A stretch of DNA of 64,000 nucleotides from a bacterium (GTDB lineage Bacteria; Verrucomicrobiota; Verrucomicrobiia; Limisphaerales; UBA11358). The notes beneath the pieces were generated by a model. The model saw only the letters and a list, made by a program, of their open reading frames with translations. It made no database searches and was not told the DNA's origin. Of the stretch, positions 1 to 64,000 are shown piece after piece; the first letter of the stretch is position 1; every line of letters begins with the position of its first letter. The DNA lies in the NCBI GenBank assembly GCA_021817945.1, contig JAKAFL010000009.1, positions 1 to 64,000 on the forward strand, given 5' to 3'. Made by a program: the position numbers and the translations under genes.

Positions 1-652
1 GCCCCAGGCGCAAATCGGCTTTGGGGATGGCCCGGAGGTACTTGGCCGCCGCCTCGGTTCGGCATCGCACATGCAGTTTTTCATAAATATGCATGAGATG
101 GGTGCGGACGGTGGTGAAGCTGATGTTGAGTTTGGAACCGATTTCCTTGTTTGAAAGGCCCTCTGCCAGCAGCGCCAGGATTTCTGATTCGCGGGCCGAG
201 AGTTGGCTGGTGTCCTTCACCTCGGCGGTGTCCCCAATGAAAGACCTTACAACCATGCGCGCGATTTCACTGGTCATGGGCGCTCCGCCGGCCCGGACTT
301 CCGCAATGGCCTCCAGAATTTCCTCATCATCAGAGCGTTTGAGAACATAACCGCAGGCTCCGGCTTTCAAGGCTTGGAAAATCATTTTCGTGTCCTTGTA
401 AACGGTCAGCATGATAACCTGCAAACTGGGCAATTTTTCCCGCAGCCGCGCGGTGCAGACAATTCCAGATTCCCCCGGCAGGTGAATATCCATGAGAACC
501 ACATCCGGTTTATGCTGGGGAATTTTGACGAGCGCCTCCTCGGCTGAGCCGCAGGCGCAGACACAGGCATTGCCGGGGGCGCCCGCCACAAACTCCGCCA
601 GGTATTGGCGCAGGGTGGCATTGTCCTCAACAATGGCGATGCGGGTTTTCAT
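1..652 (-). CDS. NarL/LuxR-family response regulator (3' end outside window)
   Basis: This is a two-component response regulator. It opens in frame from ATG at 652 for 217 codons and runs off the left edge with no stop. Residues 1-120 form a receiver domain: the acidic pair is in IAIVEDN, the phospho-acceptor is Asp55 in DVVLMDIHLP, and a Lys lies in GYVLKRS. Residues of about 150-205 form a LuxR-type helix-turn-helix (LSARESEILALLAEGLSNKE, then TVRTHLMHIYEKL). It lies 159 bp downstream of, and in the same direction as, the large sensor kinase at 812-4222, its likely partner. A close paralogue lies at 27747-28385. It presumably controls the adjacent polysaccharide genes (inference). Family assignment is firm; the target genes are not known. 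Confidence 0.93.
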   Translation of the reverse strand, partial: MKTRIAIVEDNATLRQYLAEFVAGAPGNACVCACGSAEEALVKIPQHKPDVVLMDIHLPGESGIVCTARLREKLPSLQVIMLTVYKDTKMIFQALKAGACGYVLKRSDDEEILEAIAEVRAGGAPMTSEIARMVVRSFIGDTAEVKDTSQLSARESEILALLAEGLSNKEIGSKLNISFTTVRTHLMHIYEKLHVRCRTEAAAKYLRAIPKADLRLG

Positions 653-777
653 GGCGGTCTGGCCGGATTCCAACCCCAGGGGCGCTGCGGTCAGTTGCGG
701 CATTGACATCCTATGGCAATCCATGGTCTGGTGCAATGATTCACAATCACAAGCTACACCCTGGTTTGGTTCCGGCC

Positions 778-796
778 TATCGGACATATGTACGAT
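778..796. promoter_or_regulatory. Candidate operator, copy 1 (TATCGGACATATGT)
   Basis: The stretch TATCGGACATATGTACGAT lies in the 159-bp gap upstream of the response regulator at 1-652. A 13-of-14 match, TATCGGACACATGT, lies at 4294-4307 upstream of the sensor kinase. Each contains a 6-bp palindrome, ACATATGT or ACATGT type. The placement before both genes of one two-component pair suggests an autoregulatory binding site. This is inference from two copies only. Confidence 0.3.
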
Positions 797-811
797 TAAT
801 CCGCAGCGGCC

Positions 812-3800
812 TCATGCTTTGGCTTGCGCCAGGGAAAAGTCCAGACTGATGCAAACGATGGTTCCCCGCCCCGGGTTTGACTTCAAATCCGCACTGCCGC
901 CCAACCGCTGCAATCTTTCTGGAATGTTTTTCAAACCCCGTCCGGCCTCCATTGCGCGGGCCGGGTCGAATCCACAGCCATTGTCCTCGACCTCAATCTC
1001 GAGGATCGTCCCGGTCATTCGAAGATGAAATCCCACCTCGGTCGCCTTTGAATGCTGGACGATGTTATGAATAATCTCTTTGACAGCCAGGAACAATTCA
1101 TGGCGCTGGCGCCCATCCAGGGTGACCATAGGAAGGGAGACAGGGATGCGAAAACGACAGGCAATGCCTGCGCCAGAGAGGTAATCGGCCACATAACTGC
1201 CAAGATAATCGGCAAGGGACTGAAGGGAATTTGCCTCAGGATCCACGGCCCAAACAATCACATCCAGGGCAGACACCAGGTTGTGAGCCTTTTGGGAAAT
1301 GGATTTAAACAAACCATTGGAGCGCCCGTCGTGGCCGTGGCCCCTCAGTCCGGTGCTGGCCATCACCCGAATTTCCGTGAGGCTGGACCCGAGGTCATCG
1401 TGCAAATCCCTCGCAATGCGCGAGCGCTCGGCCTCCAGGGCGCGCATCCGTTCGGCCTGCTCACGCCGTGAATGTTCGCGCTCCAGCATCCGGGTGCGCT
1501 GCTCGACTTTCCTCCGCAACTGGGTGATCCACAAGGATGCCGCAGCTAGAACCGCCACCAGGGCTGCCACGATGAAGAACAGGCGGCGCAGAGTCCACCA
1601 GGGCGGGCGCTGCAACAACTGAATATCATGGGGGCGGTTCAACAAAAGCTCAAAACCCGAACCGTCGCCCATGCTGCCATTGACCGGGGTGACATAGACT
1701 CCAGTGATGTGCAACCGGCTGCCCAGCGGGAATTCCCCCGCAAGATTGTCTGCCGTCACGATTTCCGCACGGTAGTTTCGGAGGCCTGTTTGTAATTCCA
1801 ACAGCCAGTCCTGCCCGGTCCTTTGCAGGCTGATCAATCTTGCCTCCGTCCCCACCAGCAACCCATCCATGGTCCCATCCCCTTTTCCGGCATCCGGCCA
1901 TGGCATTGGCGCGGGCAGGTCTCCATGGCCCGTCCTCCGCACCACCGCCTCATGCAGCACAGGCTCAGGTCCACCGAGTTCTGGAATGCCCACCACATCC
2001 ACAAAATCCCCAAGCGCCAGTCCGTTCATTCCCTCCGCCACAAACCGAAGCGCGCGGCCATCCGCCATCAGATAGGCATCCCCGGTGCCCATGTGCACAA
2101 TCTGGCCCGAAACCCGCACCCGCTGGAATCCGCTGGCATGAAGGTCAAACCTCAATAAATCCCCGATGCTTTTGGCTGGCGCAGAAAATGGCTCGACCGG
2201 GGGCAGTTGATCCACCTGAACCTCGGCATTGTGGATTTTGATCATCCCCACCTGGACTTGGCGGGTTTTGGAATTCCACAGCGCCAGCAGGCATCCACGG
2301 ATCCGCACCAGGGTGTTTTCAAAATGCTGAAGCTGCCCAGGACCCACTCCATGAACCTCCACATTGATTTTTCCACCATCTGTAAGAAGGGTCATTGTGT
2401 TGGATGCCAAGCCCGTGATGATGCCGCGCACCTCCACATATTGCACATCCATGCTGCCACTTATGAGCTGGTTGTAATTGGGGCGAACTGGAACGGGCAT
2501 CCTCCCGGGGCCCATCAAATTGAGCGATTGCACCTCCACCACCGGCGCGAAATCACCCACTCCCGTCACCCCGCGCAAATCCACGAAATCTCCCGCCTCC
2601 AAGCCGTCCCGGTAGGAATCGGGAAGCCTGCAAAACACGCCGCGCGTGTCATCCTGAACCGTTGCCCCATGCCATTCCACCAACGATGTCACCACACCTC
2701 GGATATGCACGGAAAAACCGCGTGCAGCCTCGCTGGCGCTCAACTGCTGCACCTGCGCCGCCATGGTCAATGTGGAGGGCAAGCCCAAACCCGGCGAGAG
2801 TGACCGGCAGTACGCCGGGCTCAATTCCTCCCTGCCATCCCTCATTCGACGGCTTCCCAAAACCTCCACATCTGCCCCATTGGTCCAACCACGCACATCA
2901 TCCAGTTGAATGGGCATGGATTCCCCACCTTCGGCCAACAGCCAGCGACCGTTGCCCCACTCCAGCCTGCCGCGGAGATGGGCAATGAAATTTCCGGCCT
3001 TGCGCCGGTGCAACTCTTCCAGTGAGGCGAGCGGATATTTGTCCCATTGCTCAGAAGCCAGTCGCTGAATGTGGACATATTGGGGCCCTGCAATGGATAA
3101 GCCTTCAAATTCCATCCTTCCCCCGGGACTGGTCACCTGATGCAAAACCCCCTCCACTTGGAGGGTGGCATTCACGAGCAGGGCTGGGCCGAGGGTTGAA
3201 CCATCCGGGACCCATGCCTGAATCTCGCGGTCTCCCACAGCCAGGTCCATCTCCAACTCATTCCCCGCCAACCCTGCAAATTGGACCACACCGGTCGCAG
3301 AAATCCATTGGCCTGAATCCACCCCATTTCCGGGGGCGGGCCATTGAATGTTGGGGATGGGTATTGGCAGGTTGGTGACCAGCACCTGAATCTCCGGATG
3401 CAGCCCACCCAGGTAGAGTTCGCTCCCATCATCCGACCGCAGCCTGAATTCGTATTCCCCAGGCTTGTGAACCTGCAGCCGGGCCTTGAAAATCATGGCC
3501 ACAAACTCCTCCGGGTTTCGCCGCTCAATATCACAAAAAGGGGCTTTCCCTGAAACGGATGGCGTGTCATCCAAAGCTTCATCCATGCTGGAGGGCGTTT
3601 CATTGTAACAAAAATAACTCACCCCAGGGACCGGGGCAGTTCCCTGACCCGAATCTTCAGGCTCCAAAAAAAGATTGCCCGCCCCCAAAGGTTGGTTGGT
3701 GAACCCCGGGCCGGACCATGTCGCCTCCAGCTCTGCCGGATTCTTGGCATTTAAATAAAAAAGCCGGAAAGAGTGAAAACCGGCCTCAAGGTGGATACGA

Positions 3801-4222
3801 CTGGACTTTTCCTCCGCCGAGTGAATGCCACCGTCATCCACCACGGGCGGCTCTCCCAGTTCAATCAATCCGGGGCGTCGGATCAGCTCGCACATGCCCA
3901 GAGCCAGGTGAATGCGCCGACCCGGCAGGCATCCCGACTGGGGCGTCTCCCACCGGCATAATTCCACGCCGGAATCATCGCGAATGACAAATGTGGACGC
4001 CGCAGGATCAGCCCCGCAAATATCGCCGACCAGATCCAGATGGCACAAGCAGCGTTCACGATCCGCCAGCGCCAGCCGCAAGGAATGAACATTCGTGACC
4101 ATAAGGTCCGCAGCAGCCTGCACTGGCAGCATCCCCATCAACAATCCCAAGGCCAGCCAGGCCAGCCTACCCGGCCACACGATGCAGGATGCACGTCCAG
4201 CGCCATCTTCATGGAGATTCAT
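812..4222 (-). CDS. Large membrane sensor histidine kinase with PA14-like and OB-fold-like sensor repeats
   Basis: This 1136-residue sensor kinase should phosphorylate the regulator at 1-652. A hydrophobic N-terminus (about residues 14-38) resembles a signal peptide. Residues of about 120-290 carry PA14-like signatures (FRLRSDDGSELYLGG; LEATWSGPG), a domain often linked to carbohydrate binding. Roughly residues 300-860 are beta-rich repeats with patterns such as VHIRGVVTSLVEWHGATVQD, resembling OB-fold sensor modules. One membrane segment (about 876-898) follows PPWWTLRRLF. A coiled coil, a HisKA_3 dimerisation helix (RIARDLHDDLG, phospho-acceptor about His941) and an HATPase domain (VEDNGCGFD, GRGLKNI) end the protein. 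It is divergent from the prepilin-like gene at 4369. The ligand is unknown; a glycan is my inference from PA14 and from the neighbouring CAZyme genes. Confidence 0.9.
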   Translation of the reverse strand: MNLHEDGAGRASCIVWPGRLAWLALGLLMGMLPVQAAADLMVTNVHSLRLALADRERCLCHLDLVGDICGADPAASTFVIRDDSGVELCRWETPQSGCLPGRRIHLALGMCELIRRPGLIELGEPPVVDDGGIHSAEEKSSRIHLEAGFHSFRLFYLNAKNPAELEATWSGPGFTNQPLGAGNLFLEPEDSGQGTAPVPGVSYFCYNETPSSMDEALDDTPSVSGKAPFCDIERRNPEEFVAMIFKARLQVHKPGEYEFRLRSDDGSELYLGGLHPEIQVLVTNLPIPIPNIQWPAPGNGVDSGQWISATGVVQFAGLAGNELEMDLAVGDREIQAWVPDGSTLGPALLVNATLQVEGVLHQVTSPGGRMEFEGLSIAGPQYVHIQRLASEQWDKYPLASLEELHRRKAGNFIAHLRGRLEWGNGRWLLAEGGESMPIQLDDVRGWTNGADVEVLGSRRMRDGREELSPAYCRSLSPGLGLPSTLTMAAQVQQLSASEAARGFSVHIRGVVTSLVEWHGATVQDDTRGVFCRLPDSYRDGLEAGDFVDLRGVTGVGDFAPVVEVQSLNLMGPGRMPVPVRPNYNQLISGSMDVQYVEVRGIITGLASNTMTLLTDGGKINVEVHGVGPGQLQHFENTLVRIRGCLLALWNSKTRQVQVGMIKIHNAEVQVDQLPPVEPFSAPAKSIGDLLRFDLHASGFQRVRVSGQIVHMGTGDAYLMADGRALRFVAEGMNGLALGDFVDVVGIPELGGPEPVLHEAVVRRTGHGDLPAPMPWPDAGKGDGTMDGLLVGTEARLISLQRTGQDWLLELQTGLRNYRAEIVTADNLAGEFPLGSRLHITGVYVTPVNGSMGDGSGFELLLNRPHDIQLLQRPPWWTLRRLFFIVAALVAVLAAASLWITQLRRKVEQRTRMLEREHSRREQAERMRALEAERSRIARDLHDDLGSSLTEIRVMASTGLRGHGHDGRSNGLFKSISQKAHNLVSALDVIVWAVDPEANSLQSLADYLGSYVADYLSGAGIACRFRIPVSLPMVTLDGRQRHELFLAVKEIIHNIVQHSKATEVGFHLRMTGTILEIEVEDNGCGFDPARAMEAGRGLKNIPERLQRLGGSADLKSNPGRGTIVCISLDFSLAQAKA

Positions 4223-4293
4223 TCAAGCCTTATCATAACCCAAATTCATCCGTCGGGCCAGTCTGGCCTGGGCCATGCCTTGTCGGGCAAGGT

Positions 4294-4312
4294 TATCGGA
4301 CACATGTCGTAT
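4294..4312. promoter_or_regulatory. Candidate operator, copy 2 (TATCGGACACATGT)
   Basis: This is the second copy of the motif at 778-796. It lies in the 146-bp divergent region between the sensor kinase (starts 4222) and the prepilin-like gene (starts 4369), so it could affect both directions. No convincing sigma-70 promoter was pinned down beside it. Confidence 0.3.
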
Positions 4313-4368
4313 GGCACGACGCAGAATTCGGGTTATGATGTTTCTAAATTATCACCCTGAAAGCGTAA

Positions 4369-5259
4369 ATGAGTTACACGCACCATTATCAGATGGACCA
4401 CTCCATGATTCCGCGCCCCTTTTTTAAACGCAGAGCCCGATTTTCCCATCCTGAATTTCCAAACCGTGCCCGGGCGGGGGGGGTGACCGCTTTTACCTTG
4501 ATTGAACTTTTGGTGGTGATTGCCATCATTGCCATCCTGGCAGCCATGCTGCTTCCGGCCCTCGCAAGGGCCAAATTCCGCGCCAAGGTCATCAATTGCA
4601 CCTCCAATTTCAAGCAGTGGGGAATCATGGCCAATGTTTATGCCGCGGATGATCCCATGGGTCGGCTGCCATCTTTCAACACGACTTCCTCGGGCGGAAA
4701 CCCCACGGATGTCTCCATTGATTTCCTCACCAACACAGCGGCGTATGGAATGAATGTGCCCATGTTTTTCTGCCCTGTGCGCCCCGGCGACCTCACGGCC
4801 GCCAACACTTGGTTTTATAACAATGGCATCCCCTACCATTCCGCGCTGGGAATCGTCACCATTGGCCAGTTGAATCAATATTTCACCTCCACCAGCGGGC
4901 GATCGGTAAATGGCGGATATGGAAAATTGTTCCATGATTGGTGGGTGCCGCGCCGGAACACAGGCAATCCAGCCACATTCCCATCGTCCGGATCAGGAAC
5001 CGTTCCCCCAGGTGCCCTGCCCTGGCCTGTCAAGACCAGCGACACCTCGGCAACCTGGCAACCCATCATCAGTGACCTGGCAGAAGGCAACGGGTCCACC
5101 AACCTCAATTCCATTCCGAACACTGAGGCGCACTTTGAGGGAAATGCCCTGTCTTCCATCAATGTCGGCTATGCCGATGGCCATGTGGAAACCCACAACC
5201 AAGCCAAGGTGGCTTGGCAGTACACCGGAAATGCCGGACAGCAAAGTTATTTTTATTGA
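4369..5259 (+). CDS. Prepilin-like secreted or surface protein (type IV pilin / type II pseudopilin N-terminus)
   Basis: The product is 296 residues. After a long basic leader of about 41 residues comes the class III prepilin core [18 protein letters not shown] (from Phe42) followed by [11 protein letters not shown]. Cleavage by a prepilin peptidase would fall before Phe42; the -1 residue is Ala, not the usual Gly. The remainder is a globular domain with a late [10 protein letters not shown] stretch, matching the H-x-DG type C-terminus common in Verrucomicrobiota and Planctomycetota pilin-like proteins. The ATG at 4369 is used; later ATG codons (residues 9 and 13) are possible starts. It lies between the kinase and the secreted and CAZyme genes. 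A role as surface fibre or adhesin subunit is inference. Confidence 0.85.
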
Positions 5260-5337
5260 TCACAGGCTGTGCTGCCATGGCGCGTCAAACCTTTCAACCA
5301 TCCACCAGTCCATTCAACCAAACATCCACTAAAAACC

Positions 5338-7692
5338 ATGAAAAACAAATTGTTCAACCGCAGTTTCCCATCCCGGCGCGCCTGGCTGGCTCCAGCCATG
5401 GCGGTTTTGGCCGCTGTGACTGTTCACGCGCAGTTTATCCTCGGCAGTTGGCAGGACTCATCAGACGACGGATGGGTTCGTGTGAATGGGTCCGGCGCAA
5501 GCCTTGGCTCCATCTACGCATCGTCCAATGACCCGAGCGCGTTTCAGCAGGTGACCAATGTTGTGGCGGGTTATCCAGAAAGCCTGGACATCAAGGAAAC
5601 GGGCTATGGCAATGTGCGGGCCGAAATCAACATCGCCAGCCTCGCCGGCGGCGTGGCGGCTTGGAACGCCAATTCCAATCTGAATTTCACCTTCTCCTGC
5701 GGACCGGACACCGGCGCTGGTGCCGGATACATGCAGTTGGTCCAGTTCCAATACATTTCTGACAAAGCTGGCTTTAATAACATCACCAGCGGGTGGGGAA
5801 CCAATGGGTTCAGCGAAACTGGAAGCACTGGAAATGATTCCAGCGGCCAGCCGGTCTATTATTTCTATGCGAATTCCCCCTCCCGCTCCCAGGTTGTGAC
5901 TTGGAATTATTCCGGAGCGAAGGCTGCCATTGGCACCAATCCAAGCTATCTCAATATAATTTTTGTGTTTCAAACCGGCGGCGGGGCCCCAACCAATATT
6001 TACCTGAATAACGTCAACCTCTCCGGCGCCCCGGCAGCCGTCACCACCTCCACTTTCATCGTGGATGATTTTTCAACCAATGGCGTGAGCAATTCGAATC
6101 CAACCAATGACGATTACTATTCCAGCGCGCAAAACTACTCCCAAGGCTACATCACCAATGTCTGGTGGAATTGGTTTGGCGGAGCGTTCCAAGACCTGTC
6201 TTGGGATGGAACCGTGGATGCCAATTCGAACTCCGCCTCCGGCTCCATGAAGGTTTCCCTGGCTTTTGACAGCACCAACACCCAGTTTGTGGTCTGGGAC
6301 CAAGGCGAGGTGAACGATTATTATGCGCTCAACATCAGCGCCCTGACCTATACCAATTTCCAATGCGATGTCATGTTTGCTCCAGGATCGGCATCTGCGG
6401 CAGGCACGTTTGGCTATCCCATTTATGGTTATTTGCGCTTTGGGACGCGCACCGCAAGTTATGGACAAGACTGGTTCGGCGGGGTTGAAGTGGCCGCCAC
6501 CAACTCAGGCTGGGTTCATGTCAGCATACCCCTGAACGCAGTGACCGACACTAATTTGCTAAATATCCAAGGCCTTATCATGGGCATTGACAGCGGATAT
6601 TTCGGATTGAACTTGAGCGGATCATCCACTTTCTGGGTGGATAACATCAAATTTGTGGGTCCTGCGGTCGTCAGCACGCCTCCTCCACCGGTTCTGGGCC
6701 TCCAAAAAGCTGTTCCCGCGTTGCGCATTTTTGCGGGATCGTCTGCCAACACCTATGACCGCGAGGAACTGGCCACCACGGACAACAACCAGTCCTGGGT
6801 TTCCGCCGGGTCCGGAGCTCCGGCAACCTATTCGTTCACTCTTCTGGACCGTGGCGCGGATATCAACCAGACGCATATTTTTCTGGTGCCATCCACCCCA
6901 TCCGGCCAGGCTAATATGGGAAATGCCGGCACACCCAATGAGTTCATTGAGTACCAGGCATCAAACACGCTTTGGATGGTCATCAATCCAGCCGCCGCCG
7001 GGGCGGGTTACGTCACGGCCAGCGTCCAATGGAAAACCAACCTTCCTAATTCCAATCCCAACGTGACGGCCCTGACCATCACCAACAGCACCGCCATAGG
7101 CACCTGGACCCTGGCTTTTACCGGTCCCTCCACCGGCACTTTGACCGCTCCCGGCGCCAGCCCGGTGAGCTTCAGTATTGCCGATCCCAACGTGGCTGCT
7201 GATTTCGCAAATCCCTTGGTGGCGTATTTTGGATTGCAGCCCAATTCCACCGCCGGCGAAGGCGAATATGAAGATTGGGCCTCCATCACCGTAACCGGAG
7301 TCAGCGGGACGGCTGAAAATGAGAATTTTAGCAATGAATCCACGTTCAACAGCACATCCCAATGGGCGAATAATTCGGCGCAGGCGTCCAGCATCGAGCT
7401 TGCCACCACCAACACTCCCTATTGGATTAATTGGACACTGCCAGCCAGCGGGTTCGGCCTGGGCACGGCTGAAACCGTAACGGGCAACACCAACACATCC
7501 AATCCCTATATGTTGCCTGAGTACTATAACAACTACGGAGATGGCCAAACCATTCCCGGAGCTGCCATACAAGGTTCAAAAACATGGCTCCTTCTCCCGG
7601 TCAATGACCTGCCCACCGTGGACGGAACCTCCACAGGGGCGAAGTCTCCCGATGCCTTTTTCAGGCTGTTCAACCCGCCCCTTGTGAACTAG
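5338..7692 (+). CDS. Large secreted beta-sandwich-rich protein, function unknown
   Basis: The product is 784 residues. ATG 5338 is chosen because it gives a clear signal peptide (basic MKNKLFNRSFPSRR, hydrophobic AWLAPAMAVLAAVTVHA). A longer reading starts at 5269 but would bury the signal. The mature protein is rich in Asn, Thr, Ser, Gly and aromatics. Two segments (about residues 35-230 and 240-450) look like carbohydrate-binding-type beta-sandwiches; the second ends FWVDNIKFVG, a pattern shared with CBM-like jelly rolls. A third region follows a short proline linker (TPPPPVLGLQ). The protein ends in DAFFRLFNPP, reminiscent of the FYR endings of other secreted proteins here. No catalytic motif was recognised. 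It probably binds glycan or forms a surface structure (inference). Confidence 0.8.
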   Translation: MKNKLFNRSFPSRRAWLAPAMAVLAAVTVHAQFILGSWQDSSDDGWVRVNGSGASLGSIYASSNDPSAFQQVTNVVAGYPESLDIKETGYGNVRAEINIASLAGGVAAWNANSNLNFTFSCGPDTGAGAGYMQLVQFQYISDKAGFNNITSGWGTNGFSETGSTGNDSSGQPVYYFYANSPSRSQVVTWNYSGAKAAIGTNPSYLNIIFVFQTGGGAPTNIYLNNVNLSGAPAAVTTSTFIVDDFSTNGVSNSNPTNDDYYSSAQNYSQGYITNVWWNWFGGAFQDLSWDGTVDANSNSASGSMKVSLAFDSTNTQFVVWDQGEVNDYYALNISALTYTNFQCDVMFAPGSASAAGTFGYPIYGYLRFGTRTASYGQDWFGGVEVAATNSGWVHVSIPLNAVTDTNLLNIQGLIMGIDSGYFGLNLSGSSTFWVDNIKFVGPAVVSTPPPPVLGLQKAVPALRIFAGSSANTYDREELATTDNNQSWVSAGSGAPATYSFTLLDRGADINQTHIFLVPSTPSGQANMGNAGTPNEFIEYQASNTLWMVINPAAAGAGYVTASVQWKTNLPNSNPNVTALTITNSTAIGTWTLAFTGPSTGTLTAPGASPVSFSIADPNVAADFANPLVAYFGLQPNSTAGEGEYEDWASITVTGVSGTAENENFSNESTFNSTSQWANNSAQASSIELATTNTPYWINWTLPASGFGLGTAETVTGNTNTSNPYMLPEYYNNYGDGQTIPGAAIQGSKTWLLLPVNDLPTVDGTSTGAKSPDAFFRLFNPPLVN

Positions 7693-7712
7693 TCCCTTGC
7701 GTAATCATCTCA

Positions 7713-7742
7713 GCCTCCGCGCGGACCAAACCACGCGGGGGC
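7713..7742 (+). terminator. Weak stem-loop terminator candidate
   Basis: GCCTCCGCGCGG and CCACGCGGGGGC pair over 12 bases with one mismatch and one G-T pair around a 6-base loop. This lies 20 bases after the stop of the large secreted protein. Only three T residues follow, so it may be an attenuator or transcript-protecting hairpin rather than a strong terminator. Confidence 0.35.
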
Positions 7743-7853
7743 TTTGAAAAACCCACCGCCCTTCAAACTTTTTATTCGACCTCATTCAATGCTTTTCACG
7801 CCAGCCTTTTGTTGTCCGCAAGACCATTCATAATCCAGCGGCCCTGCCTGCTC

Positions 7854-10136
7854 ATGAATATCTTATCAATGGTTGGAGCCGATCGTCCCGCATGCAAAGC
7901 CATTCTTGTGATTCTTTTTCTTGGCCTGACGGCGGCCGGGTTGCATTCCCAAAACCTGATCACAAACCCGGGTTTTGAATCTGGCAATTTGAATGGATGG
8001 TTTTCATTTGGTTCGGATGTCCTCTCAATCGAAAGCCAGAGTGTTCATAGCGGATCCTACGCTGCATTGGTTTCCCAGCGCACCGCGACATACATGGGCA
8101 TTGCCCAATCTCTCCAGGGTTTGATCCAAAACGGCCAGTCATGCAGCATTTCTGCATGGCTGCAGCCCGCCAGCGCCTCCGCCGAGACCATGTACCTGAC
8201 CGTGCAACAAACCGATGGCAATGGCACCAGCTATTTCCATGTGGCCGGAGGCTCCCTGCCACCCGGGGTTTGGTCGCAACTTTCCGGCTCCTTTTCCTTG
8301 AACTACTCCGGCACCCTCACTTCCCTTGTTCTCTACGCGGAGATGCCTTCCAGTCCGACCAATTCCTTTTATATTGACGATGTTTCCGCAACCCTTTCAA
8401 CCCCTCCCTCCACAAACGCGCAATGCGTGGTGGATTGGGCAAAGGTGTTCCAGAGAATTGACGGCTTTGGAGCCTCTTCGGCATGGAACAGTTCCATTTC
8501 CAGTGCCCAAGCCAGCCTGTTTTTCTCGACCAACTCCGGCGCGGGCCTTTCCCTGCTCCGCAGCCGGATTGCACCGGATGGCACCACAGTGGAATCCAGC
8601 GTCATGCAGATGGCCCAGTCTCTGGGCGCCCGGGTCTGGAGCACCCCCTGGTCCCCTCCGGCCTCCATCAAGGGCACCAATCAAAATGGCGTGGTCAGTG
8701 TCAATGGCGGACCCTTGATCGGCAACCCCTCCAATTATCAGGCCTATGCCAGTCAATTGGCCCGCTATGTGGTCAATATGAAAAACAATTACGGCATTCC
8801 CATCTATGCCATTTCCGTCCAGAATGAACCGGACACCGATACGACCCAGTATGAATCCTGCGTCTGGACGGCCCAGCAATTTCATGATTTTATTCCGTAC
8901 CTTTCCGCCACTCTTGCCGCCTCCAATGTTGCCTCAACAAAAATCCTGTTCCCTGAAAGCTTCACATGGGCTGGCCACCTTTATTTTCAACAAACAGCCA
9001 TGAACGATCCGTCCGTGGCCCCGCTCGTGGGGATCATTGCCGACCATAATTACGATGGAATCAACTTCCAAACCGGCGACATCAACCCGCCCGCCGCCAT
9101 CACCAATTATGGCAAGGCCCTTTGGGAGACCGAGGTTTCCACAGGCGATCCTTTCGATGGCAGTATTTCCAACGCTGTTTATTGGGCGGGACGAATCCAT
9201 CTTTTCATGACCGTGGCCCAGGCCAATGCCTGGCATTATTGGTGGCTCATTCCTTCCGGGAGCGATAACCAGGGTCTCACCGATTCATCAGGGAATCCGG
9301 CCAAGAGACTTTATGCCCTGGGAAATTTCAGCCGGTTTGTCCGGCCCGGTTATTACCGGATGGGCGTGGACACCAACAATGGTCCGCTGGAAATCAGTGC
9401 TTATCAGGATGCCACCAACGAACAATTTGCCATCGTCGCCATTAACCCCACGTCCTCCTCCGTCACGCAGGGCTTTAACCTTCAATCCTTTGATTCCACG
9501 CAGGTAACCCCTTGGATCACCTCGGCCTCGCTCTCTCTTTCCAGCCAGTCTATCATTCCTGTCACCAATTCTGCTTTTTCCGCCGTCATCCCACCCATGT
9601 CCATTGTCACCTTTGTGGGATTCGCCACCAACCGCCAACCTCCCGTTCTGGCTTCCATTCCCACCCAGATCATCGGCGCTGGCATGACCCTGACGCTGAC
9701 CAATCAGGCATCGGATAACAATATTCCTTTTCCGCCCCTGACTTACTCCCTGCTTGGCGCTCCATCCAATGCCAAAATAAACACCACCAATGGCATTTTC
9801 ACCTGGCGCCCGCTGGTGAGCCAGGCGGACACCACCAATTCAATTGTCGTGAAAGTGGTGGACAACGTGGAAACCACCCTCTCGGACACCAACCAATTCG
9901 AGGTAATAGTCCAATCCTTGGCATTGCCAGTCCTCAACCTGGGCCGGCTGAATCCAAACAGTTATCTCGTTTCCATCACGGGCGCCCTTGGTCCTGATTA
10001 CACCCTGAGGACATCCACCAACCTCATCACCTGGAGTTCCCTGTCCACCACCAACCCTGTTTCAATGCCGCTAAACTTGCAGGTTTCCAACACACTCGAT
10101 CCCCGGCGGTTTTACCGTCTGCTACTGGGCCCGTGA
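7854..10136 (+). CDS. Secreted GH30-family glycosidase (glucuronoxylanase-like) with N-terminal CBM
   Basis: The product is 760 residues. ATG 7854 begins a signal peptide (hydrophobic AILVILFLGLTAAGLHS). Residues of about 35-180 resemble CBM4/9 (NLITNPGFESGNLNGWF ... FYIDDVSATL). Residues of about 190-520 are a GH30 (beta/alpha)8 barrel: FQRIDGFGASSAW, WSTPWSPPASIKG, acid/base Glu325 in SVQNEPDTD, nucleophile Glu427 in LWETEVSTGD, and HYWWLIPSGSDNQG. This pattern fits subfamily-8-type endo-xylanases that act on glucuronoxylan. A cadherin/Ig-like module and a C-terminal module ending in RRFYRLLLGP follow. The next gene encodes a probable deacetylase, suggesting joint attack on acetylated xylan (inference). 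Family is confident; exact substrate is not. Confidence 0.92.
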   Translation: MNILSMVGADRPACKAILVILFLGLTAAGLHSQNLITNPGFESGNLNGWFSFGSDVLSIESQSVHSGSYAALVSQRTATYMGIAQSLQGLIQNGQSCSISAWLQPASASAETMYLTVQQTDGNGTSYFHVAGGSLPPGVWSQLSGSFSLNYSGTLTSLVLYAEMPSSPTNSFYIDDVSATLSTPPSTNAQCVVDWAKVFQRIDGFGASSAWNSSISSAQASLFFSTNSGAGLSLLRSRIAPDGTTVESSVMQMAQSLGARVWSTPWSPPASIKGTNQNGVVSVNGGPLIGNPSNYQAYASQLARYVVNMKNNYGIPIYAISVQNEPDTDTTQYESCVWTAQQFHDFIPYLSATLAASNVASTKILFPESFTWAGHLYFQQTAMNDPSVAPLVGIIADHNYDGINFQTGDINPPAAITNYGKALWETEVSTGDPFDGSISNAVYWAGRIHLFMTVAQANAWHYWWLIPSGSDNQGLTDSSGNPAKRLYALGNFSRFVRPGYYRMGVDTNNGPLEISAYQDATNEQFAIVAINPTSSSVTQGFNLQSFDSTQVTPWITSASLSLSSQSIIPVTNSAFSAVIPPMSIVTFVGFATNRQPPVLASIPTQIIGAGMTLTLTNQASDNNIPFPPLTYSLLGAPSNAKINTTNGIFTWRPLVSQADTTNSIVVKVVDNVETTLSDTNQFEVIVQSLALPVLNLGRLNPNSYLVSITGALGPDYTLRTSTNLITWSSLSTTNPVSMPLNLQVSNTLDPRRFYRLLLGP

Positions 10137-10198
10137 ACCATCCCTTATAACTCTTTATCTGCTTGCCATCCATTCAACATTGTCCGGCCCTGGTTTTT

Positions 10199-12157
10199 AT
10201 GAAAAAACACTCCATCATTGGACCTTTGCTGCTGGCTTTTCTTTCACCCTTCGCCTCGATGGCAAACCCTCGGGATCCGCTGCCTTTCTTGAGCCCGATA
10301 TTTGGGGATCACATGGTGCTTCAACACAATCAACAAACACCCATTTGGGGCTGGGCCCAACCGGGCACCCTGGTCCAGGTGACTCTCGGCGCAGCCTCGG
10401 AATCTACCCTGGCCAATCAAGATGGCAAATGGCAGGTCTTCATTACCACACCGGGCCCGGGAGGGCCCTTTTCATTAAAAATCCAATCGCCAGGGCAACA
10501 GGAAATCCTTCATGATATTCTCATGGGAGATGTCTGGTTGTGTGGAGGCCAGTCCAACATGGAACTTCCACTCAGCCGTACGAGCAACGGATTGGAAGCC
10601 ATCCGAAATGCTTCGCATCCAAACATTCGAATTTTCAAAATCCCATCCCAACCAGCTTATGCCCCGGCGAAACTCGTCAAGGGTTCCTGGAATGTTTGCA
10701 CCCCGGAAACAATTTCAGCCGATGGAGGCTTTTCCGCGGTGGCCTATTACTTTGGACAAACAATCCAATCCCACACCAACATTCCCATTGGTTTGATTGA
10801 GGATTGCGTGGGTGGAACTCCTGCCGAGGCTTGGACCTCTCCTGAAACCCTCATGAAACTGGGCGGATTTCAACAAGGTTTGGACGAGGAATCCCGCCAT
10901 TTGTCGCACGGCGACCCTGAATACGGAAATTATATCATGCATTGGTATGATGATTATGATCCCGGTCAGAAAGGTTTATCATGGGCAAACCCTGGCTTTT
11001 CTGATGAGGATTGGAAACCCGTTCCCCTACCTGGCGGGTTTGAGGAATTGGGGGCGGGCACGAACCCGGCGGTTTGTTACTTTCGCAAAAGCATTGTGTT
11101 GCCAGATCCAGTGCCACCTGGCGACGCCACCCTTCATTTGGGAATCGTCGAACGCATGGATACGACCTTCATCAATGGGAAATGGGTGGGAGCCAGCGCT
11201 TGGGTGGAAAATCCCCGGGTTTATTCCGTTAAACATTCGATTCTGAAACCCGGAACCAACCTCATCACGGTCAGGGTTTTTAAAACCAAGCCGGAAGGCG
11301 GCTTTGAATCCGCCCCAGGCATCCTGAAACTTGTGCTTGGAAACGGGGACTCCATTCCCCTGGCCGGAATTTGGGCCGGACGAATGGCTGTGGATGCCCG
11401 CAAACCGCTTCCCTTACCCTTGACCTTTGAAAACTGGCCGGTCATGCCAGGCGTCCTCTATAATGGAATGATCGCTCCAATTCTGCCTTTTGCCATCAAA
11501 GGGGTGATTTGGTACCAAGGCGAAGCCAATGTGGGCCGCGCCATCCAATACCGTAAACTGCTCCCTGCCATGATCAGCAATTGGCGGAGGGACTTTGATC
11601 AAGGCCCATTTCCATTCTATATCGTCAGTCTGGCGGCATTTTTGCCCCACCGGGACCAACCTGGGGACGATGATTGGGCTGCCTTGAGGGAGGCTCAGGC
11701 CATCACATCCCAGAGCGTGAGCAACTCAGGATTGGCCATCACCATAGACATTGGCGATGCAGCGAACATCCATGCCCCAGATAAAATGGATGTTGGAAAC
11801 CGGCTTGCGCGGTGGGCTTTGGCCCGGGATTATGGAATTTCAATTCCCTGTTGCGGCCCGGAATTGCAGCAGGCGATTTTTAATCACGACGGTTGTAAAA
11901 TAATCTTCAGCCATGCCGATGGCGGCTTGGTCATCAAAGGAGGGCAGGCAGCAGAATTCAGCCTTGCGGGACAGGACCATCATTGGTTTTGGGCCAAGGC
12001 GACCGTGGATGGAAACGCCATCTGGCTTCATTCAAGCGAGGTTTCCCATCCTTTAGCTGCCCGGTACGCATGGCAGGCCAATCCCATCGCGACCCTGTAT
12101 AATAAGGCCAACCTGCCTGCGGTCCCGTTCCGCACAGACGACTGGCCAGTGAATTGA
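10199..12157 (+). CDS. Secreted SGNH sialate O-acetylesterase-like carbohydrate esterase
   Basis: The product is 652 residues. ATG 10199 gives a short signal peptide (MKKHSIIGPLLLAFLSPFAS). The enzyme removes acetyl groups from sugars. Motifs of the SASA/DUF303 family are clear: FGDHMVLQHNQQTPIWGWA near the N-terminus, nucleophile Ser119 in LCGGQSNMELPL, IWYQGEANV, and the Asp/His segment DAANIHAPDK with His525. A beta-galactosidase-like jelly-roll insert (about residues 250-390, with TTFINGKWVG) is typical of the long family members. Next to a xylanase-like GH30 enzyme, the likely substrate is acetylated xylan rather than sialic acid (inference). The gene is the last of cassette A. Confidence 0.9.
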   Translation: MKKHSIIGPLLLAFLSPFASMANPRDPLPFLSPIFGDHMVLQHNQQTPIWGWAQPGTLVQVTLGAASESTLANQDGKWQVFITTPGPGGPFSLKIQSPGQQEILHDILMGDVWLCGGQSNMELPLSRTSNGLEAIRNASHPNIRIFKIPSQPAYAPAKLVKGSWNVCTPETISADGGFSAVAYYFGQTIQSHTNIPIGLIEDCVGGTPAEAWTSPETLMKLGGFQQGLDEESRHLSHGDPEYGNYIMHWYDDYDPGQKGLSWANPGFSDEDWKPVPLPGGFEELGAGTNPAVCYFRKSIVLPDPVPPGDATLHLGIVERMDTTFINGKWVGASAWVENPRVYSVKHSILKPGTNLITVRVFKTKPEGGFESAPGILKLVLGNGDSIPLAGIWAGRMAVDARKPLPLPLTFENWPVMPGVLYNGMIAPILPFAIKGVIWYQGEANVGRAIQYRKLLPAMISNWRRDFDQGPFPFYIVSLAAFLPHRDQPGDDDWAALREAQAITSQSVSNSGLAITIDIGDAANIHAPDKMDVGNRLARWALARDYGISIPCCGPELQQAIFNHDGCKIIFSHADGGLVIKGGQAAEFSLAGQDHHWFWAKATVDGNAIWLHSSEVSHPLAARYAWQANPIATLYNKANLPAVPFRTDDWPVN

Positions 12158-12197
12158 CTTGGTTTCTATCCCTGCCCAATTCGGTCTGGCCGGGTTG

Positions 12198-12363
12198 AAC
12201 CCGAAAAGCGAAATGGAAAGGGTCAGGATGCGGCAAGATGCTGGAGTGGAAACTTTTCGGAAAAATCGAAACCACATCCGAAACGGACTTTTGGGGTTTT
12301 TCCAAAGAGTTTGCGCCCAGTAGATTGACGGAGATGGGCCTTTTGAATTTCGATTTTCGGATT
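12198..12363. repeat. Dispersed element copy A with terminal inverted repeats
   Basis: The left end AACCCGAAAAGCGAAAT (12198-12214) and the right end ATTTCGATTTTCGGATT (12347-12363) are inverted repeats matching at 15 of 17 positions. A second copy lies inverted at 45256-45339. The outer 28 bases (12198-12225) are identical in both, and the right ends align through GGCCTTTTGAATTTCG. Copy A holds 83 extra bases (12233-12315) flanked by GCG. It fills much of the 307-bp gap (12158-12464) between two convergent transcripts; otherwise that gap holds only the terminator at 12411. It could be a MITE-like or REP-like element. Confidence 0.75.
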
Positions 12364-12410
12364 GAGTTGGAATGGGTCGGCGCACCTTTTCCTCCTGCCT
12401 GATGGGAAGG

Positions 12411-12441
12411 AAAAAGCCCGCTCTTGTAGAGCGGGCTTTTT
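12411..12441. terminator. Strong bidirectional rho-independent terminator
   Basis: AAAAAGCCCGCTCT, the loop TGTA, then AGAGCGGGCTTTTT: a GC-rich stem with A and T tracts on both sides, so it can stop transcription in both directions. It lies 23 bases after the rplQ stop and ends the long ribosomal operon, and it also faces the acetylesterase gene on the other strand. Confidence 0.88.
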
Positions 12442-12464
12442 GAAGATACGACAGGACGGGAGAA

Positions 12465-12866
12465 TTACTGGCCGCTTGGAGCCTCCGCGGGCGCTTCAGG
12501 AACGGCAGGCGCATAATCCACCCACTCCAGAATGGCTTTTTGGGCGGCATCACCGATGCGTTGGTTCATTTTGACGATGCGAGTATAGCCACCTTTTCGG
12601 TCCTTAAAGACTGGGGCAATTTCCTTGAAAAGGATTTTTGCGGCATCCTCCTGGTGCAAACGGGCAACGGCCAGGCGCCTGTCATGCTGGGTGCCGCTTT
12701 TGCCCAATGTCACCATTTTTTCAGCGACAGATCGCGCAGCCTTGGCTCTGGCCAGGGTGGTGGTGACTCTTTTGTGAATGATCAGGCTGCACACCAGATT
12801 GGCCAGCATCGCGTTGCGATGCTCGGAGGTGCGTCCCAACTTGGCTGTCTTTTTTAAATGGCGCAT
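12465..12866 (-). CDS. rplQ: 50S ribosomal protein L17
   Basis: The product is 133 residues and is the last gene of the ribosomal run. ATG 12866 is chosen because it gives the family start MRHLKKTAKLGRTSEHR; an upstream reading to 12926 adds residues from the intergenic region. The body (MLANLVCSLIIHKRVTTTLA, GGYTRIVKM) is standard L17. A short Ala/Pro/Glu-rich tail (APAVPEAPAEAPSG) extends the C-terminus. It follows rpoA by 7 bases, the usual order. Confidence 0.96.
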   Translation of the reverse strand: MRHLKKTAKLGRTSEHRNAMLANLVCSLIIHKRVTTTLARAKAARSVAEKMVTLGKSGTQHDRRLAVARLHQEDAAKILFKEIAPVFKDRKGGYTRIVKMNQRIGDAAQKAILEWVDYAPAVPEAPAEAPSGQ

Positions 12867-12873
12867 AACGTTT

Positions 12874-13890
12874 TTAAATGGCAGAAGCCTCTTCCTTGGG
12901 GGTGGAATCCACCAAGCCAGGCTCAAAATTCATCCCCAAAGCAAGACCAAGCGCAGTCAACTTGTCCTTGATTTCGTTCAGGGATTTCTTTCCGAAATTA
13001 CGGTATTTGAGCATTTCCTGCTCGCTCTTCAGGGCCAGTTGCCCCACGGTGGTGATGTTGGCATTATTCAAGCAATTGGCCGCCCGCACGCTCAGCTCAA
13101 TTTCATTCACGCTCATGTTGAGAAGCTTTTTGAGCTTGGCCTTCTCATCATCCTGCTTGTCGGCAGCTTCCTCAAACTCGACGGCATTCTTGTCGTACCC
13201 CACAAAAACATCCAGATGATGAAGCAGGATGGCGGAGGATTGGGTCAGGGCATCGTCAGGCGTAAGCCGCCCATCTGTCCAGATTTCCAGGACCAGCCGG
13301 TCATAGTCCGTGCGGTTGCCCACGCGGGCGGCTTCCACATTGTAACGAACGCGGGTGACGGGAGAGAAAAGGGAATCAATCGCCACGACACCAATGGCCT
13401 GATCTGGTTTTTTATTTTCGTCGCTCGGGCAGAAACCACGGCCAATCTGGACGGTTAACTCCATTTCGAGCTTTTTCTTGCGGTCGAGAGTGCAGATGTA
13501 CTGGTCGGGGTTGACCAATTCGAGGTTTTGGTTGACCTGAATGTCCGCGGCGGTAACAGCGCCCTCCTTGTTTACGGAGAGCAATATTACCTGTTCATCG
13601 CGGGATTGGGCTTTAAATTTGACCTTTTTCAGGTTGAGAACAATATCCGTGACATCCTCAACAACACCTTCCACAGTGGCAAACTCGTGCATGGCGCCAT
13701 CAATTTTGACTGAGGTGATGGCTGCGCCCTCGAGGGAGGACAAAAGCACGCGGCGAAGGGAGTTGCCGATGGTATGGCCATATCCGGTTTCGAACGGATC
13801 AGCGATGAATTTGGCATAGGTGGCGGTTGCGGAAGATTCATCCTTCTGCAATCGCTTGGGCATTTCAAATCGTCCTAGACGTACTGGCAT
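12874..13890 (-). CDS. rpoA: DNA-directed RNA polymerase alpha subunit
   Basis: The product is 338 residues, the normal length. The N-terminal domain (ETGYGHTIGNSLRRVLLSSL, dimerisation and assembly) and the C-terminal helix-hairpin-helix domain (LSVRAANCLNNANI, YRNFGKKSLNEIKDKL) are both intact. Unlike most genes of this operon it has a good ribosome site (AAGGAAAAT before ATG). The 86-base gap to rpsD contains a CCGGCC/GGCCGG hairpin. Its place between rpsD and rplQ is the classical alpha operon arrangement. Confidence 0.97.
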   Translation of the reverse strand: MPVRLGRFEMPKRLQKDESSATATYAKFIADPFETGYGHTIGNSLRRVLLSSLEGAAITSVKIDGAMHEFATVEGVVEDVTDIVLNLKKVKFKAQSRDEQVILLSVNKEGAVTAADIQVNQNLELVNPDQYICTLDRKKKLEMELTVQIGRGFCPSDENKKPDQAIGVVAIDSLFSPVTRVRYNVEAARVGNRTDYDRLVLEIWTDGRLTPDDALTQSSAILLHHLDVFVGYDKNAVEFEEAADKQDDEKAKLKKLLNMSVNEIELSVRAANCLNNANITTVGQLALKSEQEMLKYRNFGKKSLNEIKDKLTALGLALGMNFEPGLVDSTPKEEASAI

Positions 13891-13976
13891 ATTTTCCTTT
13901 CAACAATTTTAATCTGATGAACCGGCCTTGTTATTCCCGGGCCGGGACATCCATGTAATTGCTTTTTATTTTGAGT

Positions 13977-14585
13977 TTAGCGGGAATAAAATTCAACAAT
14001 GGCCTGCTCGTTGGCGATGGGCTGGATTTCCTCGCGTGTTGGCACGCGCATGACCACACCCTTGAAATCCTCCTTGTTAAGGGAGAGCCAGTCTGGCACG
14101 GCGCGGCTGGTGGAACCCTCCATGTTTTTGGTGGCCAATTGGCGGGACACATTGGTGTTTTTCACGCTCACCACGTCATTCACCTTGAGGGCGAACGAGG
14201 GAATGCTGACCTTGCGGCCATTGACGGTTATGTGCCCGTGGGACACCATCTGGCGGGCGGCCGACCTGGTGATGCCCAACCCCAAGTGATAAACCACGTT
14301 GTCCAGACGGGTCTCCAGAATCTGCAGCATGGTCTCACCGGTGATGCCACGCTTGTTTTTGGCCTTCTCATACACTCCGCGAAATTGCTTCTCCATCAAG
14401 CCATAGTAATAACGGAGCTTTTGTTTTTCGATAAGCCCCAAGCCGTAATCGGTGGTCTTGCGGCGGGATTTCGGGCCATGCACCCCGGGGGCGTAGTTGC
14501 GTCGCTCCAGATATTTGGTGGGACCAAAAATGGGGACGCCAAAACGGCGGCTGATGCGAACACGGGGACCTGTATAACGAGCCAT
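13977..14585 (-). CDS. rpsD: 30S ribosomal protein S4
   Basis: The product is 202 residues. It begins MARYTGPRVRISRRFGVPIF, has the conserved YGLGLIEKQKLRYYYGLMEK segment and an S4-type RNA-binding fold (LDNVVYHLGLGITRSAARQM, VSHGHITVNGRKV). No Cys zinc motif is seen at the N-terminus, so this is the zinc-free form. S4 nucleates 30S assembly and in many bacteria represses its own operon. It sits between rpsK and rpoA. Confidence 0.97.
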   Translation of the reverse strand: MARYTGPRVRISRRFGVPIFGPTKYLERRNYAPGVHGPKSRRKTTDYGLGLIEKQKLRYYYGLMEKQFRGVYEKAKNKRGITGETMLQILETRLDNVVYHLGLGITRSAARQMVSHGHITVNGRKVSIPSFALKVNDVVSVKNTNVSRQLATKNMEGSTSRAVPDWLSLNKEDFKGVVMRVPTREEIQPIANEQAIVEFYSR

Positions 14586-14619
14586 ATAATATAGTGTTTA
14601 AAATGCTTCGGATTTGGGT

Positions 14620-15180
14620 TCAGACGCGACGCTTTTTGCGCGGGCGGCAACCGTTGTGCGGCACCGGGGTGACATCCTTGATGCAGGAAATTTCCAACCC
14701 GATGGCTTGGATGGCACGGATGGCGGATTCGCGTCCGGATCCTGGGCCCTTGACGCGGATTTCCACTTCACGCATCCCATGGGCCATGGCCTGGCGCGCC
14801 GCATCCTGCGCCACTTGTTGAGCGGCATAGGCGGTGCTTTTGCGTGAACCCTTGAAGCCGACCCTGCCGGCGCTGGACCAACCGATCAGGTTACCCTGCA
14901 TGTCGGTGATGGTCACCTGTGTGTTGTTGAAAGTGGCATGAATGTTGGCCACGCCGATGGCCACATTTTTGGCGTGCTTTGCCTTGATGATTTTGCGAGC
15001 ATTGGCATCCTCACCCAGCAATTCCGCCGCAGTGGGTGCGGAGACTGCGGGGGCATCAGGAGCCTTGGAGGGATCTAGAGCCGCAGTTGCCGCAACCGGC
15101 TTGCTTTCCTTTGCAGGTGCAGCCGCGTCACTTTTTCCTTCCGCTTTGGGGGCGGTTTTTTGCTTTTTTTCTTCAGCCAT
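14620..15180 (-). CDS. rpsK: 30S ribosomal protein S11 with long Ala/Lys-rich N-terminal extension
   Basis: The product is 186 residues; S11 is usually about 130. The family core begins near residue 66 ([20 protein letters not shown]) and ends in [17 protein letters not shown]. The first 60 or so residues are a low-complexity extension rich in Ala, Lys, Glu and Pro, starting [16 protein letters not shown], in frame and free of stops. No internal ATG lies close to the core start, so the extension is probably translated. It is likely disordered on the ribosome surface (inference). Confidence 0.95.
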
Positions 15181-15213
15181 AACGTGAACCTATGCTTGAA
15201 CTTTATTTAAAAA

Positions 15214-15609
15214 TCAATGGATGCCGGTCTTGGCATTCGGGTTGCGCTGCACACCCACTGTCTTGCGCGGGCCTTTCCGGGTGCGGGCGTTGGTCTGGGT
15301 GCGTTGACCGCGCACCGGCAGGCTGCGCTGATGACGCACGCCGCGGTAGCACTTGATGGCCTGCAAACGCTTCAAATTCATGCCCAACTCACGGCGAAGG
15401 TCCCCCTCGATCACATACTTACCCTCTTGAATGGCATGCACAATCTGCGAAAGCTGCGCCTCCGTCAAATCCTTGGCCCGGATGGAGCGGTCAATATTGG
15501 CCCGCTCCAGAATTTCCAGCGCATTCACGGGACCGATCCCGTAAATATAGCGCAGGGCGATGTCTATTCTTTTGTTTGGTGGAACTTCCACCCCAATAAT
15601 ACGTGCCAT
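15214..15609 (-). CDS. rpsM: 30S ribosomal protein S13
   Basis: The product is 131 residues. It shows the helix-two-turn-helix region ([37 protein letters not shown]) and the basic tail [19 protein letters not shown] that contacts the tRNA sites in the head of the small subunit. It follows rpmJ and precedes rpsK, the usual alpha operon order. Confidence 0.97.
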
Positions 15610-15618
15610 AAAATTATA

Positions 15619-15732
15619 TCAACCCTGACGTTGCTTGTGACGTTTGTTGGAGCAAATCACCCTGATGACGCCGCGACGACGCACCACTTTGCAATGCTCA
15701 CACAATTTTTTAACAGACGCTCTTACTTTCAT
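15619..15732 (-). CDS. rpmJ: 50S ribosomal protein L36
   Basis: The gene is 37 codons long, read directly from the sequence as it is very short. The product starts [20 protein letters not shown] and has a CxxC plus C-x4-H zinc ribbon (CEHC ... CSNKRH), so it is the zinc-binding form of L36. It lies between infA (8 bases upstream) and rpsM (9 bases downstream), exactly where L36 is expected. Confidence 0.95.
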
Positions 15733-15740
15733 TTTCTAAA

Positions 15741-15959
15741 TTATTTGTGTTTTACCAAGACCCGACCCACATTCAAATCAAAAGCCGTCAACTGCAATTT
15801 CACCGTGTCACCTGCGTGCACCGAGCTCATGTCAAAGCAGGTCTTATCCCTGCCCGCCACGAAAGCCAAAAGCTCGTGCCCATTGGTCAGCCTCACCCGG
15901 AGGGTGCCATTGGCCAGAACCTTCAGCACCCTGCCCTCAACCTGAAAGGCGTCGGACAT
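15741..15959 (-). CDS. infA: Translation initiation factor IF-1
   Basis: The product is 72 residues with an S1/OB-fold: FQVEGRVLKVLANGTLRVRL, NGHELLAFVAG, VHAGDTVKLQLT. The usual IF-1 start (MAKEE...) is replaced by MSDAFQ and the tail is VLVKHK. It binds the A site of the 30S subunit during initiation. Its start is 1 base past the map stop, so the two are translationally coupled. Confidence 0.95.
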   Translation of the reverse strand: MSDAFQVEGRVLKVLANGTLRVRLTNGHELLAFVAGRDKTCFDMSSVHAGDTVKLQLTAFDLNVGRVLVKHK

Positions 15960-15960
15960 G

Positions 15961-16719
15961 TCAGCCCGCCCATGTTAAAATCTCCGGCTTGCCATCAGTC
16001 ACCAAAACCGTATGCTCAAAATGGGCTGAGAGTGAACCATCTCTTGTCACCACTGTCCAGCCGTCTTTCAATATTTTTATGTCCGGCCCGCCCGCATTGA
16101 CCATGGGCTCAATGGCGATGGTCATTCCGGGCAAAAGCTTTTCATTAGACTTTATGTCCACAAAGTTAGGCACTTGCGGCTCTTCGTGCATGGATCTGCC
16201 CACACCGTGGCCCACAAATTCCCGAACCAAACTATACCCGTTGGACTCGACATATTCCTGCACCGCCCGCGATATATCGGTAACCCGGTTTCCCGGCAAA
16301 GCCGCAGCAATGCCCAGGTTCAGTGCGGTTTCGGTGACTTCCATCAACCGCTGCGCCGCCGGGCCACATCCACCCACCGCTATCGTCCGCGCGTTGTCGC
16401 CAATAAAACCTTTGTGAATCACGCCCACGTCCACGCTGATGAGGTCGCCCAAATTCAGCTCACGGTCACCCGCCAATCCGTGAACAATTTCGTCGTTAAC
16501 AGACAGGCAAGTATGGCAAGGATACTTGCGATAACCCAAAAAGGCGCTTTTCGCCCCGCGCACCTTTATCTGGTCACGTGCAAACTCATCCACATGCCTC
16601 GTCGTCATTCCGGGCTTGATGAACTGGACGATTTCATTCAAGACCTCTGCGGCAATCCGGCAGGCCGGCCGCATGCATTTCAAATCTGCCTCGGATTTTA
16701 GTTTGATTCCAGAGGCCAT
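15961..16719 (-). CDS. map: Methionine aminopeptidase, type I
   Basis: The product is 252 residues. It removes the initiator methionine from nascent proteins. The pita-bread fold metal ligands are visible: Asp in LISVDVGVIHKGFIGDNART, His in FVGHGVGRSMHEEPQVPN, Glu in MTIAIEPMV and the final Glu in SAHFEHTVLVT. It lies 3 bases after secY and just before infA; adk, often found between secY and map, is absent here. Confidence 0.97.
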   Translation of the reverse strand: MASGIKLKSEADLKCMRPACRIAAEVLNEIVQFIKPGMTTRHVDEFARDQIKVRGAKSAFLGYRKYPCHTCLSVNDEIVHGLAGDRELNLGDLISVDVGVIHKGFIGDNARTIAVGGCGPAAQRLMEVTETALNLGIAAALPGNRVTDISRAVQEYVESNGYSLVREFVGHGVGRSMHEEPQVPNFVDIKSNEKLLPGMTIAIEPMVNAGGPDIKILKDGWTVVTRDGSLSAHFEHTVLVTDGKPEILTWAG

Positions 16720-16722
16720 CAG

Positions 16723-18087
16723 CTAGAAACGACCCCGAATCTTTCCCTTTTTCAGGAATCCGTCGTAATGCCGCATCATCAGGTGTGATTCCACCTGACG
16801 CATGGTATCCAACAAAACACCCACGGCGATGAGGATGCTGGTTCCACCGAAAAACTGGGCCACGTTCTGGTCAATGCTCAATTGCTTGTAAAGAATGATG
16901 GGGATGGTGGCAATGATGGTGAGAGCAAGCGCGCCCGCCAGTGTGATGCGGCTCATGGCCCGATGCAAATAATCACTGGTCCCCTGACCTGGGCGAACAC
17001 CCGGAATATAACCACCGTTTTTTTTCAAATCATCGGCAATCTGTATCTCGTTAAACTGGGTTGCCACCCAGAAATAGGAAAAGAAAAGAATCATCAACGC
17101 ATAAACCAAAAGATACAGCCATGAGCCGTAGGCGAGATCCATGGCCAGCCCGCGGAATTGGTCCTGCAAAAATGGCACATGAACAATATCCGCCAGTTTT
17201 TGAAGGGCGAGGCTTGGAAACATCAAAATGGATGAGGCAAAAATGATTGGCATGACCCCGGCATAATTGACCTTGAGGGGCATATAGTTGGTGCTGCCCT
17301 GGTACATTTTCTGACCCACCATCCGGCTGGCATACTGGACAGGAATTTTCCGTTGAGCCTGGGTGATGGCGATGACGCCGGCGATGACGGCTATCAGGAG
17401 TATCACAAGCAAAAGACCGGTGCCGATAAGAGAATGGGTGGGGTTCTCGCCGCCAAACATGCCCTCAAGGCCTCTGGCTGCGTTGGGAAGCCTGGCCAGG
17501 ATGTTTGCAGCAATGATGAGCGAAACACCGTTTCCAATACCCCGCTCGGTGATTTGTTCACCCAACCAGACCAGAAGCATGGTACCAGCCGTCATTAAAA
17601 TGACAGATTGGACCACAAACCATGCATGGTTTTGGACTAAAACCAGCGGAGCCATGCTCTGTGGATGCAGCCATCCATTGGCAAAATAAATGCCCTGGCC
17701 CACGCAAAGGACGAGAGTCAGGTAGCGCCCATATTGGACCACTTTGGTGCGACCGTCCGGTTCCCGCACCAATTTGCTTAAACGCGGCCATACCGCCGTC
17801 AGCAATTGAATGATGATGGTGGCGCTGATGTAGGGCATGATGCTCAAGGCAGACACCGCGCACCGATCTGAAGCCCCACCCGCGAAGGTATTGTAGAGGC
17901 CCAGTATGCCGCCGCTGCTTTGAGCCTTTGCTAAATTAGCCGCCAAAACGTTTCCATCAATCCCCGGCAGACGCACAAAACCCAAAAGCTGCGCCACAGC
18001 CAGGAGCCCCAGTGTAAAATAAATCCTGGAACTCAGCTCCGGAATTTTGAAGCAGTTTACAAAGGTGTTGTAAAAGTTGCGCAGCAT
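16723..18087 (-). CDS. secY: Protein translocase subunit SecY
   Basis: The product is 454 residues with about ten hydrophobic segments, the channel of the Sec translocon in the inner membrane. Family signatures include LGIMPYISATII-like text (SALSIMPYISATIIIQLL), GIGNGVSLIIAANI and the cytosolic loop KNGGYIPGVRPGQGTSDYL. It follows rplO, as in most spc operons. It must carry the many secreted proteins of this genome to the periplasm. Confidence 0.97.
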   Translation of the reverse strand: MLRNFYNTFVNCFKIPELSSRIYFTLGLLAVAQLLGFVRLPGIDGNVLAANLAKAQSSGGILGLYNTFAGGASDRCAVSALSIMPYISATIIIQLLTAVWPRLSKLVREPDGRTKVVQYGRYLTLVLCVGQGIYFANGWLHPQSMAPLVLVQNHAWFVVQSVILMTAGTMLLVWLGEQITERGIGNGVSLIIAANILARLPNAARGLEGMFGGENPTHSLIGTGLLLVILLIAVIAGVIAITQAQRKIPVQYASRMVGQKMYQGSTNYMPLKVNYAGVMPIIFASSILMFPSLALQKLADIVHVPFLQDQFRGLAMDLAYGSWLYLLVYALMILFFSYFWVATQFNEIQIADDLKKNGGYIPGVRPGQGTSDYLHRAMSRITLAGALALTIIATIPIILYKQLSIDQNVAQFFGGTSILIAVGVLLDTMRQVESHLMMRHYDGFLKKGKIRGRF

Positions 18088-18102
18088 GAAGCTTTGTTAA
18101 AA

Positions 18103-18579
18103 TCAGGTGGACTGCTTTTCCGCCTGTTTGGATTTTTGGACGATTTCAATGGTGCCGCCCTTGGCCTCAATTTTGGCCTTGGCTGAGGCGCTGAAAGCGT
18201 GTGCCAGAACCTTGAGTTTGCGGGACAACTCGCCATTGCCAAGGATTTTGATCCCTCCGGACCGGCCGTTGGCCAGGCCCACTGTCCTTAATGCCATCTC
18301 GTCCACGCTGGCACCGTCTTCAAAACGGTTCAGATCCCCCACGTTGACACTCAGGTAACGGGTGCCAAAGCGGGTGTTGTTGAAACCGCGCTTGGGAATA
18401 CGGCGATACAAAGGCATCTGGCCGCCTTCAAAACCAATGCGAATGGAACTGCCTGAGCGCGCAGTCTGGCCCTTGCCCCCGCGTCCCGCCGTTTTGCCGT
18501 GGCCGCTGGATTCGCCCTGTCCCAGGCGTTTGGTCCGGTGTTTGGCGCCAGGGCGGGGTTTTAAATTATGAAGTCGCAT
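18103..18579 (-). CDS. rplO: 50S ribosomal protein L15
   Basis: The product is 158 residues. ATG 18579 is chosen because the family begins MRLHNLKPRPGAKHRTKRLG; an upstream reading of 92 more residues is out-of-frame text of rpsE. A clear ribosome site (AAGGAAAAT) precedes it. The Gly/Arg-rich start (GQGESSGHGKTAGRGGKGQ) and the GFEGGQMPLYRRIPKRGF motif are standard. It follows rpsE directly; rpmD (L30), normally between them, is missing. Confidence 0.96.
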   Translation of the reverse strand: MRLHNLKPRPGAKHRTKRLGQGESSGHGKTAGRGGKGQTARSGSSIRIGFEGGQMPLYRRIPKRGFNNTRFGTRYLSVNVGDLNRFEDGASVDEMALRTVGLANGRSGGIKILGNGELSRKLKVLAHAFSASAKAKIEAKGGTIEIVQKSKQAEKQST

Positions 18580-18593
18580 ATTCGATTTTCCTT

Positions 18594-19223
18594 TCAAATG
18601 GTGGCTGGCACAGGCGTGGTGACCTTTTTGATTTCTTTGCCGCGGCTGGCGTAAATCACCTCGCGTGTCCGCAGGTTGAGCAGCGCTTGAAGCGTGGCTT
18701 TCACCACGTTGGCCGCGTTTTTGGAACCCAGGGACTTCGTCAGGATGTCCTTGACACCCGCAGATTCCAAAACTGCCCTCACAGTTTTGCCAGCAATAAT
18801 TCCCGTTCCAGGCGAAGCCGGCTTGAGCAGGATTTTTGCCCCGCCGTAAGTGCAATACACCTCGTGGGGAATGGTGTTATCCTTGATCATCACGGGAAGC
18901 ATCTGGTTGCGTGCCAGTTCACCCCCGCGACGGATGGCATCAGCCACTTCGGCAGCCTTGCCCAAGGCATAACCCACGCGGCCGCGTCGGTCACCCACCA
19001 CAACCAAGGCGCTGAAATTAAAACGGCGCCCGCCTTTCACCACCTTGGAGGAGCGGTTAATGAAAACCACTTTTTCCGACAAATCCTCGCCACCACCCTT
19101 TTCAAAGGCGTTCTCTGGCGCATCGCCGGGTTGGCGACGCCGTCCACCACGGGAGCCACGCCCGCGATCTCCTCCGCCGCCACTGGCGCCTTGTCCTTGT
19201 CCGGGTCTAGTAAATTCAGCCAC
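18594..19223 (-). CDS. rpsE: 30S ribosomal protein S5 with Gly/Arg-rich N-terminal extension
   Basis: The product is 209 residues, longer than the usual 165-170. The core starts near residue 48 (LSEKVVFINRSSKVVKGGRR) and includes FSALVVVGDRRGRVGYALGK and the second domain ILLKPASPGTGIIAGKTVRA. The first 45 residues are Gly/Arg/Gln-rich (GGGGDRGRGSRGGRRR), an RGG-like extension seen in several Planctomycetota/Verrucomicrobiota S5 proteins. It sits between rplR and rplO. Confidence 0.96.
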   Translation of the reverse strand: MAEFTRPGQGQGASGGGGDRGRGSRGGRRRQPGDAPENAFEKGGGEDLSEKVVFINRSSKVVKGGRRFNFSALVVVGDRRGRVGYALGKAAEVADAIRRGGELARNQMLPVMIKDNTIPHEVYCTYGGAKILLKPASPGTGIIAGKTVRAVLESAGVKDILTKSLGSKNAANVVKATLQALLNLRTREVIYASRGKEIKKVTTPVPATI

Positions 19224-19243
19224 AATATTCTTTGGGTTACAGG

Positions 19244-19603
19244 TTAAAATTTCAATCCGCCTTCACGCGCGGAATCGGCCAGCGCCTTTACCTTGCCGTG
19301 GTAACGCCGGGCGCCGCGGTCAAACACCACTTTTTCAATTCCTTTTGCCAGCGCGTTTTTAGCGGCGATGGCCCCCAGTTTTTTAGCTCCTTCCACGTTT
19401 GCGGAAAGCTCGCGGGCCTCGGTCTTGCTGACCGTGGATGCCGAAGCGAGCGTCACGCCTGCTTCATCATCAATGAATTGAACATGAATGTTCTCGTTCG
19501 CAAAGCAAACCGCCATGCGCGGCCTCGATGATGTGCCGGTCACTTTCTTTCGAATCCGCCAGCGCCGCAGTTGGGCCAATTTCAGTTTTTTTTCCGTTTT
19601 CAT
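19244..19603 (-). CDS. rplR: 50S ribosomal protein L18
   Basis: The product is 119 residues. L18 binds 5S rRNA and helps to place it in the large subunit. Motifs: RRWRIRKKVTGTSSRPRMAV, ENIHVQFIDDEAGVTLASAS and the terminal VVFDRGARRYHGKVKALADS. A perfect 8-bp hairpin (19612-19633) lies 8 bases upstream of its ATG and resembles one in front of rplE, which encodes the other 5S-binding protein of this operon. Confidence 0.97.
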   Translation of the reverse strand: MKTEKKLKLAQLRRWRIRKKVTGTSSRPRMAVCFANENIHVQFIDDEAGVTLASASTVSKTEARELSANVEGAKKLGAIAAKNALAKGIEKVVFDRGARRYHGKVKALADSAREGGLKF

Positions 19604-19611
19604 GACTGGTT

Positions 19612-19633
19612 TGCCACGGATCAGGCCGTGGCA
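19612..19633 (-). promoter_or_regulatory. Intercistronic hairpin before rplR
   Basis: On the mRNA strand TGCCACGG and CCGTGGCA pair perfectly around a 6-base loop (CCTGAT). The hairpin lies in the 54-base rplF-rplR gap, 8 bases before the rplR ATG. On the plus strand TTGCCACGGAT and GCCGTG are shared with the hairpin before rplE (21424-21438). It may control translation or be an RNA-processing site; the function is inference. Confidence 0.55.
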
Positions 19634-19657
19634 GTCTTTGGATGGTGTTAATTAAAT

Positions 19658-20194
19658 TTATTGAACTGTCTTGCCTTCCTTGCGCTGGACATGCTCGCCC
19701 GCGTAGCGCACTCCCTTGCCTTTATAAGGCTCCGGAGGATAGAAGCCGCGGATCTCCGCAGCCACCTGGCCCACAACCATTTTGTCAGGACCTTCGATGG
19801 TCAGTTTGGTATTCTCCTCAACCGTCACTTTGATCTGGTCGGGGATGTTGTAATTAATGGGATGGGAATAACCCAAGGTGAGGTTGACCTGTTTGCCAAC
19901 CACTGCGGCTTTGAAACCGACGCCCTGGATTTCAAGCTTTTTGACAAATCCATCCGTGACGCCCTTCACCATGTTGTTGACCAGGGCGCGGCTCAGCCCA
20001 TGCATGGCCTTGGCCTCCGCCCCGTTGCCAGAACGGCTGACCAAAATGTTGGGTCCTTCCACCTTCAAGGAGGTTTGGCGGGGCAACTCCAAATTCAATT
20101 TGCCTTTGGGCCCCTCGACCAGGACGTTCCGGCCTTTGACCTCCACCTTGACTTTGGGCGGAATGGCTATCGGTTGTTTTCCAATGCGCGACAT
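19658..20194 (-). CDS. rplF: 50S ribosomal protein L6
   Basis: The product is 178 residues, the usual length. It has the two duplicated L6 domains and the family start MSRIGKQPIAIPPKVKVEV. The second-domain signature EIRGFYPPEPYKGKGVRYAG is present. It lies 5 bases after rpsH and is followed by a 54-base gap holding the rplR hairpin. Confidence 0.97.
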   Translation of the reverse strand: MSRIGKQPIAIPPKVKVEVKGRNVLVEGPKGKLNLELPRQTSLKVEGPNILVSRSGNGAEAKAMHGLSRALVNNMVKGVTDGFVKKLEIQGVGFKAAVVGKQVNLTLGYSHPINYNIPDQIKVTVEENTKLTIEGPDKMVVGQVAAEIRGFYPPEPYKGKGVRYAGEHVQRKEGKTVQ

Positions 20195-20199
20195 AAATT

Positions 20200-20586
20200 T
20201 TACCAGATATGGCAGAGAAGCTCTCCACCCAGATTTTTGCGGCGGGCCTGGGAATCCGTGAGAAGTCCCTCGGACGTGGAGAGAATGGCCACACCCAATC
20301 CTCCGCGGACACGCGGAATTTCGGTGGCTCCCACGTATTTGCGAAGACCGGGCTTGCTGATTCGCCGGAGGCCTTCAATCACACTTTTTTTACCTTCGTA
20401 TTTCAGCCGGATCTTGATTTTTTTCTTGGCTTCGCCCTCCACGGCAACGTCGTTCACGTAACCCTCGCTTTTCAGGATTCTGGCCACACTTTCCTTGATC
20501 CGGGAGTGCGGCATTTCCACAGCGGGCAGCAGTGCGCGTCCGCCATTGCGGATGCGCGTCAACATGTCAGAAATGGGATCGCTCAT
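20200..20586 (-). CDS. rpsH: 30S ribosomal protein S8
   Basis: The product is 128 residues: MSDPISDMLTRIRNGGRALL at the start, the linker with PGLRKYVGATEIPRVRGGLG, and STSEGLLTDSQARRKNLGGE at the end. S8 is an early 16S-binding protein and in many bacteria represses its own operon. It precedes rplF by 5 bases; the start has no Shine-Dalgarno, only AAAATTTT. Confidence 0.97.
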   Translation of the reverse strand: MSDPISDMLTRIRNGGRALLPAVEMPHSRIKESVARILKSEGYVNDVAVEGEAKKKIKIRLKYEGKKSVIEGLRRISKPGLRKYVGATEIPRVRGGLGVAILSTSEGLLTDSQARRKNLGGELLCHIW

Positions 20587-20592
20587 AAAATT

Positions 20593-20862
20593 TTACCAGC
20601 TTGATTTGGTCACACCGGGTATCAAACCATTCAAGGCAGCCTCCCGGAACGTAAGGCGGGAAACGCCGAATTTGCGCCAGTAACCGCGGCGGCGCCCGCT
20701 CATTTTGCAACGGTTCACCACCCGGGTTGGGCTGGCGTCACGCGGCAGCTTGGCCAGACCGGCGTAGTCCTTCTTGGCCTTCAACTCGGCGCGAAGGGCT
20801 GCATATTTTTTTACCGTGTCCAACTTGCGCTTGTTGCGCTCCAACCATGCTTTCTTGGCCAT
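20593..20862 (-). CDS. rpsN: 30S ribosomal protein S14, zinc-free long form
   Basis: The product is 89 residues. Features are [34 protein letters not shown] and [20 protein letters not shown]. It lacks the CxxC pairs of the short zinc-binding form, so it is the long C-minus type. Its position between rplE and rpsH is standard for the spc operon. Confidence 0.97.
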
Positions 20863-20870
20863 AAAAATTA

Positions 20871-21413
20871 TTATTTTTCGGAAAATGGAAAACCCATCAG
20901 CTTCAGCAAATCATGAGCATGCGTGTTGTCGCCGGCTGTGGTGACAATGGTGATGTCCATGCCCTGGGTGCGTTTGACCTTTTCCAGTTCAATCTCCGGA
21001 AAAATGGCCTGGTCGCTGACGCCAAAGGTGTAATTTCCACGTCCGTCAAATTTGCGCGGTGACAATCCCCTGAAATCGCGGATGCGGGGCAGCGCGGTGG
21101 AAACCAGCCGATCAAAAAACTCGAACATGGCATCGTTGCGAAGCGTTACACGGCAGCCAATCGGCTGGTTCTCCCGGAGTTTGAACTGGGCAATCGCCTT
21201 GCGCGAGCGGCTGATGGCCGGCTTTCGCCCGGTGATCAGGGTCAAATCCTTGGCGGCATCATCCATGGCGCCCTTTTCAAGCGAGGCGCTGATGCCCATG
21301 TTCACAACAATTTTGACGAATTTGGGGACTTGGTGAACATTCTTATAGTTGTGCTTCTGCTTCAACGCAGGAACCACCTCATCCTTGTATTTTAAGTAAA
21401 GTCTGGATTTCAT
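20871..21413 (-). CDS. rplE: 50S ribosomal protein L5
   Basis: The product is 180 residues. L5 binds 5S rRNA and forms part of the central protuberance. Motifs: [49 protein letters not shown] and [20 protein letters not shown] hairpin (21424-21438) lies 10 bases before the ATG. The gene follows rplX after a 48-base gap, one of the larger gaps of the operon. Confidence 0.97.
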
Positions 21414-21423
21414 TTTTTGTTGC

Positions 21424-21438
21424 CACGGATTTGCCGTG
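21424..21438 (-). promoter_or_regulatory. Intercistronic hairpin before rplE
   Basis: CACGG and CCGTG pair around a 5-base loop, 10 bases before the rplE ATG on the mRNA strand. On the plus strand the surrounding TTGCCACGGAT and GCCGTG match the rplR hairpin at 19612-19633 at 17 positions with one length change in the loop. Confidence 0.45.
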
Positions 21439-21461
21439 AACTTTTTATCATGCGCCCGGTA

Positions 21462-21701
21462 TCAGGCTCCCTTTGGCGCGGTTTTCCGCACGTTTGAAAT
21501 ATGAATGGTGCCCTCCCGCTCCACGATGGTGCCCTGTGGATTTTGTTGGTTTTTCCGGGTGTGCCGCTTGATCAACTGGAGCCCCTCGACAATCACGCGT
21601 GATTTTTTGGGGAAAACGGCGATGATTCTGCCCTGCTTGCCCTTTTCCCGTCCGGCCAGCACCAGAACCTCGTCCCCTTTTTTGACATGATGTTTGGTCA
21701 T
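21462..21701 (-). CDS. rplX: 50S ribosomal protein L24
   Basis: The product is 79 residues with a KOW motif: VKKGDEVLVLAGREKGKQGR, then VIVEGLQLIKRHTRKN and GTIHISNVRKTAP. The start is ATG 21701; the TTG nine bases upstream, overlapping the rplN stop, would add only three residues. L24 initiates 50S assembly. Gene order rplN-rplX-rplE is standard. Confidence 0.96.
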   Translation of the reverse strand: MTKHHVKKGDEVLVLAGREKGKQGRIIAVFPKKSRVIVEGLQLIKRHTRKNQQNPQGTIVEREGTIHISNVRKTAPKGA

Positions 21702-21706
21702 AATAT

Positions 21707-22072
21707 TCAAATCACTTCCGGAGCCAATGAGATGATCTTCATGAATTTTTTATCTCGCAATTCACGGGCGATGGGACCGAAGATGCGGGTTCCCTTTGGA
21801 TTTAATTCCTTGTCAATGATGACACAGGCATTTCGGTCAAAGCGGAGGTAGGACCCATCATCACGGCGGATGGCCTGGCGTGTGCGCACGATGACAGCGT
21901 CATGAACTTCGCCTTTTTTCACGGAACCGTCCGGGGCGGCTTCCTTGATGTGCACCTTGATGACGTCACCGATGCCGGCATACGTTTGATTGCGGCCCAG
22001 CACACCGATGGCCCAAGCAACCTTGGCCCCGGTGTTGTCCGCCACATCCAGACTGGATCGAACTTGCAACAT
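21707..22072 (-). CDS. rplN: 50S ribosomal protein L14
   Basis: The product is 121 residues: [20 protein letters not shown] at the start, [20 protein letters not shown], then [20 protein letters not shown]14 sits at the subunit interface. It follows rpsQ by 7 bases and precedes rplX by 5. Confidence 0.97.
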
Positions 22073-22079
22073 AAAATGA

Positions 22080-22376
22080 TTATACGGCTGCGGTTTCTTC
22101 GGCGTTGCGTTCCACGACCTCGACGAGCTGCCAGCGCTTTAAGCGGGACAGCGGGCGGGTTTCCTGAATGCGCACCGTGTCGCCAACCTTGGCTTCCGCT
22201 TTTTCGTCGTGCGCATAGAACTTTTTGTAAGCGGTGACGATTTTCTTGAATTGTGGATGGGAAAAACGGCGTTCCACGCGAACCACGATTGTTTTGGTCA
22301 TCTTGTTGGAGACCACCTGACCCACGCGTTCCTTGCGGTTGCCGCGGGGGGTTGAGGATTTTTGTTCTTCAGCCAT
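22080..22376 (-). CDS. rpsQ: 30S ribosomal protein S17
   Basis: The product is 98 residues. An OB-fold core ([58 protein letters not shown]) follows a polar 16-residue N-terminal extension ([16 protein letters not shown]). It lies between rpmC and rplN as usual. Confidence 0.96.
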
Positions 22377-22384
22377 ACAAAAAG

Positions 22385-22594
22385 TTAACGGGTCGTGGAT
22401 GTTGTCTTGTTGCGCAACGAGGAAATACGCGTTTCAACCCGGGCGATATCCTTTCGCAAGGTGCGCAGGCGCGCGGGTTTTTCCAACTGGGCGCTGGCCT
22501 GCTGGAGGCGCAGCGTAAACATTTCCTGGCGAAGATCCCGTCCTTTGGCAGCCAGTTCCGCCAGCGTCAGATCTTTTAATTCGTCAAATTTCAT
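22385..22594 (-). CDS. rpmC: 50S ribosomal protein L29
   Basis: The product is 69 residues with a coiled helix pair: [55 protein letters not shown] 22594 gives the family start; upstream residues of a longer reading overlap rplP and are discarded. L29 lies at the peptide tunnel exit. Confidence 0.95.
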
Positions 22595-22604
22595 AAAAAG
22601 TAAC

Positions 22605-23027
22605 TCAGGCCGCGTGAGGATGACGGGAAACGAACTTGGTTTTGATGGGCATCTTGGTGGCAGCCAATCGCATGGATTCACGGGCCTCCGCCTCAGTCAC
22701 GCCATCCACTTCAAAAAGGATGTTTGCCGGCTTGATCACGGCCACCCAGCCTTCCAACGGCGCCTTTCCTTTTCCCATTCGGGTTTCCAGCGGCTTCTTG
22801 GTGAAAGACTTCTGCGGGAACACGCGAATCCACATCTTTCCCTTGCGCTTCATGTTGCGGGTGATGGCCACGCGCGCGGCCTCCAATTGCTTGGAATCCA
22901 TCCAGCAGCGTTCCAAGGCCATCAAACCGTATTCGCCGAAGGCGACCGTGCTGCCGCGCAAGGCCATGCCCTTGCGGCTTCCACGGTGCATTTTGCGAAA
23001 TTTTACTCTTGCCGGTTGCATTGCCAT
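22605..23027 (-). CDS. rplP: 50S ribosomal protein L16
   Basis: The product is 140 residues: [61 protein letters not shown]16 organises the tRNA-binding sites of the large subunit. The start is [10 protein letters not shown] with a possible GGAAAG site upstream. It follows rpsC after 38 bases. Confidence 0.97.
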
Positions 23028-23065
23028 ATCAAATGTCTTTCCTTAAAATTTCAACTGGCCCCAGG

Positions 23066-23734
23066 TCAGCTTTTTGCCTTGTTATCCACGGCGGGTTCAT
23101 TCCGCTTGGGTTTGTTTTCACCCTTGCAGATCCAGCATTTCACGCCCAGCTTTCCGTAAACGGTGAGGGCCTCGGCAAACCCATAGTCAATGTCCGCGCG
23201 CAGCGTGTGCAACGGAACACGTCCCCAGTGGTACAGCTCGGTGCGGGCCAGTTCAGCCCCGCCCAAACGCCCTGCACAGCGAATTTTAATTCCCTCCGCG
23301 CCAAAATCCCTGGCAGTTTGAAGGGCTTTTTTCATGGCGCGCCTGAATGAAACCCGGCGCTCCAACTGCAACGCAATGTTTTCAGCCACCAATTGCGCAT
23401 CCAATTCAGGCTGCTTCACCTCCACAATGTCCACATAAACCTCTTTGCCCGTCTTGAGGCTCAATTCCTCCTTCAACTTGTCAATTTCAGACCCCTTACG
23501 GCCAATCACCACGCCTGGGCGGGCGGTGAGGATGGTCACGCGGCAGCGATTGGTGGCGCGTTCAATCAAAATTTTGGGAACCGAGGCCGACTCCAGCTTC
23601 TTTTTAAGCAATGCCCGGATTTCGCGATCCTCGTTCAGCAACTGGCCAAACTCTTTTTTGCCGGCATACCATTTGGAACGCCAGTCTTTGTTGACCGCGA
23701 CGCGCAGACCGATTGGATTGGATTTTTGACCCAT
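23066..23734 (-). CDS. rpsC: 30S ribosomal protein S3
   Basis: The product is 222 residues. The KH domain ([20 protein letters not shown]) and C-terminal domain ([40 protein letters not shown]) are intact, preceded by [21 protein letters not shown]3 lies at the mRNA entry pore. It follows rplV by 15 bases. Confidence 0.97.
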
Positions 23735-23749
23735 ATTAATGCTTGGGGA

Positions 23750-24082
23750 TTATTCGTCTGACAAAGTAATTTTGATATGGCAACGGCGCTTGATAATGGG
23801 ACCGGCCGAGCCGCGAGCCTTGGGGGTGAAACGCTTCATGCTGGTCGCGGTTCCGGCAACGGCTTCCTTCACCCGCAACCCTTCCGGGCGCATGTCCGCG
23901 TTGTTCGTCGCATTGGCGATGGCGGAGTGCAGGGTCTTGGCCACAAACCGGGCCCCCTTCCTCGGCACCACGGCCAATACCGCTTCTGCCTGAAGTGCAG
24001 GCAACCCTTGAATTTGACGCACCACCTCCCGCATCTTCTGAGCGGACATCGGTACGTTCCTGGCAATCGCAAAAACTTCCAT
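23750..24082 (-). CDS. rplV: 50S ribosomal protein L22
   Basis: The product is 110 residues: ARNVPMSAQKMREVVRQIQG, the ANATNNADMRPEGL segment, and the extended loop RFTPKARGSAGPIIKRRCHI that reaches into the peptide exit tunnel and is a known macrolide contact in other bacteria. It lies 4 bases after rpsS. Confidence 0.97.
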   Translation of the reverse strand: MEVFAIARNVPMSAQKMREVVRQIQGLPALQAEAVLAVVPRKGARFVAKTLHSAIANATNNADMRPEGLRVKEAVAGTATSMKRFTPKARGSAGPIIKRRCHIKITLSDE

Positions 24083-24086
24083 AAAT

Positions 24087-24368
24087 CTATTTGGCCTCCG
24101 CCTTGGCGGTGTGGGCTCCGTGCTTTTTAAAGGTTCGCGTCAAGGAAAACTCACCCAGCTTGTGACCCACCATGTTTTCCGTGATAAAAATGGGATTAAA
24201 CACCTTGCCGTTGTGAACGGTAAAGGTAAGCCCCACAAAATCAGGGGTGATGGTGGAGCGACGCGACCAGGTTTTGATCGGGCTTTTCTGATTGGTGCTT
24301 TTCGCCTTTTGGATTTTCTCCAGCAGGTGTTCTTCAACAAACGGGCCTTTTTTGATCGAGCGTCCCAT
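24087..24368 (-). CDS. rpsS: 30S ribosomal protein S19
   Basis: The product is 93 residues: [59 protein letters not shown]19 lies in the head of the 30S subunit. It follows rplB by 16 bases. Confidence 0.97.
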
Positions 24369-24384
24369 ATAAATTATTGATCAA

Positions 24385-25239
24385 TTATTTATTCTTGATT
24401 GGCAACCCATTGCGGCGCACCACAATGAAGCGGTTGGAAAATTTAAATTTAGGCCTGGTTTTGCCACCCTTGGCCACCTTGCCCCATGGGGACATCAACT
24501 GTTGCCATCCGCCGCCGCCTTTTGATTTGCCCTGACCACCACCGTTGGGGTGATCCACAGGATTCCGAGCCATGCCACGGGTGATCCCGCGAATGCCACG
24601 GTGCCTGGAGCGGCCCGCCTTGCCCAAAATGACGTTTTCGTGCTCCGTGTTCCCAACCTGCCCTATAGTGGCGTAACACTCTTCGTTCACCTTGCGGATT
24701 TCACCGGAGGGCAGGCGAATCTGGGCGTATCCTTCATCAATCGACATTAACGTGGCTGCCCCGCCGGCTGAACGCACCACTTGCCCCCCTTTTCCGGGCG
24801 TCAATTCAAGGTTGTGAATGGCGCTACTCACAGGTATTGCCTTGAGCGGCAAAGCATTGCCAACTTCTGGAGGCGCTGATGGCCCGCTCGAAACTTTTCC
24901 GCCCACCTTGATTCCAACAGGCGCCAGAATGTATCGCTTTTCTCCGTCCGCGTACTGCAACAGGGCCAAGCGCGCCGAACGCATGGGATCATATTCAATG
25001 GCCGCCACGGTAGCTTCCACACCATGCTTGTTTCGTTTGAAATCAACCAGACGGATCTTTTGCTTATGGCCCCCGCCTATGCCGCGGGCTGTCACACGAC
25101 CGTAAGCATTACGTCCGCCGGTCTTCTTGCGAATTTCCACCAGCGATTTTTCCGGTCTCGTCTTTGTAATATCGCTGAAATCCGCGATCGTAATGTATCG
25201 CGTTGATGGTGTCAGCGGCCTAAATGTTTTAACTGGCAT
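24385..25239 (-). CDS. rplB: 50S ribosomal protein L2
   Basis: The product is 284 residues and is the first gene of the run on this strand. The peptidyl-transferase-associated C-terminus is complete ([33 protein letters not shown]), as is the N-terminal SH3-like part ([20 protein letters not shown]). Usually rplW, rplD, rplC and rpsJ precede rplB in the S10 operon; here the upstream DNA is a 372-base intergenic stretch and then a divergent sensor kinase, so the operon is split at this point. No Shine-Dalgarno; a 5-bp hairpin ends 9 bases before the ATG. Confidence 0.97.
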
Positions 25240-25611
25240 AAAAAATTCAAGTGTTTACTTGACAGCAACTTTGAAGTTGGCCGGCCATCAATCCTGTCCC
25301 TGCAGGGACTAGTTATCGGTCGGCAAACAGGCTGCCTCGTCTTCCTTGCGGAGGACGAGGAGCAATGAATCTATCAAAGCCTTGGCTGGATGCAATACTT
25401 TTTTAAACTTTTTTTTGATCACCCCGTTTTGCACCCTTTTGGGTGGTGCCAGTTCTCTCGAACCCACCTTTCTCGTTCCTGCCATTTGATGTCGGCAAAC
25501 TTTGGCTGGCCTGCTTTTTAATGTAAAACTTGACTTCCCCATGAACTTGATGGAATAGCTGAAGGCAATAGCTATCAATTCGGTTTGGGCTCCAAACCGC
25601 AAACCGTTAAA
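25240..25611. other. 372-bp divergent intergenic region: probable r-protein leader and promoters
   Basis: This lies between rplB (minus) and the sensor kinase at 25612 (plus). Toward rplB I see a possible promoter (TTGCAT, 16 bases, TAGATT; about 25370-25395). An 11-bp stem (25335-25360) follows, with loop GCAA and one mismatch on the rplB strand. Then come a perfect 14-bp palindrome GTCCCTGCAGGGAC (25296-25309) and CAAGT/ACTTG (25248-25261) just before the ATG. Toward the kinase, CGGTTTGG/CCAAACCG forms an 8-bp hairpin (25581-25599), 12 bases before its start. The serial hairpins suggest a structured leader for the ribosomal operon (inference). A 58-codon ORF also lies here (separate entry). 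Confidence 0.5.
25309..25485 (-). CDS. Doubtful 58-residue basic ORF in the rplB leader
   Basis: ATG 25485 opens a 58-codon frame. The product would begin MAGTRKVGSRELAPPKR and contain a basic run VIKKKFKKVLHPAKALIDSL. I recognise no family; it is not L23 (rplW), which would be expected near here. It has no ribosome site and overlaps the candidate promoter and hairpin of the rplB leader, so it may be chance or a decayed gene. It is listed so the reader can test it. Confidence 0.18.
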   Translation of the reverse strand: MAGTRKVGSRELAPPKRVQNGVIKKKFKKVLHPAKALIDSLLLVLRKEDEAACLPTDN

Positions 25612-27750
25612 ATGCGCCCATTTCCTTCAAAATCTTTGTATTGCTGCCCATCGGCATTGGGTTCATTGCCCAGTCTGCCCCTGCTGGCATTGGTTTGCGC
25701 CATGCAGTTTTTCCTAAGCCAGTGTGCCCATGCTCAACCTGCCCCAGGGGTGCTTCAGACTGCCGCCCAAGTGCGGGCGTTGAGTGTCGCCCAGACCAGC
25801 CAGCATCTTCCGGTTTATCTCAAGGGCGTGGTCACGTTTTTTGACGAACAGCTTTTTTCCCACTTCATCCAGGATGAAACGGCTGGCATTTATGTTCGGT
25901 TTCCCACGAATGTGGCCCCACTCCGCCTGGACCCGGGAACCTTTGTTGCCATTACCGGATTCTGTAATCCTGGTGAATACGCGCCCGTGGTGGAAATTGA
26001 AGATTTAAAAGTGCTGGGCACAAGGCCATTGCCCCAGCCCAAATTGGTGACATTTGACAAGCTGGCCAGCGGCTCCGAGGACAGTCAATTTGTTGAAATC
26101 AACGGCATTGTCCGTTCGGTATCCTCCGTGCCAGACAGCCCGTATCAGCTTGTTGATATCGCCACGGGTGGCGGGCGCCTTTCGGTTTATTCGCTGAACT
26201 TGCCGGTGGCCCGGCCTGAGGCCTTGCCGGACAGCACGGTCCGGGTTCGCGGTGTCTGCTCCACTAAATTCAACCGGAAGCGCCAGCTCTTTGCCATCCA
26301 ACTCATGGTGCCCCGAAAAGAGGACCTCCAGGTTTTGCAGGCTGCCCCGGCCAATCCGTTCTCGGCCCCGGTCAAACCCATCAACAGCCTGCTTCAATTT
26401 GCACCACAGGAATCTTATGGGCATCGGGTTAAAACCACAGGCACGGTCATTTTTAACGATCCCGGGAATGTTTTGTATTTGGATGACGGGGAGGAGGGGG
26501 TGAAGGTGCAAACCCTTCAAAAAACGCCGGTGAAACTTGGTGACCGGGTTGAGGTATTGGGATTTGTAAGCCAAGGACCTTACACCCCCTTCCTGGAGGA
26601 CGCAGTGTACCGCGTCATCGGGCCAGGTACGCCCGTGGTGCCAACCCGGCTGAGTCTGGATGACACACTCAAGGGCACGCACGATTGCCGGTTGGTGCGC
26701 CTAACCGGCCGGGTGCTGGACCGCGCGGAGCATGGAGGGGATCATTATTTGATCCTCCAGGATGGGGATTTTATTTTTCATGCCTACCTGGCCCAGCTTC
26801 AGGGTGAGGATTTATTTGCGTCCATTGCCAATGGCAGCCGGGTGGCAGTGACCGGGGTTTGCCAGATTGACCCGGGCAAGTGGCAGGCGGGCGATGCGTG
26901 GCGTGCGCGGGGCTTTGGCATCTTGATGCGGTCCATTGACGATGTACAGGTCCTGAAAGCGCCATCTTGGTGGACATTGGAACGAATGTTATGGGTAGCC
27001 GGCGCCTTGGGTTTGGCTGCTCTGGCTGGCTTCGGGTGGGTGGCGGTGCTTCGACGGCAAATCGCCGAGCGCACCCGCCAGTTGGAGGTTCAAATCCTTG
27101 AACGGCAACGCGCCGAGCGCCGGAGGGAAATGGAGCAGGAACGGGCTCGTTTGGCACATGATCTGCACGATGACCTGGGGGCCGGACTTACCGAGGTCAA
27201 CATGCTTGGGTCCCTGGTGCGGAGCCCGGCCACTTCCCCCGAGGAAAAATCCTCCTACCTGAACGACCTTAGTGAAGCCACCTCACGCATGGTTAATTCA
27301 TTGGACGAGATAGTCTGGGCAGTCAATCCGCGCAACGACACCGTTCCCTCCCTGGCCAGTTATTTTGCCTCCTACGCCCAGCGTTTGCTCAACCTGGGAG
27401 GTATTTCCTGCGGCTTGGACATAGCTGAGGACCTTCCCAATCACCCGCTAGACCCCATGTTTCGCCAGCAGGTTTTTTTCGCATTCAAGGAGTCTCTTAC
27501 AAATGTGGTCCGTCACGCCTCAGCCACGCAGGTTTGGCTTAAAATATCGGTTAATGCCGGCAACTTGCACGTGCGGGTCCATGACAACGGGAAAGGCTTT
27601 GCTGCCACCACCCTGCCAGCGGGAAGTGACGGGCTGGAAAATATGCGCGAAAGGCTGAAAAAAATCGGCGGCCAATGCGTTATATCAAGCTCGGATCACG
27701 CCGGCACGGAGGTTTATTTCACCGCCCCGCTCCCTGAAAGCATCTTATGA
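25612..27750 (+). CDS. Membrane sensor histidine kinase with OB-fold-like sensor repeats
   Basis: The product is 712 residues and paralogous to the kinase at 812-4222, but without the PA14 part. ATG 25612 begins a signal-like segment (LPLLALVCAMQFFLSQCAHA). The periplasmic part (about residues 45-450) is a series of OB-fold-like repeats (VYLKGVVTFF ... IQDETAGIYV; VRVRGVCSTKFN; DRVEVLGFVSQG). A single membrane helix (about 462-480) follows PSWWTLERMLW, nearly the same junction as in the paralogue. Then come a HisKA_3 helix (ARLAHDLHDDLGAGLTEV, phospho-acceptor His519) and an HATPase domain (VHDNGKGF, GLENMRERL). Its last four bases overlap the start of the regulator gene, so the two are translated together. 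The ligand is unknown. Confidence 0.92.
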   Translation: MRPFPSKSLYCCPSALGSLPSLPLLALVCAMQFFLSQCAHAQPAPGVLQTAAQVRALSVAQTSQHLPVYLKGVVTFFDEQLFSHFIQDETAGIYVRFPTNVAPLRLDPGTFVAITGFCNPGEYAPVVEIEDLKVLGTRPLPQPKLVTFDKLASGSEDSQFVEINGIVRSVSSVPDSPYQLVDIATGGGRLSVYSLNLPVARPEALPDSTVRVRGVCSTKFNRKRQLFAIQLMVPRKEDLQVLQAAPANPFSAPVKPINSLLQFAPQESYGHRVKTTGTVIFNDPGNVLYLDDGEEGVKVQTLQKTPVKLGDRVEVLGFVSQGPYTPFLEDAVYRVIGPGTPVVPTRLSLDDTLKGTHDCRLVRLTGRVLDRAEHGGDHYLILQDGDFIFHAYLAQLQGEDLFASIANGSRVAVTGVCQIDPGKWQAGDAWRARGFGILMRSIDDVQVLKAPSWWTLERMLWVAGALGLAALAGFGWVAVLRRQIAERTRQLEVQILERQRAERRREMEQERARLAHDLHDDLGAGLTEVNMLGSLVRSPATSPEEKSSYLNDLSEATSRMVNSLDEIVWAVNPRNDTVPSLASYFASYAQRLLNLGGISCGLDIAEDLPNHPLDPMFRQQVFFAFKESLTNVVRHASATQVWLKISVNAGNLHVRVHDNGKGFAATTLPAGSDGLENMRERLKKIGGQCVISSSDHAGTEVYFTAPLPESIL

Positions 27751-28385
27751 TCAAGGTCTGCATTGTTGAGGACAACAACACCGTCCGCCAAGGATTCGAA
27801 ACTCTCCTCACGCGAACCCCGGGGTTTCAGTGTGCCTGCTCCTGCTCAACGGTGGGGGAGGCGCTCAAGAAAATCCCCAAACTCAGCCCGGACGTGGTGC
27901 TGATGGACATTCAGTTGCCGGATGCCACGGGCGTGGAATGCACCGCCAAACTCAAGGAATTGCTGCCCAAGGTGCATATCGTCATCGTCACAGTTTACGA
28001 GGATTCGGAGCGCATTTTCCAGGCTCTCCAGGCCGGAGCCTGCGGGTATCTCTTGAAAAGGTCAGGCCCTGAAAAAATCCTTTCAGCCATCCAGGAGGCG
28101 CACGAGGGCGGAGTGCCCATGACCCCGGAAATAGCCCGCAAGGTCATAGGCCAATTCAGGCAACAAGCCACGGTGAGATCGGAGGTGGAAGACCTTACTG
28201 AAAGGGAGCGGGAAGTCCTGGTTTTAGTCATGCACGGTCACGCCAACAAAGCCATAGCCGAACGCCTTGGGGTGACCATTGCGGCGGTAAAATGGCATTT
28301 GCAGCACATCTATGAAAAGCTGCATGTTCATTCCCGCACCGAAGCCGCACTGAAATTCAAACAGGGAACCTCCTCAGAAAACTAG
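27747..28385 (+). CDS. NarL/LuxR-family response regulator
   Basis: The product is 212 residues. The receiver has the acidic pair in CIVEDNNTV, phospho-acceptor Asp54 in DVVLMDIQLPD and Lys in GYLLKRSG. The LuxR helix-turn-helix (about 145-205) reads LTEREREVLVLVMHGHANKA, then AAVKWHLQHIYEKLHVHSRT. The ATG overlaps the kinase TGA (ATGA junction), marking a cognate pair. It is closely similar to the regulator at 1-652. It probably controls the following secreted protein, pilin and glycosidase genes (inference from order). Confidence 0.94.
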   Translation: MIKVCIVEDNNTVRQGFETLLTRTPGFQCACSCSTVGEALKKIPKLSPDVVLMDIQLPDATGVECTAKLKELLPKVHIVIVTVYEDSERIFQALQAGACGYLLKRSGPEKILSAIQEAHEGGVPMTPEIARKVIGQFRQQATVRSEVEDLTEREREVLVLVMHGHANKAIAERLGVTIAAVKWHLQHIYEKLHVHSRTEAALKFKQGTSSEN

Positions 28386-28471
28386 CCGGTTGGCTAGCTT
28401 CCGGTTTGGCCATGATGGCGTATGTTGTTCCCACACCGACAACATTATTGCACACGATCTACCCACACGAT
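28382..28471 (+). promoter_or_regulatory. Structured gap before the duplicated-domain protein: hairpin, inverted and direct repeats
   Basis: Three items lie in 115 bp. CTAGCC/GGCTAG (28382-28397) forms a stem at the regulator stop. ATGTTGT (28422-28428) and ACAACAT (28439-28445) form an inverted repeat with a 10-base spacer. CACACGAT occurs twice (28451, 28464) as a direct repeat. The latter two are of the size expected for regulator-binding sites; none is proven. Confidence 0.3.
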
Positions 28472-28499
28472 TTGTCTGCCCAAACCAAAAAAACAACCC

Positions 28500-30509
28500 A
28501 TGAAAAAAACAATCACTCAGTTATACATACTCCTCATCATTGCATGCGCCTCCTTGTTTGCCCCTGCCGGGGCCCGGGCTCAGGTGCTTCTTCAGGTGGA
28601 TCCCAGCCAGCCTTGGATTGGCTACATGAACGTGTTTGCCCTCCCGGCCAATGGCGGTGCCTATGAGTTTGGTTTCGTGGATGGCACGGCCGCCCTGCAG
28701 GCCGTTTTTAGCAGCACCAACCTGGTGCTGAGCCCCTGCACCAATGTTTGGGAGACCGTGGACACCACCTATGTCCAGGCGGATGGGCGAACACCGGCTG
28801 TGGATATGGACGCCAACTTCTATGTGGAGAACAACGCCCTGCTCAACACCAATGTCATTTTCTCCGGAACCTGCTCCAGCAACACCCTTACCTTGAACCC
28901 GGAACCTCTCACCGGAGTTTCCTATACCTCGGTGGCCTTCGTGAAGGTGTTTGATTCCGCTTACAGCCTCCTTGGATCCGTTACCACCAACCTGGTCGCA
29001 GGCAAGTTCTTTTCCATTGGGTTAAATACCGCAATCGCCAATGCCGCGCATGTGCAATATGGATTCGAGACATTTGGACCGGATGCCTCCCCTACGAACA
29101 CCACCCTTGGCGATGTTGTCGTGGCAGTGGCGGGACAGTCCGCCACGGTCACTGTTGATCCGAGCCAGAACTGGCTCGGATACATGAACGTTTCGGATCT
29201 TCCCGTTGCCAACGGAGGGGATGGGGTGTACCAATTTGGCAGTCCCTGGGGCGTGCCCAACCTGCAGGCATTCTTAACCCAATCCAACCTCACACTTTTG
29301 CCCTGCACCAATGTGTGGGAAACAACCAACACCTACTGGGTTCAAGCCAACGGAACCACGCCAAACAAGATGTGCGATGCAAGCGCCTATGTGCAGAACG
29401 ATAATTTGATCAACACAAACCTGATATTCATTGGAACCTGCCAGAGCAACAGCCTGACCTTGAGTCCAGAGCCTTTGACCGGCGTGACCTACACCTCCTC
29501 GGCCTTCATCAAAACTTTTGACGCCAGCTTTAATTTACTGGGCAGTTCCACCATCCCGCTTTCGGCTGGCCAATCCTTCGAGATCAGCTTGAACACGTCC
29601 GGTGCCGCGCATGTGCAATACGGGTTTGAGACTGTGGGACCCGATGCCAACCCGACGACGGCTGCCAGCCTGGGCGCCGTGGTCCTTTCAGCAGCCGTGC
29701 CGCCTTCTCCCACCCCGGTTCTGACCAATAATGCCCCCACCCCCACCCTGCCCCAAAGCGCGGTGCTCAGCCTTTATAATAGCAGCGGCGTTTACACCAA
29801 CCATCCCATTGAAAGATGGCTTGCCACCTGGAGCGGTGCCGCAGAATCGCCCTTCACCATCCCTGCCACCGGGCGGACCGTCCTGAAATATTCCAACCTG
29901 CAATACGCTGGGGTGGAATTTTACAACAACGATCCCACGCTGGGCGCGGGTGGGGACAACGTGGGCGGAGCCACCAATTTCTCCATCAACACCACCGGCT
30001 ATGACACCATGCATGTGGACCTCTGGACTCCGAACGGCAACCAGTTTGGAATTCAATTGGTGAGCATTAATCCCACCGAGGCCGCTCAGGTGAATTTCGT
30101 TCCTCCCGGCGGCGGCATCACCAACTTTGGCTGGGTGAGCTTGAACATCCCGCTCAGTTCCTTTGCCACCGCAAATCCCCTGACAGTATTCACGAACCTC
30201 CAGCAAATGTTGTGGATTGACAACATGACCAACGGCGTTTCTGGAAGCACGTTTTACCTGGACAACATCTATTTTTACAACAGCAGCGCCCAGGTGACCC
30301 GCCCTTCCATTGGTGCCTCAGTTGTGAACGGGTCCATGCAAATCTCGGTTGCCACGCAAATGGGTCATTCTTATGTGATCCAATACAAAAACCTGCTGAC
30401 AGATCCCGTCTGGCAGACCCTGACCACCCTCACTGGAAATGGTTCCATTCAGTTGGCCACAGATGTTAAAAACCAGTCCAGCCGGTTTTATCGAATCCTA
30501 GTGCAATAA
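28500..30509 (+). CDS. Secreted protein with a duplicated ~185-residue domain and a CBM-like C-terminal half
   Basis: The product is 669 residues. ATG 28500 gives a signal peptide (MKKTITQLYILLIIACASLF, then AGARA). Residues of about 33-215 and 218-400 are tandem copies of one domain: VDPSQPWIGYMNVFALP versus VDPSQNWLGYMNVSDLP, PCTNVWETVDTTYVQADG versus PCTNVWETTNTYWVQANG, and LTLNPEPLTGVSYTS versus LTLSPEPLTGVTYTS. Each has two conserved Cys (PCTNVWE and GTCxSN), suggesting a disulfide. After a Pro/Thr linker, about 430-600 resembles a carbohydrate-binding beta-sandwich (STFYLDNIYFYNS). The end (SYVIQYKNLL ... RFYRILVQ) is the C-terminal module seen in other secreted proteins here. No enzyme motif was recognised. 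Confidence 0.82.
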   Translation: MKKTITQLYILLIIACASLFAPAGARAQVLLQVDPSQPWIGYMNVFALPANGGAYEFGFVDGTAALQAVFSSTNLVLSPCTNVWETVDTTYVQADGRTPAVDMDANFYVENNALLNTNVIFSGTCSSNTLTLNPEPLTGVSYTSVAFVKVFDSAYSLLGSVTTNLVAGKFFSIGLNTAIANAAHVQYGFETFGPDASPTNTTLGDVVVAVAGQSATVTVDPSQNWLGYMNVSDLPVANGGDGVYQFGSPWGVPNLQAFLTQSNLTLLPCTNVWETTNTYWVQANGTTPNKMCDASAYVQNDNLINTNLIFIGTCQSNSLTLSPEPLTGVTYTSSAFIKTFDASFNLLGSSTIPLSAGQSFEISLNTSGAAHVQYGFETVGPDANPTTAASLGAVVLSAAVPPSPTPVLTNNAPTPTLPQSAVLSLYNSSGVYTNHPIERWLATWSGAAESPFTIPATGRTVLKYSNLQYAGVEFYNNDPTLGAGGDNVGGATNFSINTTGYDTMHVDLWTPNGNQFGIQLVSINPTEAAQVNFVPPGGGITNFGWVSLNIPLSSFATANPLTVFTNLQQMLWIDNMTNGVSGSTFYLDNIYFYNSSAQVTRPSIGASVVNGSMQISVATQMGHSYVIQYKNLLTDPVWQTLTTLTGNGSIQLATDVKNQSSRFYRILVQ

Positions 30510-30517
30510 GTTGTAAA

Positions 30518-30549
30518 GGCCTGGCCTGTGGTAATCCACAGGCCAGGCC
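30518..30549 (+). terminator. Perfect 14-bp stem-loop terminator candidate
   Basis: GGCCTGGCCTGTGG, loop TAAT, CCACAGGCCAGGCC: a perfect 14-bp stem 8 bases after the stop codon, followed by AAACCTTTTG. The stem is very stable; the T tract is short and displaced, so partial read-through into the pilin-like gene is possible. Confidence 0.7.
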
Positions 30550-30563
30550 AAACCTTTTGAGTC

Positions 30564-31409
30564 ATGAACCCTGAAAATAACAAGTCATCCTTGAAAAAAA
30601 CATTTTCCGAAACCAAGCTGGATGCCGTTTGCCACCCTGCCGGGGCTTTGCCCACGCCAGAGGCCGGCAGGCGCGCGGCCTTCACCCTTATAGAATTGCT
30701 GGTGGTGATAGCCATCATCGCCATTCTGGCAGCCATGCTGCTTCCAGCCTTGAGCGCGGCCAAAAACAAGGCCAAAGCCATCGCCTGCACCAACAATAAC
30801 AAGCAAATTGGCCTGGCCATCGTGATGTACGCCGGAGATAACAACGATACCCTGCCCCCGCTTAACCAAAGGAATTTCAGTTCACACACCACAAACTGGT
30901 GGTTTGTCTATGTCAGCTCCGGCGCCTATATCACCAGCTCAAGCATCTCCAATAACGTCTGGAGATGCCCTGCCGTACTGGATTCCGACATACAACCAGG
31001 CACAGTAGCCTATTACGACGCGCCTTGTGAAGGGTATGGACCGCTCGAGGACACACAGAACCCCCAAAACAGCATCATTCGTTATTATCTCGACATGGCA
31101 GGCAATGTTGAGGGTGGCCGCAAAATGAGCACCATCTTGCGCACGAGCCAGATCTGGTTGGTGGGTGATGTCGGCACACCCAAGCAACCACAGCAGTACA
31201 ACATCATGCCCACCGCCTATAATACCGATATCACCACTATCAAGCCGATGATTGGAGCAGGCTGGGTCCATGTTCCATCCCAAAAACAGGCTGCCTGCCG
31301 GCACGCCGGCAAGGCTGTTTTCTCCTTCTGTGACGGCCATGTGGAAAGCTGGCGCTGGGCGGACTTGGACACGGATTTGAACGATGTCTTTGCCATCAGG
31401 TCCTTTTGA
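30564..31409 (+). CDS. Prepilin-like secreted or surface protein (second copy)
   Basis: The product is 281 residues. A 39-residue leader ends GRRAA before the prepilin core [18 protein letters not shown] (from Phe40), again with Ala rather than Gly at -1, followed by [17 protein letters not shown]. The C-terminal domain contains [20 protein letters not shown], the same DGH-type end as in the gene at 4369. The two proteins are paralogues with matching positions in cassettes A and B. A role as pilus or pseudopilus subunit is inferred from the N-terminus only. Confidence 0.86.
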
Positions 31410-31510
31410 GTCTTCAAAAAAGGAATCCCACGAAAGGACCATGCCCGCCAGATTGCCAATATTGGTTTGATTTTTTAAGTGAATATTTCACCACCCGCCC
31501 AGGAAATTTT

Positions 31511-32404
31511 ATGCCTAACTTTGCCTATCACATGAACCCATCAGCCGCACGGCGCCCCTGCCCCGCCGCCCGGATGGTGTCCTTTTTTTGCTGCGCGAGC
31601 ATCCTGCTGATTTCAGGTTCCCTTTCTTCGACCCAGGCCCAACCCACTGGATCCATTCCCGGGGACTGGCAACTGGTGTGGAGTGATGATTTTCACCAGG
31701 CCAATGGAAGCAGCGTGAACCCCTCCAAATGGACATTTGAAACAGGAGGTGACGGCTGGGGAAACAACGAAATGGAATTTTATACCACACGCACCAACAA
31801 TGTTCGTATTGAGGACAACAAACTGGTCATCGAGGCGGACAAGGAAAATTTTGGGGGCCGTCATTTCACATCCGGGAGAATACTAACCCGTGGACATTTT
31901 GCCTGGACGTATGGGGTATTTGAAGCGCGGATCAAAATCCCCAGCGGCCAGGGAATCTGGCCTGCCTTCTGGCTTCTCGGCAATGACATCTCCACCAATT
32001 CCTGGCCAAATTGCGGGGAAGTGGACATCATGGAGAACATCGGGCGGGAGCCAGGAGCCATACACGGCACCATTCACGGACCGGGTTATTCCGGTGCTCA
32101 CGGGATAGGAATGCCTGTTTACCTGCCAAATCAGGAGCGCATGGCAGACGATTTCCATGTTTTTGCAGTGGATTGCGAGCCCGGCTCCATTTCATGGTTT
32201 TTGGATGGAAAAAAATATTTCACCGTCACCCAATCCAGCCTTCCCAAAGGTGCCGCGTGGGTCTTTAACCAGCCCAAGTTCATTCTTATCAATCTTGCCG
32301 TGGGCGGATTCTGGCCGGGGTATCCTGACCAAACCAGCTCCTACCCCCAGAAAATGGTGGTGGATTACGTAAAAGTTTACCAGAAACCCCTCCTGGCCTA
32401 TTGA
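31511..32404 (+). CDS. Secreted GH16 endo-beta-glucanase (laminarinase-like)
   Basis: The product is 297 residues. ATG 31511 is preferred (an upstream TTG reading has no support); ATG 31532 is the alternative. The signal segment is VSFFCCASILLISGSLSSTQ. The GH16 jelly roll starts LVWSDDFHQANG, has GWGNNEMEFYT and ILTRGHFAWTYGVFEARIKI, and the catalytic strand GEVDIMENIG with nucleophile Glu170, Asp172 and acid/base Glu175. The region FILINLAVGGFWPGYPD and VDYVKVYQ complete it. It should cut beta-1,3 or mixed-linkage glucans; the bulged MxxE arrangement favours the laminarinase side of the family. It follows the second prepilin-like gene in cassette B. Confidence 0.93.
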   Translation: MPNFAYHMNPSAARRPCPAARMVSFFCCASILLISGSLSSTQAQPTGSIPGDWQLVWSDDFHQANGSSVNPSKWTFETGGDGWGNNEMEFYTTRTNNVRIEDNKLVIEADKENFGGRHFTSGRILTRGHFAWTYGVFEARIKIPSGQGIWPAFWLLGNDISTNSWPNCGEVDIMENIGREPGAIHGTIHGPGYSGAHGIGMPVYLPNQERMADDFHVFAVDCEPGSISWFLDGKKYFTVTQSSLPKGAAWVFNQPKFILINLAVGGFWPGYPDQTSSYPQKMVVDYVKVYQKPLLAY

Positions 32405-32799
32405 AATCCCGGGTTTAGGCCTGAGATCATTTGCTTGGGGCTTGCCTGAGTGCGTTCTGACAGAGACGCGCCCAGAAATCCTCCAAAGTAAAATCTCGTC
32501 GAACATCATGCGCGGCCAGCCCAAAAGGCGGAAATCGTCCGTCGCTTGGGCATGATCCCGGGCCCATTCCAAATAGTTTAGTTCATCAGCCGCGCATGCA
32601 GGGGCGTTCATCTGGTTCATCAGCCTGCATTCCGGAGATAATTTAACGGTCCATGCAAAGCTGTTTCATTTTAAAATCCCCACCGTTTTTATGCCCTGCA
32701 GCGAAATCCCCAAAAACAGTCATGGAAATACGGGGATTGAATTGTCACACTGGCCAGGAAGGCGAAGTCGGTTCATACCTTCGACAAATCTTAAAATAA
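32405..32799. other. 395-bp gap with a possible decayed gene on the minus strand
   Basis: From 32620 down to about 32402 the minus strand reads a peptide with protein-like composition (LNYLEWARDHAQATDDFRLL, GWPRMMFDEILLW, RISGRVSVRTHSGKPQANDL) that then runs into the 3' end of the GH16 gene without its own end. I do not recognise it. It could be a gene remnant or an interspersed element. The rest of the gap (32630-32799) shows no clear signal beyond the leader of the next gene. Confidence 0.3.
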
Positions 32800-34107
32800 A
32801 TGAAGAAGGCCAATGGGCTCATGGGAATCTTAATTTCAGCAACGCTGGCCAGCGCTGCGGCTGGCTCCGACGTGTATTCCGTCCTGGATTACGGGGCTGT
32901 CCGGGACGGCCAGGCCGACAACACTGCGGCTTTTGAGAACGCATTTGCAGCCGCCAGCCATGCGGGCGGAGGCGTGGTATATGCGCCTCGCGGCAATTAC
33001 CTTTTCGCAGGCCATCTTGATGTGCCGGATAATGTGACACTCAAAGGAGTCTGGGAATCCGTGCCCTCACACACAGGATTGCGGGATGGTGGAAGCGAAA
33101 CCCCAACCACGGATGGAACCACATTTCTGATTGTCGAAAATGAGGGAAAAGAGAGCGGACCGGCATTTATCACATTGCACAACAATAGCACATTGAAGGG
33201 GGTGACGCTCTACTATCCCAGACAAAACCCGGCAGGAGATCCGAAACCTTATCCGTGGGCCATCGCAATGCGCGGTAAAAACCCGGCTGTATTGTCAGTT
33301 GAACTGCTCAACCCGTACAATGGCATTGACGCCAGTGATAATGCGCGGCATCTCATTCGCGACGTCCAGGGGCAACCCCTGAGACGGGGCATTTTCGTGG
33401 ACAGCGTTTACGACATTGGCCGGATCGAGGACGTGCATTTCAATCCCTGGTGGAGCATGAAACCGACCCTGTTTCACTGGCAGGAGGAACATGGCGAAGC
33501 TTTTGTTTTTGGCCGGAGCGACTGGCAATATGTGTTTGATACCTTCTGCTATGGGTACCACATCGGTTACAAATTCATCAAAAGCGACACTGGTGTTTGC
33601 AATGGAAATTTCCTGGGCATAGGCGCGGACGATTGCAACTCGGCGGTGGTCGTGGAAAATTCCGCCCCGTTTGGCATCCTTATCTCCAATGGCGAATTCA
33701 CTTCCTTCCACGGACAAGACCCGACAATGGTTCGCGTGGAGTCGGACAATTCCGGCAGCGTCCGTTTTGTGAACTGCACCTTTTGGGGGCCGTGCGATCA
33801 GATTGCCGCAATTTCCGGCCATGGCACGGTGGGATTCAGCGATTGCACCTTTGTGCAATGGGATGGTAATAGGCAGGGGCGTCATGCCATTCAGGCTGAA
33901 AGCGGGACCGTTCTGGTGAACGGCTGCGAGTTCCAGTCGGACAAACCACAGGTTGAGTTAGGCGCAAATGTTCGCCGCGCCATTGTTTCAGACAATGTTT
34001 TCACAGGCAAAACGCGTATTACCAACCGTTGCAAACACTCGGTCCACATTTCCGGCAATGTTGCGGATGCAGCGGAAGACACGGAAATTCATGGGTCAAA
34101 GCCATGA
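32800..34107 (+). CDS. Secreted pectate-lyase-superfamily (right-handed beta-helix) protein
   Basis: The product is 435 residues. A short signal peptide (MKKANGLMGILISATLASAA) precedes the typical start of the Pectate_lyase_3 group, YSVLDYGAVRDGQADNTAAF, then GGGVVYAPRGNYLFAGHLDV. The rest reads as beta-helix rungs (VRFVNCTFWGPC, VGFSDCTFVQWDG, VLVNGCEFQSDK, AIVSDNVFTGKT). No pectate-lyase catalytic set could be assigned by eye, so it may be a lyase, a GH28/GH55-like enzyme or a non-catalytic binder. It is the last gene of cassette B and is followed by a terminator. Confidence 0.8.
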   Translation: MKKANGLMGILISATLASAAAGSDVYSVLDYGAVRDGQADNTAAFENAFAAASHAGGGVVYAPRGNYLFAGHLDVPDNVTLKGVWESVPSHTGLRDGGSETPTTDGTTFLIVENEGKESGPAFITLHNNSTLKGVTLYYPRQNPAGDPKPYPWAIAMRGKNPAVLSVELLNPYNGIDASDNARHLIRDVQGQPLRRGIFVDSVYDIGRIEDVHFNPWWSMKPTLFHWQEEHGEAFVFGRSDWQYVFDTFCYGYHIGYKFIKSDTGVCNGNFLGIGADDCNSAVVVENSAPFGILISNGEFTSFHGQDPTMVRVESDNSGSVRFVNCTFWGPCDQIAAISGHGTVGFSDCTFVQWDGNRQGRHAIQAESGTVLVNGCEFQSDKPQVELGANVRRAIVSDNVFTGKTRITNRCKHSVHISGNVADAAEDTEIHGSKP

Positions 34108-34143
34108 GTAGGAAGAAATAAAAAGTTCAATCAACCATTCGCT

Positions 34144-34168
34144 GCCGCAATTCCAGGGCGGCTTTTTT
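34144..34168 (+). terminator. Rho-independent terminator after the beta-helix gene
   Basis: GCCGC, a 9-base loop, GCGGC, then six T residues. It lies in the 99-bp gap between two convergent genes and serves the plus strand. Confidence 0.65.
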
Positions 34169-34206
34169 GGGCGGCAATGAAAATCTGGAGGAGGCGCAAA
34201 AGCGAC

Positions 34207-34740
34207 TCAAGCCTTGCGAAGCTTCTTGCGGTGAAACCATGCAAGAGATGCCAGGCCAACAATAATCAGCGACAGGGTGTTGGGTTCGGGAAGGACAACG
34301 CGGTCCGGCATCGGGGAATTTGGATTCATGGCGCCGCCGCTGCCACTGCCAGAACCAGACTGAAACGCGGGGACCCACACCGCGGTGGAAAGATCACCTG
34401 CGGGGCCGGTTGAAAAACCAGGCAAACCCGGCGATTTCATTTTTGTCGCCTGGGTCCCAGATTGGTTACTGGAAAACGCAACCATTGGGCTTGGAAGTGT
34501 CTCGGTGGATGACAGGCCAGACAAACGATCCAAACTGAACATCAAACCCACGGGACGGCCTGCTGGTGCCCCAAGCCCGGCTGTTGACAAACTCTGGGAA
34601 TCAGAATCAAGGAGGCTGGAAAGAGTTTGGTTCTCATTTGTAAGGATACTTGCACCCTTGACGGGGGGAACCGCCCCGACAACCATTAAGAAAAGCGCAA
34701 AGGCCAGACTTTTTGTCATAAGTGATTGGTTGCAACTCAT
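34207..34740 (-). CDS. Small secreted PEP-CTERM protein
   Basis: The product is 177 residues. The N-terminal signal peptide (SLAFALFLMVVGAVPPVKGA) and the C-terminal sorting tag VLPEPNTLSLIIVGLASLAW followed by FHRKKLRKA are both clear. PEP-CTERM proteins are cut at the tag by an exosortase and placed at the surface or in exopolysaccharide. No exosortase lies in this window. The middle is Ser/Gly-rich with an SGSGSGSGG run and no recognised domain. ATG 34740 lies inside a 20-bp inverted repeat; ATG 34719 is an alternative start. Confidence 0.85.
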   Translation of the reverse strand: MSCNQSLMTKSLAFALFLMVVGAVPPVKGASILTNENQTLSSLLDSDSQSLSTAGLGAPAGRPVGLMFSLDRLSGLSSTETLPSPMVAFSSNQSGTQATKMKSPGLPGFSTGPAGDLSTAVWVPAFQSGSGSGSGGAMNPNSPMPDRVVLPEPNTLSLIIVGLASLAWFHRKKLRKA

Positions 34741-34758
34741 GAATTAAAACTAATTCAT
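34739..34758 (-). promoter_or_regulatory. Inverted repeat at the start codon of the PEP-CTERM gene
   Basis: ATGAATTA and TAATTCAT pair perfectly around a 4-base spacer and overlap the first ATG (34738-34740). As RNA it could mask that start; as DNA it could be an operator. The 242 bp from here to gyrA hold one more imperfect stem (34878-34898 area, GCGA-GACTTT/AAAGTC-GC) and nothing else I can support. Confidence 0.4.
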
Positions 34759-35000
34759 TTTAAGTCCTTTTGCAATAAATAATTAAGTCCGTGTTCCATT
34801 GTACAAATTTCAATGAATGGTCTTAGGACCAGTGTGAAAATTGGAAAGGGCGCTGCAACCGCGGATTTTGGCCTTGGGCGAGACTTTGGCAAAGTCGCAG
34901 GTTTGCCAAACCCAAATTAATAAACCTTTCCAAACAATCTTATCGCCCCTTCGAAACTCATTTCTTATTAAAGAACAAAGGCAATAAGAGTGGTGTGTTT

Positions 35001-37643
35001 TTACCGCGCAGCGGAAGCTTGGGTATCACCGGGGTTTTGCTCGCGTTCCTCCTCCACAACTTGGGCAATGGCCTGGAGTTTGTCGCCTGGATCCAGATTG
35101 ACCAGTTTTACGCCCATGGTGTTGCGACCAGTTTCCCGGATCGCGGCCACGGATGTGCGCACCATTTGGCCACCCACGGTGATAAGCATGATTTCATCTG
35201 AATCCCGCACCGTCAAAGCCCCGGCCACGCCGCCGGTTTTATCACCGGTTCGCATGGTGATGATGCCTTTGCCGCCACGGCTTTGAACCCGGTATTCATC
35301 AAAGGCGGTACGCTTGCCGACGCCATTTTCCGCAGCGACGAGAAGTTTGGCATCTGGTACCACCACTGCTGCGGCCACGACGGCATCCTCGGCATCCAAA
35401 GTGATTCCCTTGACGCCGCTGGCAGGCCTGCCCATGGAACGCACATCATTTTCGTGAAAACGGATGCTCATTCCCAACCGGGTTATCAAGACCACTTCAT
35501 CCTGGCCGGTCGTGAGCTTCACGTCCATCAAGGCATCCCCGGAATCTATGCCAATGGCAATGATGCCTCCTTTGCGCACGTTTGAAAACTCACTCAGGGA
35601 TGTCTTTTTGACCGTCCCCAAGCGGGTGGTAAAAAACAATTCGCCGGGCTGGGACCAGGTCACGTCCTGCCGCATTTCATCGGTTCGGGATAAAATCCGG
35701 ATCATGGCTGCGATTTTTTCATCCGCCTTTAACTCGAGCAGGTTGGCAATGCTGCGGCCCTTGGCGGTGCGCACCATGTCTGGAATTTCGTGGACGCGCT
35801 CCACATAAACGCGGCCAAGGCTGGTGAAAAACATGAGGTAATCATGAGTGCTGGCAGTGAAAAGGTACTCGACAAAGTCCTTGTCTTCCGCCGTCTCGCC
35901 CTCTCGGGTGGTCATGCCAATGACACCCTTGCCGCCCCTTCGCTGCGCGCGATAGGAACTGACGGCGGTGCGCTTGATCAAGCCGCCATGCGTGAGCGTA
36001 ATGATGGCCCCCTCATTGGGAATAAGGTCTTCAATGGCCATTTCCCCCTCGTCAGGCAGGATTTCTGTAAGGCGCGGTGTGGCGTGCTTTTCCTTGATGG
36101 CCAGCAATTCCATTTTCATGATGGCCATGACGCGGGCTTCCCGGGCGAGGATATCGAGCAAATCCTTGATGCGTTCGAGCAACTCCTTGTATTCGGCCTC
36201 GACCTTGTCAATTTCCAAGCCGGTGAGCTGGTAAAGGCGCAGGTCAAGAATGGCATCCACCTGGCGTTCAGACAAGGTATAGCGGCCACTGGCCAGCCGG
36301 GCCTCCGACCGAATAAGGATGCCCCATTTTTCCACCTGGGAACGGGTCCATTCGAAGGCAAGGATTTTAACGCGTGCCTCCTCGCGATTGCTGCTGGACC
36401 TGATGATGTGTATGAATTCATCCAAGTTGGCCAGCGCAATCAAATAGCCCTCAAGTAATTCCGCCCGCTCCTCTGCCTTTTTCAGTTCAAAGCGGGTGCG
36501 GCGGAGAATGACCTCGCGGCGGTGCTCAATGTAGCACTGGATCATTTCCTTCAAGTTCAGCGTCTTGGGCTTTCCATGGTCAATGGCCAGTGCGTTGGCA
36601 TTGAAGGTCACCTCCATCTGGGTGTGCTGAAAGAGATTATTGATCACCACCTTGGCGCTCGCATCCCGCTTGAGCTCCAGCACCAGGCGCGTGTTTTCAT
36701 CCGATTCATTCCGCATGGCGCTGATCTCGGTAATGATTTTTTCATTCACCAGTTCAGCAATGCGTTCTTCGAGCGCCGCCCGGTTGACGTTGTAGGGGAT
36801 TTCGGTGATGACAATCTGTTCCCGGTTTCCCTTTAATTCCTCAACCCCCACGCGCCCCCTCAACTTCACGCTGCCACGCCCGGTCAGGAAGTAATTGCGG
36901 ATGCCTTCCAAGCCGCAAATGATGCCGCCCGTGGGAAAATCCGGACCTTTCACGTGTTGCATCAATTCCGGGATGGAAATGTCTGGACGTTCAATCTGGG
37001 CACAAATTCCATCCACCACCTCGCCCAGGTTGTGGGGAGCCATGTTGGTGGCCATTCCCACCGCGATGCCTGTGCCGCCATTGACCAGCAGGTTTGGAAA
37101 AGCTGCGGGAAACACGGCCGGCTCCGTCATCCGCTCGTCATAGTTTGGAACGAAATCAACTGTGTCGCGATCCATGTCTGACATCAGCGCGGCGCCCAGG
37201 TGGGTAAGCCTGGCCTCCGTATAACGCATGGCTGCGGGGGGATCGTTTTCGATGGAGCCAAAATTGCCCTTGCCCTCCACCAGGCGTTCGCGCATGGCCC
37301 ATGGTTGGGCCATGTGGACCAGCGTGGGATAAATAACCGCCTCACCATGAGGATGATAATTGCCGCTCGTATCACCGCAAATCTTGGCGCATTTATAGGG
37401 TTTGCGTCCGGGAAAAAGCGACAGTTCGTGCATGGCAAACAAGATTCGCCGCTGGGACGGTTTAAGCCCGTCCCGCACATCGGGCAACGCCCGTGCGATG
37501 ATCACGGACATGGAATAATCGAGAAACGAATTCTTGATTTCATCCGCGACGTTGATGGCGGAAATCTTTTCACCGCGGGTATAAGCGCCGCCTTCGGCCG
37601 GGCTCTGGGGCGGCGGCACGTTTGGTTCGTTTTCGTCAGGCAT
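35001..37643 (-). CDS. gyrA: DNA gyrase subunit A
   Basis: The product is 880 residues. It cuts and rejoins DNA; the catalytic Tyr141 is in PPAAMRYTEARL. The winged-helix and tower regions are complete, and the C-terminal beta-pinwheel carries the GyrA box SYRAQRRGGKGVIG, which marks it as gyrase rather than topoisomerase IV. In the quinolone-determining region it reads YHPHGEAVIYPTLV: E. coli Asp82, Ser83 and Asp87 correspond to Glu101, Ala102 and Pro106. Both residues that anchor the drug through the water-metal bridge are therefore absent, predicting intrinsic low quinolone sensitivity. gyrB lies 32 bases upstream. Confidence 0.97.
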   Translation of the reverse strand: MPDENEPNVPPPQSPAEGGAYTRGEKISAINVADEIKNSFLDYSMSVIIARALPDVRDGLKPSQRRILFAMHELSLFPGRKPYKCAKICGDTSGNYHPHGEAVIYPTLVHMAQPWAMRERLVEGKGNFGSIENDPPAAMRYTEARLTHLGAALMSDMDRDTVDFVPNYDERMTEPAVFPAAFPNLLVNGGTGIAVGMATNMAPHNLGEVVDGICAQIERPDISIPELMQHVKGPDFPTGGIICGLEGIRNYFLTGRGSVKLRGRVGVEELKGNREQIVITEIPYNVNRAALEERIAELVNEKIITEISAMRNESDENTRLVLELKRDASAKVVINNLFQHTQMEVTFNANALAIDHGKPKTLNLKEMIQCYIEHRREVILRRTRFELKKAEERAELLEGYLIALANLDEFIHIIRSSSNREEARVKILAFEWTRSQVEKWGILIRSEARLASGRYTLSERQVDAILDLRLYQLTGLEIDKVEAEYKELLERIKDLLDILAREARVMAIMKMELLAIKEKHATPRLTEILPDEGEMAIEDLIPNEGAIITLTHGGLIKRTAVSSYRAQRRGGKGVIGMTTREGETAEDKDFVEYLFTASTHDYLMFFTSLGRVYVERVHEIPDMVRTAKGRSIANLLELKADEKIAAMIRILSRTDEMRQDVTWSQPGELFFTTRLGTVKKTSLSEFSNVRKGGIIAIGIDSGDALMDVKLTTGQDEVVLITRLGMSIRFHENDVRSMGRPASGVKGITLDAEDAVVAAAVVVPDAKLLVAAENGVGKRTAFDEYRVQSRGGKGIITMRTGDKTGGVAGALTVRDSDEIMLITVGGQMVRTSVAAIRETGRNTMGVKLVNLDPGDKLQAIAQVVEEEREQNPGDTQASAAR

Positions 37644-37675
37644 GGTAGAGGTAAAGGATCGAAAGTGTTTTGGTC

Positions 37676-40267
<2,592 letters not shown>

Positions 40268-40426
40268 TCAAGGGGAAAGCCACAATCTTAATCTTCGACT
40301 TTTTTGGGATAAAACACCATTAGTTGTGGCTGAATTTGCCCCTCCGCCAAACCTGTTGTGCCTGTCGCTTTTCCTTTCCTCCTAATTCCAACTGGATTTT
40401 CACGGCTGTTGAGGTACTCTGCCAAA

Positions 40427-43291
40427 ATGTCTAGGACACTTGATTTTTTAGCGGATTCCGAACCGTTTGCACACCGTCATATTGGGCCGGATGAGCATGA
40501 AACTGGTGAAATGCTGCAGTTGCTGGGTTATCCCACCCTCGAAGCCTTGGTGGATGCGGCCGTGCCGCCGCCCATTCGCCTCAAAAAGAGCCTGGCTTTG
40601 CCTCCCGCACGGAGCGAATTCCAGGCGCTGGCGGAGCTGAAACGCATTGCCGGGGAGAACAAGGTTTTTCGCTCATTCATTGGCCAGGGGTACTATGACA
40701 CCATCACCCCGCCCGTGATTCAGCGCAACGTGCTGGAGAATCCCGGATGGTACACCCAATACACCCCATACCAGGCGGAGATATCGCAGGGACGCCTTGA
40801 AGCCTTGCTGAACTTTCAGACCATGGTCACTGACCTGACCGGAATGGATATTGCCAACGCCTCACTTTTGGATGAAGCCACCGCTTGTGCGGAGGCCATG
40901 ACCATGAGCGCCAGGCTCAAGGAGGGACGGCGCAGATTTCTGGTTTCTGATTCCTGCCATCCCCAAAACATTGAAGTGGTTCAGACCCGCGCCCGGGCAT
41001 TAGGCATGGAGGTTCACGTTGGAAACCCTGAAACCTTTGACTTGAATGACCAGGTGATGGGCGTATTGGTGCAGTACCCGGACACTTACGGAGTGATCCA
41101 TGATTTCACAAAACTCTCGAAAAAGGTCAAGGAAGATGGAGCGCTGCTGATCGTTGCGGCGGATTTGCTGGCCTTGACCCTATTGAAGCCGCCCGGGGAG
41201 TTTGGGGCAGACATGGTGGTGGGCAGCGCCCAACGGTTTGGTGTGCCAATGGGATACGGTGGTCCTCATGCGGCCTTTTTTGCCACTCGAAACGAATTCA
41301 AGCGCCATATGCCCGGACGAATCGTGGGGGTATCCCGTGATTCCCGTGGAAAACCGGCTTTGCGGCTGGCCCTGGGCACGCGTGAGCAACACATCCGCCG
41401 TGAAAAAGCCACCAGCAACATTTGCACGGCCCAGGCTCTCCTCGCCAACATGGCTTCCCTTTATGCGGTTTACCATGGTCCCGAGGGCTTGAAATCCATC
41501 GCCACGCGCATTCACCGTCTGACCGCCAGTTTGGCTGGTTGGCTCGTGCGCAAGGGGTTCCGGGTGGAAAATGATGCCTTCTTTGACACGCTCACGGTGG
41601 TGGTTCCGGAAGCCGAGGCTGTTCACCGCGCCGCCGCAGAGTGCGGCATCAATTTCCGCATGCTCACAAGTGAACGGGTGGGAATAACGCTGGACGAGAC
41701 TTGCCAGGGATCTGATTTGGCCTTGATCGCGAGCGCCTTGACGGGGCAAAAAGTGGCGTTGGCCCAAATGGAGCTTCCCGAGCCCGCGAATCACATGCCG
41801 CCCTTTGCCCGAAGGCTCTCAACATTTCTCACGCACAAAGTCTTCAACAGCCACCACTGCGAAACGGAAATGCTGCGCTATATCAAGCGGCTTGAATCCA
41901 GGGATTTGTCATTGACTGCTTCCATGATTCCACTGGGGTCCTGCACAATGAAACTCAACGCGGCAGCAGAGATGTTGCCGGTGTCATGGCCGGAATTTTC
42001 ACGTTTACATCCTTTTGCGCCACTCAATCAGGCGCGCGGATACCAGATTTTGTTCCAAAACCTGGAGGATTGGCTGGAGGAAATCACGGGTTTTGCCGGA
42101 ATATCTCTTCAGCCAAACGCGGGGTCCCAGGGTGAATATGCCGGCTTGCTGGTCATCCGCGCTTATCTGGAATCCTGCGGCCAATCGCAAAGGAATATCT
42201 GCCTCATTCCCACTTCCGCACACGGAACCAATCCGGCCAGCGCCGTCATGGCTGGCATGAAGGTGGTGGCTGTGGCATGTGATGCCAATGGAAACATAGA
42301 CATGGCAGACCTTCGCGCCAAAGCGGATGCGCACCGGGAATCCTTGTCCTGCCTGATGATCACCTATCCCAGCACCCATGGCGTATTCGAGGAAACCATC
42401 AGGGAAATGTGCGAGGTGATTCATTCCCGGGGCGGACAGGTTTACATGGACGGGGCGAATTTGAATGCGCAGGTGGGCCTCACCTCGCCTGGGCGCATGG
42501 GGGCGGATGTCTGCCATTTGAATCTGCACAAAACCTTCTGCATTCCCCATGGCGGGGGAGGTCCCGGGGTGGGTCCCATTGGGGTGGCCAGCCATCTGGT
42601 TCCTTTCCTGCCCAGCCACCCCTTCTTCACCGGGCGACTGGCCAAAAAGGTTGAAAAGTCCCATATCGGACCCGTCTCAGGCGCACCCTGGGGCAGCGCC
42701 AGCATCCTTCCCATTTCCTGGATGTACATTGCCATGATGGGTGCCCAGGGCCTTGTCCAATCCACCGGACACGCCATTTTGAATGCCAATTACGTCGCCG
42801 CCAGACTTCAACCTTTTTTTCCCACCCTTTACCGGAATCGCAACCTGGTGGCGCACGAATGCATTCTGGACTTGCGCGCCTTTCACCTCACCACCGCGGA
42901 GGACGTGGCCAAACGATTGATGGATTACGGATTCCACGCTCCCACGCTAAGCTGGCCGGTGGCCGGCACCTTGATGGTGGAGCCCACTGAAAGTGAATCC
43001 AAAAAGGAACTGGACAGGTTCTGCGATGCCATGATCGCCATTCATGCAGAAATGGTGGAGGTGGAAAGCGGGCGTTTGGACGCGCAGGTCAACATGTTGA
43101 AACTGGCCCCGCACACTGCTGACCAGGTGGCTGGAGATGCCTGGGACCGCCCTTACTCCCGAATGAAGGCGGCCTTTCCATCCCCGCACCAACTCGAATA
43201 CAAATTCTGGCCCCATGTGGGACGCATTGACAACGTCTTTGGCGACCGCAACCCGGTTTGTTCCTGTGTTGGCATGGAGGAATACGCTTAG
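40427..43291 (+). CDS. gcvP: Glycine dehydrogenase (decarboxylating), P protein of the glycine cleavage system
   Basis: The product is 954 residues, the fused single-chain form. ATG 40427 gives [20 protein letters not shown], the family start; a GTG reading from 40358 adds 23 unsupported residues. It decarboxylates glycine with pyridoxal phosphate and passes the aminomethyl group to GcvH. The PLP lysine is Lys702 in [17 protein letters not shown]. Other landmarks are [12 protein letters not shown]-like [36 protein letters not shown] and [12 protein letters not shown]. No gcvT or gcvH is adjacent, and no glycine riboswitch was seen upstream. Confidence 0.96.
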
Positions 43292-43321
43292 GCTCGGGGG
43301 CCTGGCCCAGGCTCATTCAAT

Positions 43322-44077
43322 TCATGTTTTCAGTGTGATGCAAACCGGGCAATGATCGCTGCCGGGCACATCGGCCAGTATCCGGGCCGATGTCAGGCGC
43401 GGGCGCAGGACTTTTGAAACAAGAAAGTAGTCAATGCGCCACCCCACATTCCGCGCGCGGGCACCCGACATGGGACTCCACCAGGTGTAATGGCCGCCGG
43501 CTTTTTCAAATTCCCTGAACGTGTCCACAAAACCCGCCTTGACGAATGCCGTGAACCCCTCCCGTTCCTCCACGGTGAACCCGTGGTTGCGAACATTTGC
43601 CTTGGGATTGGCCAGGTCCAATTCCATATGCGCCACGTTCAGGTCGCCGCAAAACACCACCGGCTTTCGGCGTTCCAGTTTGCGAAGGTAAGCAAGGAAA
43701 TCCCGGTCCCATTTCTGGCGGTAGGGCAACCGCTCCAATTCCCGCCTCGAGTTGGGCACATAAACGTTTACCAGGAAAAAATCCTCGAACTCAGCCGTCA
43801 GAATCCTGCCCTCCTTGTCGTGCAATGGCTTGCCCATGCCAGTTTGGATTTTCAAGGGCGGTATCCGGGTGAGAATGGCCGTGCCGGAATACCCCTTTTT
43901 TTCGGCGCAATTCCAAAAAGACGCATAATACCCGGGCCATGTGGGGGTGACCTGATCCGGCGAACATTTGGTTTCTTGCAGGCACAGGACATCCGGCTTT
44001 TCTGATTCCAGGAATTCCAGGAAATTCTTTTTAAGGACCGCGCGCAGGCCGTTGACATTCCAAGATAAAATTTTCAC
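43322..44077 (-). CDS. xth: Exodeoxyribonuclease III (AP endonuclease family)
   Basis: The product is 251 residues. The start is the GTG at 44077 giving the family start (M)[12 protein letters not shown]; a 380-residue reading upstream runs through the iscA-like gene and is rejected. It cleaves DNA at abasic sites in base-excision repair. Motifs: [14 protein letters not shown] (metal Glu), [46 protein letters not shown] and GSDHCPVCI (catalytic His). It converges with gcvP, 30 bases away. Confidence 0.94.
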
Positions 44078-44097
44078 CAACCCAGAATAATGCCCAT

Positions 44098-44113
44098 GCT
44101 GGCGTGCGCCAGC
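44098..44113. promoter_or_regulatory. GC-rich inverted repeat between xth and the Fe-S carrier gene
   Basis: GCTGGCG, TG, CGCCAGC form a perfect inverted repeat in the 124-bp divergent region. It lies 20 bases upstream of the xth start and 88 bases upstream of the carrier start. It could be an operator shared by the two; nothing identifies its regulator. Confidence 0.3.
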
Positions 44114-44201
44114 CCGGAATGGCGGCGGCGCCCGATTGCTGCTCTTCAGCTCTTCAGCGCATTGACGCGGGGTCATCCAGGGATTAGCTTGTTGATGAGT
44201 A

Positions 44202-44585
44202 ATGATTGCCAAAGCAACAGTCCAATCCCAATCCACCGCGTCCATACGGACAGGAGACGAGCGTTTGATCCGGCTTACGGAAAATGCCGCACGGAAGGTA
44301 TCTGGTTTGCTGACCCGGCAAGGCCGGCCCGGCGGGGTGTTGCGCGTGGCGGTGGTGGGTGGGGGGTGTTCCGGCCTGCAATACAAAATGGACCTGCAGG
44401 ACCAGCCGGCTTCCAGGGATATTTTAGTGGTCACTGCCGGTGTCCGCGTGGTGGTGGATCCCAAGAGCGCCCTTTATGTGACCGGCAGCGAACTGGATTA
44501 CCTGCAAACCCTGGATGGCGGTTTCAAGGTGAACAACCCCAACGCAGCCACCAGTTGTTCGTGCGGTGAAAGCTTCAGCGCCTGA
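44202..44585 (+). CDS. A-type iron-sulfur carrier protein (IscA/ErpA/HesB family)
   Basis: The product is 127 residues. The three cluster-binding Cys are present: [11 protein letters not shown] and [10 protein letters not shown] at the C-terminus. The HesB core ([42 protein letters not shown]) follows a 20-residue polar N-terminal extension. It carries Fe-S clusters to target proteins. The next gene, 67 bases on, encodes an HscB-like co-chaperone, consistent with a partial ISC set; iscS, iscU and hscA are not in the window. Confidence 0.92.
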
Positions 44586-44652
44586 GGTCAACGCTGCCTG
44601 GTGGCGCAAGTGATATTCCACCAGCCCCGCCCGGCGGGAACCCTTTCGTTTC

Positions 44653-45258
44653 ATGACTGATTATTTTTCCCTGTTCAATGAAGTCCCGCGACCCTGGCTG
44701 GATCAGCAGAGTTTGCAGGACTCTTTCCACCGCATTGCCGCGCAGCTTCACCCCGATAAACAGGGGGATGCAGACCCGGCAACCCGGTCGAAGGCAGCCA
44801 GGGAATTTGCCGATTTAAACCAGGCCTATCAATGCCTCATGGATCCCAAGGCCCGTTTGCTGCATTTATTGGAATTAACCCGCGGGAAAAAGCCGGATGA
44901 CATGGAACAAATCCCCGCAGCCCTGGCGGATCGGTTCATTGGCGTGGCTCACACCTGCCGCGAAGGGGATGCATTGCTTGCGGAAAAATCCAGGACGGAG
45001 TCGCCCCTCTTGCGGGTGGGGCTGTTTCAACGCAGCCAGGCATGGCTGGAAAAGGCCGGCCGGTTGCAGGCTGAATTTTTGGAATGGGAAAAAAGGATCC
45101 TGGCGGATCTCAAAGCGCTTGACGACGAATGGAGGTTGCAACCTGCCATGGCCGCAACCGCGCTGCTGCCCCGCCTGGAGGAGCATTACCGGATGCTGGC
45201 CTATTTAAACCGCTGGAACCACCAACTGCGAAACCGCATTGGGCGAATGACCTTTTGA
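44653..45258 (+). CDS. HscB-like J-domain co-chaperone for Fe-S cluster assembly
   Basis: The product is 201 residues. An N-terminal J domain carries the HPD tripeptide (AAQLHPDKQGDADPATRSKA) and AREFADLNQAYQCLMDPKAR, followed by a helical C-terminal domain of the HscB kind (LLELTRGKKPDD, LADRFIG). HscB delivers the scaffold IscU to the Hsp70 HscA. Neighbourhood with the A-type carrier supports the role. The stop codon coincides with the edge of the dispersed repeat copy B. Confidence 0.85.
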   Translation: MTDYFSLFNEVPRPWLDQQSLQDSFHRIAAQLHPDKQGDADPATRSKAAREFADLNQAYQCLMDPKARLLHLLELTRGKKPDDMEQIPAALADRFIGVAHTCREGDALLAEKSRTESPLLRVGLFQRSQAWLEKAGRLQAEFLEWEKRILADLKALDDEWRLQPAMAATALLPRLEEHYRMLAYLNRWNHQLRNRIGRMTF

Positions 45259-45339
45259 ACCCAAAAACGAAATTCAAAAGGCCAATCTGCCCCAATCTAC
45301 CGGGCGCATCTTGACCCTTTCCATTTCGCTTTTCGGGTT
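45256..45339. repeat. Dispersed element copy B with terminal inverted repeats
   Basis: Inverted copy of the element at 12198-12363. Bases 45312-45339 are the exact reverse complement of 12198-12225 (28 of 28), and the other end, AACCCAAAAACGAAAT at 45258-45273, is its inverted terminal repeat. Copy B lacks the 83-base insert of copy A. It too lies between two convergent genes (hscB-like and glgB), beginning on the hscB stop codon. The paired ends could fold into a long hairpin and act as a terminator for both genes. Confidence 0.75.
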
Positions 45340-45406
45340 GAAAGCAGGGACTCCCGCAGGGCAATTCCATGGCCGCATTTTGATGAAGCCTTGAATACCT
45401 GTCCGG

Positions 45407-47602
45407 TCAATCTTTTTGAAACACCACCACGCCAAGCGGGGGAAGTGTCAGGCTGGCGGAACAGGGTTGTCCATGCCACGGCTGGGGTTCGGCGGCGACG
45501 CTTCCCTGGTTTCCCAAATTGCTTCCACCATAAACTGCGGAATCACTGTTCAAAACCTCTTCCCATTGGCCCGCTGCCGGAAAACCCGCCCGATATTGGA
45601 AACGTGGAACCGGGGTGAGATTGAGAACCACCACGGTTTGATTCTGGCCATCCTGCGTCTGGCGCATGAAAATCAAAACGCTGTGGTGATGGTCGTTGCA
45701 GTCAATCCATTGAAAACCCCGGTGGTCATGGTCGGCCTGCCAAAGCCCGGGTGACTGGAGATAAAGCCGGTTTAGATCAGCGACAAAATCCTGCAATCCC
45801 TTATGATAGGGCCCGGCCTGCAGCAACCACCAATCCACCTGGCCGTTTTCACTCCACTCCTTGCGTTGACCCAATTCGCCGCCCATGAACAGCAGTTTTT
45901 TACCCGGAAAAAGCCATTGGTAGGCAAGCAGCGCCCTCAAATTGGCGAACTGCTGCCAGTCATCCCCCGGCATCCGTCCCAAGAGGGACAGCTTCCCATG
46001 CACCACCTCGTCGTGCGAGAGCGGCAGGATGAAGTTTTCGTTGTGATGATAAAGCATCGCAAAGGTCAGATCATTTTGGTGATACTGCCGGTGCACGCTC
46101 TCGCGCTTGAAATAACCCAGGGTGTCATGCATCCAACCCATGTTCCATTTGAAGGAGAATCCCAAGCCGCCCAGATGAGGCGGACGGGTCACCAGCGGCC
46201 ACGCCGTGGATTCCTCGGCAATGGTCAGGATGCCAGGATGCTCGGTATGGGTGATGTGATTGAATTTTTTGAGGAATTCAATCGCCTCCAGATTTTCCCT
46301 TCCGCCGTATTGGTTTGGAATCCATTCACCCTCTTTTCGCGAATAATCCAGGTAAAGCATGGATGCCACCGCATCCACCCTCAAGCCATCCACGTGGAAG
46401 CGTTCGCACCAATAGAGGGCATTGGCCACCAAAAAATTGGCCACTTCATTCCGGCCAAAATTGAAGATCAAGGTTCCCCAGTCCTGATGCGCGCCTTTGC
46501 GTGGGTCTTCATGTTCGTACAAGGCCGTGCCATCAAACCGCGCCAATGCCCACTCATCACGAGGAAAATGAGCGGGCACCCAATCCACAATCACACCCAC
46601 CCCGGCTTCATGCAAGGCATTGACCAGCCACTGAAAATCCTCCGGCGTCCCAAACCTGCTGGTGGGCGCATAAAAACCGGTCACCTGGTAACCCCATGAG
46701 GGGTAAAATGCATGCTCCGCCAGAGGCATGAATTCCACATGGCTGAAGCCCATCTTTTTGATGTAGAGAACCAGTGGTTCGGCGAGATCACGGTAACTCC
46801 AGGATTCGTTGGCGGATTTTTTGCGCCATGATCCCAAATGAACCTCATAAATGCTCAAGGGCGACCGCAGCGGATCACGCCGACCGCGGGCTTCCATCCA
46901 CGCCGCGTCGCTCCACTTGAAGGACCGGGTATCCCAAAAAATCGCAGCCTGCTTGGGGGCAACTTCAAAGAAAAATCCGTATGGATCCGTGTTGAGCTTC
47001 AGCCGGCCATGCACATCGCGGATTTCAAATTTATAGTGCGCCCCTTGCGCAACGCCAGGAATGAATATTTCCCACACGCCGGAGGCTCCAAGCAGGCGCA
47101 TGGCATGAACACGACCGTCCCATTGGTTGAAATCGCCCACCACACTGACGCGCCGGGCATTGGGCGCCCATACGGCAAAACTAGCCCCAGCCACTCCATC
47201 CAAAACCCTGGGTTGTGCTCCCAGCTTTTCAAAAATCCGCCGCTCATCCCCCTTGCCAAACAAAAAAAGGTCCGTCTCACCCAATGTCGGAAGAAATGAA
47301 TAAGGATCACGCTGACTTCGTGTGTGCCCCTGATGATCTGTCGCAACCAGGTCATAGGCATAAACCTCCTTCGATTTGCGTGTGGCCCCCTCAAAAACGT
47401 CGCTGTTTCCCAGCCTCTTCAATTCAAAAGAGGGCCGGTCAGGTTCATGAACGGGGCGGATTGAAACCTTTTTGACGTTGGGCAGCAAAGCCCGCACCAC
47501 CAGGCCGGAGCCGTCAGCCAACGGATGCATTCCCAACAATGAATGAGGCGAAGGATGAGTCACCTCGAGAAGTCCCTGCAGTTCACTTTCCGTAAGGATC
47601 AT
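45407..47602 (-). CDS. glgB: 1,4-alpha-glucan (glycogen) branching enzyme
   Basis: The product is 731 residues. It makes alpha-1,6 branches in glycogen. An N-terminal GlgB domain and a CBM48 domain (FAVWAPNARRVSVVGDFNQW) precede the GH13 barrel: YEVHLGSWRKK, HVEFMPLAEHAFYPSWGYQV, nucleophile Asp410 in VDGLRVDAVASM, acid/base Glu463 in TIAEESTAW and Asp531 in PLSHDEVVHGK. The C-terminal beta domain ends VVVFQKD. No other glycogen gene is adjacent. Confidence 0.97.
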   Translation of the reverse strand: MILTESELQGLLEVTHPSPHSLLGMHPLADGSGLVVRALLPNVKKVSIRPVHEPDRPSFELKRLGNSDVFEGATRKSKEVYAYDLVATDHQGHTRSQRDPYSFLPTLGETDLFLFGKGDERRIFEKLGAQPRVLDGVAGASFAVWAPNARRVSVVGDFNQWDGRVHAMRLLGASGVWEIFIPGVAQGAHYKFEIRDVHGRLKLNTDPYGFFFEVAPKQAAIFWDTRSFKWSDAAWMEARGRRDPLRSPLSIYEVHLGSWRKKSANESWSYRDLAEPLVLYIKKMGFSHVEFMPLAEHAFYPSWGYQVTGFYAPTSRFGTPEDFQWLVNALHEAGVGVIVDWVPAHFPRDEWALARFDGTALYEHEDPRKGAHQDWGTLIFNFGRNEVANFLVANALYWCERFHVDGLRVDAVASMLYLDYSRKEGEWIPNQYGGRENLEAIEFLKKFNHITHTEHPGILTIAEESTAWPLVTRPPHLGGLGFSFKWNMGWMHDTLGYFKRESVHRQYHQNDLTFAMLYHHNENFILPLSHDEVVHGKLSLLGRMPGDDWQQFANLRALLAYQWLFPGKKLLFMGGELGQRKEWSENGQVDWWLLQAGPYHKGLQDFVADLNRLYLQSPGLWQADHDHRGFQWIDCNDHHHSVLIFMRQTQDGQNQTVVVLNLTPVPRFQYRAGFPAAGQWEEVLNSDSAVYGGSNLGNQGSVAAEPQPWHGQPCSASLTLPPLGVVVFQKD

Positions 47603-47705
47603 GATTCAATAATACCCACAATCCATCGTCTGGACGACAAATAAAAGAAAAAACCGCGTGAAAGGATTGAGACATGGCAAACCGGGTTTCCCGGGCATTC
47701 AAACA

Positions 47706-48323
47706 TCAAAGTCTGGCCTGCTGGGCCAGGCCCGACCAGCGTGCTTCTCGCAAAATTCTGGCCACCTGCTCTTCCAAGATACCAAGGCTTCCCTCGGACC
47801 AAAGAACCCTATGGGATCGGCTCATTTTCTCCTCAGCAGGCAATTGGGCCGCCAGGCGCCGGTGAATTTCCTCAGTGGACCAGCCCCGTTGGATCAATCT
47901 TTCCATTTGGGCCCGGGGTGTGCAGCCCACACACACCACCTGATCAAAAAGGCTCTCTGCCTCAGTCTCATAAAGCAGGGGAATCACCACCACGGCCAGG
48001 GTTGCACCTGCCAATAGCTGGCACTGAACCTGCCGTTGCCATTCCTGACGGATCATTGGGTGCAAAATGGACTCCAACCTGCGGCGGGCGGAGGAATCCG
48101 AGAAAACTATCGCAGCCAATTTATTGCGGGCCAGTCCTCCATCAGGAGCCAGGATCACGTTTCCAAATTGCTGAACCAATGCTTCCAAGGCCGGTAACCC
48201 GGGCCGCACCAGGTCCCGAGCGATTTGATCCGTATCCGTGACCCAAACTCCCTTGCGGCTGAAAATCGAGGCAACGGTAGATTTGCCCATCCCTATGCCA
48301 CCCGTCAATGCCCAGACACTCAT
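47706..48323 (-). CDS. coaE: Dephospho-CoA kinase
   Basis: The product is 205 residues. ATG 48323 is chosen because it puts the P-loop LTGGIGMGKSTVAS at residues 6-19, as in the family; a longer reading to 48416 adds 31 unlikely residues. It phosphorylates dephospho-CoA, the last step of coenzyme A synthesis. Other motifs are VTDTDQIARDLVRPG, LESILHPMIRQEW and VVVIPLLYETEAESLFD. It lies 103 bases upstream of glgB in the same direction. Confidence 0.95.
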   Translation of the reverse strand: MSVWALTGGIGMGKSTVASIFSRKGVWVTDTDQIARDLVRPGLPALEALVQQFGNVILAPDGGLARNKLAAIVFSDSSARRRLESILHPMIRQEWQRQVQCQLLAGATLAVVVIPLLYETEAESLFDQVVCVGCTPRAQMERLIQRGWSTEEIHRRLAAQLPAEEKMSRSHRVLWSEGSLGILEEQVARILREARWSGLAQQARL

Positions 48324-48480
48324 GAGGTAAAATAGCAGGATTTGTTCTCCAACATAGGTTCTGTGCCATTGACACGGCACGAAAATCCAATCCTGGCAAC
48401 GCGTCAATGCCCCCAACCCGCCGGGCTACTCATGTTTGGATGGCCGAATAAAACCAGCCATCCGTGGATGAATAAGCCGG

Positions 48481-51400
48481 TCACTGCAAGACTTCCACGC
48501 GGTAATAGCGTTCGGAAGAGTTGGTCAAGGAATCAAAAATCCAGACATTGGTCACCGGGCCGGAGGCAGATTGAGGCGAAATAAAGCCGGAGGCGCTGGA
48601 ATTAGACACACTGACACCCGAGCCATAGTAGTATTGGCTGATTTTTGGAAGCGACAGCCACGGACCGGACACCAGATTGGTGGTATATTGAACAATATTA
48701 TTGGCGCCTGGGGGTGTGTTCCACTGAAGCTTGATCTGGTTGGGCGCCACGTTGGTGAGACTGGGAGTCAAGTTCACCTGACCGGCCACAAAAACAGTGG
48801 AGGGAGAACTTGCCAGCAATCCGGCATTCACGTAGTAGGTTTGGCCATTATAGGTGTAGGCAGCCGAGCTAAAATGTCCCACATAACTGGAAATCCAATG
48901 GAGGTGCCCATTGTTCTTGCCATCCAATGCCTTCGCCACAGAAACGCCATTCGAATAAGCCTGGGCGTAGTAGATGTTGAAATTGGGAGCACTTTTCAAT
49001 GCGACTGGGTTTCCTTGGGAATCCGTGCCAGCCGATGATCCATTCAAACTGATTGAGTCAATATAAATGGCGTTGGTGCTGCCTGTTCCGAAATAGTACC
49101 AGACACCGCCCAGTGCGCCAGCCAGGTTCAGTTCGCCGATTGCGGCATTATTGTTGAAACCCGAGGGATTTGCACCCAGATCGGCCCCTGCCCAAGTGTT
49201 ATACACCACTTTATTGGGCGGGGGCGTGGCATATATGGCGGTGCCCAACAACCCTCCGAATGCGGGCAAATCCAGCAAATTCAAGCCCGATGAATTGGTG
49301 CCGCCCACATTCCAGACATATGGGGCAGCCAATGGAATGGGACCTGCCACCACGCCATCGGTTAAAAGATTTGTCACCTGCAAACTGATGGAGCCAGAGG
49401 CGGTCAGGAGGGCGTTGCTGACAATCAAATCTTGGGAAGCCAGAGAAATTCCGAAAACGGATAAAACCGAGCCACCGGAAAACGCGGCAGTTTGGGCCTG
49501 CAATTCAATATTATCGCTGAATATGAAGCCTCCATTGTCGAAATTATTTGCAAATACATGCAGTGAGGAGGCATTCAGGCTTCCCTGGTTGATAAAATTA
49601 TTGTACCAGACTGGAACAGAGGCCACGTTGGTTGTTCCAGGAGTGGCATTCACACCCCCCGACAGCGATGAGCCTGATGACCAAACCAAAGATTTGGAAC
49701 TGACGGATACAGGCAGGCCATTGCCGGATGGACCGGTCAAAATAGACGTGACCGTGAAACCATTGGTGACAAAAGGCCCGGCAGTGACCAATGGATTGCC
49801 AGTGGTGTTGGTGCTGTAAAGAGAGCCTGATCCGGATGATACATTGATGGCCTGAATCAAGTTGCTGATGGATCCTGCCAGGGATGAAGCCACCGAAACC
49901 TGATCAGCAATCGTGTTTGTCAGGTGTTTCACATAGGTGTAGGTGGTGTATCCAACGGTAACAGTGTCCAAGGGGGCGACATTCGTGGCTCCCGACACTT
50001 CTGAAAGGACGGCTGTGGCATTTGCCTGGGGAGTGCCCGCTGTAACGGTCGTGGTATTGGTGGAACTTTCAAAAACGCCATTATTGGCCAGATTAATTAA
50101 ACCAAAATTGGTGAGGTTCAGAAGGTCTGGAAATGCAGAGGGCCAATTGAAAAGCGGGTTTTCAATGTTTAATCCACCCTCTGGAGAGGCTGCACCCAAA
50201 CTGACATCGTTGGTGGTTATTGTCAGGCTCAAGGAATTGGCGCCAAATGAATTCAAGATGTTCAGCGAATCACTGAAAGTCAGATTGTTGGTGGCGTTCA
50301 AAGCCATATTCATGACTTGTGGAATCGTTGTGGGGGAGAGAAAACTGGAAACCACGAGAACACGAAAATCGTTGGTGCCGGTGGTTGTCGAACCGTTGGT
50401 CCCGGTAATGCCCACCAACCATCGCGTTGACCACGCTTGAATAAGCCCATTCCAATAGGGTATCTGGGTCGCGATAAGGTTGGAAACAACAAGGCTGCCA
50501 TTCGTTGATCCCAAATTAAGGTCAAGATAGGGAGCGGCAAAGGATGCCCCCGAACTGGCGGCAAACTGATTGGGAGCCTGGATGGACACATAATTGGGGC
50601 CGCTGATCTGGGCATTGGTCAAATTCAACGAATGAGAGGCGCTGATCACCAGTTGGTCGGGCAAATTTGTGGGTGATCCATTGGCAATTTGATTGGTGCT
50701 GGCGCTTCCAGAGGACAAATAAATAATGCCAAGCGATGACTGGTTTGTAAGCGGGCCTGCGACGAAACCCGAATAAAAATTTGACGTGGAAGCAGTCGCA
50801 TTGGTCAGCAAAGGTAAAAAGGATTGGGTGATTTGAAAATTATTGGGCAATCCGTTTACAAAATTAACATTGGTGCTGGAACCTAATTGGTAATCATTGT
50901 TGAGATATAGATAGTTGGTTAAAACAATCCCGGTTGAAAGATTGGTGTATGGCGCAGACCATTGAATCGTCACGTTCCCAGGCCCCAACCCCTTGCCGGC
51001 GGTATTGAAATAAACCGCGTAGGTGACATTCCCACCACTATAATCCTGAACAAACGCCGAGTGAATGGTCTCGGAATTTGTTCCCACAGCATTGGTGGAA
51101 TAAAATGGGACGGTAGGATTCAGGGTGAAGCCATACTGGAGATAGCCCGGATTTGAATAAACTGCGTTGGTTGAAAAAAAACCAGTCCCGGCAGAAGTGG
51201 CCGTGAGAGATGATGGGTCCCAATAGTTGGTGCCATGAATGCCGACACCGCTTGTGTTATAGGTGGGGCCTTCAAAGGTCAAAGTAGCCCCGCTTAAATC
51301 CACGTCATTTCCGATGAAGTCCATTGAAGCACCCTGACCCACATCAACCAATCCAGGATTAATTATGTTTGTGGCCAAAGCGGCGTAGCCATACAAACCG

Positions 51401-51846
51401 GAAAAAAAGAACCCAAACGAGGTGGAGGAGCTAATAAAAAGTCCTCCGTTGGTTGATACAAATCCCGAAGAACAAAAAATAGAACCACTGTTAAAAATAC
51501 TCGCGGACATGGAACGACTATTGTTGAGAGGATTTTCGTCATCCATCAAAAACCCGGAATAGCATGTCATTTCGCCGGAGTTGGTATAATTCAGGGTGTC
51601 ACGCGTTTCATAGAGCGATGTTCCACCAGATAATATGTCAAAATAACCCGTATTTACGAAATTGGTCGCGTCAATGTCATCCGAAGTGACTGTTCCAGGA
51701 TAAAGGAATGACCCCGTGTTGATGAAAAAACTGTCTGCTGCGCAAGCCACCGGCAAATACCCCAGAAAAAGGACAACCAGGGGGGAAAGGACAAAAATAT
51801 TTTTCAGGATTCCCGACTTTCGAAATTTTTTAAAAAGTTTCTTCAT
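48481..51846 (-). CDS. Very large secreted adhesin-like protein (gene 3 of a three-gene operon)
   Basis: The product is 1121 residues. A basic, then hydrophobic, N-terminus (KNIFVLSPLVVLFLGYLPVA, ending ACAAD) is a signal peptide. The first 200 residues carry short repeats of the kind FVNTGYFDILSG, NYTNSGEMTCYSGF, SIFNSGSIFCSSGF, NIINPGLVDVGQGASM, which suggest a parallel beta-helix like that of filamentous adhesins. The rest is Asn/Ser/Thr/Gly-rich beta structure. The end (NIVQYTTNLVSGPW ... RYYRVEVLQ) is the shared C-terminal module. No autotransporter barrel, PEP-CTERM or LPXTG tag was seen. It lies 10 bases after the next upstream gene, so it is co-transcribed. Confidence 0.78.
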   Translation of the reverse strand: MKKLFKKFRKSGILKNIFVLSPLVVLFLGYLPVACAADSFFINTGSFLYPGTVTSDDIDATNFVNTGYFDILSGGTSLYETRDTLNYTNSGEMTCYSGFLMDDENPLNNSRSMSASIFNSGSIFCSSGFVSTNGGLFISSSTSFGFFFSGLYGYAALATNIINPGLVDVGQGASMDFIGNDVDLSGATLTFEGPTYNTSGVGIHGTNYWDPSSLTATSAGTGFFSTNAVYSNPGYLQYGFTLNPTVPFYSTNAVGTNSETIHSAFVQDYSGGNVTYAVYFNTAGKGLGPGNVTIQWSAPYTNLSTGIVLTNYLYLNNDYQLGSSTNVNFVNGLPNNFQITQSFLPLLTNATASTSNFYSGFVAGPLTNQSSLGIIYLSSGSASTNQIANGSPTNLPDQLVISASHSLNLTNAQISGPNYVSIQAPNQFAASSGASFAAPYLDLNLGSTNGSLVVSNLIATQIPYWNGLIQAWSTRWLVGITGTNGSTTTGTNDFRVLVVSSFLSPTTIPQVMNMALNATNNLTFSDSLNILNSFGANSLSLTITTNDVSLGAASPEGGLNIENPLFNWPSAFPDLLNLTNFGLINLANNGVFESSTNTTTVTAGTPQANATAVLSEVSGATNVAPLDTVTVGYTTYTYVKHLTNTIADQVSVASSLAGSISNLIQAINVSSGSGSLYSTNTTGNPLVTAGPFVTNGFTVTSILTGPSGNGLPVSVSSKSLVWSSGSSLSGGVNATPGTTNVASVPVWYNNFINQGSLNASSLHVFANNFDNGGFIFSDNIELQAQTAAFSGGSVLSVFGISLASQDLIVSNALLTASGSISLQVTNLLTDGVVAGPIPLAAPYVWNVGGTNSSGLNLLDLPAFGGLLGTAIYATPPPNKVVYNTWAGADLGANPSGFNNNAAIGELNLAGALGGVWYYFGTGSTNAIYIDSISLNGSSAGTDSQGNPVALKSAPNFNIYYAQAYSNGVSVAKALDGKNNGHLHWISSYVGHFSSAAYTYNGQTYYVNAGLLASSPSTVFVAGQVNLTPSLTNVAPNQIKLQWNTPPGANNIVQYTTNLVSGPWLSLPKISQYYYGSGVSVSNSSASGFISPQSASGPVTNVWIFDSLTNSSERYYRVEVLQ

Positions 51847-51856
51847 GAAATTACTT

Positions 51857-54226
51857 TCAATAAATATCCAAAGGATAGCCCCATTGAACCGTTCTAGACA
51901 AACTGTCAGTCAAAGTTACTGTCACAATGAAATTAGTGCCGGATTGAGTTGGCGTGCCATAAAGAATACCTGTGCCTGACATATTCAACCCTGAAGGCAG
52001 ATTCGCAGCAGACCAGGTGTAAGGCGGCGTAAATGACCCTCCTGAGGCGGTAAATGACTGCGGAGGATAAACCATCCCATTGGTTCCGGCAGGAAGACTC
52101 GCCGGACTGACTTGAATAAGGATTTGATTTTGCAGCTGGAAAAGGCTGGTTGAATTTGGATAAATGATTGGAGTATTTGTTGTTCCATCATAGGAGCCAT
52201 AAATAAAATAACTTCCAAACAATCCCGAGTTTTGGTTATTGAGGTAATTTGCCCCGCTAAGATCTAGCGTGCCCTGATTAATAAAAATAGCCGATGAATT
52301 ATTAAATGCAATTGTTGAAGGTGTTTGAATGGTCCCGGGCCCCGCCTCGGTTGGCAAAATATTAGCCTGGTTAAAATCAATGGTTCTGAAATACAGGTTG
52401 TCAATAATTCCATTACCCGCAGGAACAACCAAATCACTTGCGGAATAAAGAAAATCTGGAGCGGTAACAACCCTCGTGATGGTTTGAGGTTTTACCTGTC
52501 CATCCACCACAGACTCCATGGTATAGGTGTTTGTGATGGGCTGGAACAATTGTCCGACCAGTGAATCATAACTGCTATAAACAAAATCCAGCTTTCCAAC
52601 GCCCTCGTACAAGGCTGTTGCTCCGGCGGTTTGCGAGCATGTCACCGGATGCGTGGCATAGATTATGTTTGTATAGCTGATAATATTGCTCACCGCAATG
52701 CTTTGAACAGTGTTGTTTGCGTTTGTGGTTCCGCTGGTTGTGGTGGAATTTGTGGTGGTCGTGTTGGTAATCACCTCAAAATAGGAAAGATTTGTAACGC
52801 TGTACACATTGGTCAGAAGGGGCCTCGTAATATCCAGGCCGCATTGTCCCAACGGCGCATAATAATAATCACCCGAAGGATTGTTTGTATCTAAAATCGT
52901 CTGATACGTGGTATTGGTGACGTAAGGAGCACTGGCTGCCGCGCCTTTTATCGGTCCCACCGTGGTTGTCTGAACCTGGTATTTGGTGTAGGGATAATAA
53001 TTATTCGTGATGACATTTTCGAATGTGTCGGTGTACTCCGTGGCCACGCCAGTAGAATAGTTCGTCCCTACGAACAAATAAGGCGGACTGCCGATGGCTG
53101 ATCCCGGATAGTTGGTAAAATAAATCACCACGGTTTGGTTGGTCACCAGCACAAGCTGGCTGGTGGAGGTTGCGACAATCAAACCCGGGAACAGGCCAAC
53201 GAGAGTCACAGGATCCACAACGCGAGACGCCGCAATCAAGGTGCCAAGATTATAAGTTCCATAAGTGTTTGTTCCAATAATGTTCGCCAGGCTGTTGGTA
53301 AAATTTGGATTCACCGGAAAGGGGGATTCGTTTAACAGATTGGTCACGGAAAGCGTCACCGAGGCATCCGGGGAAATGGATTCCATAGCCACATTATTAC
53401 TGGACAATAAATAGCGCAGGCCCATGACATCGTCCCGTGTCAGCCCATTGAAATATTGACCAGCAAAATCATTTTCCGAGCGCGATGCCAAAGGAAAACC
53501 TTGGCCCAGCCCGCCACCCAATGCCTCATTCACCAAAATCGGTTCTGCCACCGCCAAAGGATTTGGCCCTTTGCAAGCCTCAATAATTTGATATGTGTAT
53601 AAATTTCCATCCACATATGGTGAGTCAATGGTGCTACTTCCTGAACTTCCAGGCAAAATGTATCCACCCAGGTCGAAATTACGCTGGACCACGTCGTAAA
53701 GAAGACCCACTGGACAAGTCACGCCTGAAGGGATGATTCGATCATGCAGAGTCCAATCGTAACGCACCGGATCCGTCAAACCTAGCTGCTCCATCATTAT
53801 TATTAAATTCATTGACTTCAGATCAAATATTCCCAAGGCCTGCGCCTGGTAATTTATGTGCGAAGCATCAAAAGGAAATTCTGATAGCGAGGAACTGTAA
53901 CCATCAATGTTTCCGGTGGGATTATTCGTAAATGCGCCGTTGAGGATTGCAAATGATGATTGAATGGCAATTAATCCATTGGTTCCAAAGAAATCCGCGA
54001 AATTGGCATCCACGGCGTAATACATCGTCTGAGTGTTCCTGCGGTATCCTTGGCCCCAATTTTTGGGTGCATCCAAGTCAAACGCCAACCCATATCCAAT
54101 GACTGGCAACTGCCATGCATCGCCGCCATTTCCTATTGGACCGCCGAGCGAGAATGCCCGGCTGTCCTGAGCCCAACCCAGGGTCAAAATGGCGACCAAC
54201 AAAAATATCTTCTTAAACAGTTGCAT
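51857..54226 (-). CDS. Large secreted protein with matrixin-like N-terminal text but no zinc motif (gene 2 of operon)
   Basis: The product is 789 residues. ATG 54226 gives a signal peptide (MQLFKKIFLLVAILTLGWAQ); a reading to 54688 overlaps the upstream gene and is rejected. Residues of about 45-300 (MYYAVDANFADFFGTNGLIA, LTRDDVMGLRYLL) recall the frame of matrixin-type metalloproteases, but no HExxHxxGxxH is present, so any protease activity is doubtful. The later half is Asn/Thr-rich and ends in a putative Ig-like module (VSPASLPAGTNGMVYPPQSF, LTDSLSRTVQWGYPLDIY). It lacks the FYR-type C-terminus of its neighbours. It begins 7 bases after the upstream gene. Confidence 0.75.
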   Translation of the reverse strand: MQLFKKIFLLVAILTLGWAQDSRAFSLGGPIGNGGDAWQLPVIGYGLAFDLDAPKNWGQGYRRNTQTMYYAVDANFADFFGTNGLIAIQSSFAILNGAFTNNPTGNIDGYSSSLSEFPFDASHINYQAQALGIFDLKSMNLIIMMEQLGLTDPVRYDWTLHDRIIPSGVTCPVGLLYDVVQRNFDLGGYILPGSSGSSTIDSPYVDGNLYTYQIIEACKGPNPLAVAEPILVNEALGGGLGQGFPLASRSENDFAGQYFNGLTRDDVMGLRYLLSSNNVAMESISPDASVTLSVTNLLNESPFPVNPNFTNSLANIIGTNTYGTYNLGTLIAASRVVDPVTLVGLFPGLIVATSTSQLVLVTNQTVVIYFTNYPGSAIGSPPYLFVGTNYSTGVATEYTDTFENVITNNYYPYTKYQVQTTTVGPIKGAAASAPYVTNTTYQTILDTNNPSGDYYYAPLGQCGLDITRPLLTNVYSVTNLSYFEVITNTTTTNSTTTSGTTNANNTVQSIAVSNIISYTNIIYATHPVTCSQTAGATALYEGVGKLDFVYSSYDSLVGQLFQPITNTYTMESVVDGQVKPQTITRVVTAPDFLYSASDLVVPAGNGIIDNLYFRTIDFNQANILPTEAGPGTIQTPSTIAFNNSSAIFINQGTLDLSGANYLNNQNSGLFGSYFIYGSYDGTTNTPIIYPNSTSLFQLQNQILIQVSPASLPAGTNGMVYPPQSFTASGGSFTPPYTWSAANLPSGLNMSGTGILYGTPTQSGTNFIVTVTLTDSLSRTVQWGYPLDIY

Positions 54227-54233
54227 AGAATCA

Positions 54234-56225
54234 TCACTGACGCAGTAAAACCACCCGATAAAAGCCTGATCCCCCTTTGCCACCCACATAGATGGAATCA
54301 TCATTTCCAGAGGCAAATCGAGGAGATCCCAAATTGGACCATGTCCTGGTGTCCGTTGAAACCTGCACTTGATAGGTGGCTCCAGGAACTGTATGCCAAT
54401 CCAAAAAGGTCCCTTGAGGGGTCTGGGTGATGGTCTGTTCCAGCCAGGTGGACGGGTCGGCGGTGGCGCCTGATAAAAAGGCTTGGTAAATGCTTGGGCC
54501 ACCGGGGGCAATTCGCGCAAGACCGGATGGCCAGGAGGAAATGTCCGTGCCAAAATTGGCCTGCATCCATTCAAACGGTATTCCATACCAATTGGCCCCT
54601 CCCCAGGTTGCCGCGCTGGTTGCAGGAGATTTGGGAGCCGTGCCTGCCGCCGTGGAATAGCTGACCTGAAAGGAATGCGTGCTGCCATCCGTCAAACCAT
54701 TGGCGGATGTCATGGTCCACTGGTTGGTTCCGACCACACCCATGGGCAAACTGGATCCATCCACATACACCTGATAATTGGAAACTTCCAAGCCTTGGAG
54801 TGGAGCCCAAGTCACGACCAACTGGGGTTGGTAAACGTTTGAAACCAAGGTGAACGGTGCATAAACAAACGGTGCAGGCATGGGATCCAAAACAGCCGCA
54901 ACATTAATATAGCGCTGGGCAAACAAATCAAAACTGGAAGCCGTTCCTGTGTAACTGGTCCAAAGCGCCAAAAACTGCTCGCTGCCATCCGACGCCACCA
55001 CCGGCTGCATTTGCTGGCTCACCGTGGTGGTATTAACCCTGATTTCGCCACCAACGAGGCTGGCGTCAGAATGGACAAACTGGCCGTACACACCCAATCC
55101 CGAGCCGTCTTCCCCCTGGCTCGACCAGACCGCGAAGTAGTCATTGCCAATGGAGCTTAACTTGGGTCTGAACTGGGAGTTGTTCAGGTAGGAATTCAAA
55201 CGCACCACGCTGCTGTTCAACCCATTGGTTCCACCCATGTTCACGGAACGGGCATAGATATCCCATTGATTGGTGACGCTGTTCATGTCGTACGCCGCCC
55301 AGGAAACCAGGAAGCTGCCGTCAGCCGCAGCGGCCACCGCCGGATCGGCGCAGGGATTCGAATCCGAGTTCACCTTGAATTCATTTCCGGCAGCGGCTCC
55401 ATTGGAAAGATAGAGGCGGGCATAAACATCCACGCTGGGCTGGATGCCCGTGACCCCCAAGTCAGAGTTATTGGTTACGGTCAGGCTGCCGTTGACAAAG
55501 GTGGGGTATGCAGTTTCCTGCTCTGACACCCAGGAGATTACAAACCCCCCATTGGCCAGGGCGGCCACGGCTGGGTTTCGCTGGTTATACGGGATGAATT
55601 GGTTCACCAGGAATTCATTCTGGACTGTGGCTCCTGTTGGCGAGAGGATTTTGGCATAGACATCCTGGTAGGAGTTGGTTCCAGCCTGGTCATAGCTGGA
55701 CCAAACAATGACCACATTTGAATTATTAAGCGTGGCGATGGCCGGATTGGCCTGAAAATAATTGGTGGCTTGGTTCACCATCAAGTCGGTGGTGGTCAGG
55801 AATTCGTTGCTGGAATTCATGAAGCGGGCGTAAATGTGCTGCGAACCCTCCACTCCACCCTGCCAGACAAAAACCGCGCCACCGCCCTTAAGCAGGGCGA
55901 CCCTGGGGTTTTCCTGGTCATTTGCACCCTGCACATTGACCCGGAAAACATCGCCGCTTCCTGACAGGTTACCACTCACCTGTTCCCCGCTGATACCCCA
56001 GCCACTTCCATCCGTGGCGTTATCCTGCCAGACAATATACCCGCCACTGGTGGAAACCGCCAGGTCCGGGAACATCTGGTCACCGGGCAGGCTGCCCGCA
56101 ATCGGATACTCCACGCCATTCGTGGTATAGTAGCTGGTTTGGCCGATTGCACTCACGGCGGCCATCAACGCCGCGCCCGCGACCAAGGCAGACGCCGTGG
56201 TGATTGACGGAGACAACATTTTCAT
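54234..56225 (-). CDS. Secreted seven-repeat beta-propeller protein with FN3-like and C-terminal modules (gene 1 of operon)
   Basis: The product is 663 residues. ATG 56225 gives the signal peptide (ITTASALVAGAALMAAVSAI). From about residue 50 to 450 I count seven repeats with the pattern P-x-hh-x-...-h-h-x-W and a VYARhh strand: FPDLAVSTSGGYIVWQ, NPRVALLKGGGAVFVWQ, NPAIATLNNSNVVIVWSS, NPAVAALANGGFVISWVS, DPAVAAAADGSFLVSWAA, RPKLSSIGNDYFAVWSS, QPVVASDGSEQFLALWTS. Seven repeats fit a seven-bladed propeller. An FN3-like domain (LVVTWAPLQGLEVSNYQVYV) follows, then a degenerate dockerin-like stretch (WYGIPFEWMQANFG) and the shared end (YQVQVSTDTRTW ... GFYRVVLLRQ). Function unknown. Confidence 0.8.
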   Translation of the reverse strand: MKMLSPSITTASALVAGAALMAAVSAIGQTSYYTTNGVEYPIAGSLPGDQMFPDLAVSTSGGYIVWQDNATDGSGWGISGEQVSGNLSGSGDVFRVNVQGANDQENPRVALLKGGGAVFVWQGGVEGSQHIYARFMNSSNEFLTTTDLMVNQATNYFQANPAIATLNNSNVVIVWSSYDQAGTNSYQDVYAKILSPTGATVQNEFLVNQFIPYNQRNPAVAALANGGFVISWVSEQETAYPTFVNGSLTVTNNSDLGVTGIQPSVDVYARLYLSNGAAAGNEFKVNSDSNPCADPAVAAAADGSFLVSWAAYDMNSVTNQWDIYARSVNMGGTNGLNSSVVRLNSYLNNSQFRPKLSSIGNDYFAVWSSQGEDGSGLGVYGQFVHSDASLVGGEIRVNTTTVSQQMQPVVASDGSEQFLALWTSYTGTASSFDLFAQRYINVAAVLDPMPAPFVYAPFTLVSNVYQPQLVVTWAPLQGLEVSNYQVYVDGSSLPMGVVGTNQWTMTSANGLTDGSTHSFQVSYSTAAGTAPKSPATSAATWGGANWYGIPFEWMQANFGTDISSWPSGLARIAPGGPSIYQAFLSGATADPSTWLEQTITQTPQGTFLDWHTVPGATYQVQVSTDTRTWSNLGSPRFASGNDDSIYVGGKGGSGFYRVVLLRQ

Positions 56226-56236
56226 GGATTTCAGTG

Positions 56237-56262
56237 ACAATAACCCCTTCAGGGTTGATTGT
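56237..56262 (-). promoter_or_regulatory. Hairpin in the leader of the three-gene secretome operon
   Basis: ACAAT plus AACCC pair with GGGTT plus ATTGT (one bulged base, 5-base loop), ending 11 bases before the ATG at 56225. The gap to the upstream exonuclease gene is 112 bp, so this may be the 5' leader of a separate transcript or an intercistronic stabiliser. Confidence 0.4.
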
Positions 56263-56337
56263 CGAAAACATAACACGGTTCCAAGCAGAGAAAATTCCCC
56301 GCCAACCATTTTCTTTTTTTGTTTACCCAACATCATC

Positions 56338-57219
56338 TTAATTCAAACCGGCCAACCGCCCGGTCTTTGATTCCATTAATTCCCTCAGCATGCCCTTGAA
56401 CCCGAACTGCGCCAGCAGGTCCTGCAGCCTGGGTGTGTCTTCAGCGCCGGGTTTGACCTGATCCGGGATAAATTCACATGGCACACTCTGCAGGCGGACC
56501 AAGTCCAGGTTTTTGTAAACCAATGGCTTGGAGGCATCCAAAGCTGCGGCCAGACGGGGTGATTTCACCTCCGCAATCCGCTCATAAATCTTGTCCACCG
56601 ATCCAAATTGCCCCAGCAAAGAGGCGGCTGTCTTGGGTCCCACACCCGGCACACCCGGAATGTTGTCCACCTGATCACCCATCAGGGCCAGCCAATCTGC
56701 CACCTGATCAGGGTTCACGCCTGATTTGGCCCTAACCTGTTCCGCCCCCCAAACCATCCCCGATTTATCATTGGGGTTCAACAGGCCAATTCGATCATCC
56801 ACCAACTGCATAAAATCCTTGTCGGCGCTGGCAATGATCACCTGCCACCCCGCATCTGCCGCCAGACGTGCCACGCAGCCGATATGATCATCCGCTTCAA
56901 CTCCATCCGCACAAAAATCCGCCACCCCCGCTGCAGAGAGGTAGTGGCGAATCCTCTCAAACTGCGGCCTCAAATCATCCGGCATTGATGGCCGTTGCGC
57001 CTTGTATGCCGGCCATCTTTTAAGGCGCTCCGCGCTCAATCCGCCATCCCAAACCACCAATACATGCGTGGGACCCAAATCCGACCGCATTTTTGTCAAC
57101 GCCTTTATGAACCCGTAGATGGCATTGACCGCCATACCTTCTGGAGACTTGAGTTCCTTGATTGCGTAAAACGACCTGTAGGCATAGGCGTGACCATCAA
57201 TCAACAACAGCTTGTTCAC
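56338..57219 (-). CDS. Stand-alone 5'-3' exonuclease (PolA N-terminal / FEN family)
   Basis: The product is 293 residues with a GTG start. It matches the 5' nuclease domain of DNA polymerase I without the polymerase: LLLIDGHAYAYRSFYAI, VVWDGGLSAERLKRWPAYKA, ADGVEADDHIGCVARLA, VIIASADKDFMQLVDD and the helix-hairpin-helix DNPIPGVPGVGPKTAA-like text (NIPGVPGVGPKTAASLL). It should remove RNA primers or flap ends. It starts 2 bases after the secretin C-terminal gene, so it is co-transcribed with the pilus genes, an odd partnership. The genome may also carry a full polA elsewhere. Confidence 0.93.
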   Translation of the reverse strand: MNKLLLIDGHAYAYRSFYAIKELKSPEGMAVNAIYGFIKALTKMRSDLGPTHVLVVWDGGLSAERLKRWPAYKAQRPSMPDDLRPQFERIRHYLSAAGVADFCADGVEADDHIGCVARLAADAGWQVIIASADKDFMQLVDDRIGLLNPNDKSGMVWGAEQVRAKSGVNPDQVADWLALMGDQVDNIPGVPGVGPKTAASLLGQFGSVDKIYERIAEVKSPRLAAALDASKPLVYKNLDLVRLQSVPCEFIPDQVKPGAEDTPRLQDLLAQFGFKGMLRELMESKTGRLAGLN

Positions 57220-57221
57220 CG

Positions 57222-57887
57222 CTATTGCATGTTGGGTATGGAATGCGTGTTCTGCACCGTTTCCTCCGGTGTGGTGGCACCCGCAGGCTGGGATGGAATA
57301 GCGTTTTGGGCAAAAGGCAGCTCATCATCCGAATGAACGCGGTTCCCGGCCGGGTCAACGATGGTCGCCGTCACAAAAATCATGAGGTTTTTTTTGACAG
57401 ACGACTTGCTGCTGCTTTGAAACAAATTCCCAACAACCGGAATATCCCCAAGAACGGGCACTTTATCCTCGGTGCTCTCCACTTGTGAAGAAATCAACCC
57501 GCCAATCACCACCGTCTGGCTGTCCCAAACGTTCACGGTGGCAATCACCTGGCGCACTGTGAAGTTGGGCAAAATCACCGGCAATTGAACCACGTTCAAA
57601 CTTCCCGTGACATTCGCTATATTGGGTGGTGTGTCGTAACCGTTGAAATCGGTCAGGGAGGGAATCAGCGTCAAGTTGATCGTGTAGCCATCAGACAGGA
57701 CATAGGGTACTACGTCTAGAATCGGCCCAATCTCCACCTGCTGGGTATAGGGAATGATTGCTGATGCCCCTGGAGTGATGCTGGTCACCTGAGCCATCAA
57801 ATCTGGCGCCGCAGCAAAACCGAGTCCCACGGCACAGGCCAGGACCGCCTGCCTTGAGCAATTTTGTTTCGTCATAATCTTTTTCAT
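57222..57887 (-). CDS. C-terminal half of a split secretin, with its own signal peptide
   Basis: The product is 221 residues. Residues of about 34-195 match the second half of the secretin beta-barrel domain: VEIGPILDVVPYVLSDGYTI, TLIPSLTDFNGYD, WDSQTVVIGGLISSQ, the signature KVPVLGDIPVVGNLFQSS, and KNLMIFVTATIVDP. The N-terminus (MKKIMTKQNCSRQAVLACAV, then GLGFAAAPDLMAQ) looks like a complete signal peptide. The preceding gene (57918-60272) ends inside the first half of the same domain. Both halves are in one reading frame, separated by one TGA and ten sense codons. The two products would have to be exported separately and meet in the outer membrane, or the TGA is read through. It could also be an inactivated gene. 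Confidence 0.85.
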   Translation of the reverse strand: MKKIMTKQNCSRQAVLACAVGLGFAAAPDLMAQVTSITPGASAIIPYTQQVEIGPILDVVPYVLSDGYTINLTLIPSLTDFNGYDTPPNIANVTGSLNVVQLPVILPNFTVRQVIATVNVWDSQTVVIGGLISSQVESTEDKVPVLGDIPVVGNLFQSSSKSSVKKNLMIFVTATIVDPAGNRVHSDDELPFAQNAIPSQPAGATTPEETVQNTHSIPNMQ

Positions 57888-57917
57888 GAAGGAAATGGAT
57901 TGAATCAGGACTGAAAA

Positions 57918-60272
57918 TCAGGGAAGTCCACCCACACCCAAGCTCGTGGTGGTATTGGCCTGTTGGAACCCGAAGCTCGTAACCACCGATTGCAAAACCG
58001 TGGCGCGCATCTGCGTCTGGCGCCCGCTGATGGTGGTGGCTTCCGGTTCAGCCAACTGCTCCACCCCGTCCCTTTGTTGAAGGGCCTGCAAAGCCACTTG
58101 AAAATTAGGCTGGGTAAAGATTCCAGTGATGGTCCCCAGGGTCGGCGCACCCAAGGTGTTTCTGAGCCCCGAGGTGAGGGATTGGTCATTGGCCGAAGGT
58201 TGAACTTCATTAGCCGTGGATGTTCCAGGGAACACACCCAGTGGATTGGCCGCAGACGGAGTGGTGTTGAGTGAGCTTGATGAACCACCCTGTCCTACAA
58301 CACCCTGACCGATATTGAATTGACCCAAATACCACTGGAAGCCCAAAGCTTCGGAATTGTTTTCTGTAACCTCAATGAAACGCGCCTTGATGTGAACCTG
58401 TGGAGGTAATTGATCCAAGGCTTGAATGGCACGCTCGATGGTATCCAGATCATCTTCAGTCGCTTTCACAAATAATAACCCCAAGCGATCATTGAAAAAC
58501 ACCGATTTACCAGGAGGACTCTGCAAATTGATCCCCAACGTGGTGAAAAAGTTACGGGCTGCAAGACTGACATCGGCAGACAGATTAACTGTGGTAATAT
58601 ACCTCAGGCCGCCTGCAGAGGTCGAAGTTCCGCCAGCACCACCGGGAAGGCCGCCTCTCGCCAAGGGATCCGTGGATCCGCCACCAGCGCCGCCAGCGCC
58701 GCCGGTTGCTCCGCCTCCACCACCCTGCGATCCAGCTTGGCGGGCTGCAGCAGCTCCAGGAACGGCATCCACCACGCCCAAAACACCCCCAGTATTCTGG
58801 GTCTGGCCACCAGCACCGGCACCACCACCCGCGCCGCCACCGCCGCCACCACCAGCACCACCACCGGCACCGCCGCCTGTGCTGGATGATTGCACAGAAC
58901 CAAAGTTTTCAGCATCCACGCTCTCCAAACCGGAGTAGAACGTATTGGGATCCACCCTGAAGGTCCGCATCATCAACTGGGGTGTTTCAACTCCCTTGTC
59001 TGAAAACACCACGCCATAATCTTGAACGGAGTACTTGATGGAATGGCCGGATGGATGTTCCGCAACCAAAAGAATGGCATCCAGCACCTCCGCCAAAGTG
59101 ACGTCACTGAGGTCCAATTTGACTTGAACCGAGGAAATATCAATAGGCTCACTGCCGCCACCTCCGGCCGGGGAAGCGACAGGCAATCCGGTATTCGGAT
59201 CAATGGCTCCGCTTTGGGCTGTTGTCGGCGCAGGCAAAGGAGCAGGCGCTGCAAATCCGCCGCCGCCGCCACCCGCACCTCCGCCAAAGTTGACCTGTGG
59301 AACGGCAATGGGAGGCCCTGATTCATCGGCATTAGGGTTAATGAGGAAATTGATTCCTTTCCGATCTGGATCCCGCAACTTGGACTGTTCCGATAATTGG
59401 CGCAGCACTTCACTCAGTGGCAACCCATCAAAATTCACCTCATCCAAATGAATGCGGTTGAGCTTGTCCATGATGATTTGACGGCCCGGCCCGGTGTAAA
59501 CCAAATCGTTGGTGGCGTATGGATTGGGAACGGGCAATTGCACATGCGGCGTTGGCAAAACCCACTGTTTTTCCACCTGGTCCATCCGCAAACGTGAATC
59601 GAGTGAGTGCTCGGCGGAATTGCGGGCATAATTTGCCTCGCCGATCAGGTTGAGATAGTAATAGGCGGCACGATTATCAGGATCCAATTTCAAAGCATCG
59701 CGAAGCTTTTGTTGCGCATCATCCAGTTTGCCCATTTCGTACAACACCTTGGCATCCTGCACCATGGTGGCCGCGTCCACTTTCTGGGAGGCGATTTGGG
59801 GCACCTCGTCCATGATGGCTGGCGAGGGCAGCTTGCCCTTGAGCGAATCCAGGATCTGATCGTTTTTTTGCTTGAAAGCAATGGCAGCTTGGTTGGATGG
59901 GTCCGCCTTGAGCACCGCGTTCACCCGAACCTGAGCCTCGCGATAATCACCACGGCTTTGGGCATCCTGAGCCAGCAACATGGAGGTAGTGCTTAGGCCC
60001 GCCACGGCTTGGGCGGTTTCGGTCTCAATGCCCGGACCAATCTGCTGGGCCAAATCCACGCACTCCTGATAGGCTTTCGCAGCGCCGAGAATGTCTCCCC
60101 GCTGGTAAATGGACTGGGCTTCGACCAACTTCTGCCTTAAAACGATCGTATTGGCCTGGTTTTCCACTGATTGATGCACAGCCATGTCAATGGGTGTGCC
60201 CTGGGCCAGGGCAAGCGATGGAATCAAAAGCAGCGCGGATAATCCGAACGCTAAACAAGGTACTTTAATCAT
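57918..60272 (-). CDS. N-terminal part of a split secretin (PilQ/GspD-like, Amuc_1098-type)
   Basis: The product is 784 residues. After a signal peptide (LAFGLSALLLIPSLALAQG) come TPR-like repeats (about 40-220; LYEMGKLDDAQQKLRDALKL) and N-domains (LPLSEVLRQLSEQ; VTLAEVLDAILLV). A Gly-rich linker (about 500-590, runs of Gly and Ala) separates them from a further N-domain and the start of the secretin domain (LGLLFVKATEDDLDTIERAI, VHIKARFIEVTENNSEALGF, EPEATTISGRQTQMRATV). It stops at GVGGLP, before the barrel is complete; the missing part is the gene at 57222-57887. Secretins form the outer-membrane gate of type IV pili and type II secretion. The domain order matches the Akkermansia Amuc_1098 protein as I recall it, which is a single chain. 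Confidence 0.88.
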   Translation of the reverse strand: MIKVPCLAFGLSALLLIPSLALAQGTPIDMAVHQSVENQANTIVLRQKLVEAQSIYQRGDILGAAKAYQECVDLAQQIGPGIETETAQAVAGLSTTSMLLAQDAQSRGDYREAQVRVNAVLKADPSNQAAIAFKQKNDQILDSLKGKLPSPAIMDEVPQIASQKVDAATMVQDAKVLYEMGKLDDAQQKLRDALKLDPDNRAAYYYLNLIGEANYARNSAEHSLDSRLRMDQVEKQWVLPTPHVQLPVPNPYATNDLVYTGPGRQIIMDKLNRIHLDEVNFDGLPLSEVLRQLSEQSKLRDPDRKGINFLINPNADESGPPIAVPQVNFGGGAGGGGGGFAAPAPLPAPTTAQSGAIDPNTGLPVASPAGGGGSEPIDISSVQVKLDLSDVTLAEVLDAILLVAEHPSGHSIKYSVQDYGVVFSDKGVETPQLMMRTFRVDPNTFYSGLESVDAENFGSVQSSSTGGGAGGGAGGGGGGGAGGGAGAGGQTQNTGGVLGVVDAVPGAAAARQAGSQGGGGGATGGAGGAGGGSTDPLARGGLPGGAGGTSTSAGGLRYITTVNLSADVSLAARNFFTTLGINLQSPPGKSVFFNDRLGLLFVKATEDDLDTIERAIQALDQLPPQVHIKARFIEVTENNSEALGFQWYLGQFNIGQGVVGQGGSSSSLNTTPSAANPLGVFPGTSTANEVQPSANDQSLTSGLRNTLGAPTLGTITGIFTQPNFQVALQALQQRDGVEQLAEPEATTISGRQTQMRATVLQSVVTSFGFQQANTTTSLGVGGLP

Positions 60273-60323
60273 GGCAAAATCGGGTTCGTCAGAAAGCTGT
60301 TGGTAAGGGTGGAATATGCCAGC

Positions 60324-61115
60324 TCAGGGCGTATATGGCAACGTGTATTTTCTTTGGTTTGATTGGTCCTCTAAAACTAATTCATCCTGGTTGACATCCT
60401 GAACCAGATAATCCACTCCAGCGAATGATACCAAATCGCCCACTCGTTTTCCATTGAAAACCTTTTTTTCAGGAGCGTAACTGAAATCCGCCGAATAGGC
60501 GTCCACGCGCTGATAGGGTTTGCCCGGTTGAACGGTCACGATTTCGCCGGTATCAACCAGTTTTACCTTCAAGGCGCTTGGATTGGAGGGATCGCCGGAG
60601 ACACTCAACAATTCAAAGGCATCGTTTTTATCCCCCACAGAGACGAAATGCTGTTCGGGGCGGCGTTTGTAAAGCTGTTTTTCGGCCTGCTTTTCGACAT
60701 AGACCTGGTAACGCGCTCCAAATTCATTGGTCATGGTTTCATTGAAGGACAACTTGAAGTAAAGTGGGTGGATGCCTGTGACCTTGGCCGCGCCAGCGCC
60801 TATTTCATTGCCATTGCTGATCTTGATCAACGATCCATCCGCCGTCTTCTGCCATTCCATGGTGTTGAAAAGCTTGTTGGTGGTGTTGAAATCCAGGGTG
60901 TAATCCCCTTGAACCCTGGCAAGAGCCTGGGACTCCACCGAAAGATCCAAATCCGGCAACGGGGGGGCCGTGCGCTTGATGTAGCCATTGGAACTGTTCA
61001 CCATTGCCTCATGATCGGCGCTGATGTAAAAAAACATGAAGACAAGAACCCCGATCAGGCCCGCCAAAACGATGCCCAACAGAATTTTTTCGTAATTTTT
61101 CTTGATGAAGTCCAT
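60324..61115 (-). CDS. Inner-membrane pilus-assembly protein, Amuc_1099-like
   Basis: The product is 263 residues. A short cytoplasmic start (MDFIKKNYEKI) is followed by one membrane helix (LLGIVLAGLIGVLVFMFFYI), and the rest is periplasmic. Two beta-rich parts follow: one around RYQVYVEKQAEKQLYKRRPE and a C-terminal part (VGDLVSFAGVDYLVQDVNQD, LVLEDQSNQRKYTLP) that resembles PilP-type domains which bind the secretin. Its stop is 51 bases before the secretin start. The assignment rests mainly on order and topology. Confidence 0.7.
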   Translation of the reverse strand: MDFIKKNYEKILLGIVLAGLIGVLVFMFFYISADHEAMVNSSNGYIKRTAPPLPDLDLSVESQALARVQGDYTLDFNTTNKLFNTMEWQKTADGSLIKISNGNEIGAGAAKVTGIHPLYFKLSFNETMTNEFGARYQVYVEKQAEKQLYKRRPEQHFVSVGDKNDAFELLSVSGDPSNPSALKVKLVDTGEIVTVQPGKPYQRVDAYSADFSYAPEKKVFNGKRVGDLVSFAGVDYLVQDVNQDELVLEDQSNQRKYTLPYTP

Positions 61116-62120
61116 TTAGTTATTAGGCAATAGCTTCACAATTTCCACTTCCATTGTGGTGCGCAATAATTGCTCCTTGAGCACCGTCTGCAATCCACCC
61201 CGGGCCGAAACCGGTACCTGTGGCGCGGGTGTGGCAGGCGGGTATCCGGGGTATCCTCGCAGCGCGGGCGGATAGCCCGGCGTGGCAGGCGGGTATCCTG
61301 GATAAGCCGGGTTGCCAGGATTGCCCGGCATTTGATTTGGGTAAGCTCCCATGGGCATGCCCTGTGGCACCGATTGATCTGTTCCCCCGTCGTTGGAGGC
61401 CGGTTCCACGTTGATCGAATGAACAATGAATTCATTTGATGAATTGGCGAAGGCACAGATGACCTTGGCAATTTCAGGCGAGAAGGACCGGAATGAAATC
61501 ACATAGGGGGTTAGGATGGCCATGTCATTGGTGAAAGGTTGCATCTGTGCGTAGTCACTCTGCGGCCCATTGATATCATCGTCCGACACATGCACCCGCT
61601 GAATGGAGTCCAAGGAATTGACCTGCGCGGAAAAAACCAGCTCAGAAATCGCTTTGACCTCTCCCAACTGTTGGGCCAAAGGATCCAAACTGCCGGCGGC
61701 AAACTGCATCAGCGGCTTTTGCGCATCAAAGGAAAACATATACTCAGGCGGCAGCATGACCCCGCTCGCTTGGGCATCCTTGGTCAATTGGGCCAGGGTA
61801 CGTCGCAATGCGGCGGCAAACCGCTCGCTGGTGACGTTCCCATCTGGTATGGGGCTGATGGGTAAAAAATATCCACTGGTGGAGTGGATCCAGTCTTTAA
61901 GCTGTTTTTCCTGGTCCTTGGCCAGTTGTGCATTGTTGGCGCCTGGACCTGGTTTTTCATCAGCCAATTGTTTCAAGGTGCTGTAAATGTCTGCAAGCTT
62001 GCCTGAGGCATCTGAATTTTTGGAATACCCCTGATAGATGTAAAAACCCGCGCCTCCCAGTAAAACCAATGCAATGGAACCGCCAACGACAAAAAATAAA
62101 TTTCGCTTTATCCAGCCCAT
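61116..62120 (-). CDS. Amuc_1100-like (PilO-type) pilus-associated protein
   Basis: The product is 334 residues. One N-terminal membrane helix (LFFVVGGSIALVLLGGAGFY) and a coiled stretch (LADIYSTLKQLADEKPGP) precede a ferredoxin-like periplasmic domain, the layout of PilO and of Akkermansia Amuc_1100. Residues of about 255-300 form an unusual Pro/Gly/Tyr repeat (PAYPGYPPATPGYPP, then RGYPGYPPATP). The end is LLRTTMEVEIVKLLPNN. It starts 1 base after the PilM/N stop, and its own stop directly abuts the next start, so all are translationally coupled. Confidence 0.82.
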   Translation of the reverse strand: MGWIKRNLFFVVGGSIALVLLGGAGFYIYQGYSKNSDASGKLADIYSTLKQLADEKPGPGANNAQLAKDQEKQLKDWIHSTSGYFLPISPIPDGNVTSERFAAALRRTLAQLTKDAQASGVMLPPEYMFSFDAQKPLMQFAAGSLDPLAQQLGEVKAISELVFSAQVNSLDSIQRVHVSDDDINGPQSDYAQMQPFTNDMAILTPYVISFRSFSPEIAKVICAFANSSNEFIVHSINVEPASNDGGTDQSVPQGMPMGAYPNQMPGNPGNPAYPGYPPATPGYPPALRGYPGYPPATPAPQVPVSARGGLQTVLKEQLLRTTMEVEIVKLLPNN

Positions 62121-62121
62121 A

Positions 62122-63993
62122 TTAAAAATCCAATGGTTTCAGAGGAGTCACATTCACTGTGAACGAGAACGTTCCGGTGGTATCATCCGTGGTGATTTGG
62201 CCCACGACCATGGTGGACTTGGGGTCCACCAGGTGCGAACTTTTAATGGCATCCCCCACAGCGTAGGCAATTTCCGGGTTGGCCGAAGGATCCACACTGG
62301 TGAGGCTGACCGCCCTGCAAAACAGGGTAACGGAGTTGGTGTTCGAACTGGAAATGGTGCCAAGCGCAGGAGCAGGTGCCGACGCAGGCGGACCGGACAT
62401 TCCGGGCATTCCGGGCATCGCCCCTGGCACCGGGACTTGGTAATTAATCCCCATTTGAGGGGGAGCCCCTTGAGGGGGAGCGCCGACCCCGAGGGCCACC
62501 GAACCGGCCAGGCTGGGGTCCGTGGTCATTTTTTCAACCCACACCCCAACCTGCACTCCGGGCTTTTGAGCACCCAGTTTTCTAGCCACCTGATTCTCTG
62601 CATTGATCAGGGCCAGCCTCATGTCCGCCAGAAAATCACCCCAATAATACCTGTCCTGCAAAAAATCGGAGATTTGTTCGGCGGAATTTCTGGCATTTTG
62701 AAGTTTTTTGTAAGCTTGATTAAACGAGGTTGACTTGGCTTGGGCGGCATCCACCTGGGGCTGAATCCGGTCAATCTCCGCCTGCTTGCTGCCCGCCAAT
62801 TGGTCAAAAAGAAAACCCACGGCAAAAGCCACCAGAACGAGACTGAAAACCGTGGCTGCCAGATAGGGTTTTTTCTCGTTCAAAGCCTGCCAGCGCAAGG
62901 TGCTTTCCGGCATTAAATTCATTTCCACCGGGCAATTGGCCAGATTGCGCAGGCCCAATCCGACCACCTCGCCAAAACAGTGCGCCACACGCGACAACTC
63001 CTCCAAATTCACGGAGGAATCAATCTGCACATTTCGGAAGGGGTTGAAGTATTCCACCGGCAGGTTGAGTTTTTCCGCAAAAAACTGGGCTGTGTAAGGC
63101 ATGATGGATGCCCCGCCTGAAAGAAAGAGGCGCTGGGGCGCCGAACCGCCCTGCTGGCCGCGGTAAAACTGCATGGTCTGGTTGACCTGAATGTGCAGTT
63201 TGGTCATGAACTGGCGGGCTATTTTTGAAATGGCCGCCTGATGAGGATTATCCGGCTCCTCGTAGGCCCCGCCCAAGCTGACAAAACCCTCGGCAATCTT
63301 GATCTTCTCCGCTTCATCAAACTTCAGCTTGGATTCATTGGCGAAGTCCTGGGTGATGGCATTGGCTCCAAGATTGATGCTGCGGGAGAAGACTTTTCCC
63401 TTTTCAAAGAAAAGCAGGTTGCTGGTCTTTGCCCCAATATCCAGCAACATGGTGCAATCTTCCAAATCACTATAGTTGAATTTAAAGGCGTTGCACAAAG
63501 CCGCCATGGAGGCGTCGCACAATTGAAGCTTGAGTTTGGACTGTTCGGCCACCCGGAACAGGCCCTCCACGATTTCCGACTTGATGGCCACCAGCAAAAC
63601 TTCCAACTCACCACTCGCTGCGGAGCCTAGGATTTGATAATCCCAAACGACTTCTGACAAGGGAAACGGAACATTTTGCTGGGCCTCGTACTGGATGATC
63701 TGCCCCACTTTGCTGGCTTCCACCGGGGGTAATTTGACGAACTTGGAAAAAACATGAAAACCCGGGGCGCAGACATTCACAAACTTGGGCTTCAAATCGC
63801 GTTCGGCGATCACCCCCTGCAAGGCTTGTTGGATGGCTTTTTCCCTGCTGGCTTCCTGCGAGCCTTCCAACCCGAGAGGTTGAATAATAAAACTCTTCAG
63901 GCAAAGCCCGCCTTCCTCATTGATTGCAAACTCAGCCAGCTTCAAGCTGCCCGCCCCAAAATCAATGGTCAAAAATGACTTGATGTTCAACAT
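62122..63993 (-). CDS. PilM-PilN fusion protein (actin-like ATPase with membrane PilN part)
   Basis: The product is 623 residues. Residues 1-350 are PilM-like (FtsA/actin fold): FLTIDFGAGSLKLAEFAINE, IIQYEAQQNVPFPLSEVVWD, CTMLLDIGAKTSNLLFFEKG and RLFLSGGASIMPYTAQFFAE. A linker with MNLMPESTLRWQALNEKKPY resembles the PilM-binding INLLP motif of PilN. One membrane helix (YLAATVFSLVLVAFAVGFLF), a coiled coil and a periplasmic domain follow. PilM and PilN are usually separate proteins; here they form one chain. It is the first gene seen of the operon, 7 bases from the window edge, so upstream genes are unknown. Confidence 0.87.
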   Translation of the reverse strand: MLNIKSFLTIDFGAGSLKLAEFAINEEGGLCLKSFIIQPLGLEGSQEASREKAIQQALQGVIAERDLKPKFVNVCAPGFHVFSKFVKLPPVEASKVGQIIQYEAQQNVPFPLSEVVWDYQILGSAASGELEVLLVAIKSEIVEGLFRVAEQSKLKLQLCDASMAALCNAFKFNYSDLEDCTMLLDIGAKTSNLLFFEKGKVFSRSINLGANAITQDFANESKLKFDEAEKIKIAEGFVSLGGAYEEPDNPHQAAISKIARQFMTKLHIQVNQTMQFYRGQQGGSAPQRLFLSGGASIMPYTAQFFAEKLNLPVEYFNPFRNVQIDSSVNLEELSRVAHCFGEVVGLGLRNLANCPVEMNLMPESTLRWQALNEKKPYLAATVFSLVLVAFAVGFLFDQLAGSKQAEIDRIQPQVDAAQAKSTSFNQAYKKLQNARNSAEQISDFLQDRYYWGDFLADMRLALINAENQVARKLGAQKPGVQVGVWVEKMTTDPSLAGSVALGVGAPPQGAPPQMGINYQVPVPGAMPGMPGMSGPPASAPAPALGTISSSNTNSVTLFCRAVSLTSVDPSANPEIAYAVGDAIKSSHLVDPKSTMVVGQITTDDTTGTFSFTVNVTPLKPLDF

Positions 63994-64000
63994 TCTAGTC

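Follow-up and report, generated by a model that had tools for sequence, protein, structure and literature searches.

Kinase architecture and order of the PA14 halves

With good confidence, the gene at 812-4222(-) of the window (the whole 64,000-nucleotide stretch of Verrucomicrobiota DNA analyzed in this study) can be described as a NarX/UhpB-type (HisKA_3) sensor kinase whose ectodomain starts with the order OBa-PA14-OBb and whose PA14 sandwich is circularly permuted. A sequence-only reading of this DNA had described a kinase open reading frame of 1136 residues with two PA14 motifs, and all of this is present as described (Table 1). Pfam places HisKA_3 at residues 932-984 and HATPase_c at residues 1042-1129, and a NarL/LuxR-type regulator gene is adjacent, as in a two-component sensor. 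The transmitter domain and the regulator type are those of the HisKA_3 kinases NarX, NarQ, UhpB and LiaS with their NarL-type regulators. In contrast to these, the window kinase has an ectodomain made of OB repeats and a permuted PA14. An orthologue (L040) is 95% identical to the window kinase.

Table 1. Features of the kinase gene and its neighbors (window coordinates; residues are those of the kinase)
Feature	Position	Strand	Basis
NarL/LuxR-type response regulator, next gene; internal ATG start MKTRIAIVED, open ORF 2-787	2-652	-	Response_reg 4.8e-25, GerE 8.6e-19
Sensor histidine kinase, 1136 aa	812-4222	-	ORF + HisKA_3 + HATPase_c; HK profile 925-1127, E 7.5e-86
HisKA_3 + HATPase_c transmitter, residues 925-1127; DLHDD box at 939	842-1450	-	Pfam + HK profile
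Transmembrane helix (putative), ~residues 884-905	1508-1573	-	Sequence reading, LRRLFFIVAALVAVLAAASLWITQLRRK
OBb unit 3, residues 761-873	1604-1942	-	Profile E 9.8e-6
OBb unit 2, residues 569-672	2207-2518	-	Profile E 1.6e-4
OBa unit 2, residues 484-553; no PA14 before next OBb	2564-2773	-	Profile E 0.0009
OBb unit 1, residues 279-390	3053-3388	-	Family profile E 2.5e-27
PA14 N-terminal half, residues 198-275, second in chain	3398-3631	-	Pfam PA14 3-78/147; profile E 5.7e-20
Asp264-Asp265 of SDDGS	3428-3433	-	Alignment with ADDG of PA14 lectin; PMC8092209
PA14 C-terminal half, residues 125-189, first in chain	3656-3850	-	Profile E 5.6e-21
OBa unit 1, residues 41-111	3890-4102	-	Family profile E 4.1e-24
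Signal peptide-like N-terminus (putative), residues 1-38	4109-4222	-	Sequence reading, LAWLALGLLMGMLPVQAAAD
CBM4_9 + GH30-like hydrolase	7809-10136	+	CBM4_9 4.5e-26; GH30 1e-4, below cut-off
SASA-type carbohydrate acetylesterase	10163-12157	+	8.8e-17

The PA14 domain proposed earlier is found by Pfam (PF07691) at residues 199-273, so the outcome named at the time as contrary, no PA14 match, did not occur. The full protein scores 24.3 bits against a gathering score of 24, rising to 28-31 bits with the ectodomain or the domain alone, and 30 of 31 homologous ectodomains have a PA14 match. The match in the window kinase covers profile positions 3-78 of 147. Both PA14 signatures do lie within the N-terminal 300 residues, as had been reported; what went unnoticed is that their order is reversed. 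LEATWSGPG, which belongs to the C-half, stands upstream of FRLRSDDGSELYLGG in the N-half, and this end signature of PA14 precedes the PA14-middle signature SDDGSELYLGG by about 90 residues. In native order the domain scores 31.1 bits over profile positions 3-78 only, and the remaining profile matches upstream, not downstream; no continuous stretch of N-half followed by C-half is present. When the halves are swapped back, one continuous Pfam match results (39.8 bits, profile 4-137 of 147). Ten homologues behave in the same way: in native order their halves match separately or one half matches alone (24.9-45.4 bits), and once reordered all ten give a single continuous match (33.0-55.5 bits, a gain of 7.2-10.6 bits in each).

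The order OBa, C-half, N-half, OBb is constant in an alignment of the 31 ectodomains, with a C-half consensus of VVDNDGxH...LxAGxHPxRLxWFN...GPG..Q.IP and an N-half consensus of GLxYxCYEGxW..LPDF...GxYxFxLxSDDGSxLF. Half by half, permuted and canonical consensus sequences are nearly alike. Searched against the PDB, the native-order profile matches the tandem PA14 proteins 6qdi and 6qe7 (RsgI3) across their domain junction, where the C1-N2 arrangement has the same half order as the permuted domain. Once reordered, the profile hits single PA14 domains such as the MpPA14 lectin, and also the PA14 domain of sulfatase 9s8a, and the match runs straight over the join; in this order, canonical bacterial PA14 (PF07691; MpPA14, PDB 6x7j and 5j6y) gives good E-values for both halves. 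Compared with these canonical domains, the window family has swapped halves, termini at the SDDG hairpin, and a nested position between OB units of a kinase. Judged by the order of its parts in the sequence, the PA14 domain of this kinase is circularly permuted. That Pfam does report a PA14 match could be taken to indicate an ordinary domain in canonical order, but this is refuted by the order of the halves, the native match ending at profile position 78 and the rest of the profile lying upstream, and we assign it almost no probability. Insertion of an OB unit inside PA14 was also rejected because it would leave the N-half before the C-half. An apparent C-N-C arrangement in one homologue (L219) was judged to be a chance match.

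A search of the open literature turned up no circularly permuted PA14 and nothing relevant on PA14 combined with a histidine kinase. A comparable relationship has been described for CBM36 and CBM60, two Ca2+-dependent carbohydrate-binding modules related by circular permutation (Montanier 2010, as cited in PMC4444583 and PMC12667903). The likeness lies in the permutation, while the domain families differ from PA14. Both modules occur in enzymes and are not known from sensors. Since Pfam reports permuted PA14s as partial matches only, a whole sensor family of about 130 relatives is half-annotated.

PA14 as an insert between OB-like units

OB-fold-like modules had also been claimed for the ectodomain. 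Units of two kinds, OBa and OBb, do recur up to residue 873 by family profiles (Table 1), yet Pfam finds no OB match in the protein itself. Their OB identity draws on a PF01336 match (1.7e-7) in a window paralogue at 25585-27750, together with weak matches to OB folds in the PDB (E 0.16-0.59), and we call them OB-like. In the paralogue, OBa and OBb are adjacent with a spacing of about 15 residues and nothing inserted, and in the second OBa-OBb repeat of the window kinase they are likewise adjacent. The permuted PA14 is thus inserted between OBa and OBb and adds about 165 residues. Across permuted open reading frames the placement is nearly invariant, with OBa before and OBb after PA14 in 130 of 132. 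One kinase of 1541 residues (L346, G554:C372) carries the complete OBa-permuted PA14-OBb module twice in tandem. At 25585-28385 the window encodes another HisKA_3 kinase together with a NarL-type regulator of its own directly behind it; this kinase has OBa-OBb repeats and lacks PA14.

Probable closure of the two halves

Whether the permuted halves close into one sandwich was approached through covariation, with couplings computed separately for 97 permuted and 77 canonical sequences and the inter-half blocks compared. The correlation between the two sets is small in absolute terms (r 0.111; 0.105 double-centered) and exceeds both register-shift controls (0.000 +/- 0.014, maximum 0.041 in 600) and row-shuffled nulls in which N-halves were re-dealt among the permuted sequences (0.042 +/- 0.016, maximum 0.082 in 40). 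Eight of the top 60 inter-half pairs are common to both sets, compared with a shuffled mean of 0.85 and a maximum of 2. Of 10,428 seven-residue strips, the hairpin pairing VDNDG x SRL, predicted in advance, takes second place. In canonical PA14 the pairing SRLF x VVDND is local, in the permuted form its partners are about 140 residues apart, and in both sets it belongs to the top antiparallel strips. The alignments are of low depth (Neff 95 and 73), and some strips that were not expected score equally high. AlphaFold2, run on a two-sequence alignment (window kinase and L040) that is too shallow, returned a pLDDT of 46 and a pTM of 0.45, with no Foldseek match. Because inter-half covariation mirrors that of canonical PA14 beyond the shifted and shuffled controls, the permuted halves probably pack together as a single PA14 sandwich.

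Covariation fits two arrangements equally: closure within one chain, and a swap of halves between the partners of a dimer. The halves could accordingly be half-domain remnants of an old PA14 tandem that complete each other between the two chains of a kinase dimer, and the same phylum does contain tandem PA14 proteins (L230/L246, L249, L128) with an equal C-to-N linker of about 10 residues. We regard such a domain swap as unlikely: the halves are adjacent, joined by a short linker and always present as one of each per module; the new termini lie on one hairpin, as those of a closed permuted domain would; and in the protein with two modules (L346) each module is intact.

The Asp-Asp site and candidate glycan sensing

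In the MpPA14 lectin the pair Asp110-Asp111 binds Ca2+ and sugar (PMC8092209). The SDDG of the kinase family aligns with the ADDG of this lectin when the reordered profile is compared with the PDB, and by position the two aspartates fit as the equivalents of Asp110-Asp111, with the residue offset deduced from the alignment. Among permuted copies 90 of 97 retain the pair (D264-D265 in the window kinase), as do 52 of 77 canonical ones. The Asn of WFN, a residue that belongs to the other half, is found in 89% of permuted and 18% of canonical copies. The higher retention of both in permuted copies suggests that the site is under selection. Apart from this Asn, the other positions corresponding to the Ca2+/sugar loops of the lectin are variable.

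A precedent exists in Clostridium RsgI3, in which a PA14 dyad acts as a polysaccharide sensor and binds pectin-like polysaccharides (PMC4711584; PDB 6qe7). The likeness is an extracytoplasmic PA14 placed as a polysaccharide sensor, putatively so in the window kinase. RsgI3 differs in having two complete canonical PA14 domains, in signaling through an anti-sigma factor, and in its Clostridium host. The gene neighborhood also bears on function. A NarL/LuxR-type regulator gene lies near the kinase in 32 of 33 relatives, and in the orthologous locus L040 the response regulator is followed by genes for a GH3 and an MFS_2 (GPH)-type sugar transporter. In the window, a pseudopilin-like open reading frame and one without a family separate the kinase from the CBM4_9/GH30-like and SASA genes. 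Long open reading frames (695-1121 aa) with no Pfam match are found at 5269-7692(+), 28422-30509(+) and 48481-51846(-).

Given the retained Asp-Asp pair, the regulator and CAZyme/transporter neighbors, and the RsgI3 precedent, glycan sensing, which the sequence-only reading had put forward, is the likely function of the window kinase, which probably reports on extracellular polysaccharides. The permuted PA14 may instead act as a structural spacer or mediate protein-protein contacts, with the signal (a protein partner or the state of the envelope) read elsewhere and no glycan bound. The poor conservation of lectin loop ligands other than Asp-Asp fits such a role, and so does an ectodomain that consists mostly of OB repeats, which exist without PA14 in related kinases. 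We consider this the less probable explanation, at perhaps one chance in four, since the Asp-Asp pair and the WFN Asn are retained preferentially in the permuted copies and since CAZyme and sugar-transport genes lie nearby. If glycan sensing holds, the permuted-PA14 kinases would form a candidate glycan-sensor class for Verrucomicrobiota.

A mechanism can be outlined for such sensing. The chain would enter PA14 at the strand after the SDDGS hairpin (VVDDGG) and run through the C-terminal half, the linker of about 10 residues would bridge the former C-terminus and the former N-terminus, and the chain would leave at SDDGS-ELYL. Each new terminus would therefore be one strand of a single hairpin next to the Asp-Asp site, a favorable geometry for placing the domain between two OB units. 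A glycan or oligosaccharide may bind at the Asp-Asp site, probably with Ca2+ and with both halves contributing. Binding could change how the two OB units are placed relative to each other. This change could travel through the OB repeats and the membrane helix until it reaches the kinase, and the kinase would then phosphorylate the adjacent NarL-type regulator and so turn on nearby polysaccharide-use genes. We offer only tentatively the further idea that the permutation is functional and not neutral, the sugar site having become a hinge between OB units that couples binding directly to signaling. If so, the success of the module as a sensor cassette, with several paralogues per genome and a tandem copy in one protein, would be owed to the permutation.

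Distribution and origin of the permuted form

Overlapping genome samples were searched with the native-order profile at four ranks: genus (49 genomes), order (320), class (385) and phylum (289). Permuted proteins give a single unbroken match over profile positions 2-166, and canonical PA14s give 76-158 followed by 5-72. Strong full-length matches occur in 30 of the 49 genus genomes. Strong full-length matches occur in 52 of the 320 order genomes, one of which (G561) turned out to be a canonical tandem. The permuted form is also found in other families of the phylum Verrucomicrobiota; it was found in none of 248 Bacteroidota and none of 30 other genomes, and a search of viral contigs gave no relatives. 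After near-identical copies were removed, 97 permuted and 77 canonical units remained. The swapped order is constant in these 97 Verrucomicrobiota copies, in contrast to the canonical PA14s of the same phylum, which have the N-half followed by the C-half.

Within the fetched DNA, a kinase domain is present in 30 of 33 permuted open reading frames of at least 900 aa, and an OB or kinase domain in 0 of 103 canonical ones, many of whose loci are short pieces. Permuted copies sit inside OB-OB and canonical ones elsewhere, which makes the family a clean natural example of circular permutation coupled to the insertion of a domain. Short permuted open reading frames (376-444 aa) were rejected as real short forms; they look like frameshifts or contig ends, with overlapping second open reading frames in another frame. 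In L033/L160 and L247, the permuted PA14 and the kinase lie on two overlapping open reading frames in different frames, reflecting either sequencing frameshifts or decaying genes.

In a tree of the reordered sequences, 94 of the 97 permuted copies group together with one canonical copy, and three changes are needed. Based on this grouping, the permutation has roughly one origin, with a support of 0.73 for the split that gathers the permuted copies and with the subfamily of the window kinase itself outside the main clade. The C-to-N linker has a median of 10 residues in permuted domains and likewise about 10 in L246 and other canonical tandem PA14 proteins. This agrees with the way permutations commonly arise, and we infer that a duplication was followed by loss of the outer halves. 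Tandem PA14s would then be the likely intermediates; two or three head-to-tail PA14 domains occur in L249, L246/L230, L128 and L345, and these are candidates for that role. The draft genome from which the window derives (G000) encodes at least 17 kinases with a related transmitter part, and three of these carry a permuted PA14.
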